A program made the position numbers and the translations under genes. From positions 256,292 to 310,673 of the forward strand of contig NZ_JMIY01000002.1 in the NCBI RefSeq assembly GCF_000685155.1: DNA of 54,382 nt, given 5' to 3'. Below the pieces are notes generated by a model. The model saw nothing but the letters and a program-made list of their open reading frames with translations, was not told the origin of the DNA and did not search any database. This stretch comes from Candidatus Methanoperedens nitratireducens (GTDB lineage Archaea > Halobacteriota > Methanosarcinia > Methanosarcinales > Methanoperedenaceae). Positions 1 through 54,382 of the stretch are shown here, piece after piece (the stretch's first letter is position 1; every line of letters starts with the position of its first letter).

Positions 1-131
1 GGAAGATGCAAGGATTAAATTATCCAGACTTTATCCGACTCTTGAGAGCTGACGTGACACTAGATACTAACGCTAATCTATGTTTAAAAACAGTTAAGTT
101 TAAATGGCTAACTTATGAATTGGGAATCACC

Positions 132-140
132 TATATAAAT
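132..140 (+). promoter_or_regulatory. Archaeal TATA box upstream of the YflT-like gene
   Basis: TATATAAAT lies in an AT-rich upstream region about 70 bases before the preferred start of the first gene. At the usual spacing, transcription would begin near 160 and give a leader of roughly 45-50 bases. The remaining sequence from 1 to 131 shows no gene I can support. Confidence 0.5.
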
Positions 141-209
141 TAAAATTATTGAGAGATGATATATTTTAAGTAGAAAGAAGAATGATATTAAATGGGAGTG
201 ATTACAACT

Positions 210-788
210 ATGGCAAGAAATACAGCGGTGATAGGAATCTATTCCAATAAATCTGGAGTTGAAACCGCGGTTGATGCTCTAAAAGCCGCGGGTTTTCGGG
301 GGACGGATATCTCGGTACTCATGCCTGAAGAGGTAGGTACAAGGGAATTCGCATATGAGAAACATACTAAAGCTCCTGAGGGCGCGGCGACAGGTGCCGG
401 TGCTGGAGCGGTTGTCGGCGGTGTACTGGGATGGCTTGTAGGGATTGGATTACTGGCTATTCCAGGTGCGGGTCCATTTCTAGCCGCAGGTCCTATTGTA
501 TCAACATTAGCAGGCGTAGGTGCGGGCGGTGCAGTCGGTGGAATCGCAGGAGCTCTTGTCGGTATGGGAGTACCAGAATACGAGGCAAAGAGATATGAAG
601 AGCGTGTTAAAGGAGGCGAAATCCTGCTCTCTGCCCACTCAGATGATCCTGAAATGATAAGGCGCGCCAGGGATATCTTAGAGACAACTGGCGCCAGGGA
701 CATCTCAACAGCCGAGGAGGTCAGGGCAGGTTATGCCGGAAGAGAGAGACCTGTGCCTGGTGCTGCTGAAGAGGCTTACGAGCGCTAG
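210..788 (+). CDS. YflT/general stress protein 17M-like protein with glycine-rich membrane hairpin
   Basis: The N-terminal ~55 residues (AVIGIYSNKSGVETAVDAL, then FRGTDISVLMPE) match the small alpha/beta domain seen in YflT/GSP17M-like stress proteins. A long Gly/Ala-rich hydrophobic stretch (about residues 60-120) follows and resembles a glycine-zipper membrane hairpin. A second alpha/beta half follows (GGEILLSAHSDD, then RARDILETTGARDIS). I prefer the ATG at 210 over the in-frame ATG at 192 because GGAGTG (195-200) sits 9 bases before it. The role is probably envelope or stress related; no enzymatic motif is visible. It stands alone behind its own TATA box. Confidence 0.6.
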   Translation: MARNTAVIGIYSNKSGVETAVDALKAAGFRGTDISVLMPEEVGTREFAYEKHTKAPEGAATGAGAGAVVGGVLGWLVGIGLLAIPGAGPFLAAGPIVSTLAGVGAGGAVGGIAGALVGMGVPEYEAKRYEERVKGGEILLSAHSDDPEMIRRARDILETTGARDISTAEEVRAGYAGRERPVPGAAEEAYER

Positions 789-959
789 TATTAAAATTTT
801 TAGTACAAGAGCTAAATAATGATAATGAGGGGTCAGGTATGGCCTCTCTTATCGTCAACGCAAAGCGTAGCAGCAAATTCCTTTGCGAACTTTGCGGTGA
901 GTTTACGATATGCCGCATAAATACCCCTTTATACCATCACTAATATAAAGTAATGGCGG

Positions 960-1898
960 ATGTATGATAAGAATAATAGATATTCCGCAGCTCATAAGGA
1001 AATAACATCAGCAGCAAGGCTTTCTATATACTCAAATACTTTTTTGCTCTCCCTTAAACTCATAACAGGCTTTTTCATGGGCTCAATTAGTGTGCTCTCT
1101 GAAGCGTTTCATTCAGGTATCGATCTTCTGGCTGCAGTTATTGCCAATTATTCTGTCGGAAAAGCAGGAAAACCTGCTGACGATATACATACATTCGGGC
1201 ATGGCAAGTTTGAGAATATATCCGGCACTGTCGAGGCCCTGCTGGTCTTTGTGGTATCATTCATAATACTCTTCACGGCCTTTAAAGATTTATTAAAAGG
1301 AGGAAGTGTTGAATTCATTGGCGCGGGTCTTGCTATAATGGGCATATCAGCGGTTGTGAACTTTTTTATATCGAGAAAAATCATGAAAGTCGCAAAGAGA
1401 ACTGAATCTATTGCCCTTGAAGCAGATGCTTACCACCTCTCTACAGATGTGTACACATCAGCAGGTGTCTTTATCGGCCTTGCTCTCATCCAGATAACAG
1501 AGAATCCGATCTTTGACCCCATACTGGCAATCATAGTAGCACTCATCATTCTCAGGGCAGCATATAACCTGACAAAGCGCTCTGTTTCTGGATTGATGGA
1601 TGTAAAACTCTCAGATAGAGAAGAGAATATTATTAAATCCATAATTGATGATCATTACTCCCAGTATGCAGAATACCATGATCTTCGCACCAGAATGTCA
1701 GGGGCAGAGCGATTCGTGGATCTACATCTTGTTGTGCCTAAGAACCAGCATGTAGCGGATGCGCATGAGTTCTGCGACCATCTTGAAAAAGATATCCGGG
1801 AGAGAATACCCAATCTCTCAATGCTGATACATATAGAACCCTGCGAGATAGACTGCGAAATATGCAGAAAGCTGGATATCTGCAGGATTCGGGATTAG
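960..1898 (+). CDS. Cation diffusion facilitator (CDF) transporter, FieF/MamB-like
   Basis: About 312 residues, the normal CDF length, with six predicted membrane segments and a C-terminal cytoplasmic domain. Transport-site motifs are visible: an HSGID motif in segment II and a HLSTD motif in segment V, the paired HxxxD sites of zinc/iron CDF antiporters. HTFGHGKFE follows segment II, as in the FieF/MamB type. The tail is cysteine-rich (CEIDCEICRKLDIC), which could add metal binding. It probably exports Zn2+, Fe2+ or Mn2+ against protons. It overlaps the 3' end of the convergent DUF1805 gene by 4 bases. Another CDF of a different subtype lies 360 bases downstream. Confidence 0.9.
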   Translation: MYDKNNRYSAAHKEITSAARLSIYSNTFLLSLKLITGFFMGSISVLSEAFHSGIDLLAAVIANYSVGKAGKPADDIHTFGHGKFENISGTVEALLVFVVSFIILFTAFKDLLKGGSVEFIGAGLAIMGISAVVNFFISRKIMKVAKRTESIALEADAYHLSTDVYTSAGVFIGLALIQITENPIFDPILAIIVALIILRAAYNLTKRSVSGLMDVKLSDREENIIKSIIDDHYSQYAEYHDLRTRMSGAERFVDLHLVVPKNQHVADAHEFCDHLEKDIRERIPNLSMLIHIEPCEIDCEICRKLDICRIRD

Positions 1899-2182
1899 AA
1901 CATCCTCATCAGTGCCTCTCTAGCAGTCATCCCTATTGTTATGCCAAGTTTCACGGCAGCCCTAGAGACATCAACAGCTCTTGCGTCCAGAACATCCTCA
2001 ATATTCCTTACACCTGTGACCCTGACAGCAACGTCCCCGAGTTTATCAGCTACTTCCATATTGAGGTACCCGCACATGACAAAGCCTTTATCTGCTCTTA
2101 TAACAAGTAGCGGGGCATGTTCCATATCCAGCTTAAAACCGAGTGCACTGCCGTTATCAAGCTTAATCTGTTCAACAAGCAT
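1895..2182 (-). CDS. DUF1805 (YunC-like) protein
   Basis: A small protein of about 95 residues matching the DUF1805/YunC family: a conserved core APLLVIRADKGFVMCGYLN, then KLGDVAVRVTGVRN and a C-terminal GITIGMTAREAL. The function is unknown. The ATG at 2182 fits the usual family N terminus; an upstream start at 2227 would add 15 residues of unlikely sequence. The gene is convergent with, and overlaps by 4 bases, the CDF gene on its left. It is divergent from the CDF gene on its right. The CGY cysteine is the only candidate reactive residue. Confidence 0.75.
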   Translation of the reverse strand: MLVEQIKLDNGSALGFKLDMEHAPLLVIRADKGFVMCGYLNMEVADKLGDVAVRVTGVRNIEDVLDARAVDVSRAAVKLGITIGMTAREALMRMF

Positions 2183-2257
2183 GAGTTCTACTAGCTTTAC
2201 CGATAGAAATATTTTATCAAGGCACAAATCAATTAAATATCAACAGGAAAGATAAAC

Positions 2258-3133
2258 ATGGGAGACGTCCAGAAGAACTTAAAAATTGCAATAGCCCTCA
2301 CATCAACTATCTTCTTCCTGGAGTTTTTTGGGGGGATTATATCCAATAGCCTTGCCCTTCTCTCAGATTCAGCCCATGTCCTTATGGACGTGATAGCACT
2401 GCTTCTTGCTTACGGTGCAATAAGAATATCAGCCCGCCCTTCCAGGAGAGACATAACGTTTGGCTACCACAGGTTTGAGATTTTTGCTGCCTTGATTAAC
2501 GGATTAACGATTATTGTAATTGCGTTCTTCATCTTTTCTGAGGCTTATGAAAGGATACTGGAACCGCCTCAGGTAAGAGGTGCTGAGGTGCTAATAGTCG
2601 CTACTATTGGCATGACTGTCAATGTCTGGGCAGCTTTAAAATTGCACGGGCATCATGATATCAATATCAGAGGGGCATACCTGCATGTAATTGGCGATGC
2701 GCTCTCATCTGTAGCAGTAATAATCGGAGCTATAATTATCATTCTTACCGGACAGTATATCGTTGACCCGTTACTCAGTGTTTTAATCGGTATGGTACTT
2801 ATCTACGGCGGGGTAAAACTCATATTCGGCTCTGCTCGCATCCTCCTTGAATTTGCGCCACATCATGTTGATGCCGATAAGCTGGAGGAGATAATGATGC
2901 AGGTAGAGGGTGTTAGAGGGGTGCATGATATACATGTATGGAGCATATGCTCGAATATACATGCTATGAGCGCACATGTTCTTGTTGATAGAATCCATGT
3001 CCAGCAGACAGATGACCTGATAAGGAAGATCAGCAGGATACTGAGGAGGGAATACCTGATATTGCACACGACACTACAGTTTGAATGCGCTGAATGTGAG
3101 CCTGCGGAGATCGTGCATGAGAGCCATCATTGA
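2258..3133 (+). CDS. CDF zinc transporter, CzcD/ZnT-like
   Basis: 291 residues with six membrane segments. Segment II has the Zn-CDF motif SDSAHVLMD (HxxxD) and segment V has HVIGDALSS, the second HxxxD site; GYHRFE follows segment II as in CzcD/ZnT proteins. A histidine patch (KLHGHHDIN) sits where the His-rich loop of Zn-CDFs lies. The cytoplasmic domain ends with FECAECEPAE, a possible metal-binding pair. The expected role is Zn2+/H+ antiport across the cell membrane. It differs clearly from the neighbouring FieF-like paralogue, so this is not a recent duplication. Confidence 0.9.
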   Translation: MGDVQKNLKIAIALTSTIFFLEFFGGIISNSLALLSDSAHVLMDVIALLLAYGAIRISARPSRRDITFGYHRFEIFAALINGLTIIVIAFFIFSEAYERILEPPQVRGAEVLIVATIGMTVNVWAALKLHGHHDINIRGAYLHVIGDALSSVAVIIGAIIIILTGQYIVDPLLSVLIGMVLIYGGVKLIFGSARILLEFAPHHVDADKLEEIMMQVEGVRGVHDIHVWSICSNIHAMSAHVLVDRIHVQQTDDLIRKISRILRREYLILHTTLQFECAECEPAEIVHESHH

Positions 3134-3209
3134 TATTTATCCAGGATAGTTTTTTATAATTATACACACAATAACCATTATAATAATTAAATTTTAACTG
3201 ATAGATAAA

Positions 3210-3217
3210 TTTAAATA
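3210..3217 (+). promoter_or_regulatory. TATA box for the small gene at 3311
   Basis: TTTAAATA in an AT-rich tract about 100 bases upstream of the small gene. The implied start is near 3240 and leaves a leader that contains the inverted repeat at 3252-3284. Confidence 0.45.
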
Positions 3218-3251
3218 GAGAAAAGAACTAAATTGCTATTAGAAAAATCAA

Positions 3252-3284
3252 AGCCTGAAACGATCTATTGAGATTATTCAGGCT
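3252..3284 (+). promoter_or_regulatory. Leader inverted repeat AGCCTGAA/TTCAGGCT
   Basis: Perfect 8-base arms (3252-3259 and 3277-3284) around a 17-base spacer, placed between a TATA box and a gene start. It could be an operator or a leader hairpin. No family is recognised. Confidence 0.35.
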
Positions 3285-3310
3285 GTAGAATCAATAATGA
3301 GGTGTTACAT

Positions 3311-3571
3311 ATGGGAGTATGGGAATGGGTTCAACCTGTAGGCAGAATCTGGAAAGTTGTATCAGATCGCAAGAATGGAAAAATATGTGTGTATAATGAA
3401 AAAAACGATTTAATCTTTGAGCAGGAAGGACTTAGCAAAGAAACTGTCTCTCTTATCGAGAGAAATTTTCTCGGGATAGTAGCAACCAGCTTATCAGAGG
3501 AAAAACCAGGAGCTCTTCAGAGTGTAGCTAATAAAAAGCAGATCCCTGCGTATGATTATATGTATGCATGA
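3311..3571 (+). CDS. Small protein of unknown function
   Basis: 86 residues starting MGVWEWVQPVGRIWKVVS. The ATG at 3311 is chosen because GAGGTG (3299-3304) sits 6 bases before it; the in-frame GTG at 3302 overlaps that ribosome site. The protein is mixed alpha/beta in character with no cysteine pair, membrane segment or known motif. The strong ribosome site, TATA box and leader dyad argue for a real gene. I do not recognise a family. Confidence 0.5.
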   Translation: MGVWEWVQPVGRIWKVVSDRKNGKICVYNEKNDLIFEQEGLSKETVSLIERNFLGIVATSLSEEKPGALQSVANKKQIPAYDYMYA

Positions 3572-3808
3572 GTGCCATGATAAAATGATATGCTTAAGAT
3601 ATAGTATTTTGCGCAAGTAATTAGATAATATAAGAACTCCAATCACCATACTATATTAACCGCAGATTATATAAAGTTTAAAAGTAATAGTATGCTCCTA
3701 TTTTTAAATCTGTGCGCCTAATTCTCAGCATTTCAGAAGTTGTTTGGATACCATCGCTTTATGGAAATCGGTAGTGTCCTAAATTTCATGGCCTATATAA
3801 AAACAATC

Positions 3809-3875
3809 GCCACTGAGGCGCAAAGACACAGAGAAATATATCAAAAAGCTCTCCGTGCCTCAGCGTCTCCGTGGC
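3809..3875. repeat. Imperfect inverted repeat of the CACAGAG/CTCCGTG type
   Basis: The left arm (3809-3834, beginning GCCACTGAGGCGC) pairs with the right arm (3849-3875, ending GTCTCCGTGGC), with roughly seven mismatches and a 14-base spacer. Similar 'gaggcacagag' dyads are common dispersed intergenic elements in environmental prokaryote genomes. The function is unknown; it may be a degraded mobile hairpin. Confidence 0.55.
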
Positions 3876-3933
3876 TTCATAAAAAAACTGCCACTAATAT
3901 CCCGTCTAATTGTTGGATGGGTTCGGTCAATAT

Positions 3934-3953
3934 CCCTCCTTTTCAAAGGAGGG
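3934..3953 (-). terminator. Palindrome CCCTCCTTT/AAAGGAGGG, possible transcript end
   Basis: Nine-base arms separated by only two bases lie about 25 bases beyond the stop codon of the minus-strand CxxC protein gene. The position suits a 3' end signal or a dispersed palindromic repeat. No poly-T run follows on the minus strand, so termination is uncertain. Confidence 0.35.
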
Positions 3954-3975
3954 GGATTAGAAGACCTGATTTATC

Positions 3976-4173
3976 TTAATATCTCTTTGGTCTGTGGTTC
4001 TGGTAGCACTCTCTGCAGTATACCGGCCTATCGCCGGATGGCTGAAAAGGTACCTCGGTCTCCTGACCACAGTCCGCACAAGTTGCTTTGTGCATCTCTC
4101 TCGGACCGCTCGACCTGAAACCGCCGAAACCGCCTCTTCCACCACGGAAGCCGCCTTTTCTATTATCGCCCAT
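3976..4173 (-). CDS. CxxC-x17-CxxC zinc-binding protein
   Basis: 65 residues. An N-terminal Arg/Gly-rich tail (GGFRGGRGGFGGFR) precedes CADC, exactly 17 residues, then CREC. This is the CxxC-x17-CxxC domain known from Methanosarcina-type archaea. The domain should bind one zinc ion, and the RGG-like tail suggests RNA or single-stranded nucleic acid binding. It lies 32 bases downstream of the TRAM-domain gene on the same strand. Both may act in RNA metabolism. Confidence 0.8.
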   Translation of the reverse strand: MGDNRKGGFRGGRGGFGGFRSSGPREMHKATCADCGQETEVPFQPSGDRPVYCRECYQNHRPKRY

Positions 4174-4205
4174 ATATTTATCTCCTTGGTATTAATCTCT
4201 TGGTG

Positions 4206-4418
4206 TTAATTCCCTTCTTCAAGGGATGCAATTGCGAATTTTCGCATGACTCGCTCAATCTTGATCTTAACCTGGTCTCCGATTTTTGTACCGGGCACGA
4301 ATATCACAAAGCCCCGGATACGTGCAATTCCATCTCCTTCTCTGGCAATGCCCTCGATTGTGACATCGTGAACAGCGCCGGCTGAGACAGGAGCGTCCTT
4401 ATCTTGTTCTGTAAACAA
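4206..4418 (-). CDS. TRAM-domain RNA-binding protein
   Basis: 70 residues with a full TRAM beta-barrel: VHDVTIEGIAREGDGIARI, then GFVIFVPGTKIGDQVKIKIE. Stand-alone archaeal TRAM proteins bind RNA and act like cold-shock chaperones. The start appears to be TTG (4416-4418): an upstream GAGGG sits 6 bases before it, while the nearby ATG at 4420-4422 is out of frame. Family members start with a similar MF-acidic tail, which supports this choice. It is followed on the same strand by the CxxC-x17-CxxC gene. Confidence 0.85.
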   Translation of the reverse strand: MFTEQDKDAPVSAGAVHDVTIEGIAREGDGIARIRGFVIFVPGTKIGDQVKIKIERVMRKFAIASLEEGN

Positions 4419-4607
4419 TCATATCCCTCTATTTAATTAATCAATCAACCTAAAAGAAGCACACACAGACTGGTTAATCCCTAGCTCTATAAGTTACTCA
4501 ATAAGCCAACTGATCTAGTAATAAATACAACCTGTAGATATATAAATTCTCTGTCCAGGCCAGGGCTTACTATAAAAATTTAATCTAAAAATAAACAAAG
4601 AAATATT

Positions 4608-5159
4608 CTATTTCCTTGCCAGGTCACAGTAATATTTCAATTTACAGCTATGCTCTATCTGTGTTGTTATGATATAAGCTTCCTCCAGTATTTTTCCAAT
4701 AGCAAACGTGCCATGGCTGAAAACAATAGCACCCCTGTGGTCGCGCAGGGCATCAGCCGTGTTTTTCGCAAGCTCTGTTGTCCCGATGCCTCCCCTCACA
4801 ACAGGAATCTCATGCAAAAAGTACTGCCCTTCACTGTCAACAGGAACGATCATATCCCTGTCCGCCAGCAGCGATTCAACAACAGCGAAAGGGGAATGGG
4901 CATGAATTATTGCCAGTGCCGAAGTATTCTTATATATCGCCCTGTGTACAATGCTCTCCGATGATGCGATTATATCAAGGCTTGAGGGTTTATCAATATC
5001 TACCTCAACAACGCTGTTCTCATCGATCTCATCAAGAGCGAATCCTGTTCTGGTTATAAGCATCCTGCTACCGATGCGGATACTGATGTTACCGAAATGA
5101 GATTCTACAAGCCCGTGATCCACGAGTTTTTTTCCGAATTTAGCCATATCCTGCCACAT
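4608..5159 (-). CDS. Class II aldolase (fuculose-1-phosphate aldolase-like)
   Basis: About 183 residues of the class II aldolase/adducin fold. Visible are the substrate loop (HFGNISIRI), the metal-ligand pair HAHSP, a third ligand in FSHGTFAIG and the upstream acid in SESIVHRAIY. Such archaeal enzymes cleave fuculose-1-phosphate or related substrates to DHAP and an aldehyde. In methanogens a homologue has been tied to lactaldehyde supply for coenzyme F420, but the true substrate here is not shown. The ATG at 5159 is preferred over 5165 because GAAGGA then has normal spacing. The 3'-phosphoesterase gene ends 12 bases upstream. Confidence 0.8.
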   Translation of the reverse strand: MWQDMAKFGKKLVDHGLVESHFGNISIRIGSRMLITRTGFALDEIDENSVVEVDIDKPSSLDIIASSESIVHRAIYKNTSALAIIHAHSPFAVVESLLADRDMIVPVDSEGQYFLHEIPVVRGGIGTTELAKNTADALRDHRGAIVFSHGTFAIGKILEEAYIITTQIEHSCKLKYYCDLARK

Positions 5160-5171
5160 GATCATTTCCTT

Positions 5172-5621
5172 CTATGGTTTCCTCTTAAAGAGGAGCCAGG
5201 AATCCTTTCCTTTGAATTTTGTCTTTATTAAGGCATATCTTCCGATTAATTTTCTCCCTTTAAGGAGAAAGAGCAATCGATCCTCCTTTTCCTCCTCAAG
5301 ACTGAACTCTCCTTTATCCCATATGCGCACAGCTCCTGCTCCATACATCCCTTCAGGTATCGTACCCTCAAAATCAGCATACTCAAGGGGATGGTCCTCT
5401 GTCTGGATAGCCAGGCGCTTGACGCCCTCTTTCTCAGGCGGCTCTTTGGGAACAGCCCATGACCGCAGCACTCCGCCCATCTCTAACCGCAGATCATAGT
5501 GTAGATGCGTGGCATGATGCTCATGCACTACGAATATACTGCCAGCACTTTTTTTAGTACTACCTTTTGGTTCAGGTGATTTTGTGAAATCCCTCAATCT
5601 CTGGTATTCATCAAGCGACAT
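5172..5621 (-). CDS. Stand-alone LigD-type 3'-phosphoesterase
   Basis: 149 residues matching the 3'-phosphoesterase domain of bacterial LigD. The catalytic pocket is intact: EHHATHLHYDLRLE supplies His35, His41, Asp43 and Arg45, GVLRSWAVPKEP follows, and EDHPLEY gives the later His77. The family removes 3'-phosphates and 3'-ribonucleotides from DNA ends. No ligase, polymerase or Ku gene is fused or adjacent. Instead it starts 3 bases after the endonuclease III gene, which suggests it cleans 3' ends in base-excision repair. Confidence 0.88.
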   Translation of the reverse strand: MSLDEYQRLRDFTKSPEPKGSTKKSAGSIFVVHEHHATHLHYDLRLEMGGVLRSWAVPKEPPEKEGVKRLAIQTEDHPLEYADFEGTIPEGMYGAGAVRIWDKGEFSLEEEKEDRLLFLLKGRKLIGRYALIKTKFKGKDSWLLFKRKP

Positions 5622-5624
5622 ATC

Positions 5625-6260
5625 TCACCCGAAAGTAAATGCAGAAGGGCAGAGTTTGTTCAATATGCAGTCATGGCAGCGCGGTTTTTTTGCTGTGCAG
5701 ATCTCTCTTCCATGCCTTATGAGCAGTAATGTAAAGACCCCCCAGTCTTTATTGGGAACAAGCTTCATCAGGTCTTTCTCTATTTTATCGGGATTGGTAT
5801 TATCTGTCATGCCAAGCCTTGCAGAAACCCTTTTCACATGGGTATCAACTGCTATTCCCTCGTTCTTCCCAAAAGCATTTGATAGTACGACGTTTGCCGT
5901 CTTTCTTGCCACTCCAGGCAGAGTGATAAGATCCTCCATGTTATCAGGAACCTCTCCACTGAAGTTCTCAACCAGGATCTCACACAATCTCTTAATGTTC
6001 TTTGCCTTGTTCTTATAGAAACCTGTTGAGTATATATTCTTCTCAAGTTCCTCCTGCGGGACTCTTATGTAATCCGACGGCGTTCTGTATTTTTTGAAGA
6101 GATCTTTTGTGACCTCATTTACCTGCCTGTCAGTGCACTGGGCTGAGAGTATGGTGGCGATTAGCAGCTCCAGGGGATTAGAATAATTAAGCGCTATCTT
6201 TACGTCAGGGTACTCTTTTTTTAAAATTTCAATGATTTTATTAACTCTTTCATCTGCCAT
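5625..6260 (-). CDS. nth: Endonuclease III (DNA glycosylase/AP lyase)
   Basis: 211 residues from the ATG at 6260; a TTG at 6275 would add five. The helix-hairpin-helix LPGVARKTANVVL contains Lys120, the Schiff-base lysine, and VDTHVKR contains Asp139. The C terminus has the [4Fe-4S] loop C-x6-C-x2-C-x5-C (Cys188, 195, 198, 204). It removes oxidised pyrimidines and nicks the abasic site, leaving blocked 3' ends, and the next gene, 3 bases on, could process such ends. Confidence 0.93.
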   Translation of the reverse strand: MADERVNKIIEILKKEYPDVKIALNYSNPLELLIATILSAQCTDRQVNEVTKDLFKKYRTPSDYIRVPQEELEKNIYSTGFYKNKAKNIKRLCEILVENFSGEVPDNMEDLITLPGVARKTANVVLSNAFGKNEGIAVDTHVKRVSARLGMTDNTNPDKIEKDLMKLVPNKDWGVFTLLLIRHGREICTAKKPRCHDCILNKLCPSAFTFG

Positions 6261-6387
6261 GATTTCTAATATCAATGGTCATCCACATTTATACATTTTG
6301 ACATGTCGTTAGTCCTTTCCTGCTCTGTTCGACTGCGCTCTGCTGACGTTTCGCCGGGATTTTATGGAAAATCGGTAGCAGGGGTAT

Positions 6388-8307
6388 TTACTTATACCAC
6401 AGCACCATGCGGAGCTCCCCCATATATCCGAGGTTTCGCTGTTTGTCGATGTGCAGGATTTTATTTACAGTTACAGCTTCATCTGTGGGATAGCCGTTGA
6501 TTACTGGATTGAATTTGCGGCAATTGAGGAACAGGGGATCATCAGGATTGGACGTACTGACGGAGTTGCCGGTGGGGCTAATTAAATAAAGGTTGTAATT
6601 CACATACTGGGGCACGAAGCGGCGCATGTAATCGCTCAACTGCGTGCCGTTGAAACCCGCGCATGAGACGTCTTCGATTAGAAGATCGTTTCTGTCGATG
6701 GGCAGTACACGTATAAGTATGGTATTGGTAAATGCTGCTGCTGCTGGGTCGCTTGGTCCCTGACCAACATTCCCATAAAATATATAATAATCTCCTGATG
6801 TATTTGCTGTCAAAATTACTTTTAAATCTTGTGCGAATGGTTCGGATATAGATATTTTATTAGGATCGTAATTATTATATTTATCTTGATTTATATTAAA
6901 CTTGTTAATATCAGTAAACTTTTTTGTTGATCCTCCAGGAATCAATGTTATAGTTACTGAATCTCCTTCATAAATAATATATTTATTAGCATAGATTAAT
7001 GCATCATTAGAATATACTATTCTATGTTTATTTGAAATATTACCATAAGAATCATTTGCTTGTATATAATACGTTCCAGTACTCCCTCCACCTGAAATAG
7101 GCCAGATGAACGAAAATTTTCCAGCACCCGCGATCAAATTATCAAATAAATAATCCTCATTGGCAGTAATATTTGATACTATTATCTTGATTGTATTTAT
7201 ATCAGGCATCGCTGTGATGGCACCTTCAAGTTCAGGGTAGTTAGGATGACAGCATAAGTTTTCGATATCTGTTAGATTGGTCAATTTAAAATTTATTTTA
7301 TTCCATCCCTTATTATTTACACTAATATTCTCCCAGATAAATTCATTTAAATTGTTTGAGTTATTTGATAATACTATCTTAATTTTTCTTTCATCCGATG
7401 TTGGTGAATAAAAGTCAAATGATAGAATATCATAATAGTCCAAGTTATATCCTGTGCTGTTAGTCCTTTGAATCCAAAAACTCGATGTTCCGTTTACAGA
7501 CAGTGATTTTAACCCTTGCGTAAAATTAGTGGTATTTGATCCTTTATTTGCTCCAGGATCCGAATCCCAATCAGTGGCATTTTCAAAGCCTTCTATAATT
7601 CTTCCAGATGTTGTAATAGCATAGGGGGGACAGGAGGAATTTGGATAACAATCAAAATCATATTCTAAAATTTCTATTTCTAAATCAGGAATGCCAAGTC
7701 CACTTGAATTATATACCACTCCCTCAACGATTTTTGAACTATTCTCAGAAATTCCACCTACATCGGTATCGAGATAATAATGACCAACATTTATCGTAAC
7801 ATAATTTGACCAGTTATTTTTCGGATTCCCTTTGTTATCAAGTTCATCAACGGCCCTTATATTAAATTCACCTGTTGAAGAAAAATTCGTTGTATTTGTA
7901 CCATTTATAGTTCCTATACCTACCTCATTACTCAAGCCCAAAGTTGATCGTGTTAGAGTGAGATTTTGATAAAATATCTCAGTCAACCCCAGTCTATAAA
8001 CAGTAAAAGTAACATTTTCCCCAGGCGCCACGAATTTCTTATCCGCTACCAGCGTATAATTCCTGTATACTATGCCCTCCCAGTAATCTGGGAACACATC
8101 ACTGATTCGCGTAACTTCTATCATGTCAAGAGTATCCCTTCCTATATTCATCAACTGCACCTTTGAATGCTCCCCTGTTTTCTGCGCTGTGTACGGCATG
8201 CCGCCTGTCACGAATACTAAGGTTCCGATGATGAGAAACACGCCGATGATGGCCTCTAACGTATATGTAAAGCCGTGTTCATCCCCGGTGAATTTCTTAA
8301 ATGGCAT
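6388..8307 (-). CDS. Large pseudopilin-like surface protein
   Basis: 639 residues. The N terminus has a short charged head, GDEHGFTYTLEA, then a ~22-residue hydrophobic helix, as in archaeal pilin-like proteins. The rest is extracellular-looking, with roughly twenty N-x-S/T sequons, so heavy N-glycosylation is likely. About residues 235-390 resemble a beta-sandwich binding domain (SLSVNGTSSFWIQRT, then YYDILSFDFYSPT), followed by Ig-like segments. GGAAGGGAT precedes the ATG. As the last and largest gene of the pilus-like operon it may be a tip protein or adhesin. No catalytic motif is seen. Confidence 0.7.
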   Translation of the reverse strand: MPFKKFTGDEHGFTYTLEAIIGVFLIIGTLVFVTGGMPYTAQKTGEHSKVQLMNIGRDTLDMIEVTRISDVFPDYWEGIVYRNYTLVADKKFVAPGENVTFTVYRLGLTEIFYQNLTLTRSTLGLSNEVGIGTINGTNTTNFSSTGEFNIRAVDELDNKGNPKNNWSNYVTINVGHYYLDTDVGGISENSSKIVEGVVYNSSGLGIPDLEIEILEYDFDCYPNSSCPPYAITTSGRIIEGFENATDWDSDPGANKGSNTTNFTQGLKSLSVNGTSSFWIQRTNSTGYNLDYYDILSFDFYSPTSDERKIKIVLSNNSNNLNEFIWENISVNNKGWNKINFKLTNLTDIENLCCHPNYPELEGAITAMPDINTIKIIVSNITANEDYLFDNLIAGAGKFSFIWPISGGGSTGTYYIQANDSYGNISNKHRIVYSNDALIYANKYIIYEGDSVTITLIPGGSTKKFTDINKFNINQDKYNNYDPNKISISEPFAQDLKVILTANTSGDYYIFYGNVGQGPSDPAAAAFTNTILIRVLPIDRNDLLIEDVSCAGFNGTQLSDYMRRFVPQYVNYNLYLISPTGNSVSTSNPDDPLFLNCRKFNPVINGYPTDEAVTVNKILHIDKQRNLGYMGELRMVLWYK

Positions 8308-8331
8308 TATATAATCCCTTCCCGTTATTTT

Positions 8332-8697
8332 TTACTCTATTTTTTCTTCTATCTTTATATCTTTATCTAAGTAGATAATTGTGGCATTTGTACCGTCGCG
8401 TATGAAATCCACACTGTAACCGTGCAGAAGAGCAAACTCTTTTAGCTCTTTTTCGAAAACAGTTAGATTTCTGGTGTTGTTAATATCTAAATAATTAGAT
8501 TTCTTGTAGATGTCGGTATATCTCTCCCTGATGTTCTTGTAATAATAGAATGAATCCATGTTCTCGCGGTTGATGGACTTCTCGCCAGTACCTAGAGTTG
8601 AATACTCATATACAGCAATCAGTACAATAGCAAGCACTACAGATACACATGCTATCAGTATCAACTGCCCGCTGTCGTTGTTAAATAATTTCTTCAT
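8332..8697 (-). CDS. Small pilin-like protein
   Basis: 121 residues. The head MKKLFNNDSG precedes a hydrophobic helix (QLILIACVSVVLAIVLIAV), then a soluble domain rich in Lys and Asp. The layout matches a minor pilin or pseudopilin. It sits between two similar genes with 1-base and 24-base spacing, within one minus-strand operon. No family beyond the pilin-like architecture is recognised. Confidence 0.65.
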   Translation of the reverse strand: MKKLFNNDSGQLILIACVSVVLAIVLIAVYEYSTLGTGEKSINRENMDSFYYYKNIRERYTDIYKKSNYLDINNTRNLTVFEKELKEFALLHGYSVDFIRDGTNATIIYLDKDIKIEEKIE

Positions 8698-8698
8698 G

Positions 8699-9364
8699 CT
8701 ACCATACCCACAGGTTCAGTCTGTAATGAACCGCTTCATTATCAAATTCGAGATAATTTCCCGTAGAATCTTTAATATAAACATACCTGTCCACCACTGA
8801 GACAGTATTTAAGTTTATATTCCCCAGAGATTTGCTGATATTTGTCTCAAGAGGTGTTGAATTAAATAAAGCAGGATTCAATCCCACAGGGTGCAACTGC
8901 ATGTAGAAATTGTATCCTGTGAGCCCGAGCGCCCTTGTGGCATTCTCCCGCTCTGCCGGTGAAGTATCAGGAGCTGAAGAGTTCGGGAATTCCCACCATG
9001 TTGTTTTGGTTACATTATCCTCGTAGCCCTGTCCCATCAGAGCCTCCACCTTTGCTATGCTGAGTACCTTCTGCATCGCGCCATCAGAGCCTACGTATAT
9101 AAAGCCTATCTTCGTAACATTTGAGTAATTTCCCTCTGTCCGGTTCCAGTTCGTCTCCCACGCTCCCCCATCGTCCTGCACAAGATTGTCTGTCGCCCTC
9201 GTGGCGGTCATGTACTGTTTGATGCGCCAGTCCCTGTCCTCATGGGACAACGTCGGCATGATCAGAATTGATATTATAACGGCAGCTATGATCAGCGTTA
9301 ATGCAACCATAAGATCCAGGCCGATCATTGCGCTTTCATCTGTGCTTATTTTATCCACAACCAT
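8699..9364 (-). CDS. Pilin-like protein
   Basis: 221 residues with the head STDESAMIGLDL, one hydrophobic helix (VALTLIIAAVIISILIM) and a soluble domain with several N-glycosylation sequons (NRTEGNYSN, NSTPLETN). The start overlaps the end of the upstream gene by 19 bases, which implies translational coupling. Similar sets of short-headed pilin-like proteins accompany PilB/PilC pairs in other Euryarchaeota. It is probably a minor pilin. Confidence 0.65.
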   Translation of the reverse strand: MVVDKISTDESAMIGLDLMVALTLIIAAVIISILIMPTLSHEDRDWRIKQYMTATRATDNLVQDDGGAWETNWNRTEGNYSNVTKIGFIYVGSDGAMQKVLSIAKVEALMGQGYEDNVTKTTWWEFPNSSAPDTSPAERENATRALGLTGYNFYMQLHPVGLNPALFNSTPLETNISKSLGNINLNTVSVVDRYVYIKDSTGNYLEFDNEAVHYRLNLWVW

Positions 9365-9858
9365 ACCTCTGTGCCGTTCTCTGTACTGTTTTTTACCATA
9401 CCTATGCTTATCTCTCCCGAACCGCTGTACACGATCCTGCTTGAACTGCTTATGTTGATGTTGGAGTTGAAGTCGATGGAGTTGAGCTTGGTGATGATCT
9501 CATACCCTGAAAGGCCAGCCTCTCTAATACCGACAAATGCAACATCCGTCTCAGTTGCATTATTGAGCATGATCCGGTAGCCTTTTCCACCCAGTGTGAG
9601 GGGTATATCACGCCTGATGGTGATGTTGATATTCTGCGATTGTGCTGATGTTATGTACATGTTGGTGATATCTCTGGCTATCTGGCTCCCGAGGTCGGTA
9701 TAGCTGATACGCGCGGCCTGTTCGGATGATGAATCCACGTACAGGTAAAATGCACCTGCGATACCTCCTGTGATAATCATCAGCACAATTAAATTTAGGA
9801 TATGGCCTGTTACGATGTTCACGGCGTTCTCATCGCGAATTAATGACCGAAGAGCCAT
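9346..9858 (-). CDS. Pilin-like protein
   Basis: 170 residues. The head RDENAVNIVTGHILN leads into a hydrophobic helix (LIVLMIITGGIAGAFYLYV), followed by a beta-rich soluble domain with sequons. It lies 2 bases after the next gene upstream and overlaps the gene downstream by 19 bases, so the set is one operon. It is a likely minor pilin or pseudopilin. No enzyme motif is present. Confidence 0.65.
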   Translation of the reverse strand: MALRSLIRDENAVNIVTGHILNLIVLMIITGGIAGAFYLYVDSSSEQAARISYTDLGSQIARDITNMYITSAQSQNINITIRRDIPLTLGGKGYRIMLNNATETDVAFVGIREAGLSGYEIITKLNSIDFNSNINISSSSRIVYSGSGEISIGMVKNSTENGTEVWLWIK

Positions 9859-9860
9859 AC

Positions 9861-10745
9861 CTACCTTACTCCTATATCAAGCCTCGATTCGTATACAGAG
9901 AGGAAAATATCTTTGGCTCCGGTGCTCTCTTTTCCACATATCTGCACTTCCAGTTTACTGTCGGTTCTATTTATATAGTAGCGGTTTTGTGTTGATGATG
10001 TGCACGGCTGATTAATATCATTGAGTCCTGCCTCACTCAGTTTTTTATCAAAGAACTTCTTCCACGCCTCGGGATACTTGCTGTATATCGTGATATTCGT
10101 AATATTTGAATTCGGAGAGATAGGGTTCGGGATAGTCTGGTTGTAATATTTTGGTCTGGTCTCTACCCATGCCTTCCCATCCCCTCCGGTTGAGGAGAGA
10201 GTTCCGTTTATACTTATGACATGGATCGAGATTGTTATATTTTTACCGTCCCCTGTATCGTATATGCTTATCAGCGGATCTGATACCATAAGCGGCGCGC
10301 CGGATTCATACTTTCGTATGACCGCCCCGTTCTCGTATACGATCTCCTCCTGGTCCGACGTGTATGTTATGTTGCTGGGAGGGATTATTATCGTAAAGTT
10401 GCTCGCGTTCTCAGAGCAGTTTGAGGGTATACATGTGATGTTCGTTGTGTTCGGCAGTACGCTGAGCGTACCTCCCATCAATTCAAACTCCGTTTCCCTG
10501 GATGGCCCAAGCTTTACGTTCGTACTTTTGGGATCCCTCACCCATATCGGCCCCCGCACCACTTCCTCTATGTCGTTCTGGAGCGACAGGAACGAGTTCA
10601 TGGCCACATCCATTTTAGCTCTGCTCTTGGCGGATTCGATCGCCGGCACTCCCACAATCATGATCGATCCTATGACTATTATCATAATAGATAAGACCAT
10701 TACCATGCCGAGGACCTCGGATACAGCTTTTTCTGATCTTATCAT
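9861..10745 (-). CDS. Archaeal type IV pilin-like protein (Pilin_N type)
   Basis: 294 residues. The N terminus EKAVSEVLGMVMVLSIM resembles the archaeal type IV pilin signature (basic residue, Ala, then V-S-x-V-[IL]-G and a hydrophobic helix). This is the site where an archaeal prepilin peptidase would cut, before or near the Val. The body is soluble and sequon-rich (NTTNIT, NASNFT, NQTIPN). It sits directly below the PilC-like gene (2-base gap). It is the best candidate for a main pilin in this operon, though its length is large for one. Confidence 0.72.
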   Translation of the reverse strand: MIRSEKAVSEVLGMVMVLSIMIIVIGSIMIVGVPAIESAKSRAKMDVAMNSFLSLQNDIEEVVRGPIWVRDPKSTNVKLGPSRETEFELMGGTLSVLPNTTNITCIPSNCSENASNFTIIIPPSNITYTSDQEEIVYENGAVIRKYESGAPLMVSDPLISIYDTGDGKNITISIHVISINGTLSSTGGDGKAWVETRPKYYNQTIPNPISPNSNITNITIYSKYPEAWKKFFDKKLSEAGLNDINQPCTSSTQNRYYINRTDSKLEVQICGKESTGAKDIFLSVYESRLDIGVR

Positions 10746-10747
10746 AG

Positions 10748-12679
10748 CTACACCACTAATCTAAATATGGCATATGCAGCCAGCATCATTATGACAGAGT
10801 GCTTGAAACCCAGGCGCGGGTTCCCTCCGCCCAGGACACCTGCCATCATGCCTGAGAAGAATGCCTGTATCAGTGCTGTGTGGTAGAAATATACCTTTGT
10901 GAAATCCATATTAAAGTTCCTGATAAATCCCCCGCCTCCTGCCTCGCTGGCTTTTGCCATCTCCGGGAGGAAGGTCGTCGCAAGTGTATATACGATATAC
11001 AGGAATACGAAGAATGCGATATAGATGATGATCACATAGATCAGCATGTTCGTGAACTTGTCCTTCTTAAGCTGCAGATTGACATTTGCATCATCAGCCG
11101 CAAGATCAAGAACCTCACGGATATCTCCGCTTGATTCGCTTGCCTTTGTGACAAGCGCCACCACACGCGAGAGCGTATTTATCCTTATTTTATTTGCAAA
11201 GCGTATGAAAGCCTCAGTAGTGCTTGCACCCCACTTGATATCAGTATACATTCTCTCAATATGCGCTCGAAGCGCCCCTTTCTCGGTACGCAGCATGATC
11301 CGCAGCGATTCTGAAAGTGAGAGGCCGGTTTCGTTTATGATCGACAGGTGCCTCAGGAACTGTGGTATCGCGTTCTCTATCTTCCATACCTTCCTATAGC
11401 GGGATTCAAAGAACACGATGTAAGGCACAAGTGCTATCATGATGCTCAGCAGGATATAGTCGGTAAGGTACTCAGATGCTTCGACATACCCTCCGTAAAG
11501 CGGCTGTGGATTTGAGAATATGGGGATCGCAAGTACTATGATCGCAGCAGGAACACTTATATAAAAGCTGAGGGCTGGCTCTTCAAAGAAGGCGCGCAGG
11601 GGATTCTTGAGTATATTCTTGATACGTATCAATTTTTTTGATCTCTCGTATTCCTCAAAAAGTTTCTGCTCATGTTCCACCGGCGTCTTTATCCTTCTTA
11701 ACCCCACAAACTCCCTGACTCTGCGCAGGTTCAGGTTCCCTATGATCTGCTCATCCTTGGGCAGCATGGTATCGATCAGGAATAAGAATCCGATCGAGCC
11801 AAACGGTAGAACAACATAGGTCATGCCCATAAGCAGCCATGCCATCGAGGATTTCATTGCGCCCAGCGTCACACCCACGATGATTAAAAAGAGAGGGCCG
11901 GCCACAAAGCCTGTGACATAAGCTTCAGCGATCATACCGAGCATGTCAAGGAAGAGAGTATGTTCTGATTTTGTCTTTACCCTGTTATTCTCTATCTGCA
12001 TTGAGAAGAAATCCGTTATATCACCCCCATTATCGATAAGTGTAATTAGATTACCGAGGAACTGGCTGAAATTTTCAGACGGCGTCTCCTTCTGTATATT
12101 CCGAAGTGCGGTCATAAAATCCATCCCCAGAAGTTCCATATCCCGCAGTATCATAGAGAACTCATTTGAGATCTCGCCGTAGACGTTTGGTAACTCCGCG
12201 ACAGAGCGGATTATTTCTGCAATATTCGTTTCTCCCCGGCTCAGCGCATGCATATACATGATAGCATGTGGAAGCTGTGTATCGATCTTGATTTTTCTAA
12301 TGCTGGCTTGAAAAGAAGGAATGATCATAAATATTGAGTACACCAGACTCCCAAGGATGATAAAAAATAACCCTCCGACTATCGCAGTCATGGTGTATTT
12401 CTTATAAGGTGTAAAGGTACTGAGGAAATCCGCAACATTTGGGTCATATACCATCAGCGACGGTAGAGATACCCTGGTTGAGACCACGAACCCGATTAGA
12501 AGACCTATGATCAGGCCTGAGATAGCGACAGTAAGTGATGTCGCAATCGCTGAAGAAACGTACTCCTCATACGGCCTGAAGATATGAGCGCTTCTGAGTT
12601 TTCTTCTCATTTCGAGGTATCTATCATGCCGTTTTACAAAGTTCCCGAACACTGAGTATGCGTGATGGTTGAAGCTCAT
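10748..12679 (-). CDS. Type II secretion system F / TadC-PilC-like membrane platform protein
   Basis: 643 residues with two T2SSF-type units. The first has HAIMYMHALSRGETNIAEI then FMTALRNIQKETPS; the second has IPQFLRHLSIINETGLSLSES then DVLDLA-type segments (SSGDIREVLDLAADD). Each unit is bracketed by membrane helices, giving about eight to nine in total. This is the inner-membrane platform on which the secretion ATPase acts. The start overlaps the stop of the ATPase gene by 4 bases (ATGA), so the two are coupled. The fused double domain matches haloarchaeal and methanosarcinal PilC-like proteins. Confidence 0.85.
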   Translation of the reverse strand: MSFNHHAYSVFGNFVKRHDRYLEMRRKLRSAHIFRPYEEYVSSAIATSLTVAISGLIIGLLIGFVVSTRVSLPSLMVYDPNVADFLSTFTPYKKYTMTAIVGGLFFIILGSLVYSIFMIIPSFQASIRKIKIDTQLPHAIMYMHALSRGETNIAEIIRSVAELPNVYGEISNEFSMILRDMELLGMDFMTALRNIQKETPSENFSQFLGNLITLIDNGGDITDFFSMQIENNRVKTKSEHTLFLDMLGMIAEAYVTGFVAGPLFLIIVGVTLGAMKSSMAWLLMGMTYVVLPFGSIGFLFLIDTMLPKDEQIIGNLNLRRVREFVGLRRIKTPVEHEQKLFEEYERSKKLIRIKNILKNPLRAFFEEPALSFYISVPAAIIVLAIPIFSNPQPLYGGYVEASEYLTDYILLSIMIALVPYIVFFESRYRKVWKIENAIPQFLRHLSIINETGLSLSESLRIMLRTEKGALRAHIERMYTDIKWGASTTEAFIRFANKIRINTLSRVVALVTKASESSGDIREVLDLAADDANVNLQLKKDKFTNMLIYVIIIYIAFFVFLYIVYTLATTFLPEMAKASEAGGGGFIRNFNMDFTKVYFYHTALIQAFFSGMMAGVLGGGNPRLGFKHSVIMMLAAYAIFRLVV

Positions 12680-14331
12680 CCTGTGGGCTCCTCGAGATTT
12701 AATTTTCTCATAAGTCCTTCCTGGTTGATCTGGAACTCTTTGATGATATTGACGACTGAATTATAGTCCCTTATATTATGATCTACCATGTACTGAAGAA
12801 CCCGCCTTCGCCTGTTTAATGCCTGTTCCAGTTGTCTCTTGCTCCATCCCCGCTTCTCTCTTATAGCTTCCATGACCTGGGAATCCCTGAGACTGTTATA
12901 ACTATCGTTGATCGGGTTCCATGTGAACGCTTCAAGTGTGTTAAGACCCCTGGTCTCAGGATCAAGATCTAAAACCTCGATGACGTTAAGTATGCGCCGG
13001 ATTCTTTTCCCTTTGATATAGATAGCCCCCTGCACACAGAGGATGTCAAGTGCTGTGATCATGACCCTTGGTACATTGATGGGTTCATTCTCAAGCCTGT
13101 TAATAGCTGCCTGCACGCTGCCTGCATGCATCGTTGAATAAGTTGTATGCCCTGTGCTCATCGCCTGGAATAGAGTGAGCGCCTCCTTACCCCTCACCTC
13201 TCCTACGATAAGGTACTCAGGACGCTGTCTCAGTCCCTGGCGCAGCAGTTCATACATATCGACCGCACCTTTTCCCCCGGCCGTGAACGGTTCCCTGGTT
13301 AAGCCAGCAATCCAGTTCTCATGGAAGAGCTGTATCTCCCGTGTATCCTCAAGCGTGACTATCTTTGATTTAAGCGGGATAAAGAGAGAGAACGAATTCA
13401 GTGAGGTTGTCTTTCCTGATGCCGTACCACCTGCCATGATGAGACTTTTGTTGTTCTCAATGGCAAGCCACATATATGCCATCATCTCAACATTGAGCGT
13501 TCCCCATTTCATGAGATCTACCGGGGTTATAGGCGTTTCCTTGAACTTCCTGATTGTAAATGAGCTTCCGCGTGTAGTGATCTCTCTTCCCAGTGTCTCC
13601 TGGAGACGGGAGCCGTCCGAGAGTGTGGAGTCCAAATAAGGTTTTGCAATCGAGATATTCTTCCCGCTTCGCTGTGCCAGAAGAAAAACGAACGAGTTTA
13701 GCTCCTCCTCTTCAAAGATGATATTGGTTTTGATGTTCTCGTAGCTTCTATGGTAGAGATAAACAGGAGTACCTGGCCCACTGCATGAGATATCCTCTAT
13801 ATCCGCATCCTTCATTAGAGGATCAATGCGGCCGAACCCAATATTATTCCGTGTTACATAATAAACAATTTTATGAAAAGATCTGATATCAAAATCTTTG
13901 ATATATGTATCTATTATTTCCTTTATCTTTCTTGTCAGGATATCTCTTCTGTCAACTCCATCGAGCAGATCTTTATACGATAGTAGATCGCGAGATCTCT
14001 CGTAGACATCACTTAAAAGTGTAGCCTCAAATGGCGTCAGTTCCGGCTCGACTACATAATATATGTAATCATTGCTGAGCTCATTGAACTGTATCGATAT
14101 GAAAGAGAAGGGTTCATTTACCCAATAGCGTTCCACTTCCACATATCCAGGAATCCCACCGAAATTCACAATGTTACCATAAACACCTGCGTCGTATGGT
14201 GGGATTTCAGTATCCTTTTTTTTATCGATCAGAGAATAGCTGTTTTTAAGATTCTCAAAAAAATCATATTTTTTAAGATGCAGTTGAGGAAATTTAATAT
14301 TCCCCAGCATGTTTTTAATATTTTCATACAT
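12676..14331 (-). CDS. Type II/IV secretion ATPase, FlaI/TadA-like
   Basis: 551 residues. Walker A is MAGGTASGKTTSL, the Asp box is LEDTREIQL, Walker B is YLIVGEVRGKEAL and the His box is STGHTTYSTMHAG, all in the usual order. The N-terminal domain contains the expected IGFGRIDPLM segment. It is a hexameric ATPase that powers pilus assembly or secretion through the PilC-like platform encoded next. AGGGG lies about 8 bases before the ATG at 14331. No archaellum genes (FlaF, FlaG, ArlX) are present nearby, so this is a pilus/secretion-type locus rather than an archaellum. Confidence 0.92.
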   Translation of the reverse strand: MYENIKNMLGNIKFPQLHLKKYDFFENLKNSYSLIDKKKDTEIPPYDAGVYGNIVNFGGIPGYVEVERYWVNEPFSFISIQFNELSNDYIYYVVEPELTPFEATLLSDVYERSRDLLSYKDLLDGVDRRDILTRKIKEIIDTYIKDFDIRSFHKIVYYVTRNNIGFGRIDPLMKDADIEDISCSGPGTPVYLYHRSYENIKTNIIFEEEELNSFVFLLAQRSGKNISIAKPYLDSTLSDGSRLQETLGREITTRGSSFTIRKFKETPITPVDLMKWGTLNVEMMAYMWLAIENNKSLIMAGGTASGKTTSLNSFSLFIPLKSKIVTLEDTREIQLFHENWIAGLTREPFTAGGKGAVDMYELLRQGLRQRPEYLIVGEVRGKEALTLFQAMSTGHTTYSTMHAGSVQAAINRLENEPINVPRVMITALDILCVQGAIYIKGKRIRRILNVIEVLDLDPETRGLNTLEAFTWNPINDSYNSLRDSQVMEAIREKRGWSKRQLEQALNRRRRVLQYMVDHNIRDYNSVVNIIKEFQINQEGLMRKLNLEEPTG

Positions 14332-14498
14332 ATACTATACCCCTTTTTAATTACTATTACCATCACTTATTGTATATATTCCTTACTGTCATAATTGTAA
14401 TAATGAGGTTTACCGTGATGATGACTTTTCCAGTTTCTAAGATCAACCCTGCCTGCTTATATAAGAATTTGTGAAAAAAAGTGTGAAAATTGGTTTAA

Positions 14499-15239
14499 TT
14501 AATATCTATGAGCATTACTAATAATACCCTTCCCATCCTCGTGATAGACCACGTCGGTCGAATATACGATTATTCCACTTTCGGTTATCTCATAAGGCCT
14601 ATATAACCGATCATGCATGGCCCTTCTCATTTTTATGATCCGCATTATCAATTTTATATTCTTTGCAATCTCATTTTGCTGTAAAAACAGTATACCATCG
14701 GCAGAATACTCGATTATCCCGTCTTTTGAGTGAATATGATCTCCCGTACTTATCTCGGAGGTATATAGAGCTGTGATCCCCGCCTTTTTGATGGTCTTAT
14801 TTAAATCAACCAATCGTATGCGCCTCTCTATAGGATCATCGAACATCATGCTGAAAAGTGTGATCGAGTCTATCACAAGCCGATTTGCTCCGAATGATTT
14901 TATAAGCTCGGGCAGGTCTATTTTCATCCGTCTGGCTGTGGTTTTTATATCAGACAGGTCAAGCTTTAAAATTTCAAGCTTTCTGTCCTCTATGGATTTC
15001 TTCAGGTCATAGCCATAGGAAGCGGCAGTGGATATTATTGATTCTCTCTCTTCTTCAATGCTAATATAAATACATGATTCTCCCCTGCACAGCCCATCAT
15101 GGATATACTGGATCGCAAGAGTGGTCTTTCCTGTACCAGCATCTCCGATAACAACAACAATGTGCCCCGGTGGAATACCACCGCCGAGCATTTCATCAAG
15201 CCCGGTTATGCCAGAAGATACACGCTTGTTTAAACTCAT
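14499..15239 (-). CDS. KaiC-like RecA-fold ATPase (active)
   Basis: About 246 residues of the single-domain KaiC/RadA-like group. The sequence has SGITGLDEMLGGGIPPG, Walker A GDAGTGKTT and Walker B RLVIDSITLF. The ATG at 15239 is preferred; a TTG at 15248 would add three residues and overlap the upstream gene. FlaH/ArlH proteins of archaella belong to the same superfamily, and a role in regulating the FlaI-like ATPase encoded next is plausible. It lies 167 bases upstream of that gene on the same strand. Confidence 0.8.
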   Translation of the reverse strand: MSLNKRVSSGITGLDEMLGGGIPPGHIVVVIGDAGTGKTTLAIQYIHDGLCRGESCIYISIEEERESIISTAASYGYDLKKSIEDRKLEILKLDLSDIKTTARRMKIDLPELIKSFGANRLVIDSITLFSMMFDDPIERRIRLVDLNKTIKKAGITALYTSEISTGDHIHSKDGIIEYSADGILFLQQNEIAKNIKLIMRIIKMRRAMHDRLYRPYEITESGIIVYSTDVVYHEDGKGIISNAHRY

Positions 15240-15240
15240 T

Positions 15241-16110
15241 TTATACAATTTTCCTTATATTTGAAACTTCAAATCCATCATAGTATGTTATCTTTGTCTC
15301 AAATTTCTCAATATTATTCTGCTCAAGCCGCGGCAGGAGCCCCCTGAATTTTGTTATATAGAGGCTACGCTGAAGCTTTACCGATTTCCTGTCTGACCAT
15401 TCAAATGTGAGTACGCCATCAACCAGATCGGTAATGGTCTCCTGTATTTGCTTATCAAGGATATTAGCGCTTAGAATAAGGTATATTATGCCATTCCACA
15501 TTTTAGAGACCCTGACCATGCCTTTTAAAAACATTATGATATCGTTCTTGCTCAGGTAATCTCCCTCATACATTATAAGCTCTGTTATTGAATCAAGAAT
15601 CACCATGTTGTTTGCAGCATGCTTATCGAGGAACTCAGATATTTCCTCCAGGATATTTTTATCAGAGCCATGATTGTAGTCCATATTCCTCTTTTTATCC
15701 GAAACCCAGAAGTTCTGTACTATACTCTGGCGGAAATAGATATCAGAGAGTTCTTTAAAGATTAACCCGCCTTTTATAGTATTATAAAAATCCTTGTGGA
15801 AAGCATATGCATTCTCATTTAAGATATCTTCCTTGGATTTTGAAACAGAGATATAGCATACCTCATTTGGAAGCATGAGTGTTGTCATAATCTCATCTGC
15901 CTTGCTTAAGTCGTTATGCTTCTTATTCATAAGGTCGAAATCATAGTGATTGGTCTTTAGATCGATGAGATTAAAAGCAGATGTGTATATGAACTCCCGT
16001 GCTCCAGCACCTACATCCTCGAGCAGGAGTATCACAGAACCTGCTGGAAAACCATCATCGATATTCGCATCAAACGTTTTTATGCCGGTGGGTACCTTTC
16101 TGAATGCCAT
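15241..16110 (-). CDS. KaiC-like protein with degenerate ATP site
   Basis: 289 residues. The fold signature GIKTFDANIDDGFPAGSVILL is KaiC-like, but the Walker A position reads EDVGAGAREF and lacks the GK[ST] lysine and hydroxyl residues. The Walker B-like strand NMVILDSITELI is kept. It probably does not hydrolyse ATP by itself and may be a regulatory partner of the intact KaiC-like protein encoded immediately downstream. A similar degenerate KaiC-like group occurs in other Euryarchaeota. The stop is adjacent to the next gene's start, so the two are co-translated. Confidence 0.75.
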   Translation of the reverse strand: MAFRKVPTGIKTFDANIDDGFPAGSVILLLEDVGAGAREFIYTSAFNLIDLKTNHYDFDLMNKKHNDLSKADEIMTTLMLPNEVCYISVSKSKEDILNENAYAFHKDFYNTIKGGLIFKELSDIYFRQSIVQNFWVSDKKRNMDYNHGSDKNILEEISEFLDKHAANNMVILDSITELIMYEGDYLSKNDIIMFLKGMVRVSKMWNGIIYLILSANILDKQIQETITDLVDGVLTFEWSDRKSVKLQRSLYITKFRGLLPRLEQNNIEKFETKITYYDGFEVSNIRKIV

Positions 16111-16252
16111 GCTGACCGATCCCTAATTACCTGTAGTATGGTAATTCCATATCGCCATTAGTTTTCTCCTCTGGTTGCACATATAACTATACATGCAAGT
16201 ATATATATTTCTGCTAGCAGGTATATGGATATTGCTTCATGCTTTAAAATTC

Positions 16253-16525
16253 CTATAACCTCATCTTATTTAACGGCAGGATTTCAGCCAGTTCCTTCAA
16301 TCTTCTCAACAGATCCTTTCCTTTTTCTGTAAGTACATAGCTTCTTTCTTCTGTATTATGCATTGCTATAAAATCTTCCTCTACCAGCAGGTCAAAATAT
16401 TTATTGAAGCTTTTACAATTAAGATATGTCCTCCGCATGATCCGTGTCTTTTTTGGTTTCTTCTCCTCCAGTGTCACGCTCAACATATCGCAGATTATTT
16501 CACCACTACTTCTTTCTTTTCTCAA
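16253..16525 (-). CDS. Winged-helix transcription regulator
   Basis: 90 residues with a winged-helix layout: EIICDMLSV, RIMRRTYLNCKSFNKYFDLLVEEDFI (recognition region), then the wing RSYVLTEKGKDLLRRL. It resembles the archaeal HTH_45/ArnR-like group. The start appears to be TTG at 16523-16525, with GAGGAAG 7 bases before it and no upstream in-frame start. It lies upstream of the pilus/KaiC operon on the same strand and could control it, which is inference. Confidence 0.75.
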   Translation of the reverse strand: MRKERSSGEIICDMLSVTLEEKKPKKTRIMRRTYLNCKSFNKYFDLLVEEDFIAMHNTEERSYVLTEKGKDLLRRLKELAEILPLNKMRL

Positions 16526-16660
16526 CCCAACACTTCCTCATTTACCCTCAACAAGGTAATCTTCAGCATCACCAAGCTTCCTATCTTATGCATTTCGGAA
16601 ACTATAGGCTTTTTCATGCAACCTCAGCAAACTCTATATTCTTTTAATGATATATTCTTT

Positions 16661-16707
16661 ACCTATCCCCTGAATGCGACCTCAGCAATCGTTTTTTGGG
16701 GATAGGT
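16661..16707 (+). promoter_or_regulatory. 10-base inverted repeat before the sugar dehydrogenase
   Basis: ACCTATCCCC (16661-16670) and GGGGATAGGT (16698-16707) form perfect arms around a 27-base spacer, 22 bases before the next start codon. The direct repeat ACCTCAGCAA occurs once in the spacer and once just upstream (near 16621). It is a candidate operator or leader hairpin that would sequester or expose the ribosome site. Confidence 0.45.
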
Positions 16708-16729
16708 ATTATGATCGCAAGGGGGTAAT

Positions 16730-18181
16730 ATGAGAATAGTTAATGAATCATTAATAATAGGGTTTATTGTATGGCTGGCATTCAGCACAGGTGCTGGAGC
16801 TGCTGATAATCCTACAGATATATCAACAGTACCAGATAGTATCGGACTTGAGTTGAAGGCCGAAGGCTTCACAGCGCCGCTGGCTCTTGTCTCTCCTGGG
16901 GATGGGACCGGGCGACTGTTCATCGTAGATCAGACCGGCGTTATCATGATCCTGATGGCTGATGGAGAGGTGCTGGGCGAGCCTTTCCTGGATATTCGAG
17001 ATAAAATCGTGGCACTAAATACAATATTCGACGAGCGAGGGCTTCTTGGCCTGGCGTTTCATCCTGATTTTAAGAATAACGGGCGCTTTTTCGTATATTA
17101 CAGCGCGCCATTGCGGGAAGATGCGCCAGATGGCTGGGACCATACCAGTCACATATCCGAGTTCAAAGTTGCACAGGATAACCCGGACAAAGCTGATCGC
17201 AACTCTGAGTGGATATTACTGCAGGTTGATCAGCCCCAGTCCACCCATAATGCCGGCCAGATTACCTTCGGTCCTGATGGATACCTCTACATTCCACTGG
17301 GCGACGGCGGTGGAGCCCACGATGTCGGAACTGGTCACCCGCCCCTTGGCAACGGACAGGACACTTCAACACTTCTGGGAAGTATCCTCCGTATCGATGT
17401 GGACAGCGATGATCTCTACAGCATTCCTCAGGATAACCCCTTTGTAGGAGAGGAAGGGCTTGATGAGATCTTCGCTTATGGATTCCGAAATCCCTTCAAC
17501 ATAGCCTTTGATGCTGGCGGGGACCGCTCTCTGTTTGCCAGTGATGCAGGACAGTATCTCTGGGAGGAGGTTAATATTGTTACTAAGGGCAGCAATTATG
17601 GGTGGAATATCAAGGAAGGCACACACTGCTTTGATCCCAACAACCCTACTGAACCCCCTGCAGAGTGCCCTGATACTGGTGCCAGAGGTGAGCCCTTGAT
17701 TGATCCGATTATTGAGTTTGCAAATCTAGTACAGCCTGGCGGCCTCTCACAGGTGGTCATAGGCGGATTCGTCTACCGGGGCAGCGCGCTGCCTGAGTTT
17801 AATGGATCTTACATATTTGGAGGTTTTACCTCAAGTCCAGGCCGACCTGATGGCAGTGTGTTCGTGGCCACACCTCCACCGCACGGGGAAAAGATGTGGC
17901 CAATGAAAGAACTGCGGATCGCTACGAGAGAGAATGGGCGCATCGGTACTTTCGTACGTTCCTTTGGACAGGATGCTGATAATGAACTGTATATTCTGAC
18001 CTCGGAAACCCTGGGGCCAGAGGGTAACACAGGCAGGGTCTTTAAGATTGTACCAGCTCAAGCAGATACATCGAACCTAATGGTTACTCCAACACCAACA
18101 CCTACTCTAGATTTTCCTACGATCGTTCTTCCTATAGCAGTTGTAATAGGTCTGCTGCTCTATAGAAGCAGGGACAAATAG
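16730..18181 (+). CDS. PQQ-dependent sugar (aldose/sorbosone-type) dehydrogenase, cell-surface form
   Basis: 483 residues. A signal peptide ends near GAGAADNPT. The GSDH/Asd beta-propeller follows with DERGLLGLAFHPDFKNNGRFFVYYS, THNAGQITFGPDGYLYIPLGDGG, NPFVG, FAYGFRNPFNIAFD and ASDAGQYLWEEVNIV, typical of PQQ sugar dehydrogenases. A Thr/Pro linker then leads to LDFPTIVLPIAVVIGLLLYR and a short basic tail. This tail resembles the PEF-CTERM archaeal sorting signal, with LDFP in place of PEFP. The enzyme probably oxidises aldoses outside the cell. GGGGGT precedes the ATG. Confidence 0.85.
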   Translation: MRIVNESLIIGFIVWLAFSTGAGAADNPTDISTVPDSIGLELKAEGFTAPLALVSPGDGTGRLFIVDQTGVIMILMADGEVLGEPFLDIRDKIVALNTIFDERGLLGLAFHPDFKNNGRFFVYYSAPLREDAPDGWDHTSHISEFKVAQDNPDKADRNSEWILLQVDQPQSTHNAGQITFGPDGYLYIPLGDGGGAHDVGTGHPPLGNGQDTSTLLGSILRIDVDSDDLYSIPQDNPFVGEEGLDEIFAYGFRNPFNIAFDAGGDRSLFASDAGQYLWEEVNIVTKGSNYGWNIKEGTHCFDPNNPTEPPAECPDTGARGEPLIDPIIEFANLVQPGGLSQVVIGGFVYRGSALPEFNGSYIFGGFTSSPGRPDGSVFVATPPPHGEKMWPMKELRIATRENGRIGTFVRSFGQDADNELYILTSETLGPEGNTGRVFKIVPAQADTSNLMVTPTPTPTLDFPTIVLPIAVVIGLLLYRSRDK

Positions 18182-18293
18182 GTAATCCTGTCCTACTTCT
18201 TGATTTTTCGAGTGGTTTTCCTTTCCATATAAATAAGATCATCAACAATTTATAAGATAAAAGCTAAGTACATATCAAACATTGTTATTCAGA

Positions 18294-19184
18294 ATGCTCG
18301 CACTAACATTAACAGGATTAAAACTCAGGAATCCGCTGATGCTTGCCGCAGGTATCATGGGTACCACAGGTGGCTCATTAAAAAGAGTAGCAGAGGGTGG
18401 AGCAGGTGCTGTCGTCACAAAATCCATTGGAAAAGAGCCAAGAAGAGGCCACAGTAATCCAAGTATGATAGAAGTGGATAGTGGTTACTTGAATGCAATG
18501 GGTCTTCCCAATCCCTCTTATAGAGATTTCCAGGGCGAGATAGAGAGAGCAAGAGAAGCGGGAGTGCCTGTGATTGCAAGTATTTTTGGTGGGTCTACGG
18601 AAGAGTTCCTGGAGATCGCAGGCGCACTTCGTGCCGATGCTTTTGAGCTAAACCTTAGCTGTCCGCATGCCTGCGGCTACGGTGCAGAGATTGGAACCCG
18701 GCCCGATCTTGTGGAAGAGATTGCACGTGCTGTCAAAAGCACCGCTCGTTCACCGGTCTGGGTAAAGCTCACACCCAATGTTACGGATATAAAGAGCATC
18801 GGACTGGCGGCTCAACGGGGCGGGGCTGATGCCGTTGTGGCAATCAATACTGTAAGGGGCATGGCTATTGATATCGAAAGTGGCTATCCGATACTGGGTA
18901 ATAGATTCGGGGGTCTCTCAGGCCGTGCTATTAAACCTGTGGCAATAAGATGTGTCTACGACCTCTATGAAGCCCTTGATATACCTGTTATCGGTGTGGG
19001 CGGTATCTCAGACTGGAGGGATGCTATCGAGTTTATAATGGCAGGTGCCAGAGCTGTAGAGATCGGCTCTGCTGTGGGTAACAATATTAACATTTTCAGC
19101 GATATCTCCTCATGTATGAGGGAGTTCTTAGTTGAGAAGGAATGGACACTGAACGACATATACGGAATGGCGCATGAGCTATGA
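18294..19184 (+). CDS. pyrD: Dihydroorotate dehydrogenase, class 1B catalytic subunit
   Basis: About 296 residues. It shows the flavin-binding N-terminal region LRNPLMLAAGIMGTTGG, ELNLSCPHACGYG with the active-site Cys of class 1B enzymes, VWVKLTPNV, NTVRGMAIDIE, GGLSGRAIKPVAIR and IGVGGISDWRDAIEFIMAGA. It oxidises dihydroorotate to orotate in pyrimidine synthesis. The ATG at 18294 is preferred to a TTG at 18282. A TATA box TTTATAAGA (18249-18257) implies a very short leader. Its stop overlaps the pyrK start by 4 bases, so the two subunits are coupled. Confidence 0.93.
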   Translation: MLALTLTGLKLRNPLMLAAGIMGTTGGSLKRVAEGGAGAVVTKSIGKEPRRGHSNPSMIEVDSGYLNAMGLPNPSYRDFQGEIERAREAGVPVIASIFGGSTEEFLEIAGALRADAFELNLSCPHACGYGAEIGTRPDLVEEIARAVKSTARSPVWVKLTPNVTDIKSIGLAAQRGGADAVVAINTVRGMAIDIESGYPILGNRFGGLSGRAIKPVAIRCVYDLYEALDIPVIGVGGISDWRDAIEFIMAGARAVEIGSAVGNNINIFSDISSCMREFLVEKEWTLNDIYGMAHEL

Positions 19185-19927
19185 GACCTGTTAATGCAAT
19201 TATAACAAAGGTAGTGGATGAGACCCCTACCATCAGGACTTTTTTCCTTGATACCTCCTTTGAATTAATCCCGGGACAATTCGTGATGGTCTGGGTCCGC
19301 GGGGTGGATGAGATCCCGATGGCGCTTTCATATGATAATGCAATAACCGTCCAGAAAGTGGGGCCTGCTACATCGGCTTTATTTGAACTTGATGTATGCG
19401 ATTCTGTCGGCATCCGCGGGCCTTTTGGTAACGGGTTTGATATTAAGAAAGGGTACATTCTATTGGTCGCAGGCGGGGTCGGGGCTGCTCCCCTGGCGCC
19501 TCTGGCTGAGAGGGCAGACTCAATGGGTATCAGGGTCGTAACGCTGCTGGGCGCAAGAACAAAAGATGAACTATTATTCAGGGAGCGTTTTGAAGCTGCA
19601 GGAGAAGTGCGGATCGCAACAGACGACGGCTCGGCAGGTAAACACGGGTATGTGACCCAAATGTTAGATAATCCTGAGAGCTTTGATCAGATCTACTGCT
19701 GCGGGCCTGAGATCATGATGAAAAGAGTCCTCGATACGGTTGCTCCCTCAAAAGCCCAGTTCAGCCTGCACCGCTATATCAAATGCGGCATAGGGATATG
19801 CGGCGCATGCTGTGTTGATGGGCTGCGCGTGTGCAGGGACGGGCCCGTGTTCCCGGGAGAGGTTTTGAAGAAGACGGAGTTCGGGGTTTACGGAAGGAAT
19901 GAGTGCGGGGAGAGAGTTAAGATTTGA
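19181..19927 (+). CDS. pyrK: Dihydroorotate dehydrogenase electron-transfer subunit
   Basis: 248 residues: a ferredoxin-reductase-like FAD domain (FVMVWVRGVDEIPMALS), a nucleotide domain (LLVAGGVGAAPLAPLAERA), then a [2Fe-2S] motif KCGIGICGACCVDGLRVCRDG. It passes electrons from PyrD to an acceptor (NAD+ in bacteria; the archaeal acceptor is not shown). The ATG overlaps the pyrD stop. The order D-K with overlap is standard for class 1B enzymes. Confidence 0.9.
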   Translation: MRPVNAIITKVVDETPTIRTFFLDTSFELIPGQFVMVWVRGVDEIPMALSYDNAITVQKVGPATSALFELDVCDSVGIRGPFGNGFDIKKGYILLVAGGVGAAPLAPLAERADSMGIRVVTLLGARTKDELLFRERFEAAGEVRIATDDGSAGKHGYVTQMLDNPESFDQIYCCGPEIMMKRVLDTVAPSKAQFSLHRYIKCGIGICGACCVDGLRVCRDGPVFPGEVLKKTEFGVYGRNECGERVKI

Positions 19928-20044
19928 AGAACCGCATATAAATGCAGATTTAATTCATCTGCAGTTAATTGGTGGAGTTAGGGTTTGATTCTCTTTATCT
20001 GCGTCTACCTGTATTCATCCCGGTTAATATACTCTTAGAAAAAA

Positions 20045-21385
20045 TCATCTCCCCTTTCTCAGCTTCCTCACCGCAAAATCTGCAGCTTTGTTCAGCACAT
20101 CATAACTTTCAGCAAGCATAGGGCAGTAAGCAGTCTCCGTCTGGCTGAGAGAATAAACATCCATGCCATTTCTTACTGCAAGGGATATCATATTGATACG
20201 CGCTGCTGCGCCCTCTCCTATTGCCTGGCCCCCGAGGACTCTTCCAGTTCTTGCATCGGCTATTACTTTAATAATGATATCTTTAGCCCCTGGATAGTAT
20301 GCGGGTTTATTTTTCCCCTGGGCTTTACCTGATATTGTTTCAAACCCGGCAGATTCTGCAAAGTACTCGCTTAAACCCGCAGATGCAACCTCAAGTTTTC
20401 CGATAAGCGAAACATAGGTGGAGAGCGCCCCTTCATACATATCATACCCGCCTGCTGCATTTGTACCTGCCACTGTTCCCTGCCTGAAAGCCGCTGATGC
20501 CAGTTGCATGGTAGTGGGTCTGTGGGTGATCAGGCTTACGGTCTCAATGCAATCCCCCACGGCATAGATACCTTTAATATTGGTCTCCATACTTGCATTT
20601 GTTTTAATGCCCCATCTCCCGACCTCAATTCCTGCATTCTTTGCTATATCAACATTTGCTCTCACACCCGCAGCGAGAATAACCATATCGGTTCTGATAA
20701 TTTCGTTATCTATTGAAACAGATTCAACAGGAGTACCGTTTATACTGCCCACCGTTTTGTTTAAGAGTAATCTTATCTGTCTTTCCTCAAGTGACCGCTC
20801 GACCACTTTTGCCATATCCCTGTCTAACGCCCGCGGCAGGGCAGAGGAGAGCATTTCAACAACGAAAACATCAAGCCCCTTTTCTTTCAGGGCTACTGCA
20901 ATCTCAAGCCCGATCGGCCCGGCTCCAACCACGATAGCTCTTTTTGAGCTTTTAGCATTCTCTATAATATCTTGCGCGCTCTCAATATCATGCAGGACAA
21001 AAACACCTCTGCCAATACTCTCTTTTGCGCCTTTTACAGGAGGGATGAAGGGCTGTGCACCGAGGGCAATAATAAGAGAATCATAGGGAATAGATACAAT
21101 CTCCCCGGTTCTCAGGTTCTTTACCACTACATTTCTCTCAGCAGGGTTTATAGCCTGGGCTTCATGTTCAAGTAATTTTGTTAGATGCTCATCAGGAGGC
21201 AGTGAAAATTTGAGGTCATCAAGACTTACGATGCCTTCTATAGCAAAAGGCATACCGCACGGAGAGAACATATCGTATGTCCTTTTCTCTATGATTGTAA
21301 CAGAGGCTTCAGGATCGTTCCTCCGTATAGCCAGTGAAGCTGCAAAACCCCCGCTTCCAAGACCTAAAATTATTATTTTTGCCAT
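20045..21385 (-). CDS. CoA-disulfide reductase / NADH oxidase-like flavoenzyme
   Basis: 446 residues. FAD site ILGLGSGGFAASLAI, redox motif MFSPCGMPFAIEG with the single active-site Cys43 of CoA-disulfide reductases, NAD(P)H site IVVGAGPIGLEIAVALKEKG, second FAD motif GIYAVGDCIETVS, and a dimerisation domain. The family reduces CoA disulfide, polysulfide or O2 with NAD(P)H through FAD and Cys43; there is no rhodanese domain here. It probably serves redox or oxidative defence. It is divergent from the glycosyltransferase gene and shares a spacer holding a perfect 10-base dyad. Confidence 0.88.
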   Translation of the reverse strand: MAKIIILGLGSGGFAASLAIRRNDPEASVTIIEKRTYDMFSPCGMPFAIEGIVSLDDLKFSLPPDEHLTKLLEHEAQAINPAERNVVVKNLRTGEIVSIPYDSLIIALGAQPFIPPVKGAKESIGRGVFVLHDIESAQDIIENAKSSKRAIVVGAGPIGLEIAVALKEKGLDVFVVEMLSSALPRALDRDMAKVVERSLEERQIRLLLNKTVGSINGTPVESVSIDNEIIRTDMVILAAGVRANVDIAKNAGIEVGRWGIKTNASMETNIKGIYAVGDCIETVSLITHRPTTMQLASAAFRQGTVAGTNAAGGYDMYEGALSTYVSLIGKLEVASAGLSEYFAESAGFETISGKAQGKNKPAYYPGAKDIIIKVIADARTGRVLGGQAIGEGAAARINMISLAVRNGMDVYSLSQTETAYCPMLAESYDVLNKAADFAVRKLRKGR

Positions 21386-21411
21386 ACTTATTCATTTTGC
21401 ATCAAACTTAT

Positions 21412-21449
21412 TATAACCTTTCGATGCCAGAAGATTATAAAAGGTTATA
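21412..21449. promoter_or_regulatory. Perfect 10-base dyad TATAACCTTT/AAAGGTTATA between divergent genes
   Basis: The arms 21412-21421 and 21440-21449 are exact inverted copies with an 18-base spacer, 28 bases centre to centre. The spacer-side arm overlaps TTTTATAAT on the minus strand, a TATA-like box about 50 bases before the flavoenzyme start. This layout suits an operator for the CoA-disulfide-reductase-like gene, perhaps also for the glycosyltransferase gene. Confidence 0.5.
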
Positions 21450-21501
21450 GGCCAATGTAGTATAAGGGTTAATGCGTAATTTTAATGGGGGATAAATTTA
21501 A

Positions 21502-22653
21502 TTGAGGATCGCTCAACTGGCTCCTGTATGGGAGCGTGTGCCTCCGGAAAAGTATGGCGGCACTGAGGTTGTTGTTTCCCTTCTTACAGAGGAGCTTATA
21601 AGAAGAGGGCATGAGGTTACCTTATTTGCTACGGGTGATTCAATTACTGATGCTAATCTGGTATCCTGTTATGATACATCACCACCGCGAAGTATGCTGG
21701 CACAGGGTAATCCGATACCTGATTTGATTCATACTGGCCATGCCCTCAGGTTTGCTGAGCAGTTCGATATCATCCATGATCATACTGGATATATCGGAGT
21801 TGCTATGGGAAGTCTGGTTAATAAGCCAGTTCTAAATACACTGCATGGAATATTCGCGGAAGATAACCTTCCCTTTTATGAGAAGTACAAGGATGCGATT
21901 TTTTATAACTCTATAAGTCTGGAGCAGCGCAGATCAGGGCCTGATTTAAAATATGTAGGTAATGTTTACAACGCAATCGATGTAGACAGCTACCAGTTCA
22001 GCCAGGATAAGGAGGATTATTTTGTTTATATAAGCAGGATATGCCAGGATAAGGGTACTGATATAGCAATAGATGTTTCCCTGAGGGCTAATGTAAAGCT
22101 TATAATAGCAGGCAAAGTTAATCCAGGAAAGGATACTCTTTTCTACGAGGAAAAGATCGTCCCCAGGATTGATGGCAAGCAAATTATTTATAAGGGCGAG
22201 GTCCCTGAGGATGAGAAGAGAAGTTTGTTAAGGGATGCTAAAGGTTTTATCTTTCCGCTACAATGGGCTGAACCTTTCGGTCTGGTTATGGTTGAGGCAA
22301 TGGCATCTGGTACTCCTGTTATTGCCTTTCCCTATGGATCGGTTCCCGAAATCGTGAAGAATGGCCAAACAGGCTTTGTTGTCGATAATATTGAGCAAAT
22401 GGTGGAGGCGGTTAATAGTATAGAGCGCATAGATCCATCTGATTGCCGCAGGTGGGTTCTGGAGAAATTCACAGTCAGTAGAATGGTTGATGAATATGAG
22501 GAGATCTATAAAAGGATTATTGAATTAAAGGCTGATGAAAAAGTGGCTAAGATAGACATCAGCAAGCCTCATGCATTGCATCCTTTAGAGATTCCAGATA
22601 GTTCCCCAGGTACAGAGACCATTTCAGTTGACACCGGGTACATACGTTTATAA
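21502..22653 (+). CDS. Glycosyltransferase family 4
   Basis: 383 residues, GT-B fold. The N-terminal acceptor domain has MRIAQLAPVWERVPPEKYGGTEVVVS and a DIIHDHTGYIG motif; the donor domain has KGTDIAIDVS, AEPFGLVMVEAMASGTPVIAF (the EX7E signature) and GSVPEIVKNGQTGFVV. Homologues transfer sugars from nucleotide donors in glycan synthesis. The start appears to be TTG at 21502: GGGGGAT lies about 9 bases before it and there is no nearby in-frame ATG. It is the only gene of its kind here; the nucleotidyltransferase at 35 kb could feed the same pathway. Confidence 0.88.
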   Translation: MRIAQLAPVWERVPPEKYGGTEVVVSLLTEELIRRGHEVTLFATGDSITDANLVSCYDTSPPRSMLAQGNPIPDLIHTGHALRFAEQFDIIHDHTGYIGVAMGSLVNKPVLNTLHGIFAEDNLPFYEKYKDAIFYNSISLEQRRSGPDLKYVGNVYNAIDVDSYQFSQDKEDYFVYISRICQDKGTDIAIDVSLRANVKLIIAGKVNPGKDTLFYEEKIVPRIDGKQIIYKGEVPEDEKRSLLRDAKGFIFPLQWAEPFGLVMVEAMASGTPVIAFPYGSVPEIVKNGQTGFVVDNIEQMVEAVNSIERIDPSDCRRWVLEKFTVSRMVDEYEEIYKRIIELKADEKVAKIDISKPHALHPLEIPDSSPGTETISVDTGYIRL

Positions 22654-22679
22654 TCCTCCAGCAGAATTAACCTGCTCTT

Positions 22680-23219
22680 ATGAGGCTCATTGCATTTGTA
22701 GGAATGCCAGCATCCGGGAAGTCAGAAGCATCAGCAGTAGCACATAGATTGAACATACCTGTTGTCAGCATGGGTGATATTGTAAGGGAGGAAACTGCAA
22801 AGCGTGGCCTATCTCCTACAGATGAGAATATTGGCGGCATGGGAACAAAGCTTCGCAGGGAGGAAGGCATGGATGCTATCGCAAGGCGCTGTACTTCCAA
22901 AATCCGTTCACTTGATTCCCCTGTTGTGGTTATTGACGGCACGAGGAATATAGAAGAGGTGGATTATTTCAAAAGACAGTTCGGAAGTGATTTTAAACTT
23001 ATAGCAATCAAAACACCGTTTGACATCAGGTTTGCGCGGATGAAAAAACGTTGCCGCTCTGATGATATGTGTAACAGCGGGGAATTAGAAAGACGGGATG
23101 AGCGTGAAAGGGGCTGGGGAGTGGATAAAGCAATGGAAATGGCAGATATAACCATCGAGAATACAGGATCTATTGAGAAATTTCATAAAGAAATAGAAAA
23201 AATACTTCAAGATCTATGA
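22680..23219 (+). CDS. UPF0200-type P-loop kinase-like protein
   Basis: 179 residues. Walker A is FVGMPASGKSEA and a lid-like region holds ARMKKRCRSDD and ERRDERERGWGVD. This matches the archaeal UPF0200 family (related to adenylate and dephospho-CoA kinases). The substrate is unknown. The stop overlaps the ATG of the UPF0201 gene by 4 bases, and this pairing suggests a shared RNA- or nucleotide-related role. Confidence 0.85.
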   Translation: MRLIAFVGMPASGKSEASAVAHRLNIPVVSMGDIVREETAKRGLSPTDENIGGMGTKLRREEGMDAIARRCTSKIRSLDSPVVVIDGTRNIEEVDYFKRQFGSDFKLIAIKTPFDIRFARMKKRCRSDDMCNSGELERRDERERGWGVDKAMEMADITIENTGSIEKFHKEIEKILQDL

Positions 23220-23638
23220 ACATAACCGTAAGAATCTCTGCACTCATCTATCCTACCGAGGTCGAGGAGAGAGTCAGAACCGCTATCACAAACCTATTCC
23301 CGATTGAACTGCATCTCCAGGATTTTGGCGTCCCGCGGCTATATAGTGAGGGGAATCTTGAGAGCCTGAGAAAGCTGCATATGCTCTTAAGAGAAGTGCG
23401 TATCCTTGATACTGCGCGCAGTGTACTCTTAGCCGGGATCAGGGGGAGCACGACTCAATTTAGTTTAAATAAACAGGTCGCATTCATAGGAGGAGTGAAT
23501 TTTCCTGCTGTAGAAGAGAGTCTGGGTTCTATATATGTTGATATCTCTGCTGAGAGTAAAGAGGATCTCCTCAAAATCATCGACTGGCTTGCACCGCAAA
23601 CTATAGATGGCAAGCCGATTGAGGAGATAGAGCTATAG
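23216..23638 (+). CDS. UPF0201 family protein (putative RNA-binding)
   Basis: 140 residues: ITVRISALIYPTEVEERVRTAI, then ILDTARSVLLAGIRG and LNKQVAFIGGVNFP. This is the archaeal UPF0201 (COG1325) group, whose fold resembles ribosomal protein L5-type RNA-binding domains and which is often called an exosome-associated RNA-binding protein. It overlaps the UPF0200 gene by ATGA. No catalytic residues are seen. Confidence 0.82.
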   Translation: MNITVRISALIYPTEVEERVRTAITNLFPIELHLQDFGVPRLYSEGNLESLRKLHMLLREVRILDTARSVLLAGIRGSTTQFSLNKQVAFIGGVNFPAVEESLGSIYVDISAESKEDLLKIIDWLAPQTIDGKPIEEIEL

Positions 23639-23711
23639 TCTGAGCTGAGAGGGGGCATCTGCAGTATATAACATAATACTATAAATATCTGAATAGATAA
23701 TTATTATTCCT

Positions 23712-24434
23712 ATGCAGAATACTCTGGAATTCGGGACAAAGAGTGTTAAGCCTGGTATTAGAATGCTATTTGATATGAAGGAGGTCATTTACGATCAAGA
23801 ATGGTTGCTCAGCGCAACTGATCTTGAACTGTATTATATGTACCGTGATCTATCGCTCAGCAGAAATGATGCCCTTACCATTAAAGAACATGGCTTAAGA
23901 TATGATGTTACTGTCATCCCGCCACGTATGCTGGGGTGTGAGTTCGTGAAGACAGCAGGACACTACCATCCCATGGTACCAGGAACTGATATTACATATC
24001 CTGAGATATACGAGGTCTTAAGCGGTGAGGCGCACTACATCATGCAGAAATCAGATAATGATAAGATACAAGATACAATACTGGTAAAGGCTGAGCAGGG
24101 GGACAAGGTGATAATTCCCCCGGGATACGGGCATATCACTATTAATGTATCTAATAAGGTACTTAAAATGGCGAACTGGGTAGCACGGGACTTTGAATCT
24201 GTATATGCACCAATAAAGGAAAAGGGAGGAGGCGCCTATTTTATTCTGGATAATGGGATTGTGAAAAACCCGGGTTATGGTTATATACCAGAGATAAGAA
24301 TACTTGATCCAGCCAGTATCAGGGGACTGCAGAAAAACAGGGAGATGTATGGGCTGGTGAGGGATATCAGAAAACTGGAGTTTTTGACAAGACCACAAGA
24401 GTATGGATGGTTATTCGAAGAGATTTTTGTATAA
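23712..24434 (+). CDS. pgiA: Cupin-type glucose-6-phosphate isomerase
   Basis: 240 residues. A cupin metal centre is visible: TAGHYHPMVPG gives His84 and His86, TYPEIYEVLSG gives Glu98, and PPGYGHITIN gives His141. This is the archaeal, metal-dependent phosphoglucose isomerase, unrelated to the classical enzyme. It interconverts glucose-6-phosphate and fructose-6-phosphate for gluconeogenesis or glycolysis. TATAAATA (23680-23687) lies about 25 bases before the ATG, so the mRNA is nearly leaderless. Confidence 0.92.
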   Translation: MQNTLEFGTKSVKPGIRMLFDMKEVIYDQEWLLSATDLELYYMYRDLSLSRNDALTIKEHGLRYDVTVIPPRMLGCEFVKTAGHYHPMVPGTDITYPEIYEVLSGEAHYIMQKSDNDKIQDTILVKAEQGDKVIIPPGYGHITINVSNKVLKMANWVARDFESVYAPIKEKGGGAYFILDNGIVKNPGYGYIPEIRILDPASIRGLQKNREMYGLVRDIRKLEFLTRPQEYGWLFEEIFV

Positions 24435-24509
24435 ACCACTGTAGTATGAAAAGCTATATTACGCCTCATGACTACATGAAGCCACTAGACCATAGGCGAA
24501 GTGACGATA

Positions 24510-25550
24510 ATGAAATTGATAATACCGCATCCAGGCCATTCTTTAGCACTGGAAGAGATATGTAAAGAGGCAACAGAGGAAGTAGATGAGATTTATATGG
24601 CAGGTACGCCAGAGGTACTTGGAAGCGGAAGAGTTACCTTACATGCGCCATTGCTGGATGAAATTACAGAGCAGACACAGTACATCCACGATAAAAAGTT
24701 TAAAATAGGCATAGTCATGAATCCTTCCTGCATGGGAGGTCAGCATCTGACTTCGCAGGGTTATAATATGTTCAGGTGGTATTTTGGCAAGCTAAGCGAG
24801 ATAGGGGTGGATTCTGTAACTGTTGCAGAACCTTATCTGGTGGAGATGCTTACAAAAGAATTTCCTGATATTAAGGTGGTAGTATCTGTCATATCGCATG
24901 TGGATTCACCTGAAAGAGCAAGGTTTTTTGAGGAACTTGGTGCAGATGCCATAACGCTGGATACTAATATAAATAGAGACTTCGAAATTCTGGAGGGTAT
25001 AAGAGAAGTCGTTGATTGCGAGCTCAGGCTGCTGGCGAATGAGGCATGTCTATATAAATGCCCGTTCAGGTACTCTCACTTCAATCTGTTCTCTCATATG
25101 ACCGCGCTTGGAAACAGGCCCAATATTTTCAGTGACTATTATTATGAAAAATGCATTTCATTCAGGGTAAGGTATCCAGAATTAATCATTAAATCTCCCT
25201 GGATAAGACCGGAGGATCTTGGGGCATACGAAGCTCTAGGTATAGATTGTTTTAAAACATCCGGTCGTGCTAACACCATACGCTGGATAACAGATTGCAT
25301 GAGGGCTTATTCAGATCGATCGTATGATGGAAACCTGATGGATATACTGGATTGCCCGAGTGAATTGCGCGATATGTTCTATATTCCGAACAAGGAGTTA
25401 GACGGAGTTATAAAACAGTGGATGACTTGCAAAAAGTTCTGTCATAAATGCGGATTCTGTAAGGCCACTGCACAAAGAATTATCAGGATTTTTGAATTTA
25501 CGGACATGCAAAGAAAGACTCTGCCTTTAAGAGAGGTTCAGGTGGTCTGA
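24510..25550 (+). CDS. Peptidase U32-like (UbiU/UbiV-type) protein
   Basis: About 346 residues with a TIM-barrel-like U32 pattern. The barrel strand near residue 180 carries RLLANEACLYKCPFRYSHF, the Cys-containing motif of U32 proteins, and the C terminus has TCKKFCHKCGFC, four more cysteines. In UbiU/UbiV relatives such cysteines hold a [4Fe-4S] cluster and act in O2-independent hydroxylation. The substrate here is unknown. The ATG at 24510 with GAAGTGA before it is preferred to the GTG at 24501. Its stop overlaps the next start (TGATG), so the small partner is co-translated. Confidence 0.8.
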   Translation: MKLIIPHPGHSLALEEICKEATEEVDEIYMAGTPEVLGSGRVTLHAPLLDEITEQTQYIHDKKFKIGIVMNPSCMGGQHLTSQGYNMFRWYFGKLSEIGVDSVTVAEPYLVEMLTKEFPDIKVVVSVISHVDSPERARFFEELGADAITLDTNINRDFEILEGIREVVDCELRLLANEACLYKCPFRYSHFNLFSHMTALGNRPNIFSDYYYEKCISFRVRYPELIIKSPWIRPEDLGAYEALGIDCFKTSGRANTIRWITDCMRAYSDRSYDGNLMDILDCPSELRDMFYIPNKELDGVIKQWMTCKKFCHKCGFCKATAQRIIRIFEFTDMQRKTLPLREVQVV

Positions 25551-25924
25551 TGCGCGATCTCCTGGATAAAATCCCACAGAGCCGTGGAAAGCTTGAGAGC
25601 ACTATAAGGAAATTCAAGGGAGCACCTGTTTATATAATAGAATTAAAAGTGTTTGGAACTGCATGCGGGTGTATTGGCATGCTTGCGGATGTGAGAGGCC
25701 TGCAGATTGAGGATATAGAGGTCTATCAAGAGCACTTTGTAGCCATTCTATCTGAAATAAGCAGGTATATTGGATTAAAGCCTGATTTGATGTATGCCCG
25801 TACTTTACCTGGATCATTCGAGGTAGTGGCATTTACTGCTAGAGAACTCTGCAGTAGATGTAAGAATGATCTTGCCAGCTTTGAGAAGCCAAGACCGGAT
25901 TTAATAATACTTAATAAAGCATAA
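25550..25924 (+). CDS. Small cysteine-containing protein coupled to the U32-like gene
   Basis: 124 residues with TACGCIGML and ELCSRCKN, so a CxC and a CxxC that could bind a metal or an iron-sulfur cluster. No family is recognised. The ATG overlaps the stop of the U32-like gene by one base (TGATG), which strongly implies functional coupling. The following HNH-like gene begins just after it. Confidence 0.6.
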   Translation: MRDLLDKIPQSRGKLESTIRKFKGAPVYIIELKVFGTACGCIGMLADVRGLQIEDIEVYQEHFVAILSEISRYIGLKPDLMYARTLPGSFEVVAFTARELCSRCKNDLASFEKPRPDLIILNKA

Positions 25925-25939
25925 GTGAGAGATTCAATT

Positions 25940-26326
25940 ATGCAAAATCAAAATGATAGGGCCAGGTTTGCGGCTAAGATAAAGAATAAAAAATATATCG
26001 ATAACTATATCGAGAAATGGCTTGAGCTAAAGACACTTGATAGGCCATATGTGGAATGCGAGATCTGCGGGTACAGGAGCAATGCCTCTATTCACCAGCA
26101 CCTTTTGATACCAGAGGAGTTTGGTCTGGATTCATCAAGTGATAATCGTATAATCCACATGTGCGCAAACTGCCATTATGAGCTTCGCGCCCTTATAGAT
26201 AGGCAGCATATCGGGATGGTGCCGGAAAGACTGCTGCAGGTATGTGAGGGGGCTTTTGAAAACTTAAAGGATAAGAAAAAACATTATATGGCAGCAAATC
26301 AGAGTCTAGAGGGGATAGAGGTCTGA
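25940..26326 (+). CDS. HNH-like zinc-binding protein
   Basis: About 128 residues. CEICGYRSNASIHQHLLIP, then MCANCHYELRALID form a two-CxxC zinc knuckle around conserved histidines, similar to HNH nuclease-like domains. A full catalytic HNH triad is not certain: the His-His pair is IHQH and the final His lies in CANCHYEL. The ATG at 25940 with GAGAG upstream is preferred to the GTG at 25925. The stop overlaps the next gene's ATG (TGATG). Confidence 0.6.
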   Translation: MQNQNDRARFAAKIKNKKYIDNYIEKWLELKTLDRPYVECEICGYRSNASIHQHLLIPEEFGLDSSSDNRIIHMCANCHYELRALIDRQHIGMVPERLLQVCEGAFENLKDKKKHYMAANQSLEGIEV

Positions 26327-26772
26327 TGTTTACTCTTCTTCTCGACAGAGTAGGAGAGATTGTTGATGAACCGACCGATATAAATGAGAAGCTTCTATCC
26401 ATCTGCAGATTGCTCAAGAACAATGTTCCTCACTATAATTGGGTCGGATTCTATCTTGTGTACCAACCAGGAGAACTCGCCCTTGGACCTTTTATCGGAG
26501 AGCTTACCGAACACACGAGAATACCTTTCGGGAAGGGCATATGTGGTCAGGCAGCAGAGAAGGGGGTAACATTCATCATCCAGGATGTCTCAAAGGAGGT
26601 AAACTATCTCTCATGCAGTCCAAAAGTGCAGTCTGAGATAGTAGTTCCAATCTTTAAGAATAGAGAAATCGTAGGGGAACTCGATATAGATTCGCATAAC
26701 CTCTCATCCTTCACAGAAGAAGATGTTAAATTCCTTGAAAATGTATGTCGGGTTGTATCCAGGCTGTTTTAG
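26326..26772 (+). CDS. GAF-domain protein, free methionine-R-sulfoxide reductase-like
   Basis: 148 residues, the typical fRMsr length. NWVGFYLV, LGPFIGE, RIPFGKGICGQAA, YLSCSPKVQSEIVVPIF and VGELDIDSH are all present. Cys73 and Cys97 align with E. coli Cys94 and catalytic Cys118. The position of E. coli Cys84 is not a cysteine here, so the relay would use only two. The family reduces free Met-R-sulfoxide with thioredoxin. It is coupled to the preceding HNH-like gene by a TGATG overlap. Confidence 0.82.
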   Translation: MFTLLLDRVGEIVDEPTDINEKLLSICRLLKNNVPHYNWVGFYLVYQPGELALGPFIGELTEHTRIPFGKGICGQAAEKGVTFIIQDVSKEVNYLSCSPKVQSEIVVPIFKNREIVGELDIDSHNLSSFTEEDVKFLENVCRVVSRLF

Positions 26773-27063
26773 AGCGCAAAGAACGCAAAGCGTTCTTTGC
26801 AGTGATTTTACTAGACGTATAGGAAAGTATAAACGCATTTCTTCCTCCTCATCTTGAAATCTGATAGTCTAAAAACAACGAACATAAACGAACTGGAACG
26901 AACTCCAAGAGTTCGTTTTGAGTTAGTATAAGTTCGTTGTTAATAATTTTGCCCCCGCAGGGGCTTTCTTGATGCTGCAACTGATCACGCAAACTAAAGC
27001 TAAACTTTGGGGCTACCTTGACCTCATAGATAAACCGCAAGTATTAAAAGGTATTATTGCTAT
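26773..27063. other. Gap with palindromic repeats
   Basis: No credible gene is present. A short dyad built on GCAAAGAACG/CGTTCTTTGC lies near 26777-26801, and a nested palindromic repeat lies at 26873-26945 (listed separately). A 63-codon minus-strand frame overlaps the repeat and is rejected. Confidence 0.55.
26873..26945. repeat. Nested palindromic repeat, copy 3
   Basis: The outer arms AACAACGAAC (26874-26883) and GTTCGTTGTT (26932-26941) enclose inner arms CGAACTC (26899-26905) and GAGTTCG (26909-26915). The same architecture recurs at 44351-44424, and its left half at 52679. It lies in an intergenic gap. It is probably a small dispersed hairpin element. Confidence 0.7.
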
Positions 27064-27078
27064 ATGGACGATTGCTAT

Positions 27079-27399
27079 ATGAGCGATGATCTGAGTGAAA
27101 CAAATATATTTGATTCGATAGGTAACCCTTTAAGTGTAGGGAGTTCTGTACTCTACGGGGCAACAGGTACAAAAGGCTATGTAACCGAAATTATATCTGA
27201 TGAGGAAGGTACATGGGCGCTTGTCGATAAGACCAATCTCTACTATAAGACAGAAGTTCTTACAGTGATAAAGGACGTTGAGGAGAAAGAGGTTGTAGAA
27301 AAAATATTCACTCGTGAGGAAATGGACAAAGCGTTAGAAAAAGAGAAGGAATCCGCTCCAAAAGAAATGAGTGATATCAGTGTGGAGAGCGGTGGATAA
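27079..27399 (+). CDS. DUF2098 protein
   Basis: About 106 residues. The core IGNPLSVGSSVLYGATGTKGYVTEI and TWALVDKTNLYYKTEVL fit DUF2098, a small family found mainly in methanogens and relatives. The function is unknown; the fold looks like a small beta-barrel. The C terminus is charged and probably disordered. A TATA-like TATTAAAAG near 27042 favours the ATG at 27079 over the one at 27064. It sits 300 bases before the mcr operon on the same strand. Confidence 0.7.
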   Translation: MSDDLSETNIFDSIGNPLSVGSSVLYGATGTKGYVTEIISDEEGTWALVDKTNLYYKTEVLTVIKDVEEKEVVEKIFTREEMDKALEKEKESAPKEMSDISVESGG

Positions 27400-27701
27400 A
27401 AATATATTTTTGTTTTATAAAAATATGTGCATGCTGGGCTCCGCTACGGATATTTTGCAGGCTATTTTATAACGGATTATCATGAATAATTCGTAAGATT
27501 TAAGTACTATAAGTGAATGGGTTGGGGTGTACAAGGGATTGTAATGGTAGATCGATACAATAAAAAACAATATTCAAGAGAAATCAGGACATAGGTATCT
27601 TTTCTTGGGTTCTGTACTCCAGAATGTTGTATATCGCTCTTATTGTATCATCGCCAGGTGATCAGTCTCTTGGAAAAATAAAACATAGGAGGTAAATAAA
27701 C
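27400..27701 (+). promoter_or_regulatory. mcr operon upstream region with long leader
   Basis: A 302-base intergenic stretch before mcrB holds no gene. A TATA-like TTTAAGTACTATAAG (about 27499-27513) would give a leader of roughly 170 bases. A strong ribosome site AGGAGGT (27688-27694) lies 7 bases before the GTG start of mcrB. The long leader suggests post-transcriptional control; no known riboswitch was recognised. Confidence 0.4.
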
Positions 27702-29006
27702 GTGGCTGACTCAATAGACCTATATAGCGACAGAGGAGCAAAACTCAAATCAGGCGTGGATCTAAATGCCATAAGCCCGATGAAAAATGCCGCTATTAAG
27801 AAAATAGTCACCGGTATAAAGCGAACAGCAGCCGTTGACTTAGCTGGAATCGAGAAGACCTTAGCAACTTCATCCATAGGCGGTAAGGGTAGAAAGATTC
27901 CAGGAAGAGAGATGAAACTGGACATTGTAAAGAATGCAGACAAGATCCGCAGTAAGGTTGCAGATCTGGTAAAAGTGGAGAACGGCGACGACACCAATGT
28001 TGAATCCTTAAACGGTGGCAAGCAGTTGCTGGTTCAGGTTCCATCCCCCAGAATCGATGTTGCAGCAGAATATGTATCATCATTAACCTGCGCGGCACAG
28101 GCAACCACACTGGCAATAATCGACCAGTTCAATATCGGAATGTTCGATGGGCCAACCATCAAGTCCGCAGTCTGGGGACAGTACCCACAGACACTTGATA
28201 TGGTAGGCGGCAATGTAAAATCAATCGTCGAAATCCCGCAGAAGGACGAGGGCTTTGGCTATACATTAAGAAACGTCATGGCAAACCACCTTGCAGCAAC
28301 CTGCAGGTTCAATGCTATGAACACCGCAGCACTGTGCTCAACCCTTGAGACAGTCGGTGTCTTTGAAATGGGCGATGCACTTGGCATACAGGAGAGGCAC
28401 AGGCTTCTCGCATACTCACATCAGGGCTTGAACGCAAACAACCTTGTCTATGGAACAGTAAAGGAACAGGGCAAGACAGGTACAATCGGTACAGTTGTCC
28501 ATGCAATTGTCGGAAAGGCACTCGATGACAAGATAATCAGTGCAGATAAGAAGTTTGCATCTGGCTATACAACATACAAGACATCTGATGTAGGCAGATG
28601 GAATGCATACTGCGCAGCAGGCACAATGGCAGCAACCATGGTGAACTGCGGTGCAATGAGAGCACCACAGTCAGTATCAGCAGTACTGCTGTACTTCAAT
28701 GATATCGTTGAGAAAGAGACCTCACTACCAGGATGCGACTTTGGTAAGGTACAGGGAGTTGCAGTCGGATTCTCCTTCTTCAGTCACTCTATCTATGGCG
28801 GCGGAGGACCAGGCACATTCAACGGTAACCACGTAACTACCAGACACTCAAAGGGACTTGGAGTGCCATGCGTAGCAGCAGCAGTTGCTCTTGATGCAGG
28901 TGTACAGATCTACAGCCCGGCAAAGACCTCTCAGCTTGTAGGAGATGTCTTCAGCGCAGTAGATGAATTCAGGGAGCCTATAAAGGCTATAGCGGAGGCC
29001 GTATAA
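27702..29006 (+). CDS. mcrB: Methyl-coenzyme M reductase beta subunit
   Basis: 434 residues, full length for McrB. The active-site stretch GFSFFSHSIYGGGGPGTF contains Tyr365, equivalent to beta-Tyr367 of the M. marburgensis enzyme, and NGNHVTTRHSKG follows. MCR catalyses methyl-CoM + CoB to methane + heterodisulfide, reversibly, at nickel F430 in an alpha2beta2gamma2 hexamer. GTG is the start, with AGGAGGT upstream. It is the first gene of mcrBDGA. Confidence 0.98.
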   Translation: MADSIDLYSDRGAKLKSGVDLNAISPMKNAAIKKIVTGIKRTAAVDLAGIEKTLATSSIGGKGRKIPGREMKLDIVKNADKIRSKVADLVKVENGDDTNVESLNGGKQLLVQVPSPRIDVAAEYVSSLTCAAQATTLAIIDQFNIGMFDGPTIKSAVWGQYPQTLDMVGGNVKSIVEIPQKDEGFGYTLRNVMANHLAATCRFNAMNTAALCSTLETVGVFEMGDALGIQERHRLLAYSHQGLNANNLVYGTVKEQGKTGTIGTVVHAIVGKALDDKIISADKKFASGYTTYKTSDVGRWNAYCAAGTMAATMVNCGAMRAPQSVSAVLLYFNDIVEKETSLPGCDFGKVQGVAVGFSFFSHSIYGGGGPGTFNGNHVTTRHSKGLGVPCVAAAVALDAGVQIYSPAKTSQLVGDVFSAVDEFREPIKAIAEAV

Positions 29007-29020
29007 ATTCGGAGAATTGA

Positions 29021-29539
29021 ATGGTAAATACTGCTTCAGTCACGGATAAGCCCATCCAGATACGAGTATTTCCGAAGCGATTATTACAACCTGAGACCGC
29101 TGAGAAACTCTTAAACGAGATTGATCAGACCAAAGGTGTAATAAGAATGCTCCTCAACGGGAAAAATCTACCCAGAAAGGTCACATGCGGACCTGGAACA
29201 GGTGCAGATGTGAACCATCCTGACCGGATGATCATCAATGTTGGAGGATGTGCATTCGAGTTGCATATCATAGTGGGAGAAGTAATAGTTGAAGTGGAGA
29301 ATGAAAGTGCTATGGAAGACGTCAAAAAAGCGTGTGAGCGAGCGCTCCCTTTCCCGTTTGAGTTCAAACGAGGGCACTTTATAAAGAGAAGACCCACACT
29401 GACTGATTACGGCAAGTATGGGTTCAGAAGCAAGACTGATGAGAGAATCAATCTTGAAGATGAACGAATACTCGGCCTGATAGATCCACATGCAAAAGCG
29501 GAAACAAACCTCTGTGTAATTGATACAGAGAAAAAGTAA
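29021..29539 (+). CDS. mcrD: Methyl-coenzyme M reductase operon protein D
   Basis: 172 residues with IQIRVFPKRLLQPETAEKLL, GPGTGADVNHPDRMIINVGG and FELHIIVGEVIVEVE typical of McrD. It is not part of the purified reductase; McrD associates with MCR during assembly or F430 loading. GGAG lies 6 bases before the ATG, 14 bases after mcrB. The next gene is mcrG: only 57 bases separate them, so mcrC, which many methanogens place here, is absent from this operon. Confidence 0.95.
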   Translation: MVNTASVTDKPIQIRVFPKRLLQPETAEKLLNEIDQTKGVIRMLLNGKNLPRKVTCGPGTGADVNHPDRMIINVGGCAFELHIIVGEVIVEVENESAMEDVKKACERALPFPFEFKRGHFIKRRPTLTDYGKYGFRSKTDERINLEDERILGLIDPHAKAETNLCVIDTEKK

Positions 29540-29596
29540 TGAGTTTATCCTGGAAGCGGAAGAAACCGATTCAAATAAAATAAGGAGGAAAAAAAT

Positions 29597-30346
29597 ATGG
29601 CTTATAAACCACAATACTACCCTGGCAATACCTCAGTTGCCAAGAATAGAAGAAAACACATGTCAGATGACTTAGAGAAACTGCGCGATATTGCAGATGA
29701 GGACTTAACCGCAATTCTGGGTCACAGAGCACCAGGTTCGGATTATCCAAGTACACACCCGCCACTCTCAGAGATGGGAGAACCAGATGATCCGATAAGA
29801 GAGATCGTAGAACCAACACCGGGCGCAGCAGCAGGCGACAGAGTCAGATATGTACAGTATGCTGATTCAATGTACAATGCTCCAGCAACACCATACTTCA
29901 GATCGTACCACGCAGCAATCAACTTCAGAGGTGTTGATCCAGGCACACTGTCAGGCAGACAGGTTAACGAGATGAGAGAGAGAGACCTTGAAGAGTACAC
30001 CAAGAGACAGTCAGAGACCGAGATAACTGACTGGGGTCTTGCAGGAATGAGAGGCTGTACAGTTCACGGACACTCCCTCAGATTACAGGAAGATGGCGTA
30101 ATGTTCGATATGCTGGACAGGCGCAGACTCGAAGGCGGCAACATTGTAATGGACAAGGACCAGGTCGGCGTACCAATCGACAGAAAGGTCAACCTTGGCA
30201 AACCAATAAGCGAGGCAGAAGCTGCCAAGAGAACATCCATATACAGGGTGGATAACATATCCTTCAGAAGCGACAAGGAAGTAGTCGAACATGTACAGAG
30301 AGTCTGGGAGTTAAGAACCAGATATGGCTTCCAGCCAAAGGCGTAA
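29597..30346 (+). CDS. mcrG: Methyl-coenzyme M reductase gamma subunit
   Basis: 249 residues: YKPQYYPGNTSVAKNRRKHM, LGHRAPGSDYPSTHPPL, YFRSYHAAINFRGVDPGTLSGRQ and GMRGCTVHGHSLRLQEDG are standard McrG features, several of them around the substrate channel. AAGGAGG lies 8 bases before the ATG. mcrA begins 12 bases after the stop. Confidence 0.98.
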   Translation: MAYKPQYYPGNTSVAKNRRKHMSDDLEKLRDIADEDLTAILGHRAPGSDYPSTHPPLSEMGEPDDPIREIVEPTPGAAAGDRVRYVQYADSMYNAPATPYFRSYHAAINFRGVDPGTLSGRQVNEMRERDLEEYTKRQSETEITDWGLAGMRGCTVHGHSLRLQEDGVMFDMLDRRRLEGGNIVMDKDQVGVPIDRKVNLGKPISEAEAAKRTSIYRVDNISFRSDKEVVEHVQRVWELRTRYGFQPKA

Positions 30347-30358
30347 GAGGTGAGTCAA

Positions 30359-32062
30359 ATGGCAGAACCAAGATTTAAGAAAGCAATGGAAACAAAGTAC
30401 GCAAAAGAATGGGGAACCAACAAATGCGGCTCCACAGCCAAGAGCAAAATAACCGATAAGAAGACCAAATACCTCAGACTTGGATATACCCAGAACCCAA
30501 GAAAGGTAGAGATGACAAAGTGCGGAGCAGCAATCACCAAGAAGAGAGGATTGCAGGCGTATGATCCAAAGCTGCACCTTGCCGGTATCCCGATGGGTCA
30601 GAGGCAGTTGACCCCATACACAATATCCGGAACAGATATCGTGTGCGATGGTGACGATCTCCACTTCGTCAACAATGCTGCAATGCAGCAGGAATGGGAC
30701 GATATAAGGAGAACATGCATTGTAGGACTTGACCTGGCACATGAGACTCTTGAGAAGAGATTGGGCAAGGAAGTTACTCCTGAGACCATCAACTACTATC
30801 TTGAAGTCTTAAACCATGCAATGCCCGGTGCAGCTATCGTTCAGGAGCACATGGTCGAGACACACCCTGCATTAGTAGATGACTGCTATGTGAAGGTATT
30901 CACAGGCGATGAAACACTGCAGGATGAAATCGACAAGCAGTTCGTTATCAATATCGACAACGAATTCCCGGCAGAGCAGGCAAAGCAGATCAAAGCAGGC
31001 ATAGGCAAGACCTCATGGCAGGCAGTGCATATCCCGACCATAGTCACAAGGACTGAGGACGGACCAGGCACAAGCCGCTGGATGGCAATGCAGGTCGGTA
31101 TGACCTTTATCAGCGCATACCACATGTGCGCAGGTGAAGCAGCAGTCGGTGAACTTGCATTCACAGCCAAACACGCAGGACTTGTAGAGATGAGCGATAT
31201 GATCCCTGCACGCCGTGCAAGAGGACCAAATGAGCCAGGAGGATTATCCTTCGGCCACATGGCAGATATCGTCCAGACAAGCAGAAAGACCCCGGATGAT
31301 CCAGTCAATGTAGCATTACAGACAGCAAGTGCAGCAAGCATGCTGTACGACCAGATATGGCTCGGTGGCTACATGTCAGGCGGTGTGGGATTCACAATGT
31401 ATGCAACACCAGCATACACCAATGATATCCTTGACGACTACGTGTACTGGGGCGCAGACTATGCACAGAAGAAGTACGGCAAGTTCGGAAGCGCAAAGGC
31501 AACCATCGAGACCGTGAAAGATATCGGCACAGAGGTAACCCTGTACGGTATTGAAGCATACGAGAAGTACCCAACAACACTTGAGGACCACTTCGGCGGC
31601 TCACAGAGAGCTACAGTGCTCGCAATTGCAGCAGGTGCCTCAACAGCAATGGCAACCGGACACAGCAATGCCGGTCTATCAGCATGGTATCTATCCATGT
31701 ACCTCCACAAAGAGGCATGGGGCAGACTCGGATTCTATGGATACGATCTGCAGGATCAGTGCGGTGCAACCAACGTCTTCTCACTCGGCTCTGATGAAGG
31801 TGCCATTGGAGAGGTCAGAGGTGCTAACTACCCGAACTACGCAATGAACGTAGGTCACCAGGGTGGATACACCACGGTAGTCTCAGCAGCACATGCTGGC
31901 AAGAAGGATGCATTCTGCGTGAACCCGCTGGTCAAGAGCTGCTTCGCAGATGACCTGGTCAACTTTGACTTCGCGGATCCAAGAGGAGCATTCGGCAAGG
32001 CAGCACTCAGAGAATGGGATCGCTGCGCCGGTGAGAGAGCATTCGTTATCCCAGCAAAGTAG
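30359..32062 (+). CDS. mcrA: Methyl-coenzyme M reductase alpha subunit
   Basis: 567 residues from the ATG at 30359, with AGAGGTG 7 bases before; the in-frame GTG at 30350 overlaps that site. Key residues are intact: the F430 nickel ligand Gln162 (VVQEH-type VQEHMVE), Tyr338 (GYMSGG) and Tyr460. Sites modified in characterised MCRs are kept: His272 (N-methyl), Arg286 (C-methyl), Gln416 (C-methyl), Gly461 (thioglycine), Asp466 and Cys468. Whether they are modified here cannot be seen. The sequence is of the canonical methane type, not the divergent alkane-type. Codon use resembles highly expressed genes. Confidence 0.98.
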
Positions 32063-32068
32063 ATCTAT

Positions 32069-32102
32069 AAGTAGGCTTCATGCCTACTTTTCTTATTTTT
32101 TG
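32069..32102 (+). terminator. mcr operon terminator
   Basis: AAGTAGGC (32069-32076), loop TTCAT, GCCTACTT (32082-32089), then TTCTTATTTTTT. An 8-base stem followed by a T-rich tract directly after the mcrA stop is a clear intrinsic-type terminator. Confidence 0.85.
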
Positions 32103-32161
32103 GGATAACTGGATGGAAAAAGATATATTATAGTTTGATGTTCATAGCGATGTGATTTAAA

Positions 32162-32407
32162 ATGGCAGAAGTTAAAAGACAGCCCAAGGTACCTGGTGAT
32201 GTAAAATGTATGTTCTGTGATGGGACAGGGAAACACCAGGATGAGACATGTATTGTCTGTGATGGAAAAGGAACAGTGTATGTTGTTGACTCAACAAGAA
32301 AGTGTCAATGGTGCAAAGGCAGAGGTTATCTGATGCCTAAAATTCCATGCACCACTTGCGGCGGAACCGGTTACACAAGACCTGTTAATAAACAGCGCCT
32401 GTTTTAA
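32162..32407 (+). CDS. DnaJ-like CxxCxGxG zinc-finger mini-protein
   Basis: 81 residues with four CxxC-type knuckles: CMFCDGTG, CIVCDGKG, CQWCKGRG and CTTCGGTG. This is the cysteine-rich module of DnaJ, without the J domain. It should bind two zinc ions and may act as a small chaperone or thiol protein. It lies 100 bases after mcrA but beyond the terminator, so it probably has its own promoter. A role in MCR folding is only suggested by position. Confidence 0.8.
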   Translation: MAEVKRQPKVPGDVKCMFCDGTGKHQDETCIVCDGKGTVYVVDSTRKCQWCKGRGYLMPKIPCTTCGGTGYTRPVNKQRLF

Positions 32408-32483
32408 AGAGGGGGGTCGAAGAATCCCCTACACCCTTATCAGAACTATTTTTATAAAAAATTTAAAGATACTTTAATATCTG

Positions 32484-32792
32484 CTATTTTCTGTAACTGT
32501 ACTTCTCACTTAGCTTCTGATAGATATAGTCGTGTGCACTGTTCACTGCCTCTAATTCTCCGCGCAGCACCAGGAGATTATCAGATTCTAGATCTATGGT
32601 TTTAATAGCACATTTCCGGGTGGTTACTTCCAGATTAAATTTGTCTACTGCCTCCATTATTATTTTATGGGGTAATCCAGGCGGTAGAACTAAGTCGTAT
32701 ATACCTGCAAGTGCTTTCTCTCTCTCATCAACAACATCTCCAGCATCTTCAACAAATTCATCTCCTATATATTTATTTTCCTTATCAATCAT
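32484..32792 (-). CDS. Conserved-looking small protein of unknown function
   Basis: 102 residues. After an acidic head, LVLPPGLPHKIIMEAVDKFNLEV and SDNLLVLRGELEAVNSAHDYIYQKL form a regular alpha/beta pattern like a ferredoxin-fold nucleic-acid or ligand-binding domain. No family is recognised. The ATG at 32792 is preferred, with GTGAT before it; a GTG at 32801 is the alternative. It is convergent with the zinc-finger gene and divergent from the B12/radical-SAM gene. Confidence 0.55.
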   Translation of the reverse strand: MIDKENKYIGDEFVEDAGDVVDEREKALAGIYDLVLPPGLPHKIIMEAVDKFNLEVTTRKCAIKTIDLESDNLLVLRGELEAVNSAHDYIYQKLSEKYSYRK

Positions 32793-32849
32793 AGAAATCA
32801 CTTTTTGATATGAAATCTTTATTAGGTCACATAAAGCTTATGGTAACCT

Positions 32850-35006
32850 ATGCTTACAAAATTACTATTCCCGCCCCAATGGATCCCAACCCAGCCTTAT
32901 TTAAGTCTCCCGTCTCTCTTCGCCTTCCTGAAGGCCAATTATTGCGATGTAGAGCAGATGGATATCAACGTATCCTTTTATGATGATCTGTTAAGTAAAC
33001 AGGGACTCTCTGCCTTCTATGAGAAAGTTTATTCGAAATTCCAGGATCTTGAGTCCCAGAAAGAGCTGTCACCCCACCTTCAGAAACAGTACACGGCACT
33101 GAGCAGTTCTGTTCTTTTTGGCGAATACATTATTGATGAAACAGATAATGCAAAAAAGATTTTAAGGGATAAGAAGGGTTTCTATAATGTTAAAGAACTA
33201 TTTAGAGCTTTTAAAATACTTGAGCTTGGGCTTAAGCTTGTCTCCTCGGCTTATTATCCTACAAACCTGACTTTTCATTCATATGATATGCGCTACTCAT
33301 GCCGCTCAAGTAAAGCTATTCTTGCTTCGATTAATGATCGGGAAGAGAATCTCTTTATTGATTATTTCGAGAAAGAGACAGTCCCTAAAATCCTTGAAAA
33401 CAGGCCTGACCTGATAGGTATCTCTATAATCAATACCAGTCAATTAATTCCAGGGCTAACGCTTGCAAGTCTTATTAAAAGAGCAGATGAGAATATACAT
33501 ATAAATATAGGGGGCAGTGTTTTCACGCGTCTGATCAATGAGATAAGCAAAAATAATGAGCTTTTCTCTATATTTGATAGTGTGATCGTACATGAGGGTG
33601 AGACCGCTTTATTGAATCTTACAAAACATCTGAGCAATGGACTTGACATTGAAGATATTCCCAACCTCATTTATAAAAAGGGATCCGGGATCAGGATCAA
33701 CAAGCTCAGTTCTGAGGGAGAGGATATTAATTCTTTACCCTCTCCATGCTTTGATGGTCTTCCATTCTCATTATATTTCTCACCTGAGCTCATCCTTCCT
33801 GTGCTTTCATCAAGGGGATGCTACTGGAAACGCTGTACCTTTTGTGACCATAGTTATGGTTACTCAGGGAATTACAGGCCCAGGAATGTTGATCTGTTAT
33901 ATAATGATATCAAGACACTAAAAGATAGATATAAAACAAGCTTTTTCACGTTTCAGGATGAAGGCGTCTCTCCAAGATTGATAAGTGCATTATCTGATAA
34001 GATAATAGAGAATAACCTTGATATATCATGGTTAGCAGATTCGAGATTTGATCCAGTATTTTCTGAGGAGTTTGGCAACAGGATTGCTGATGCGGGATGT
34101 AAGATGCTGTATTTTGGACTGGAATCTGCTAATAACAGAATCCTGTCATGCATGGATAAAGGTATAAAGAAAGATAATGTATTAAATATCTGTAGATACT
34201 GCGCTGATGCGGGAATCTGGACACATCTTTTTTTAATATTCGGATTTCCTACAGAGACCCGCCATGAGGCAAGAGAGACAGTAGATTTTATCCTGCATAA
34301 TAATAAAATAATCCGCTCAATGTCGTTTGGCAGTTTCCAGCTTACAAAGCACTCAAAAGTGTATGAGAACCCGCCATTATTTGATGTTAAGACAATAATT
34401 CGAAATGAGAATATAGATCTGTCGCTCTGGTATGATTATGAAACCACCCGTGGAATGTCAAAGAAAGAGACGGATGAGTTGATACAGGAATTCTATAATG
34501 AGCTTTCTTTGCAGTACAGGGATTTCTCTATCTGGAGCAATCTTGATAGGGAACATCTTTTTCTTTATATCTCTCACTATAAGGGATCTAAGGATGAGCG
34601 GGGTTTATCTGAACTGATTGATAGGATACAGAAAGAACAGATAAAGAAATACACAACAACTGATACCAGAAATAATGGAATATATCCGGTTCTCAATGAA
34701 GGAGTTTTTATAAGAACGTTTAATTTCAATCTCGCGCAAATAATTCATACCATGCTGGCAGGGGACTCACTGGAGAACAGGCTGCAGAAAGATAGAACAA
34801 ATGTGCTGTTTGATACCAATAATAACAGGGTATTTACTATAACCGATTTTGCAAAGGACGTGCTGGACAGGAGTAGTGGAGAATTGGATATATCAGAAAT
34901 AATTGAGGTAATCAGAGAGAAGTATCAGATGCCTTATACTGAGGCCGAGTCTAAGTGTAAGAGCTTTTTGAAAGGATTATTCGAAAAAAATATAGTTTAT
35001 TATTGA
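32850..35006 (+). CDS. B12-binding radical SAM protein with C-terminal PqqD-like (RRE) domain
   Basis: 718 residues. The N-terminal ~300 residues resemble the B12-binding domain of BchE-like enzymes (PDLIGISIINTSQLIPGLTLA, HINIGGSVFTRL). The radical SAM motif is RGCYWKRCTFCDHSYG (CxxxCxxC). A barrel follows with FTFQDEG, ADSRFDP, GLESANNRI and FLIFGFPTET. The last ~80 residues (LFDTNNNRVFTITDFAKDVLD, then SGELDISEIIEVIREKY) look like a PqqD/RiPP-recognition domain. Such enzymes methylate unactivated carbons; the RRE implies a peptide substrate. It lies 800 bases from mcrA, whose Arg and Gln C-methylations need enzymes of this class. Confidence 0.78.
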   Translation: MLTKLLFPPQWIPTQPYLSLPSLFAFLKANYCDVEQMDINVSFYDDLLSKQGLSAFYEKVYSKFQDLESQKELSPHLQKQYTALSSSVLFGEYIIDETDNAKKILRDKKGFYNVKELFRAFKILELGLKLVSSAYYPTNLTFHSYDMRYSCRSSKAILASINDREENLFIDYFEKETVPKILENRPDLIGISIINTSQLIPGLTLASLIKRADENIHINIGGSVFTRLINEISKNNELFSIFDSVIVHEGETALLNLTKHLSNGLDIEDIPNLIYKKGSGIRINKLSSEGEDINSLPSPCFDGLPFSLYFSPELILPVLSSRGCYWKRCTFCDHSYGYSGNYRPRNVDLLYNDIKTLKDRYKTSFFTFQDEGVSPRLISALSDKIIENNLDISWLADSRFDPVFSEEFGNRIADAGCKMLYFGLESANNRILSCMDKGIKKDNVLNICRYCADAGIWTHLFLIFGFPTETRHEARETVDFILHNNKIIRSMSFGSFQLTKHSKVYENPPLFDVKTIIRNENIDLSLWYDYETTRGMSKKETDELIQEFYNELSLQYRDFSIWSNLDREHLFLYISHYKGSKDERGLSELIDRIQKEQIKKYTTTDTRNNGIYPVLNEGVFIRTFNFNLAQIIHTMLAGDSLENRLQKDRTNVLFDTNNNRVFTITDFAKDVLDRSSGELDISEIIEVIREKYQMPYTEAESKCKSFLKGLFEKNIVYY

Positions 35007-35057
35007 GATTTCGTTATCTCTATATACTCATAAATTAATTTAAAATTGGGTATTCGA

Positions 35058-36233
35058 ATGAAGACATGTATAATGTGCGGCGGCGAGGGCACAAGGCTCA
35101 GGCCGCTTACTTTTGACAGGCCAAAACCGACGATTCCTCTATTAAATAAACCATCGTTAGTACATCTGGTTGAACATCTGGCTATGGAAGGTTTTAATGA
35201 TATCGTGCTTACACTGGGATATCTTGGTGGCGAAATAGAGGCAGCGCTCGGCGATGGCAGTATGTATGGTGTGCATATCGAATATGTACATGAGAAAGAA
35301 AAAATGGGGACTGCAGGAGGAGTAAAAAATGCAGAAGAGTTATTCGAAGGTGAGCCATTCCTGGTCGTGGGAGGAGACCATGTCATGAACCTCAGGCTCA
35401 GGGAATTCTTCCGTTTTCATGAGAAAAACGATGCTCCTGTGACTATAGGCTTAATCCCGATCGATGATCCGCGCGAGTATGGTATCGCTGATCTGGATGT
35501 CAATAACAGGATAACCCGCTTCTTTGAGAAACCGGGCCCGGGTGAGATATTCAGTAACCTTGCAAGTACGGGCATATACGTATGCGACCCGAAGGTCCTG
35601 AAATGGATACCAGGGGAGAAATATGATTTTGCAAAAGACCTTTTTCCGCAGATCATGAAAAAGGGCGAGAATATCAATGGCTTCCTTGTACACGGGAGAT
35701 GGACAGATATAGGTAACCCGCAGGCTTACAGGGAAGCATGCAGATGGATGCTTGAGCAGATGCCGGGCACAAAGATATCAGGGCGCCTTAATGTTAAGGA
35801 TGCAAAGGTGACAGGTCCAATCGATCTTGGACATGATGTATATCTGGGTTCAAATTCTGCTATCGTCGGTCCGATAGTAATTGGAGAGAACACCACGATC
35901 GGAGATAATGTATTGGTCGGCCCATATACATCCATCGGCTCAAACTGCAAGATCGGCAACAACTCAAGAATTCTCTCTTCTTATATCTTTGATAACATTG
36001 AGATAGGCTCTAACACCATGGTCTCAGGTGCAATTATCGATAATGCCACTAAAATAAAAGATTCGTGTATCCTTGAGACAGGCACGGTCATTGGCCCCAG
36101 GGTCATAATCGGGGATGAGGTAACGGTTAATTCACCCGTAAGGATATGGCCTGAGGTCAGAGTAAAAAGTGGAACCAGGGTCAGTGAGAACCTAGGAAAT
36201 GAGGACTTCGACAACGAGATAAAGGGCTCCTAG
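35058..36233 (+). CDS. Sugar-1-phosphate nucleotidyltransferase with left-handed beta-helix
   Basis: About 391 residues. The nucleotide-binding signature is MCGGEGTRLRPLTFDRPKPTIPL, followed by FLVVGGDHVMNL and WTDIGNPQAYREA. The C-terminal third consists of hexapeptide repeats (GPIVIGENTTIGDNVLVGPYTSIGS). It activates a sugar phosphate with NTP, in the manner of glucose-1-phosphate thymidylyl/uridylyl- or mannose-1-phosphate guanylyltransferases; the sugar and base cannot be read from sequence. The ATG at 35058 is chosen over a TTG at 35046. It probably supplies donors for surface glycans. Confidence 0.88.
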   Translation: MKTCIMCGGEGTRLRPLTFDRPKPTIPLLNKPSLVHLVEHLAMEGFNDIVLTLGYLGGEIEAALGDGSMYGVHIEYVHEKEKMGTAGGVKNAEELFEGEPFLVVGGDHVMNLRLREFFRFHEKNDAPVTIGLIPIDDPREYGIADLDVNNRITRFFEKPGPGEIFSNLASTGIYVCDPKVLKWIPGEKYDFAKDLFPQIMKKGENINGFLVHGRWTDIGNPQAYREACRWMLEQMPGTKISGRLNVKDAKVTGPIDLGHDVYLGSNSAIVGPIVIGENTTIGDNVLVGPYTSIGSNCKIGNNSRILSSYIFDNIEIGSNTMVSGAIIDNATKIKDSCILETGTVIGPRVIIGDEVTVNSPVRIWPEVRVKSGTRVSENLGNEDFDNEIKGS

Positions 36234-36236
36234 GAT

Positions 36237-36923
36237 TCAAGTCCCAGGGGATTCCAGTATCTCTACAGAGCCGTCTTTTTTTCCTATATAAATAACATCA
36301 ACACCTGTGAATATTCCATGCTCAACAACGCCGATACATTTTGAAATAGCCTCATCAAGATAAACAGGATCGTCTATTGCTCCAAAATCAGCATCCATAA
36401 TGAGATTCCCGTTATCCGAGATAACAGGTCCGTCTTTATTTATGCCCATACGCAGCTCTGCCCTTCCTCCGAGTTCTGCTATCTGCTTTACTACGAGTAT
36501 TCTTGCAGAGGGTATGACCTCAAGCGGAACAGGGTGGCTCAGAATATCTGTGCATTTTGAATCATCCACTACAACAACAAACCGCCGGGAGGATAGAGCC
36601 ACTATTTTTTCCCGCGTATGCGCGCCTCCTCCGCCTTTGATTGCAGTGAAACTGGCTATCTGATCAGCGCCGTCAATATCAATATCAAGAATGGGGTGCT
36701 CATCCAGGGTGGTAAGGGGAATGCCGTGTTCTGCTGCTAAATATGCTGACTGGTAGGATGTGGGTACACCCATGATCCTGAGGCCTGAAGCGACACGTTT
36801 TCCAAGTTCTTTTATTGCATAGGCAGTAGTTGAGCCTGTGCCAAGTCCGACGACCATTCCGTTTTTTACAAGCTGGGCGGCCTGCTCTCCTGCAGCCTGC
36901 TTTGGATTATTACGATGGGTCAT
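36237..36923 (-). CDS. rpiA: Ribose-5-phosphate isomerase A
   Basis: About 228 residues: [16 protein letters not shown] (phosphate loop), [10 protein letters not shown] with catalytic Asp, [15 protein letters not shown] with catalytic Glu and Lys, and [11 protein letters not shown]. It interconverts ribose-5-phosphate and ribulose-5-phosphate. Starts at 36932 or 36923 are possible. The gene is convergent with the nucleotidyltransferase (3 bases between stops) and divergent from the SPASM radical-SAM gene. Confidence 0.93.
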
Positions 36924-36990
36924 AGTGCGCATCTATGTCTGAGATGATAAAAATACTTGTGGATGATGTCGCCAGAAAGACTGAGTTAAA

Positions 36991-37000
36991 TTTAAATACT
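36991..37000 (+). promoter_or_regulatory. TATA box inside the upstream reading frame of the SPASM gene
   Basis: TTTAAATACT sits about 46 bases before the ATG at 37037, predicting transcription start near 37020. AAGGTG (37027-37032) is then 4 bases before that ATG. This makes 37037 more likely as the start than the ATGs at 36935 or 36944. Confidence 0.55.
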
Positions 37001-37036
37001 ATTAATAGTTTGAGGAAGGTTAAAACAAGGTGTTAT

Positions 37037-38182
37037 ATGGCTTATCACGTGATGCTGATCCCTACTCTGGGCTGTCCATCTAAGTGTAGTTATTGCTGGA
37101 GTTCAGAGGAAGGATCTCCGGTAATGAGCATTGAAACCATCAAAGAAGTGGTTAAATGGCTTAAGAATTTTCGGAGTGAACCGGTTACCTTTACTTTCCA
37201 TGGTGGGGAACCGCTTCTTGCAGGTGCTGATTTTTACCGAAAAGCGCTACCTCTGCTGGCTGAGGGTTTAAGTCATCTGAAGCCGGCTTTTGCCCTGCAG
37301 ACCAATCTCTGGAAAATCACCCCGGAACTGGCACAGATCCTGGCTGAATATAATATTCCCATTGGTTCCAGTTTAGATGGACCGCAGGAGCTTACTGACC
37401 TGCAGAGAGGAAAAGGTTACTACGAGAAGACCATGCGGGGCTATGAAATTGCTAAAGCTTCCGGTCTTAAGGTGAGTTTTATCTGCACCTTTACATCCTA
37501 TTCTGTAAAGTTCAGGGAGGATATTTTTAATTTTTTCCTTGAAAATGGTTTAAATCTTAAATTGCATCCCGCACTGCCATCATTACGTTCCGAAGATCCT
37601 GGAAAATGGGCGCTTGATCCGGAAGAGTATGGGGAATTGTTAGTTTATCTTCTGGATAAATACCTGGAGAACATGAGCAGGATTGAACTTATGAATATTG
37701 ACCACCTGTGTAAATGCGTGTTCACCAACCGGGGCACTGTCTGTACCTTCGTGGATTGTATGGGGGATACGTTTGCAGTGGGACCTGATGGGAGCATATA
37801 TCCCTGCTATCGCTTTGTGGGGATGCCGGATTATGTTATGGGCAATGTTCATGACCATCCGAACATGGAAGATCTGGCTCAATCTCCCGCATGGAAGCTC
37901 ATGTTCCAGTTCAAGGAATATGTAGACCAGAACTGCGGGGAATGCAACTATATCAAATTCTGCCGGGGAGGATGTCCCTATAATGCCATAGCACCTACTG
38001 AGGGTGAAGTAAAGGGCGTCGATCCCCACTGTACTGCCTATAAGAGGATATTCAAAGAAATAACAGAGCGGTGGGAGAAGGAGTTTTTAGGAGGCTCTGG
38101 TATGCCAATGTTTGGGTTTCCATCTGAACCTGCGAGGGATGCCAGGCCGGGTGTGATGGCGATAATGCTTAAGCGGCTCTGA
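37037..38182 (+). CDS. Radical SAM/SPASM peptide-modifying enzyme, methanogen type
   Basis: About 381 residues from the ATG at 37037. The radical SAM motif is LGCPSKCSYCWSS; the barrel has TFHGGEPLLAG and LQTNLWKI. The SPASM region has TVCTFVDCMG, GSIYPCYRFVG, NCGECNYIKFCRGGCPYNA and DPHC, enough for two auxiliary [4Fe-4S] clusters. It resembles the putative peptide-modifying SPASM family described from methanogens (Mhun_1560-like). The substrate peptide is unknown; the next frame downstream (38208) is a possible but weak candidate. The frame could extend upstream to 36935, but the TATA box and ribosome site argue against it. Confidence 0.82.
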   Translation: MAYHVMLIPTLGCPSKCSYCWSSEEGSPVMSIETIKEVVKWLKNFRSEPVTFTFHGGEPLLAGADFYRKALPLLAEGLSHLKPAFALQTNLWKITPELAQILAEYNIPIGSSLDGPQELTDLQRGKGYYEKTMRGYEIAKASGLKVSFICTFTSYSVKFREDIFNFFLENGLNLKLHPALPSLRSEDPGKWALDPEEYGELLVYLLDKYLENMSRIELMNIDHLCKCVFTNRGTVCTFVDCMGDTFAVGPDGSIYPCYRFVGMPDYVMGNVHDHPNMEDLAQSPAWKLMFQFKEYVDQNCGECNYIKFCRGGCPYNAIAPTEGEVKGVDPHCTAYKRIFKEITERWEKEFLGGSGMPMFGFPSEPARDARPGVMAIMLKRL

Positions 38183-38207
38183 TGTTTTCAAATGGAGCTG
38201 ATAGAGT

Positions 38208-38390
38208 TTGTTAGAATTTGTAAAAAAGATTTTTCTAATGCGCTGGCTCTGGAGTATATTCGCGGGTTTTTATCTTGTAGCGTTCGTTAAGTTAGAAGTA
38301 AGACGGTTAAAAGAGCATGTATCATGGTATGAGCAGAAGGCTACTATCAATAGACCTGCTGTTAACAACTATTTGAGGGCAAATGCGTAA
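38208..38390 (+). CDS. Short open frame after the SPASM gene, uncertain
   Basis: 60 codons from a TTG, 25 bases after the radical-SAM stop. The N-terminal half has a hydrophobic stretch (MRWLWSIFAGFYLVAFV) and the rest is basic. There is no Cys, so it is not a typical Cys-rich precursor. It could be a small membrane protein, a substrate peptide or a fragment belonging to the transposase debris that follows. I do not recognise it. Confidence 0.25.
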   Translation: MLEFVKKIFLMRWLWSIFAGFYLVAFVKLEVRRLKEHVSWYEQKATINRPAVNNYLRANA

Positions 38391-38399
38391 GTCCTAGAA

Positions 38400-38665
38400 T
38401 CATAGAAAAAATTTCTGAAAATACAGGGCATAGAGCCGTTATTTGCACATCCCTATTATCCGCAGGATAAAGGCAAGGTAGAGAGGACGATAAGGAACGT
38501 TGCAGAGGAATTTGTGAACCTGCAGAGCTACGCTCCACTTCGTGAGCAAGAAATTCCCACAATGGCTGGGTGGGCAGATAAAGGAGTATAAGGTATGGTA
38601 CAACGAGGAAAGACTACACAGAGGAATAGGGATATAACCGACAAAGCTATATGGGGAGGTGTAAC
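38400..38665 (+). pseudogene. Decayed DDE integrase-core transposase (3' part)
   Basis: Translation across 38409-38535 gives IEPLFAHPYYPQDKGKVERT followed by IRNVAEEFVNLQSY, the conserved end of an IS3/IS481-type integrase core with the catalytic Glu. After a frameshift near 38540 the match continues (KKFPQWLGGQIKEYKVWYNEE, then RLHRGIG) and then meets a stop before PTKLYGEV. The start is missing. This is a dead insertion sequence at the left edge of the accessory island. Confidence 0.75.
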
Positions 38666-38701
38666 GTTGGAAAGTTGACTTAACATACAGGCATTAACGG
38701 C

Positions 38702-41700
38702 TTATGAAATATTATTTTCAAATGGTGAATAAAACTTTTCATCCAATGCTACTATACATTTAAGAGACTCTGCATTGGTAATTTCACCGTTCGTAAATTT
38801 TTTTACAACCTCTTTTAAATCATTTTCATTTCCGAATTTTATAATCGTCTTGTATGCCTCATTCCTAACATCTGGTGAAGAATCCCTCAGCAGATCTGTT
38901 GTTGCTGCAAGATCATCATAAGTGGTTAATTTTTCAAACACTCTTACGGCCGCTGCTTTTATATTTGGTTCAGGACTTCTCAGCATATCTATTACTGTTG
39001 TAAGATCATCATGAGTAACTAATTTTTCAAATGCTTTGATAGCCACATCTCTTATTTCATGTTCTGAATCCCGGAGTATATTGATTATAGTATAAAGGTC
39101 ATCATGAGTAACTAATTTTTCAAATGCTTTAATAGCTGCTCTTCTAGCATACCAACTTCTCTCCCTTAGCAAGCCTATTATCTTCGGTAAATCATCATGT
39201 GTTACCAATTTTTCAAAAGCAAAAAAAGCAGCATAACTTACATGTCCACCCCGGTTTCTCATATAATAGCCACCTTTAAGTATATCTATTATTCTTGGTA
39301 GGTCATCATGTGTTACAAATTTTTCAAATTCTTTGGAAGCGTTTTCCATTTCATCTACACTAAAAATCCTTTGGTATCTCGTTTTGAAGAAATCCTCAAG
39401 TGTTGTTATTGTATAATTATCCATAGAATCAAATTCTTCGGCAGTTTTATCTCGCTCTCTAAGAATCATATTGTATCTCTTCTTTAAGAAGTGCTCAAGC
39501 TCCATTAATCTAAAATTATCTTCCGAATCTAATTCTTTAGGTTTATTTTTCATCTCTTCCTTCTCGTCCAGATACACTTTAAAAAAATCATCATAGAAAT
39601 AATCTATGTTCTTATATTTAAAGATCATACATATTATTGGAGTAAGATCATCATGAGTGACTAATTTCTCAAACATTGTAAACGCAGTTCTTCTCACAGT
39701 TATATCATGGCTATTGATCATATCCATTATTGTTTCGAAGTCGTTGTAAGCTGTTAATTTTTCATACACTGCATCAACTGTATCTTTGGTATTTTTATCA
39801 TAATCCATACGCATATATACTATACTTTTAATTTTATCATGAGTAACTAATTTTCTTAATGCCTCCGTCATTACTTTTCGTATATATGGATTTGTGTCAT
39901 TAAGCATATCTATTATTATCGGAATATCACTATGAATCACTAATCTATCAAATGCTCCTGTAGCAACTCTTTTTATGGTTGTATCAGCATCTTTGAGCAT
40001 GCCCATTATTATCGGAATATCACTATGAATCACTAATCTATCAAATGCCTCGATCATAGTTCTCCTCACATTTATATCAGAGTCTTTTAGCATATCGATT
40101 ATTGTTATTAGATTGCTATGAGTCGCGAATTTATCAAATGCTCCTGTAGCCGCTCCTCTCATTTTTAGAGTAGGATCCATTACAATATCTGTTCTACCTA
40201 ATCTCTCAAGTGCAACGGTTGCAGCTTCTCTGACTTTCGAAGATCTACCAGCTAATGCTTTCTTAACAATCGTTATATACACACCTTTATCTTCTCTGAA
40301 CCACCACCATGCAGGCCCGTTCCCTATAAGATAACTGAAAATTAGTAATTCTTTTTCATCAAAATCAGGAATAATCGATTCTTTCATAGAATACAATAAA
40401 GCCATCTCATTGGGCTCAAGAAGTGTAGGAATAAATGTATAATGTTTTGCCTTTGTTCGAAGTATGTCCCTGACACCCCTTAACGGACGCTCACTATCTT
40501 TTATCATCTCCTCCACTTTTGATGCTAGGAAGTCATGAATAATTTCATAATTTTCGTCATCTAAATGCCTAATCAATCTCTTTTTCACTAATAGATCAAG
40601 TAATTCTTGAAGTTCGTTGTCGATAATTTTTAAATATCGTTTAAGGTCAGATTTATTTTTCTGCTCTTTTGCTCTATCTCTAATAAGTTCTTTTAAAATC
40701 TCCTCTACGTTTCTTCTTTTTTCTGAATTAGCATCTCCGAACTCGTTTAATTGATAGATAAGATAATTACCAATGATATTTTCGACATTTACTGCTTTAT
40801 TATTATAAAGTTCTTCTGTTATAACACCATTGTTCGATTTTGCTAAATTGATCAAGCTACTTGCTACTATTTGAATAAACGGTGGATAAAATCTTCCATT
40901 TTCTGATTTTTTATCTATTTCTTCAATAATCTTTTCAAGCAGTTCATCGGTAATACTGACATTACCTGTAGAAAATATAGTTCTTAAGACCTCAAATGCA
41001 ACTGATTTATCAAGACCAAGGAGATGAAATCTTTTTGGATGGGTTATTCCTGATTTATCAAGAAAGGAACCAATTTCAGCTTCGTAATCGCCTCTGTAGG
41101 AAAGCAAGGTATGAACATTTCTAAAAGATTTTCCATATATACGCAATAAAGTTCGTCCAATTTTTTCTTTTTCAGGTGGAGGAGAACGAAGTATATCCTC
41201 AAATTGATCAATAGCTATAATTATATCGGAATCGCATTGCTCAGATAACTTCTTGATACTAGAGGTAATATCGCTCGATTCATATCCAACTGAAACTTTA
41301 GCATTTATATCATTTAAAATACTTTTAACTGGATCAGGGTTAATAGGTCTTGTCCATATGCACTTCCATCCCATACTTCTAAATTTTGGAAAGAGACCCG
41401 CTCTTATAAGCGAAGTTTTCCCAACTCCTGAATTTCCAATCAACAAAGAGGTATTTGATCCTATTACTTTAGTCAGAAGTTCTCTGGATTCTCTGTCACG
41501 TCCTTTAAAAATTCTCGCCTCATCTTCTGTATAAAAATCCATCTCAATAAGAGTACGTTCATTCTCTTTCTCAGCGTCCCATTTTATTTTTCTTTGGTCA
41601 ATAAAAGATTTTATTCTATGAGGATATCCATGAGCTTGCAAAACCGGAGCAATGCGTTCTATTTGATTTTGCGTCATTGAAACACCCTTTTCGATAATAC

Positions 41701-42355
41701 TAATATCTTTGGAATTTTCAGGAGCAGCAGTCATTTTAATTTGAGATTCTGCATCAAAATCCCAGCCCTGTATGAGTTTTCTGAATCTTGTTTTATCTTC
41801 TTCTTTTTTAGTATCGCCCACATTAATATGAGCAATCCTTGAATTGTCTGTATGCAGGACATCAGCAAGTTTGAACAGTGCCGAGAGAAGTCTAACATGG
41901 ATATCGTCATTTCCTATCGGATATGTCTCAGGTGTATCATCAAAGACTTCATCAATATCATGAGAACCTATAATATAACTCAAAACCTTACCTTCGGGAT
42001 CACTGACATGATATTTTTCTGGATTGGAGTAAATATCCTTCATTGCAACTGTTGCATGTCCTTCATCAAAATCATCTGATTTTCCTGCATCGTGATAACA
42101 TGCCGCCGCTGAAATCAAGAATAATTCCAGTGGCGAAAAACGAGTATCTTTTTCATCATCAGAGATTATTTTTCCAAGATTATTCTCAACAGTTATACAA
42201 TGAAGCGATCCCTGTTGATGGTTTTCTTTAGAACGCTGCCTTTCTTGAAGTTCTTGAGCTTCTGTCCACAGTGTTTCTATTCTATGATAAAGATAAACAT
42301 CCCTTTTCTCTAATATTTTCCTGATTGGAATTTTTCCCTTCTCACGACCGATCAT
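38702..42355 (-). CDS. HD-domain / nSTAND NTPase / HEAT-repeat protein
   Basis: 1217 residues in three parts. Residues ~20-200 form an HD phosphohydrolase-like domain: CYHDAGKSDDF gives His88-Asp89, then His100, SHDID (His132) and LADVLHTD (Asp165), resembling the HD domain found in conflict-system proteins. Residues ~300-640 form a STAND NTPase (FKGRDRESRELL, Walker A IGNSGVGKTSLIRAGLFP, Walker B IIIAIDQFEDIL). From ~735 to the end lie about twelve 31-residue HEAT-like repeats, many with FEKLVTHDDL. STAND proteins sense a trigger through C-terminal repeats and fire an N-terminal effector; the HD domain would be the effector. TTTATATA (42369-42376) implies a near-leaderless mRNA. Confidence 0.82.
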   Translation of the reverse strand: MIGREKGKIPIRKILEKRDVYLYHRIETLWTEAQELQERQRSKENHQQGSLHCITVENNLGKIISDDEKDTRFSPLELFLISAAACYHDAGKSDDFDEGHATVAMKDIYSNPEKYHVSDPEGKVLSYIIGSHDIDEVFDDTPETYPIGNDDIHVRLLSALFKLADVLHTDNSRIAHINVGDTKKEEDKTRFRKLIQGWDFDAESQIKMTAAPENSKDISIIEKGVSMTQNQIERIAPVLQAHGYPHRIKSFIDQRKIKWDAEKENERTLIEMDFYTEDEARIFKGRDRESRELLTKVIGSNTSLLIGNSGVGKTSLIRAGLFPKFRSMGWKCIWTRPINPDPVKSILNDINAKVSVGYESSDITSSIKKLSEQCDSDIIIAIDQFEDILRSPPPEKEKIGRTLLRIYGKSFRNVHTLLSYRGDYEAEIGSFLDKSGITHPKRFHLLGLDKSVAFEVLRTIFSTGNVSITDELLEKIIEEIDKKSENGRFYPPFIQIVASSLINLAKSNNGVITEELYNNKAVNVENIIGNYLIYQLNEFGDANSEKRRNVEEILKELIRDRAKEQKNKSDLKRYLKIIDNELQELLDLLVKKRLIRHLDDENYEIIHDFLASKVEEMIKDSERPLRGVRDILRTKAKHYTFIPTLLEPNEMALLYSMKESIIPDFDEKELLIFSYLIGNGPAWWWFREDKGVYITIVKKALAGRSSKVREAATVALERLGRTDIVMDPTLKMRGAATGAFDKFATHSNLITIIDMLKDSDINVRRTMIEAFDRLVIHSDIPIIMGMLKDADTTIKRVATGAFDRLVIHSDIPIIIDMLNDTNPYIRKVMTEALRKLVTHDKIKSIVYMRMDYDKNTKDTVDAVYEKLTAYNDFETIMDMINSHDITVRRTAFTMFEKLVTHDDLTPIICMIFKYKNIDYFYDDFFKVYLDEKEEMKNKPKELDSEDNFRLMELEHFLKKRYNMILRERDKTAEEFDSMDNYTITTLEDFFKTRYQRIFSVDEMENASKEFEKFVTHDDLPRIIDILKGGYYMRNRGGHVSYAAFFAFEKLVTHDDLPKIIGLLRERSWYARRAAIKAFEKLVTHDDLYTIINILRDSEHEIRDVAIKAFEKLVTHDDLTTVIDMLRSPEPNIKAAAVRVFEKLTTYDDLAATTDLLRDSSPDVRNEAYKTIIKFGNENDLKEVVKKFTNGEITNAESLKCIVALDEKFYSPFENNIS
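38880..40150 (-). repeat. 93-base coding repeats of the HEAT array
   Basis: Successive units are 93 bases apart; for example TCATCATGAG recurs at 39006 and 39099. Near-identical blocks encode FEKLVTHDDL at several positions, and two copies of ATCACTATGAATCACTAATC (near 39923 and 40016) encode another unit pair. Such DNA-level identity implies recent duplication or gene conversion within the array. Confidence 0.75.
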
Positions 42356-42653
42356 TAATTGCTAATTCTTTATATAGTGCAATAAATGTTACTATTCAAT
42401 CTTTAGTTTCTAGTTTTTAATATTTATTTGAATGCAGATTTATCTCTTAGCAATTAAACTCTTGGAAGTTTAGGGTATTAGAAGCTACAAATCTTTTATA
42501 TAAAAACTATGAATAGGCTTCATTCCCGTGATGTACCTCATTATAAATTTTATCCGTGCCCTCATTTTTAGCGCTACTATTATCCTACAGGCTCAAGATA
42601 TTCTAAGCATGCACACAATCCCTATAGAGAGCAGTCACTATACCCCGTACTTG
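42356..42653. other. Gap between the HD-STAND gene and the insertion sequence
   Basis: This 298-base stretch holds the TATA box of the HD-STAND gene (42369-42376) and no whole gene. On the minus strand near 42515-42590 a short frame reads NEGTDKIYNEVHHGNEAYS before a stop, possibly the tail of a lost gene. Evidence for that is weak. Confidence 0.35.
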
Positions 42654-43909
42654 AACAGTAGTTGGCAAGGTAAAGTTTATCATCACACTATACTTATCTT
42701 TTCAATATGTTATCGTCCACTGAGATGAGGTTATACCAAACCCTCAAGAAGAAGTTCTATCCGATGTTTGAATTCAAGCAGAGACATAATGTCACTACAG
42801 GCAGACAAGATAATCTTTTAGACTGCATTGTTCATGCAGCCATAACTGATGATTTTATAGAGAACAGTACGCAAATCCTAAAATCGAGAGAAAAGGATGT
42901 ACCTGCTCCGAGAACAATAAGATATCACTTAGAAAAGCTTGAAATCGATGAAATTCTCAGGCAAGAGAGCAAAATTTCTGAAGAACTGTATCGAATGGTA
43001 GAGAAACAGAGATGGTTTGTGAATAAGGTGGACCTCTCAATTGATACACATGACTGGATGTACTACGGCGATACAGATGATGAGATGGTTCTTGGCACAC
43101 AAGCAAAAAATGGTACCTCCTACGCATACAAGTTTGCAACTATAAACGTTGTTGAGAGAGGGATCAGGTTTACACTGAAAGCACTTCCAATCAGGAATTA
43201 CTCAGAGATTTGCAATGTAGTGGAGGAGCTTATCAAATACGCTATGCAAAAAGTGAAGATTAAAAGGATTTACCTCGATCGTGGATTCTATGAAGTTCCA
43301 ATTGTTAGAATGCTCAAGAGATTGGGCGTACATTTTGTAATCCAGGCAAAGAAAAGTACAGGGATAATGAAGGTTATCGAGAAGAATAAAGATAAAAAGG
43401 TAATTGCAGTGGACTATAAAATGAAGAGGAAGCGAAAAGCACCTTCAGGGAAAGAAGATGTTAAACTGTTTATCATTCCGCACAGACGAAAGAAAAATGA
43501 GCGTGTATGCTTTGTAACAAACCTGGATGTAAATGAGAAAAATGCTAAGAAGTATGCTGAGGGTTACAGGAAGAGATGGGGCATAGAAACAAGCTACAGG
43601 GTGAAGAAGGAAGCTTTCAGACCAAAGACGACATCGAAGAACTATGCTATCAGATTATTTTTCTTCCTTTTCTCCGTATGCCTCTATAACCTGTGGATTT
43701 TGATTAATATCGGTCTGGGACTAGCACTCGACAGGAGAAAGCCAGAAAAACCATTAGTCACGGCGAAAATGTTCGGAAATTTGTTTATCGCTGCTTATGA
43801 TATTGGGGGATTAACTTAGCTCGTCCAATAGTCCTTATTTCTTCGATACTTGCTCTATGGGATATCATCGTGAAAATGATTATATTTGTCTACATTGCCA
43901 ACTACTGTT
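42654..43909 (+). mobile_element. ISH3/IS4-group insertion sequence
   Basis: A 1256-base element bounded by 19-base terminal inverted repeats: AACAGTAGTTGGCAAGGTA at 42654-42672 and its inverse with one mismatch at 43891-43909. It contains one intact transposase gene (42707-43819). I find no convincing target-site duplication in the flanks, so it may be an old insertion or have had its flanks rearranged. Confidence 0.88.
42707..43819 (+). CDS. ISH3-like DDE transposase
   Basis: 370 residues, uninterrupted. The DDE core is visible: SIDTHDWMYYG (first Asp), KRIYLDRGFYEV (second Asp) and YRKRWGIETSYRVKKE (Glu in the Y-R-E signature). This is the IS4 superfamily, close to ISH3-type archaeal elements. 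The intact frame and good terminal repeats suggest it can still move. It starts 35 bases inside the left end of the element. Confidence 0.9.
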   Translation: MLSSTEMRLYQTLKKKFYPMFEFKQRHNVTTGRQDNLLDCIVHAAITDDFIENSTQILKSREKDVPAPRTIRYHLEKLEIDEILRQESKISEELYRMVEKQRWFVNKVDLSIDTHDWMYYGDTDDEMVLGTQAKNGTSYAYKFATINVVERGIRFTLKALPIRNYSEICNVVEELIKYAMQKVKIKRIYLDRGFYEVPIVRMLKRLGVHFVIQAKKSTGIMKVIEKNKDKKVIAVDYKMKRKRKAPSGKEDVKLFIIPHRRKKNERVCFVTNLDVNEKNAKKYAEGYRKRWGIETSYRVKKEAFRPKTTSKNYAIRLFFFLFSVCLYNLWILINIGLGLALDRRKPEKPLVTAKMFGNLFIAAYDIGGLT

Positions 43910-44162
43910 GAAGGGTACAGCTCTTGTTAGCGTTTTTTGCCTGTAAAGCTTTTTCGCCGCTTGTACAGTTCTGGGTGGAAATGTATTTTTCAACCACTTC
44001 CCGGCCCTGCCCAACCGAGCCATGATAGCAACCAGGAGCCTGGAGATGATCTTCACATCTTTAAAAGTCGGTGCAGGGCTCCAATGTGGGGCGACTGTAA
44101 AGGCGCGCTGCAAGCTCGTCGTTGCTCAGGTCAGTGATCTTAGCAACATACCTTAAAACCAT
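43910..44162 (-). pseudogene. Broken gene next to the insertion sequence
   Basis: On the minus strand a frame starts at 44162 (MVLRYVAKITDLSNDELAAR), reaches a stop near 44068, and continues in another frame (PTFKDVKIISRLLVAIMARL, then GKWLKNTFPPRTVQAAKKLY) until the right end of the insertion sequence at 43909. The GC-rich, protein-like composition suggests a former gene carrying a frameshift and cut by the element. No family is recognised. The sequence beyond the other end of the element does not clearly continue it. Confidence 0.45.
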
Positions 44163-44512
44163 TAAATATAGAGAAGTAAAAGATATAGAAAAACAAAAGA
44201 ATGGTAGCAACTGAGAAATTGAAAATCATGATGCTTAGAGCTTTTTTAGATTATAGACACAGAGCAAAAACCATAACTCTCTGTGCTCTGGTATGAAAAA
44301 GTTCAACTATATCGCATCTTAGATTCCGATGTGGTTCAGCTAATATAAAACAACGAACTGGTACGAACTCGATACGAACTCGGGCTTATGAGTTCGTTTA
44401 AGTTCGTTTTGAGTTCGTTGTTAATCGTCTTTTTCATGTTAATTTATGAACAGCGTTCATAGCAGACTCTGTGGTTGATTATCCTGTCTCAGCCATTTTA
44501 ATAAATTACGGA
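44163..44512. other. Repeat-bearing gap downstream of the mmp cluster
   Basis: 350 bases without a gene. It contains a degenerate CACAGAG/CTCTGTG hairpin (about 44260-44290), the conserved leader of the repeat family (44291-44350) and the nested palindrome (44351-44424). The last 90 bases precede the stop of mmp7 and may hold its transcript end. Confidence 0.5.
44291..44430. repeat. Leader plus nested palindromic repeat, copy 1
   Basis: A ~60-base leader beginning TGGTATGAAAAAGTTCAA is followed by outer arms AACAACGAAC (44351-44360) and GTTCGTTGTT (44415-44424) and inner arms CGAACTC (44377-44383) and GAGTTCG (44392-44398). The leader recurs at 52619 with only about five changes. This is the most complete copy in the window. 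Confidence 0.75.
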
Positions 44513-45439
44513 TCATATCACGAACCCGGTCTCGGATCTGGGCAGTGCCTTGATCAGAATAAAGTCCCTCATCTTTGATGGAAGCACCCGCGCCACTTCC
44601 TTCATAGTTACACCTTCTACGAACTTGATATTCTCTATCTGCTCATGGTACTCCTTATACGGAAGCTTGACACGCGCACCGTTCATCTGTAAAGTGATGG
44701 GAAGGGGATGCAGGCTGTCGATGATCTCCTGTACCTGCTCTTCGATCTCTTTCTTGATTCGCGGCGGTGCTACAGCCAGCGGGTCCTTTGCGATCTCCAT
44801 TCGCGTATTATCCAGGACATTACCGATCACATCCGCAAGTTTATCCAGCGTTCGCAGCTCCTCGGAATGGCGCATATGGTGCAGGATACGGCCAAAATTC
44901 CCCACATAAGCAGTGGCATTGGGGACATCCTCGGTCTTAAGTTCAGGCGCTCCTGTGACTATGATCGGTATCTCTATCCCTTCGTAGAATCTCTTTGATT
45001 TCTCGATGATACAGTGCTCGTAATTCCCAAGTACGAACACAGCAACATCGTGCTCGTTAATAAGATCGCGCTCATAAGCAGTAATCTGGCATATCCTTTT
45101 TCCCACACCCCTTGCCAGGCCGATCATGTTGGTCTTGGCTCCCTTTTTCCTCAGGAATTCAGCCACATCGCAATCAAGATGTGGAAGATGATGATATGCA
45201 AGAGTGGGTGCCACAGTTGCGATCTCAGTCCCTGTAAGGGGTGCGCGTGTGACCTTGCCAAGAAGATCTCTTGCTTTATTCTCCACGATTTCCATATCGT
45301 TTATCGGGACAAGCATCAGCAGCACAACGCCGGTCTGCAGCACATTCTTCTGGAGGATATAACCTCCCAGGTCTTCCACAAGCTCCACCATGTGGTTGTG
45401 CTTATATACGCCGCCCTCATACATCACAGGTTCAAGCAT
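44513..45439 (-). CDS. mmp7: Methanogenesis marker protein 7
   Basis: 308 residues starting MLEPVMYEGGVYKHNHMVEL. It matches Mmp7, a relative of McrC found in methanogens and ANME archaea. Work on MCR activation places Mmp7 in a complex with McrC, Mmp3, Mmp17 and component A2 (AtwA) that reduces the nickel of F430 with ATP and low-potential electrons. Conserved cysteines include HLDCDVAEF, KRICQITAY and EHCIIEKS, possible cluster ligands. It overlaps mmp17 by 8 bases and is the last gene of the cluster. Confidence 0.88.
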   Translation of the reverse strand: MLEPVMYEGGVYKHNHMVELVEDLGGYILQKNVLQTGVVLLMLVPINDMEIVENKARDLLGKVTRAPLTGTEIATVAPTLAYHHLPHLDCDVAEFLRKKGAKTNMIGLARGVGKRICQITAYERDLINEHDVAVFVLGNYEHCIIEKSKRFYEGIEIPIIVTGAPELKTEDVPNATAYVGNFGRILHHMRHSEELRTLDKLADVIGNVLDNTRMEIAKDPLAVAPPRIKKEIEEQVQEIIDSLHPLPITLQMNGARVKLPYKEYHEQIENIKFVEGVTMKEVARVLPSKMRDFILIKALPRSETGFVI

Positions 45440-46037
45440 TTTCTTCTCTCCGCAGGGTATCCATCATATCTTTTCCCTTCTTTATCCACTCGGGTTTGAG
45501 TGTATCCTCTGAGGCAACAAACAGAACATGTGAAGTTGAGAGCTCATGTTTGCGCACCCTGAAGCCTTCAGGTATAATGCGAAGCGCAATAGCATCGATC
45601 AGGCGGTCAAGGATCTCCTGCTGGCGCTCTTCGATTACAAGTTCACGCAGGGCATCCACTTCCTTTACGGGATCGGTCTTTACAACTATTACTTTCTTAT
45701 CAGGCTGTTCGACATTCTCCTTGCCGTATCTTTCCCAGAGCTTATTAAGCAGTTTTACAGTATAGACCTCCCTCTCCAGTTCTATCCTCACCTCATCCCT
45801 GCCAAGAGACCCCATCTCTACTCTGGCAAAATCCTTAAGTTTAATAGCAGGCGTTCCGAGGCGAAGTGTGGCAGCGAATATAAAAACCGATTCAACCGGG
45901 TCCATAAAAACTTTTAACCTCCCTATGGCCCTGTTCAGAGAAAGATCCGCCAGATTATCCTGTATCAGAATGCGGGTGGCTTTTGCTCCAACAGCATCCG
46001 CGCATTCAACAGTTATTGTATCAAGCTGCTCCATCAT
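45432..46037 (-). CDS. mmp17: Methanogenesis marker protein 17
   Basis: 201 residues beginning MMEQLDTITVECADAVGAKA. The pattern AATLRLGTPAIKLKDFARVEM and IALRIIPEGFRVRKHELSTSHVL fits Mmp17, a component of the MCR activation complex. Its precise activity is not known. It overlaps mmp7 by 8 bases and begins 6 bases after mmp15, so all are co-translated. Confidence 0.88.
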   Translation of the reverse strand: MMEQLDTITVECADAVGAKATRILIQDNLADLSLNRAIGRLKVFMDPVESVFIFAATLRLGTPAIKLKDFARVEMGSLGRDEVRIELEREVYTVKLLNKLWERYGKENVEQPDKKVIVVKTDPVKEVDALRELVIEERQQEILDRLIDAIALRIIPEGFRVRKHELSTSHVLFVASEDTLKPEWIKKGKDMMDTLRREENA

Positions 46038-46043
46038 ATCCTC

Positions 46044-47288
46044 TTATCTTGAAATGAATCCTGATACCAGTAAAGCCGCCCCGACCGCTCCTATGTACTG
46101 TGCATTGTCGGGAACAATGACTTTCACTTTAAGCAGTTCCTCAACTGCCCTTGGTAATCCTTCAATAAGAGATGTGCCGCCCACCATTATCACAGGTTCT
46201 TTAACATCAACCTCCTGTAGCTGCTGTTCGAATAATTGCTCTGCAACGCTGTGGCATGCCGCTGCTGCCACATCCTCCGGGTTACCTCCCGCGGCCAGTG
46301 AATTAACAAGAGACTGGATACCGAAGACAATGCAGTAGCTGTTCATTTTAATATTCTGGGCTCTTCCTTTTATTGCAAGGGCGCCAAGCTCTGTTATGCT
46401 CACTCCGAGCCTTTTTGCAGTCATCTCAAGGAACCTTCCTGATGCACCTGCGCATATCCCGCCCATTGTGAACATTCCGGGAATGCCATCGAGGACAGAG
46501 ATCGCTTTATTATCCATACCGCCAATATCAAGAACAGTGGCAACCCCTTTTTGCATATCTGCAAGATAAACCGCGCCTTTTGAGTTGACTGTGATCTCCT
46601 CCTGGATGAGGTCTGCCTTAAAATGCTCACCTACAAGGAAGCGGCCATACCCTGTCGTACCGAGTGCCTGTACTTCTTCGCGTTTAATACCTGCCTCTTT
46701 TAATGCATCGTTATAAGCTTCTTCAGCACTATCAAGCACTTTTACTGTGGGTACCCATCCTTTGCCGATTATTTCATTATCCCGCATTATAACTGCTTTT
46801 GTCGTTGTTGAGCCAGAGTCTATGCCTGCTGTGAGGCCACTCTGTTTCTCTCTTGCAAGGAGACTCTTTCTGCGCGCGGTCGTGGTAAGTGCTTCCATCC
46901 TTGTAAGAAGGGTTCCTGCAGTCGTTCTTTCTGTGAATGAATAGCTTATGACCGGAATACCTGTTTTCTCGTGGATATATCTGCGTACCTCACTCCTGAC
47001 AAGAGCTGCTTCTGCACATCTGAAGCATGTTGCAACAAAAACAGCGTCAACATGCACTTTCCCTGTCACGATAGCTTTTGCCCTTGCCATCATGAGTTTG
47101 AGATCAGGGCTTGCAACTTTAAGTCCGAAATCTTCTTCGATTGCTTCTATATCCAGAATATCTATTTCAGGATAGACCATTACTGCATTGACCTGCTCTA
47201 CAGCGGAATCTATTTCTTTCTGTATACCGCTGTACTCTGCGCCGCATGAGAGCTGGGCTATCCTTACAGGATTTTCAGTGTTGCTCAT
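46044..47288 (-). CDS. mmp15: Methanogenesis marker protein 15 (BcrA/BadF-type ATPase)
   Basis: 414 residues. After a ~130-residue N-terminal extension comes an ASKHA ATPase: [41 protein letters not shown] and [14 protein letters not shown], with a second cysteine in SYCIVFG. BadF/BcrA activators use ATP to drive low-potential electrons from a [4Fe-4S] cluster, so Mmp15 is a plausible ATP-dependent electron donor for MCR activation (inference). Extra Cys pairs lie in ATCFRCAEA. It overlaps mmp5 by 14 bases. Confidence 0.9.
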
Positions 47289-47730
47289 TTTTTTTCTCCG
47301 TGAGGGATTTCAGGAATTCTGAGATCTTATATACAAACTCTTTCGCCTCATCCTCGGTTGATGGATAATCCAGTTCAAGTAAAGGGATTTTTTTTGCCCG
47401 TATCAGGAAATTGACTAATTCATTTGTCCTTGCACATCCCATACAGCCAAATGGTATCACAGGATCTCTGATTATGATAGCCGCTTCTGCGCTCTGGATA
47501 AGCGGACCAAATAGCGACATCCTTCCTCTTACACCGGACGGCACCTCCACAGCAGCATACTTCAGGCCGATCTTGGGGTCCTCAGGCGTGATATTAAGGG
47601 GCGGCGAATCAAGTCCCTGCGCCCTGACTTTTTTTCCGATCTCCTGCATTAGAGCAAGGGGTTCATGCCCGAACCGCTCAACTAAGTCTGAGAGAATAAG
47701 ACTGTTTGTCGGGTAGATAAATACCTTCAT
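47275..47730 (-). CDS. mmp5: Methanogenesis marker protein 5
   Basis: 151 residues: [20 protein letters not shown] and [14 protein letters not shown], the latter with a CxxC. It matches the Mmp5 family, restricted to methanogens and relatives; function unknown. The CxxC could hold part of an iron-sulfur cluster. It overlaps both neighbours (4 bases with mmp6, 14 with mmp15). Confidence 0.87.
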
Positions 47731-48152
47731 TGCGATACCTCTGATTCAATTATTTCCTTAAGCTTCTCCACATCAAGTTTTTTAATTCGCTGCTTATGTC
47801 CTGGAACCTCACCTCTATCCAGTGCTCTCAGAGCCGATGCTATATGAGGTAGCATCCTGTCTTCTGTCTCAAGATTATGGAATCCGGGTCTTGCGCCACC
47901 GCGTCTTGTTGCTCTGCAGCGGTAGGGCTCACCAGGTGCAAGGCCCCGCTCTTTAATGAAGATGCCGTAGGGATCAATCTTACGAATATCGTTCAATAGC
48001 GAATTCACCACTGAGCGTTCTCCTGATACCATAGCTCCAAAGCAGGTCTCCTTTATCATCACATCTGCATTTGATTCATATAGCTTTATAACAATATCGC
48101 TTGGCAGTACCTTTGTGGAATTGATTACAATCATCTTTGTTATGGTGTCCAT
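47727..48152 (-). CDS. mmp6: Methanogenesis marker protein 6
   Basis: 141 residues: MIVINSTKVLPSDIVIKLYE, KETCFGAMVSGE and GEPYRCRATRRGGARPGFH. It matches Mmp6, a methanogen-specific family of unknown activity. The Arg-rich RCRATRRGG loop suggests an anionic ligand or cofactor. The start lies 3 bases after the mmp3 stop and the gene overlaps mmp5 by 4 bases. Confidence 0.87.
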   Translation of the reverse strand: MDTITKMIVINSTKVLPSDIVIKLYESNADVMIKETCFGAMVSGERSVVNSLLNDIRKIDPYGIFIKERGLAPGEPYRCRATRRGGARPGFHNLETEDRMLPHIASALRALDRGEVPGHKQRIKKLDVEKLKEIIESEVSQ

Positions 48153-48154
48153 TA

Positions 48155-49669
48155 TTAGACCTCTCTAATGTAAACTACATCTCCGGCCTTTACCCCTCTT
48201 AGCCTATCGGGATCAATTACCTTTCCTATAATGTTCGTACATTCGAATTTTTCACCTGTTGGACCGTACCTGTCATCATCAGTAAGCCTGACACCTATCA
48301 TGCCGTAACGTTTGGCCGCCTGGTTTGTAACCCCGATATCTCCTGCTCTGGCTGTGGTCTTCGGGATATTCTCTGGATTTATCTCCTTATATGCTTCAGC
48401 TTCTTTTTCAGACCTGAACAGGTATGTGTTCTCGTATGTATAGAATACAGGCAGAGGCCCCAGCGGCCGATCTTTAAGACGCAGAGAATGCCTGAAGAAA
48501 TCAAGTGTCTTGGGTGCGAGATCATAATAGAAACTGACATCAATTATTTTATCAGATCTTACACCAAGTCCTGTCACAATGCCCTCACCTATGATCTCGA
48601 TTGTGGTATCCGGGTCCTGCTCAACTATGATCGCATCCTCACCAGTGTATCCTCTTTTCTCCAGTCTCAATCCCCTTGCACTTAGCATCTCTTCTGCCTG
48701 CTCAAAGCTCATTCCAAGGATCATGACCTGCTCAGGATTGGATAGAGCTGTAAGCCTGCTGCCATGTTCTGCTATCCTTATGAGTTCAATCCCCGCAGAT
48801 ACATGCCCTACCACGCTGTGTACAGCACTTGATGTCCTGTCCTCTTTATAGATATATGCTCGACCGTTTCCCAGGCCATCGGTGCGAACTGCTACTGAGC
48901 CCTCAGAACGGGCCTCCCAGTGCTCATAAGGACATCCCTCACCTTTTAGTGCATCATCAGAGATGAACGAGTTTGAGAACGTATCAATATTGAATATTTT
49001 CTTCCTGATAACTGCAAGAAAATGCTCTGCGCCTTCAGGTGCCTCGTTGACAAGGTCCACCTTAAAATAAGTGAATATCCTCATCCCATCCTCAAGCATG
49101 GTGCTCAGATCATGGGTTGAAACCTTATCAAGAAGAGTTTCCCATCGTACGACAGGCTCTATTTTTATTAACGTATCCCCCTGTTTGAGCTTTGCGATAA
49201 TATCCTTACCGCTTATAACCTTCCCGACCAGAGCATCCTGTGGGCTGCCGTAATCCGAGATATGCCTGTTTTTTGAGAACATAAGATATGTATTCTTTGC
49301 ATCATATCCCCCTGTCCCAAAGAAAATATCATAGCGATTATATTTTTTTTCTGCTCTCTCTGGAAGTATATCTGTTTCAACAGGTCCAAACGCAACAGAG
49401 TTATTGGTCTCCCAGTGCGCTTTTATATTTAAAAAATTATGACTGAACCTGTTCCATATCATTGAGTCGCCGATCAGTTCAATCCTGAATTCCCCTTTTG
49501 TGGTGAATACCCTGTATTCGGATGTCGCTTCTTCTTTCTGGGTACCGGATTTTAAGATCCCTGCTGTAGTGCCTGGAATATAGAATGTTTTACTGAGTTC
49601 TATGGCATCTCTCAGGTTTGAACCGTTTTTTAATTCTAGTCTTTGCCCATTAATCTCTATTGTGATCAC
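48155..49669 (-). CDS. mmp3: Methanogenesis marker protein 3
   Basis: 504 residues from a GTG start. It has an N-terminal ubiquitin-like MITIEINGQRLELKNGSNL, a cyclophilin-like beta region (SVAFGPVETD, IFFGTGGYDAKNTYLMFSK) and a repeated C-terminal part. It matches Mmp3, a member of the purified MCR activation assembly, where it is thought to act as a structural or peptidyl-prolyl isomerase-like factor. It lies 22 bases after atwA. Confidence 0.87.
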   Translation of the reverse strand: MITIEINGQRLELKNGSNLRDAIELSKTFYIPGTTAGILKSGTQKEEATSEYRVFTTKGEFRIELIGDSMIWNRFSHNFLNIKAHWETNNSVAFGPVETDILPERAEKKYNRYDIFFGTGGYDAKNTYLMFSKNRHISDYGSPQDALVGKVISGKDIIAKLKQGDTLIKIEPVVRWETLLDKVSTHDLSTMLEDGMRIFTYFKVDLVNEAPEGAEHFLAVIRKKIFNIDTFSNSFISDDALKGEGCPYEHWEARSEGSVAVRTDGLGNGRAYIYKEDRTSSAVHSVVGHVSAGIELIRIAEHGSRLTALSNPEQVMILGMSFEQAEEMLSARGLRLEKRGYTGEDAIIVEQDPDTTIEIIGEGIVTGLGVRSDKIIDVSFYYDLAPKTLDFFRHSLRLKDRPLGPLPVFYTYENTYLFRSEKEAEAYKEINPENIPKTTARAGDIGVTNQAAKRYGMIGVRLTDDDRYGPTGEKFECTNIIGKVIDPDRLRGVKAGDVVYIREV

Positions 49670-49691
49670 GTGTCACCTTTGGTTGCCAGTT

Positions 49692-51320
49692 CTATTTTAA
49701 CTCTTTGACTATTCCTTCCAGGGCTTCCTCTCGCTCTTTCTGTGAGAGTTTTGATAAAACAGAGTCTGAGTCTCCGATATCGACAATCTTACCAAGCCGC
49801 ATTAATGCAGCCCTGTCGCATATCTGACCAACAAAATCCATATCATGGGACACTATGACAAAAGTCTCACCCAGTTCTTTCCTGGCATGGAGAATAGATT
49901 TTGCAATTTCTATCTTGGTTACCGGGTCCATCGTTCCCGTAGGTTCATCAAAAACAAGTATTCTTGGCTCTTTTATAAGTACCTGGGCCATAGCCACTCT
50001 GTGTCTTTCTCCCTCGCTCAATTCATCAGGCATCTTGGTGAGAATCTCTTTTGCCTTTTTCTCTGTGAAACCTGCTGTCATCAATGTCTGGATTGCCTTT
50101 CTCTCACCTAATTCAAAGGGCAGATCAAGGCCGATAGATTCGGTCAGGTTATCGATAACATTTCTATGTGGATAAAGACTGTACTCCTGATGGAGCACGC
50201 CAATATATTTAGTAGCCCTTCCTTTCTTATCAGGACCGAACTGTGTAAGATCGATCCACTCATCCCCTATCCTGACTTCAATTGAGCCAGAGGTGGGTCG
50301 CAGCAATCCTGATATGATCTTGGAGGTTGTTGTTTTACCTGCTCCGCTTACGCCTATTAATCCGAATATCTCACTCTCATTTACATCGAGATTGATATCA
50401 TTGACTGCCCTGACAATGCCTCTATCAAGAGAGAAGTATGTCATCTTCAGGTCACGTGCGCGGATAATGGGTTTTCCGATCTCCACTTCATCCTGGTTAC
50501 CTATCTCACCGACTTCTTTCATGAACTCAGATGCTACATCCTGTGGATCGCCGATTTTTATTATCTTTCCCTCATCAAGCCACAGCGCTCTGTGTGATAG
50601 TTCCTCGATAACCTTGGGCCAGTGAGAGGTGATAATAAGTGACATCTTAAAATCCCTTGTTGCACTCAGGATAGTCTCATGAACAAGTTCTGCGGTTTTG
50701 GGATCAAGAGTTCCGGTGGGCTCATCCGCAAGTAACAGTATCGGGTTCTTAACAAGCTGCCTTGCAAGAACAACACGCTGCTTCTCACCGCCGGATAATT
50801 CTCTTGCTATGTGCATCATCCTGTTGGAGAGATTGACATGATCCAGCAGATCAGCCGCCCTGTTTATTGCATCAGGTCCAAGCTGGCCGATCTCCTGAAG
50901 TGCGTTCATGACGTTCACAATAACCCTCTCGTCACCATACAATGCGAAAGTCCTCTGAAGCATGATAGCAATTCTTCGGGTCACATCCCTCCTGATCGGG
51001 TCGTGAATGGGTAGTTTTACGAAATCTACCTCAAATTTCTCAAGTTTTGATTTGCATTTAGGACAGGGCGTCCCTGCTTTGCTGGGACGTTCAATTAACC
51101 CGCATTCATTGCATTTAGAGAGGTGGTATATCACACTTCCTGAGATATCATCAAAAGCCTCTACTCCTCTTAATACATGCATGAGAATAGATTTCCCGGC
51201 ACTGCTTTTTCCCAGTATCCCGAGAATCTCTCCCTCTTTGATCTCAATATCTATATCCTTTAGAACATCAACTCCATCGAAGCCAACACGAAGGTCTTTA
51301 ATTTCGATAAATAGCGTCAT
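49692..51320 (-). CDS. atwA: Methyl-coenzyme M reductase activation component A2 (double ABC ATPase)
   Basis: About 542 residues from the ATG at 51320 (GGTGA before it); a start at 51356 would add 12. Two ABC domains are present. The first has Walker [13 protein letters not shown], a zinc-ribbon-like insert (CNECG and CPKC), signature [14 protein letters not shown] and Walker [12 protein letters not shown]. The second has [25 protein letters not shown] and [10 protein letters not shown]. Component A2 supplies ATP-driven reductive activation of MCR. There are no membrane segments, so it is not a transporter. It heads the mmp cluster. Confidence 0.92.
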
Positions 51321-51536
51321 GTTTTTATTCACCACTGGTAAGTCATATGACCTCATTAATCCGCTTTATTATAAATATTTGCATTTAACGTGAAAAACCG
51401 TTATAGATCATCGATCTTTACGGCGATTTAAGATAGATTAAGCAGTACATAAATATAACGATAATACGTTACATTATGGATCACATATCCATATTTTTTA
51501 GTAATATTTATCCCATCTCCTTCTAACTAGATTCCT

Positions 51537-52049
51537 ATGTCTTTGCTTTCACATGATGAATTAGTCTTTCTGCTCAATGAGAAACCCCTTCTCATCGAGC
51601 ACATGATAGATCCAGAGGTACAGATCCAGCCAAACGGCATAGAATTGACCCTGCAGCGCGTAGAGGCTTATGAAGGCCCTGGCGCTATCGGATATGACAA
51701 CTCTGATAGAGAGATCCCGCCGACTAAAAAAATCGATTTTGATGACGAGGGGTGGGTTCATCTACCAGAGGGCAGCTACAAGATCATATTCAATGAGATC
51801 GTGAATATTCCGAAAAATATCGCTGCGATAGCAAAACCGCGCTCAAGCCTGCTGCGGTGCGGGGTGACTATCCAGACCGCTGTCTGGGATGCTGGCTACG
51901 GGGGGAGGAGCGAGAGCCTTCTTGTAGTATATAATGAAAACGGCTTCAGGATCAGGAAAAATGCGCGCATTATTCAATTGCTATTTTTCAGGCTCGGTAA
52001 GGAGGTACGTGAAGGATATTCAGGCGCATATCAGAACGAGAATATCTGA
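51537..52049 (+). CDS. dut: dUTPase of the dCTP deaminase family
   Basis: 170 residues: [46 protein letters not shown] and [13 protein letters not shown] with a C-terminal [10 protein letters not shown] flap. Length and motifs fit archaeal dUTPases (the DCD/DUT superfamily), which hydrolyse dUTP to dUMP. It is divergent from atwA across a 180-base spacer that contains only weak dyads (such as TAACG/CGTTA at 51456-51471). The Tsr3 gene follows. Confidence 0.85.
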
Positions 52050-52090
52050 TCTCCGCTATGATGCACTCAGGATTGGTGATTTTAGAGCAC

Positions 52091-52591
52091 ATGATTCCCC
52101 TTCATATCTATCATGCCAAGCAGTGCGATCCTAAGAAATGCACAGGTAAAAAGCTCTCAAGATTCAACCTGGCAATACTGCATGATAATCCAAGAAAACT
52201 CCCCAGGGAAGCTATACTCCTTGATCCTTTAGCAGAGCAGGCGCTCTCACCTTCTGATAATGCAAAATTCGGTCTTGTGGTGCTTGATTGCTCGTGGGAG
52301 GAGGTGGAGTGTGTTTTCCCGATACTGAAAAGGCTCAGGTTCAAGCACCGCGCCTTACCATTCTTACTCGCAGCCAACCCTGTGAACTTTGGCAGGCCTT
52401 TCAAGCTCAGCACAGTTGAGGCTTTTGCTGCCGCACTCTACATCCTGGGTGAGAAAGAACAGGCAGAGCAGATCTTGAATAAGTTCAAGTGGGGGCAGAC
52501 GTTCCTGGAACTGAACCGTGAACCTCTTGAGAGGTACTCAAAGGCAAAGGACAGCACCGAGGTTGTGAGGATACAGGGGGAATATTTATGA
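52091..52591 (+). CDS. tsr3: 16S rRNA aminocarboxypropyltransferase Tsr3
   Basis: About 166 residues: [17 protein letters not shown] (family signature), [50 protein letters not shown] and [10 protein letters not shown]. Tsr3 transfers the aminocarboxypropyl group from SAM to a modified uridine in small-subunit rRNA. The family normally begins just before HIYH, so the ATG at 52091 is preferred over 52058. Confidence 0.9.
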
Positions 52592-52618
52592 ATCTAGTGC
52601 TTTGCGTTCTCTGCGTCC

Positions 52619-52700
52619 TGGTATGAAAAAGTTCAATATATATCGCATCTTAGACTCGGATGTGGTTGAGCTAATATAAACAACGAACTTGTACGAACTT
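52619..52700. repeat. Leader plus half palindrome, copy 2
   Basis: The leader TGGTATGAAAAAGTTCAA (52619 onward) is followed by the left outer arm AACAACGAAC (52679-52688) and part of the inner region. The right arms are missing. It lies directly before the DUF1670 pair and may contain its upstream promoter region. Compare copies at 44291 and 26873. Confidence 0.7.
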
Positions 52701-52723
52701 TATCCCGGCCATTTGACCTCTAC

Positions 52724-52732
52724 CTTAAATAA
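52724..52732 (+). promoter_or_regulatory. TATA box of the DUF1670 pair
   Basis: TTAAATAAA lies about 26-34 bases before the ATG at 52758, so transcription should start close to that ATG, giving a leaderless message. This supports 52758 as the start of the first DUF1670 gene. Confidence 0.5.
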
Positions 52733-52757
52733 AAATAAGTTGTTCTATTGTAGGGTG

Positions 52758-53552
52758 ATGGTAGTGCATTCAGAAGAATTGGATAGAATGGAGAAGAAAA
52801 CTCCAGAACAGATGCTTAGGGTTGAATTAGAGAACGAGTTTGGTTTTTCGCCTATAGTTGCCAGGGCATTACTTAATAAAATTGCCTCATATAATAACTC
52901 TAACAACCCCTCTAACCAGTCAGTAGGTACGATTTTTTACTGGGCAGCCTCATCAAAAGAACCTGCTGGTAAACCAATAGAAGAGATAAATCTCGTTCAG
53001 GTCAGACTTACCCTGAATGCCAGTACAGATATTTCAGTTCTTCGAAAATCTGGGATGCAAGCTTTACGTGAGGTAAAAATTGCAAGAATTACACAGGAGG
53101 CACAGGATCAGGGTGCATATCTCACTCAGGAAGATATTGCAGTACTTCTCTGTTCAAGTGTAAGAACCGTGAGGCGGGATATTGAGCGGTTGAGAAAAAA
53201 TGGTATCGATATTCCAACTCGTGGACAAAAAATGGACATTGGAAAGGGAGTATCTCATAAAGCCCAGATTGTCGAGCTGTATCTTAAGAATTATCAATAC
53301 ACAGATATTGAGCGACATACTAAACATTCTACAGCAAGCATCGAACGTTATATACAGGATTTCTCAAGAGTGGTTATGCTTCTTAATCAGGATCTAAACA
53401 TTGCAGATATAAGACCGGCTGCAAACATGTCTGAGAGGCTTATTTATGAATACAAAGCTCTTTATGAAAAATATAACTCGGAGAATAATTCAAGGCTTAA
53501 TGAGATAAAATCAAAGGCAATTATAGTTAAAAAAGGGGGGATACATGCATGA
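52758..53552 (+). CDS. DUF1670 protein, first of a tandem pair
   Basis: About 264 residues. The C-terminal half has a helix-turn-helix (LTQEDIAVLLCSSVRTVRRD, IERLRKNGIDIPTRGQ) followed by GVSHKAQIVELYLKNYQY and TDIERHTKHSTASIERYIQD, the DUF1670 signature. DUF1670 has no known function; its helix-turn-helix pattern resembles those of regulators and transposases, but no DDE or HUH residues are visible. The start is set by the TATA box. Its stop overlaps the second gene by 4 bases. Confidence 0.78.
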   Translation: MVVHSEELDRMEKKTPEQMLRVELENEFGFSPIVARALLNKIASYNNSNNPSNQSVGTIFYWAASSKEPAGKPIEEINLVQVRLTLNASTDISVLRKSGMQALREVKIARITQEAQDQGAYLTQEDIAVLLCSSVRTVRRDIERLRKNGIDIPTRGQKMDIGKGVSHKAQIVELYLKNYQYTDIERHTKHSTASIERYIQDFSRVVMLLNQDLNIADIRPAANMSERLIYEYKALYEKYNSENNSRLNEIKSKAIIVKKGGIHA

Positions 53553-54316
53553 AATACAATACAGTAGCAATTGAATACGTTCCCCAGCTTAATAAAGGTA
53601 TGAAAACCGTGTTGTGTTCAAGATTTGTGTCTGAATATGGTTTTTTGGGAGGTAGAGAAGTTATCGAGCTTATTGTGAATGATCTCCTAAAGATAGTACA
53701 TGACCATGAACTTCCTTTTAGTAATGTCAAGAAGGGGCAGATAGTCTGGCAGGCTGTTGCAAAAGACGAGACCGCTTCCTATGCAAAATCGATGAGCAAA
53801 ACAAAAACAGTTCCTGTTGTTCTCACCCTGGTCAGCGATGATGATATCAAGATGCGAATAAACGGAACTCCAATAAACAAGATAAGAAAGGTAGTAATAG
53901 AACGAATTTTGAAAGAAGCGTATGAACAGGGAGGTGTTTTGAATCAGCCGGATGTAGCTATACTCCTGTCTGTAACAAGACCTGCCGTTGGAAAATTAAT
54001 TTCCGAAATTCAAAAAGAGAGTGGGGCCATGCTACCATACAGGGGAACTATCCATGATCTTGGACCTACTATTACCCATAAACGAGAGATCGTCAGACTG
54101 AGATTGCAAAAGATGTCTACACCTGAAATTTCAAGAAGAACGTATCATAGCGAGGATGCTGTAGACCATTATATTAATGATTTTGAACGAGTGGCAAGAA
54201 TTGCAGATATATTTGAACCCATAGATGTTGCATTTATAACCAATTTAAGCTTGTCGCTGGTTAATGAATATCTTGATTTAAAAAAGGAATTTATTGATGG
54301 AGCGAAAGAATTATGA
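53549..54316 (+). CDS. DUF1670 protein, second of a tandem pair
   Basis: 255 residues. VLNQPDVAILLSVTRPAVGK (helix-turn-helix) is followed by THKREIVRLRLQKMSTPEIS and RRTYHSEDAVDHYINDFERV, parallel to the first protein. The N-terminal halves differ, so the two are diverged paralogues that probably form a hetero-complex. ATGA overlap with the first gene implies coupling. The last 66 bases of the window after the stop hold nothing recognisable. Confidence 0.78.
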   Translation: MKYNTVAIEYVPQLNKGMKTVLCSRFVSEYGFLGGREVIELIVNDLLKIVHDHELPFSNVKKGQIVWQAVAKDETASYAKSMSKTKTVPVVLTLVSDDDIKMRINGTPINKIRKVVIERILKEAYEQGGVLNQPDVAILLSVTRPAVGKLISEIQKESGAMLPYRGTIHDLGPTITHKREIVRLRLQKMSTPEISRRTYHSEDAVDHYINDFERVARIADIFEPIDVAFITNLSLSLVNEYLDLKKEFIDGAKEL

Positions 54317-54382
54317 ATAATGTAACTACTCACCTTTTTTAAGCTAAAGCTTTGAGTATGTGCTCTTTTCCAGAGCTGAGAA

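Follow-up and report, generated by a model that had tools for sequence, protein, structure and literature searches.

Among the closest described systems are the radical-SAM methyltransferases of MCR. Mmp10, the MCR arginine C5-methyltransferase, adjoins mcr in many methanogens (PMC5943407), and MgmA, the MCR glutamine C-methyltransferase, is mcr-linked in some lineages and has been expressed in Methanosarcina acetivorans (PMC11796369). A 2025 study described 3(S)-methylhistidine at gamma-His159 in two ANME-2d MCRs with atomic structures, those of BLZ2 and Vercelli, and reported it as the first in a natural protein (PMC12413448). The mark lies beside the F430 cofactor, was called the first modification of any MCR gamma chain and is missing from the MCR of ANME-2c, where all the others of the seven modifications of ANME-2d MCR recur (PMC12413448). 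The installing methyltransferase was left unknown, and chemistry like that of Mmp10 or of methyl-Gln formation was expected (PMC12413448). No enzyme was linked to the methyl-His of Methanoperedens in the open-access journal papers searched.

Here, a gene behind mcrA was analyzed in a stretch of 54,382 nucleotides (the window) from the 3.2 Mb genome of 'Ca. Methanoperedens' (ANME-2d; genome G000). Its product is a radical-SAM protein with a predicted N-terminal cobalamin-type fold, and it is probably the C-beta methyltransferase of McrG gamma-His159 that gives the 3(S)-methylhistidine of ANME-2d MCR; the link is correlative. The predicted fold of the enzyme matches the B12-radical-SAM fold of MgmA, whose substrate is MCR, and its gene is mcr-linked here. 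However, the MgmA structure has 417 residues and no RRE, whereas the enzyme has 718 aa with an RRE; the two have no close sequence relationship, and the target Gln of MgmA is missing from Methanoperedenaceae. Mmp10 belongs to another family and is encoded separately in G000. Compared with the known B12-radical-SAM methylators of MCR, the enzyme is most likely novel in its RiPP recognition domain and in its different subunit and residue. The features are listed in Table 1.

Table 1. Features of the mcr locus and of the candidate methyltransferase (positions in the window).
Feature	Position	Strand	Basis or remark
mcrB	27702..29006	+	position in mcrB-D-G-A block
mcrD	29021..29539	+	position in mcrB-D-G-A block
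mcrG, proposed substrate protein	29597..30346	+	89% identical to BLZ2 McrG; phmmer top match 9qr1_C
McrG Asp145-Trp146	30029..30034	+	specific to Methanoperedenaceae; non-family genomes and G006, G025 have Cys-Pro
McrG His159 codon CAC	30071..30073	+	aligned with 3(S)-methylhistidine of 9QR1 and 9QQT
McrG His159 peptide sequences			TVHGHSLR region (tryptic); GCTVHGHSLRLQEDG
mcrA	30350..32062	+	nearest solved structures are ANME-2d MCRs 9QQT/9QR1
McrA Met at 2-methylglutamine (MgmA) site	31397..31399	+	McrA alignment, codon check
Small DnaJ-type zinc-finger protein between mcrA and enzyme gene	32162..32407	+	81 aa; linked to mcr, not to enzyme
sORF105, conserved 105-aa protein between mcrA and enzyme gene	32484..32801	-	stays with mcr when enzyme gene is elsewhere
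Predicted B12-dependent radical-SAM enzyme with C-terminal PqqD/RRE domain	32850..35006	+	718 aa; Pfam, AlphaFold2 model, orthologs
B12-binding Rossmann fold, first part (residues 1-47; motif FPPQWIPTQPYLSLPSL)	32850..32990	+	AlphaFold2 model, alignment conservation; boundary by inspection
Helical insert between B12-binding parts	residues about 48-165		enzyme protein
B12-binding domain, second part (residues 170-260)	33357..33629	+	PF02310 match 175-257; AlphaFold2 model
Radical-SAM core (about residues 315-483)	33792..34298	+	PF04055 320-481; AlphaFold2 model
[4Fe-4S]-binding CX4CX2C motif, C324/C329/C332, CYWKRCTFC	33819..33845	+	codons checked; alignment
PqqD/RRE domain (residues 645-716)	34782..34997	+	PF05402 24.8 bits; bbb-aaa fold, block pLDDT 86-95

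The preliminary description had placed the open reading frame at 32850-35006 and 0.8 kb from mcrA; the coordinates, the forward strand and the distance (787 bp) were all borne out. Radical_SAM (PF04055) matched the enzyme with 64.8 bits against a cut-off of 29.5. The cluster motif C324-x4-C329-x2-C332 (RGCYWKRCTFCD), invariant across 22 orthologs in the alignment, has the spacing CX4CX2C in place of the CxxxCxxC first read. The C terminus proved PqqD/RRE-like as had been supposed, both by PF05402 (residues 652–716; 24.8 bits, cut-off 23.4), which scored 35.9–41.3 bits in some orthologs and relatives, and by the predicted bbb-aaa fold. A B12-like N-terminal domain is suggested by the predicted fold; at the sequence level, PF02310 scored 29.8 bits, slightly below its cut-off of 32.1. 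The AlphaFold2 model, built on 45 relatives, had a pLDDT of 90.6 and a pTM of 0.89; the pLDDT was 69.7 with close orthologs alone and rose to 90.6 when distant relatives were added. The top matches of this model in Foldseek against the PDB were OxsB, TsrM, TokK and MgmA (9ccb). The enzyme is predicted to transfer methyl from methylcobalamin.

The cut-off was reached for none of the NCBIfam models. The best scores were those with PhpK (TIGR04479; 115 bits, cut-off 600) and ApyD (NF050148; 113 bits, cut-off 750), families whose substrates and contexts differ, and with rSAM_ocin_1 (TIGR03975; 111.5 bits, cut-off 281.85), a RiPP maturation radical-SAM C-methyltransferase that was also the top-scoring model for four relatives (L114, L115, L118, and L122). 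Unlike rSAM_ocin_1, the enzyme has a fused RRE, and a RiPP precursor was not found at its locus. MgmA (TIGR04014) scored 62 bits against a cut-off of 360, and the Mmp10 (TIGR03278) matches in G000 did not include the enzyme, the true Mmp10 being located at C3. Placement inside the lipid- or tetrapyrrole-modifying families, which the preliminary description had considered, was not found: the enzyme lay in its own clade, and PhpK, ApyD and rSAM_ocin_1 scored above HpnJ (78 bits, cut-off 578) and BchE (50 bits, far under the cut-off). In a quick tree with long branches outside the ortholog clade, the orthologs formed a single clade (SH-aLRT 100) apart from MgmA, nested in a wider clade with RRE-bearing relatives and tail-less Nitrospirota relatives.

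When 85,000 species genomes were scanned for two peptide patterns, an approach that may miss some relatives, sequences with 33–40% identity turned up outside the family in Bathyarchaeota, Methanosarcina sp. UBA11020, Dehalococcoidia, Nitrospirota and other groups. The fusion of a B12-radical-SAM protein with a PqqD tail, at first called unusual, is not unique, as the Bathyarchaeota, Dehalococcoidia and UBA11020 relatives have the tail (weak in UBA11020, 17.8 bits). The UBA11020 relative belongs to a RiPP-like cluster (L115:4427-9965) with a radical-SAM/SPASM maturase, a second B12-radical-SAM and a 76-aa Os1348-family NHLP-clan protein (57 bits, cut-off 40). A RiPP-type ancestry of the enzyme is likely because of this cluster and the RRE-bearing relatives in its clade. 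In G030, a second, divergent relative (L113:5989-7977; 38% identity, PqqD tail) adjoins an aminotransferase and an aldehyde dehydrogenase, and the true ortholog in G031 lies beside a similar gene pair. The Dehalococcoidia relatives (L116:843-5686 and L117:866-8145) are located behind genes that appear by eye to be membrane cytochrome-like or molybdopterin-oxidoreductase-like, and other protein substrates are possible for them.

Orthologs of the enzyme, with 63–92% identity, were found in 25 of the 34 Methanoperedenaceae genomes, counting G010 (gene split by frameshifts) and G020 (internal stop). The McrG sequences of G017 and G003 were identical to 9qr1_C and 9qqt_C except for the modified residue 159, which indicated at the sequence level that these genomes are BLZ2 and Vercelli. 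Both encode an ortholog directly behind mcrA, and the two orthologs share 91% identity. The profile search gave no match in G037 (a methanogen), G034 (sister family f2), G039 and G055; in G059, assigned to ANME-2c (f3) through the match of its McrA to 9qm5_A, it matched nothing but the MgmA ORF, at 29 bits. Among the three MCRs of known state (PMC12413448), the enzyme is thus present where the mark is known and absent in ANME-2c. Within the family, the gene was lost in the lineages G022, G006, G025, and G004. Decayed C-terminal pieces remain behind sORF105 in G022 and G006, about 23 codons are left in G025, and G004 has no remnant.

The order mcrA-zinc finger-sORF105-enzyme was conserved on the same contig in 18 Methanoperedenaceae genomes, and in G013, at the end of a contig, the enzyme gene comes after sORF105. 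The gene is located away from mcr in G008, G012, and G031, and its position relative to mcr cannot be told in G020, G029, and G032. The window genes downstream of it (35046-38182) held their position in no other genome but G024, a near relative, which indicated that the mcr linkage of the enzyme outlasted its other linkages. One of them, 2 kb behind the enzyme gene in a position common only to G024 among the loci read, belongs to the TIGR04083 family of radical-SAM/SPASM 'peptide-modifying' enzymes (36935-38182, +; 702 bits, cut-off 300). The gene of a conserved Cys4 zinc-ribbon protein of 60–67 aa (L068:8390-8593 and similar sites, about 14 loci) often converges on the enzyme gene at its 3' end; in the window genome the zinc-ribbon gene is at C2:328035 instead. 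Elsewhere, the window contains an MCR-associated cluster (44513-51356, -) with methanogenesis markers 7, 17, 15 and 5, Mmp3 and component A2, and an ISH3-family transposase-like ORF (42707-43819, +; 183 bits, below the cut-off of 225).

The preliminary description had proposed that the enzyme modifies MCR at the Gln416 or the Arg286 equivalent of McrA. Action on MCR is supported by the mcr linkage, the distribution and the co-occurrence with ANME-2d C-methylation, and the two McrA targets had to be given up. The MgmA-site residue is Met in the window McrA and in all family McrA read, and MgmA at cut-off was found in 0 of the 34 Methanoperedenaceae genomes. Methyl-Arg is explained by Mmp10, which is encoded separately in G000, G003, G017, G022, G006, and G004. 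In BLZ2, Vercelli and G006 the Mmp10 gene is close to mcr, which showed that MCR-modifying methyltransferases are indeed drawn to this locus. Since the remaining marks are shared with ANME-2c, 3(S)-methyl-His is the sp3 C-methylation lacking an enzyme, and with the other methyl marks excluded, gamma-His159 of McrG is the best target. The idea that methyl-His compensates for the lost methyl-Gln (PMC12413448) was rejected: f2 McrA also has Met, yet the f2 genome G034 is without the enzyme, and thus the Gln loss and the enzyme gene are not coupled. Genome G050 carries a full MgmA-type gene (C224:1358-2638; 650 bits, above the cut-off) with Met at the target Gln site of its McrA; this gene is contamination or a relic. 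A variant McrA segment replaces ATPAYTNDI beside the F430 pocket in G006, G007, G010, G022, G023, and G025, and G007 and G023 hold both McrA types.

In the PDB sequences 9QQT and 9QR1, position 159 of the gamma chain holds the modified residue X, to which His159 of the window McrG aligned in identical context (GCTVHGHSLRLQED). In the McrG alignment, five of the 249 columns separated all gene-bearing genomes from all those outside the family, and Asp145-Trp146 made up two of them. This pair is Cys-Pro in the gene-loss genomes G006 and G025, which form one clade inside the genus on the MCR tree, so the change counts as one event. When gene loss was tested against Asp145-Trp146 in pairs, only three independent pairs were available, which put significance out of reach; the covariation with the enzyme gene is a lead. 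Evidence for the assignment to His159 comprises the mcr linkage, the lineage distribution, the co-occurrence with the ANME-2d-specific C-methylation, the exclusion of the other methyl marks, the fold match and the five McrG columns. Against it stand a distribution that follows one lineage, the few covariation events, the three genomes that carry the gene away from mcr, the retention of Asp-Trp without the gene in G022 and G004, the relative in a RiPP-like cluster, and a second B12-radical-SAM family of similar breadth (L205, see below). With somewhat less confidence, we also favor a history in which the mcr locus of Methanoperedenaceae captured a B12-radical-SAM/RRE enzyme of RiPP type that now C-beta-methylates McrG His159, Asp145-Trp146 having co-evolved with it.

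Several other explanations were weighed. The chief doubt about the assignment comes from a 475-aa B12-radical-SAM of the L205 family, which might install methyl-His159, leaving the mcr-linked enzyme with another MCR-related role or an unrelated one. This family occurs in 26 of the 34 family genomes, including both proven organisms (BLZ2 and Vercelli), and in three genomes that lost the mcr-linked enzyme (G022, G004, and G025); its best match in ANME-2c has only about 25% identity. However, it is not mcr-linked and has BchE/HpnJ-like scores. It is also absent from G000, which would be decisive only if His159 were known to be methylated there. The two families are of similar breadth, so that distribution alone does not separate them, whereas linkage does and the gene-loss lineages can; we regard installation by L205 as unlikely. 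A third shared B12-radical-SAM family (L207-type, HpnR-like) occurs in seven genomes. The mcr linkage would fit any MCR target, and the enzyme might act on another residue or subunit than gamma-His159, but this appears quite improbable: the other ANME-2d MCR marks recur in ANME-2c (PMC12413448), which is without the enzyme gene, and methyl-Arg already has Mmp10.

Maturation of an unseen ribosomal peptide, the other proposal of the preliminary description, would make the site behind mcrA incidental. The RRE tail fits such a role, and the one distant relative in a RiPP-like cluster, in UBA11020, makes a peptide substrate possible. Nevertheless, a conserved precursor-like ORF was not found at the enzyme locus. 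The 81-aa zinc finger and the 105-aa ORF, tried as RiPP precursors, remain with mcr when the enzyme gene moves, and the 62–67-aa zinc ribbon convergent to the enzyme, tried as a partner, is present in 30 of the 34 genomes with or without the enzyme. The mcr linkage was also kept while other neighbours changed, and we give peptide maturation little credence. A search for Os1348-type precursors in four genomes gave no match, and its control gave no match anywhere either. A small-molecule or lipid substrate, as for HpnJ, HpnR or BchE, would agree with the weak HpnJ and BchE scores, far below the cut-offs; the better scores of the peptide- and P-methyltransferase models, the separate clade, the RRE tail and the mcr linkage make it extremely unlikely.

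For the methylation of McrG His159, we infer the substrate, the residue, the mechanism and the role of the RRE as follows. The [4Fe-4S] cluster on C324, C329 and C332 would cleave SAM, and the resulting 5'-deoxyadenosyl radical would abstract a hydrogen from the C-beta of His159. The carbon radical would then accept methyl from methylcobalamin in the N-terminal Rossmann domain, and a second SAM would remethylate cob(I)alamin. The RRE tail may bind a stretch of free, not yet assembled McrG, in which the His159 loop is exposed.

If true, protein 3(S)-methylhistidine would have its first assigned enzyme and the MCR gamma chain its first modifying enzyme, and a peptide-recognition domain of RiPP type would be used on a subunit of a large central metabolic enzyme. 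With one named gene and the gene-loss lineages as natural controls, the role of the methyl-His becomes testable; His159 is predicted to be unmethylated in G022, G006, G025, and G004. Faithful heterologous production of ANME-2d MCR would then also require this enzyme. MCR, the bearer of the mark, is the enzyme with which nitrate-reducing ANME archaea capture methane.
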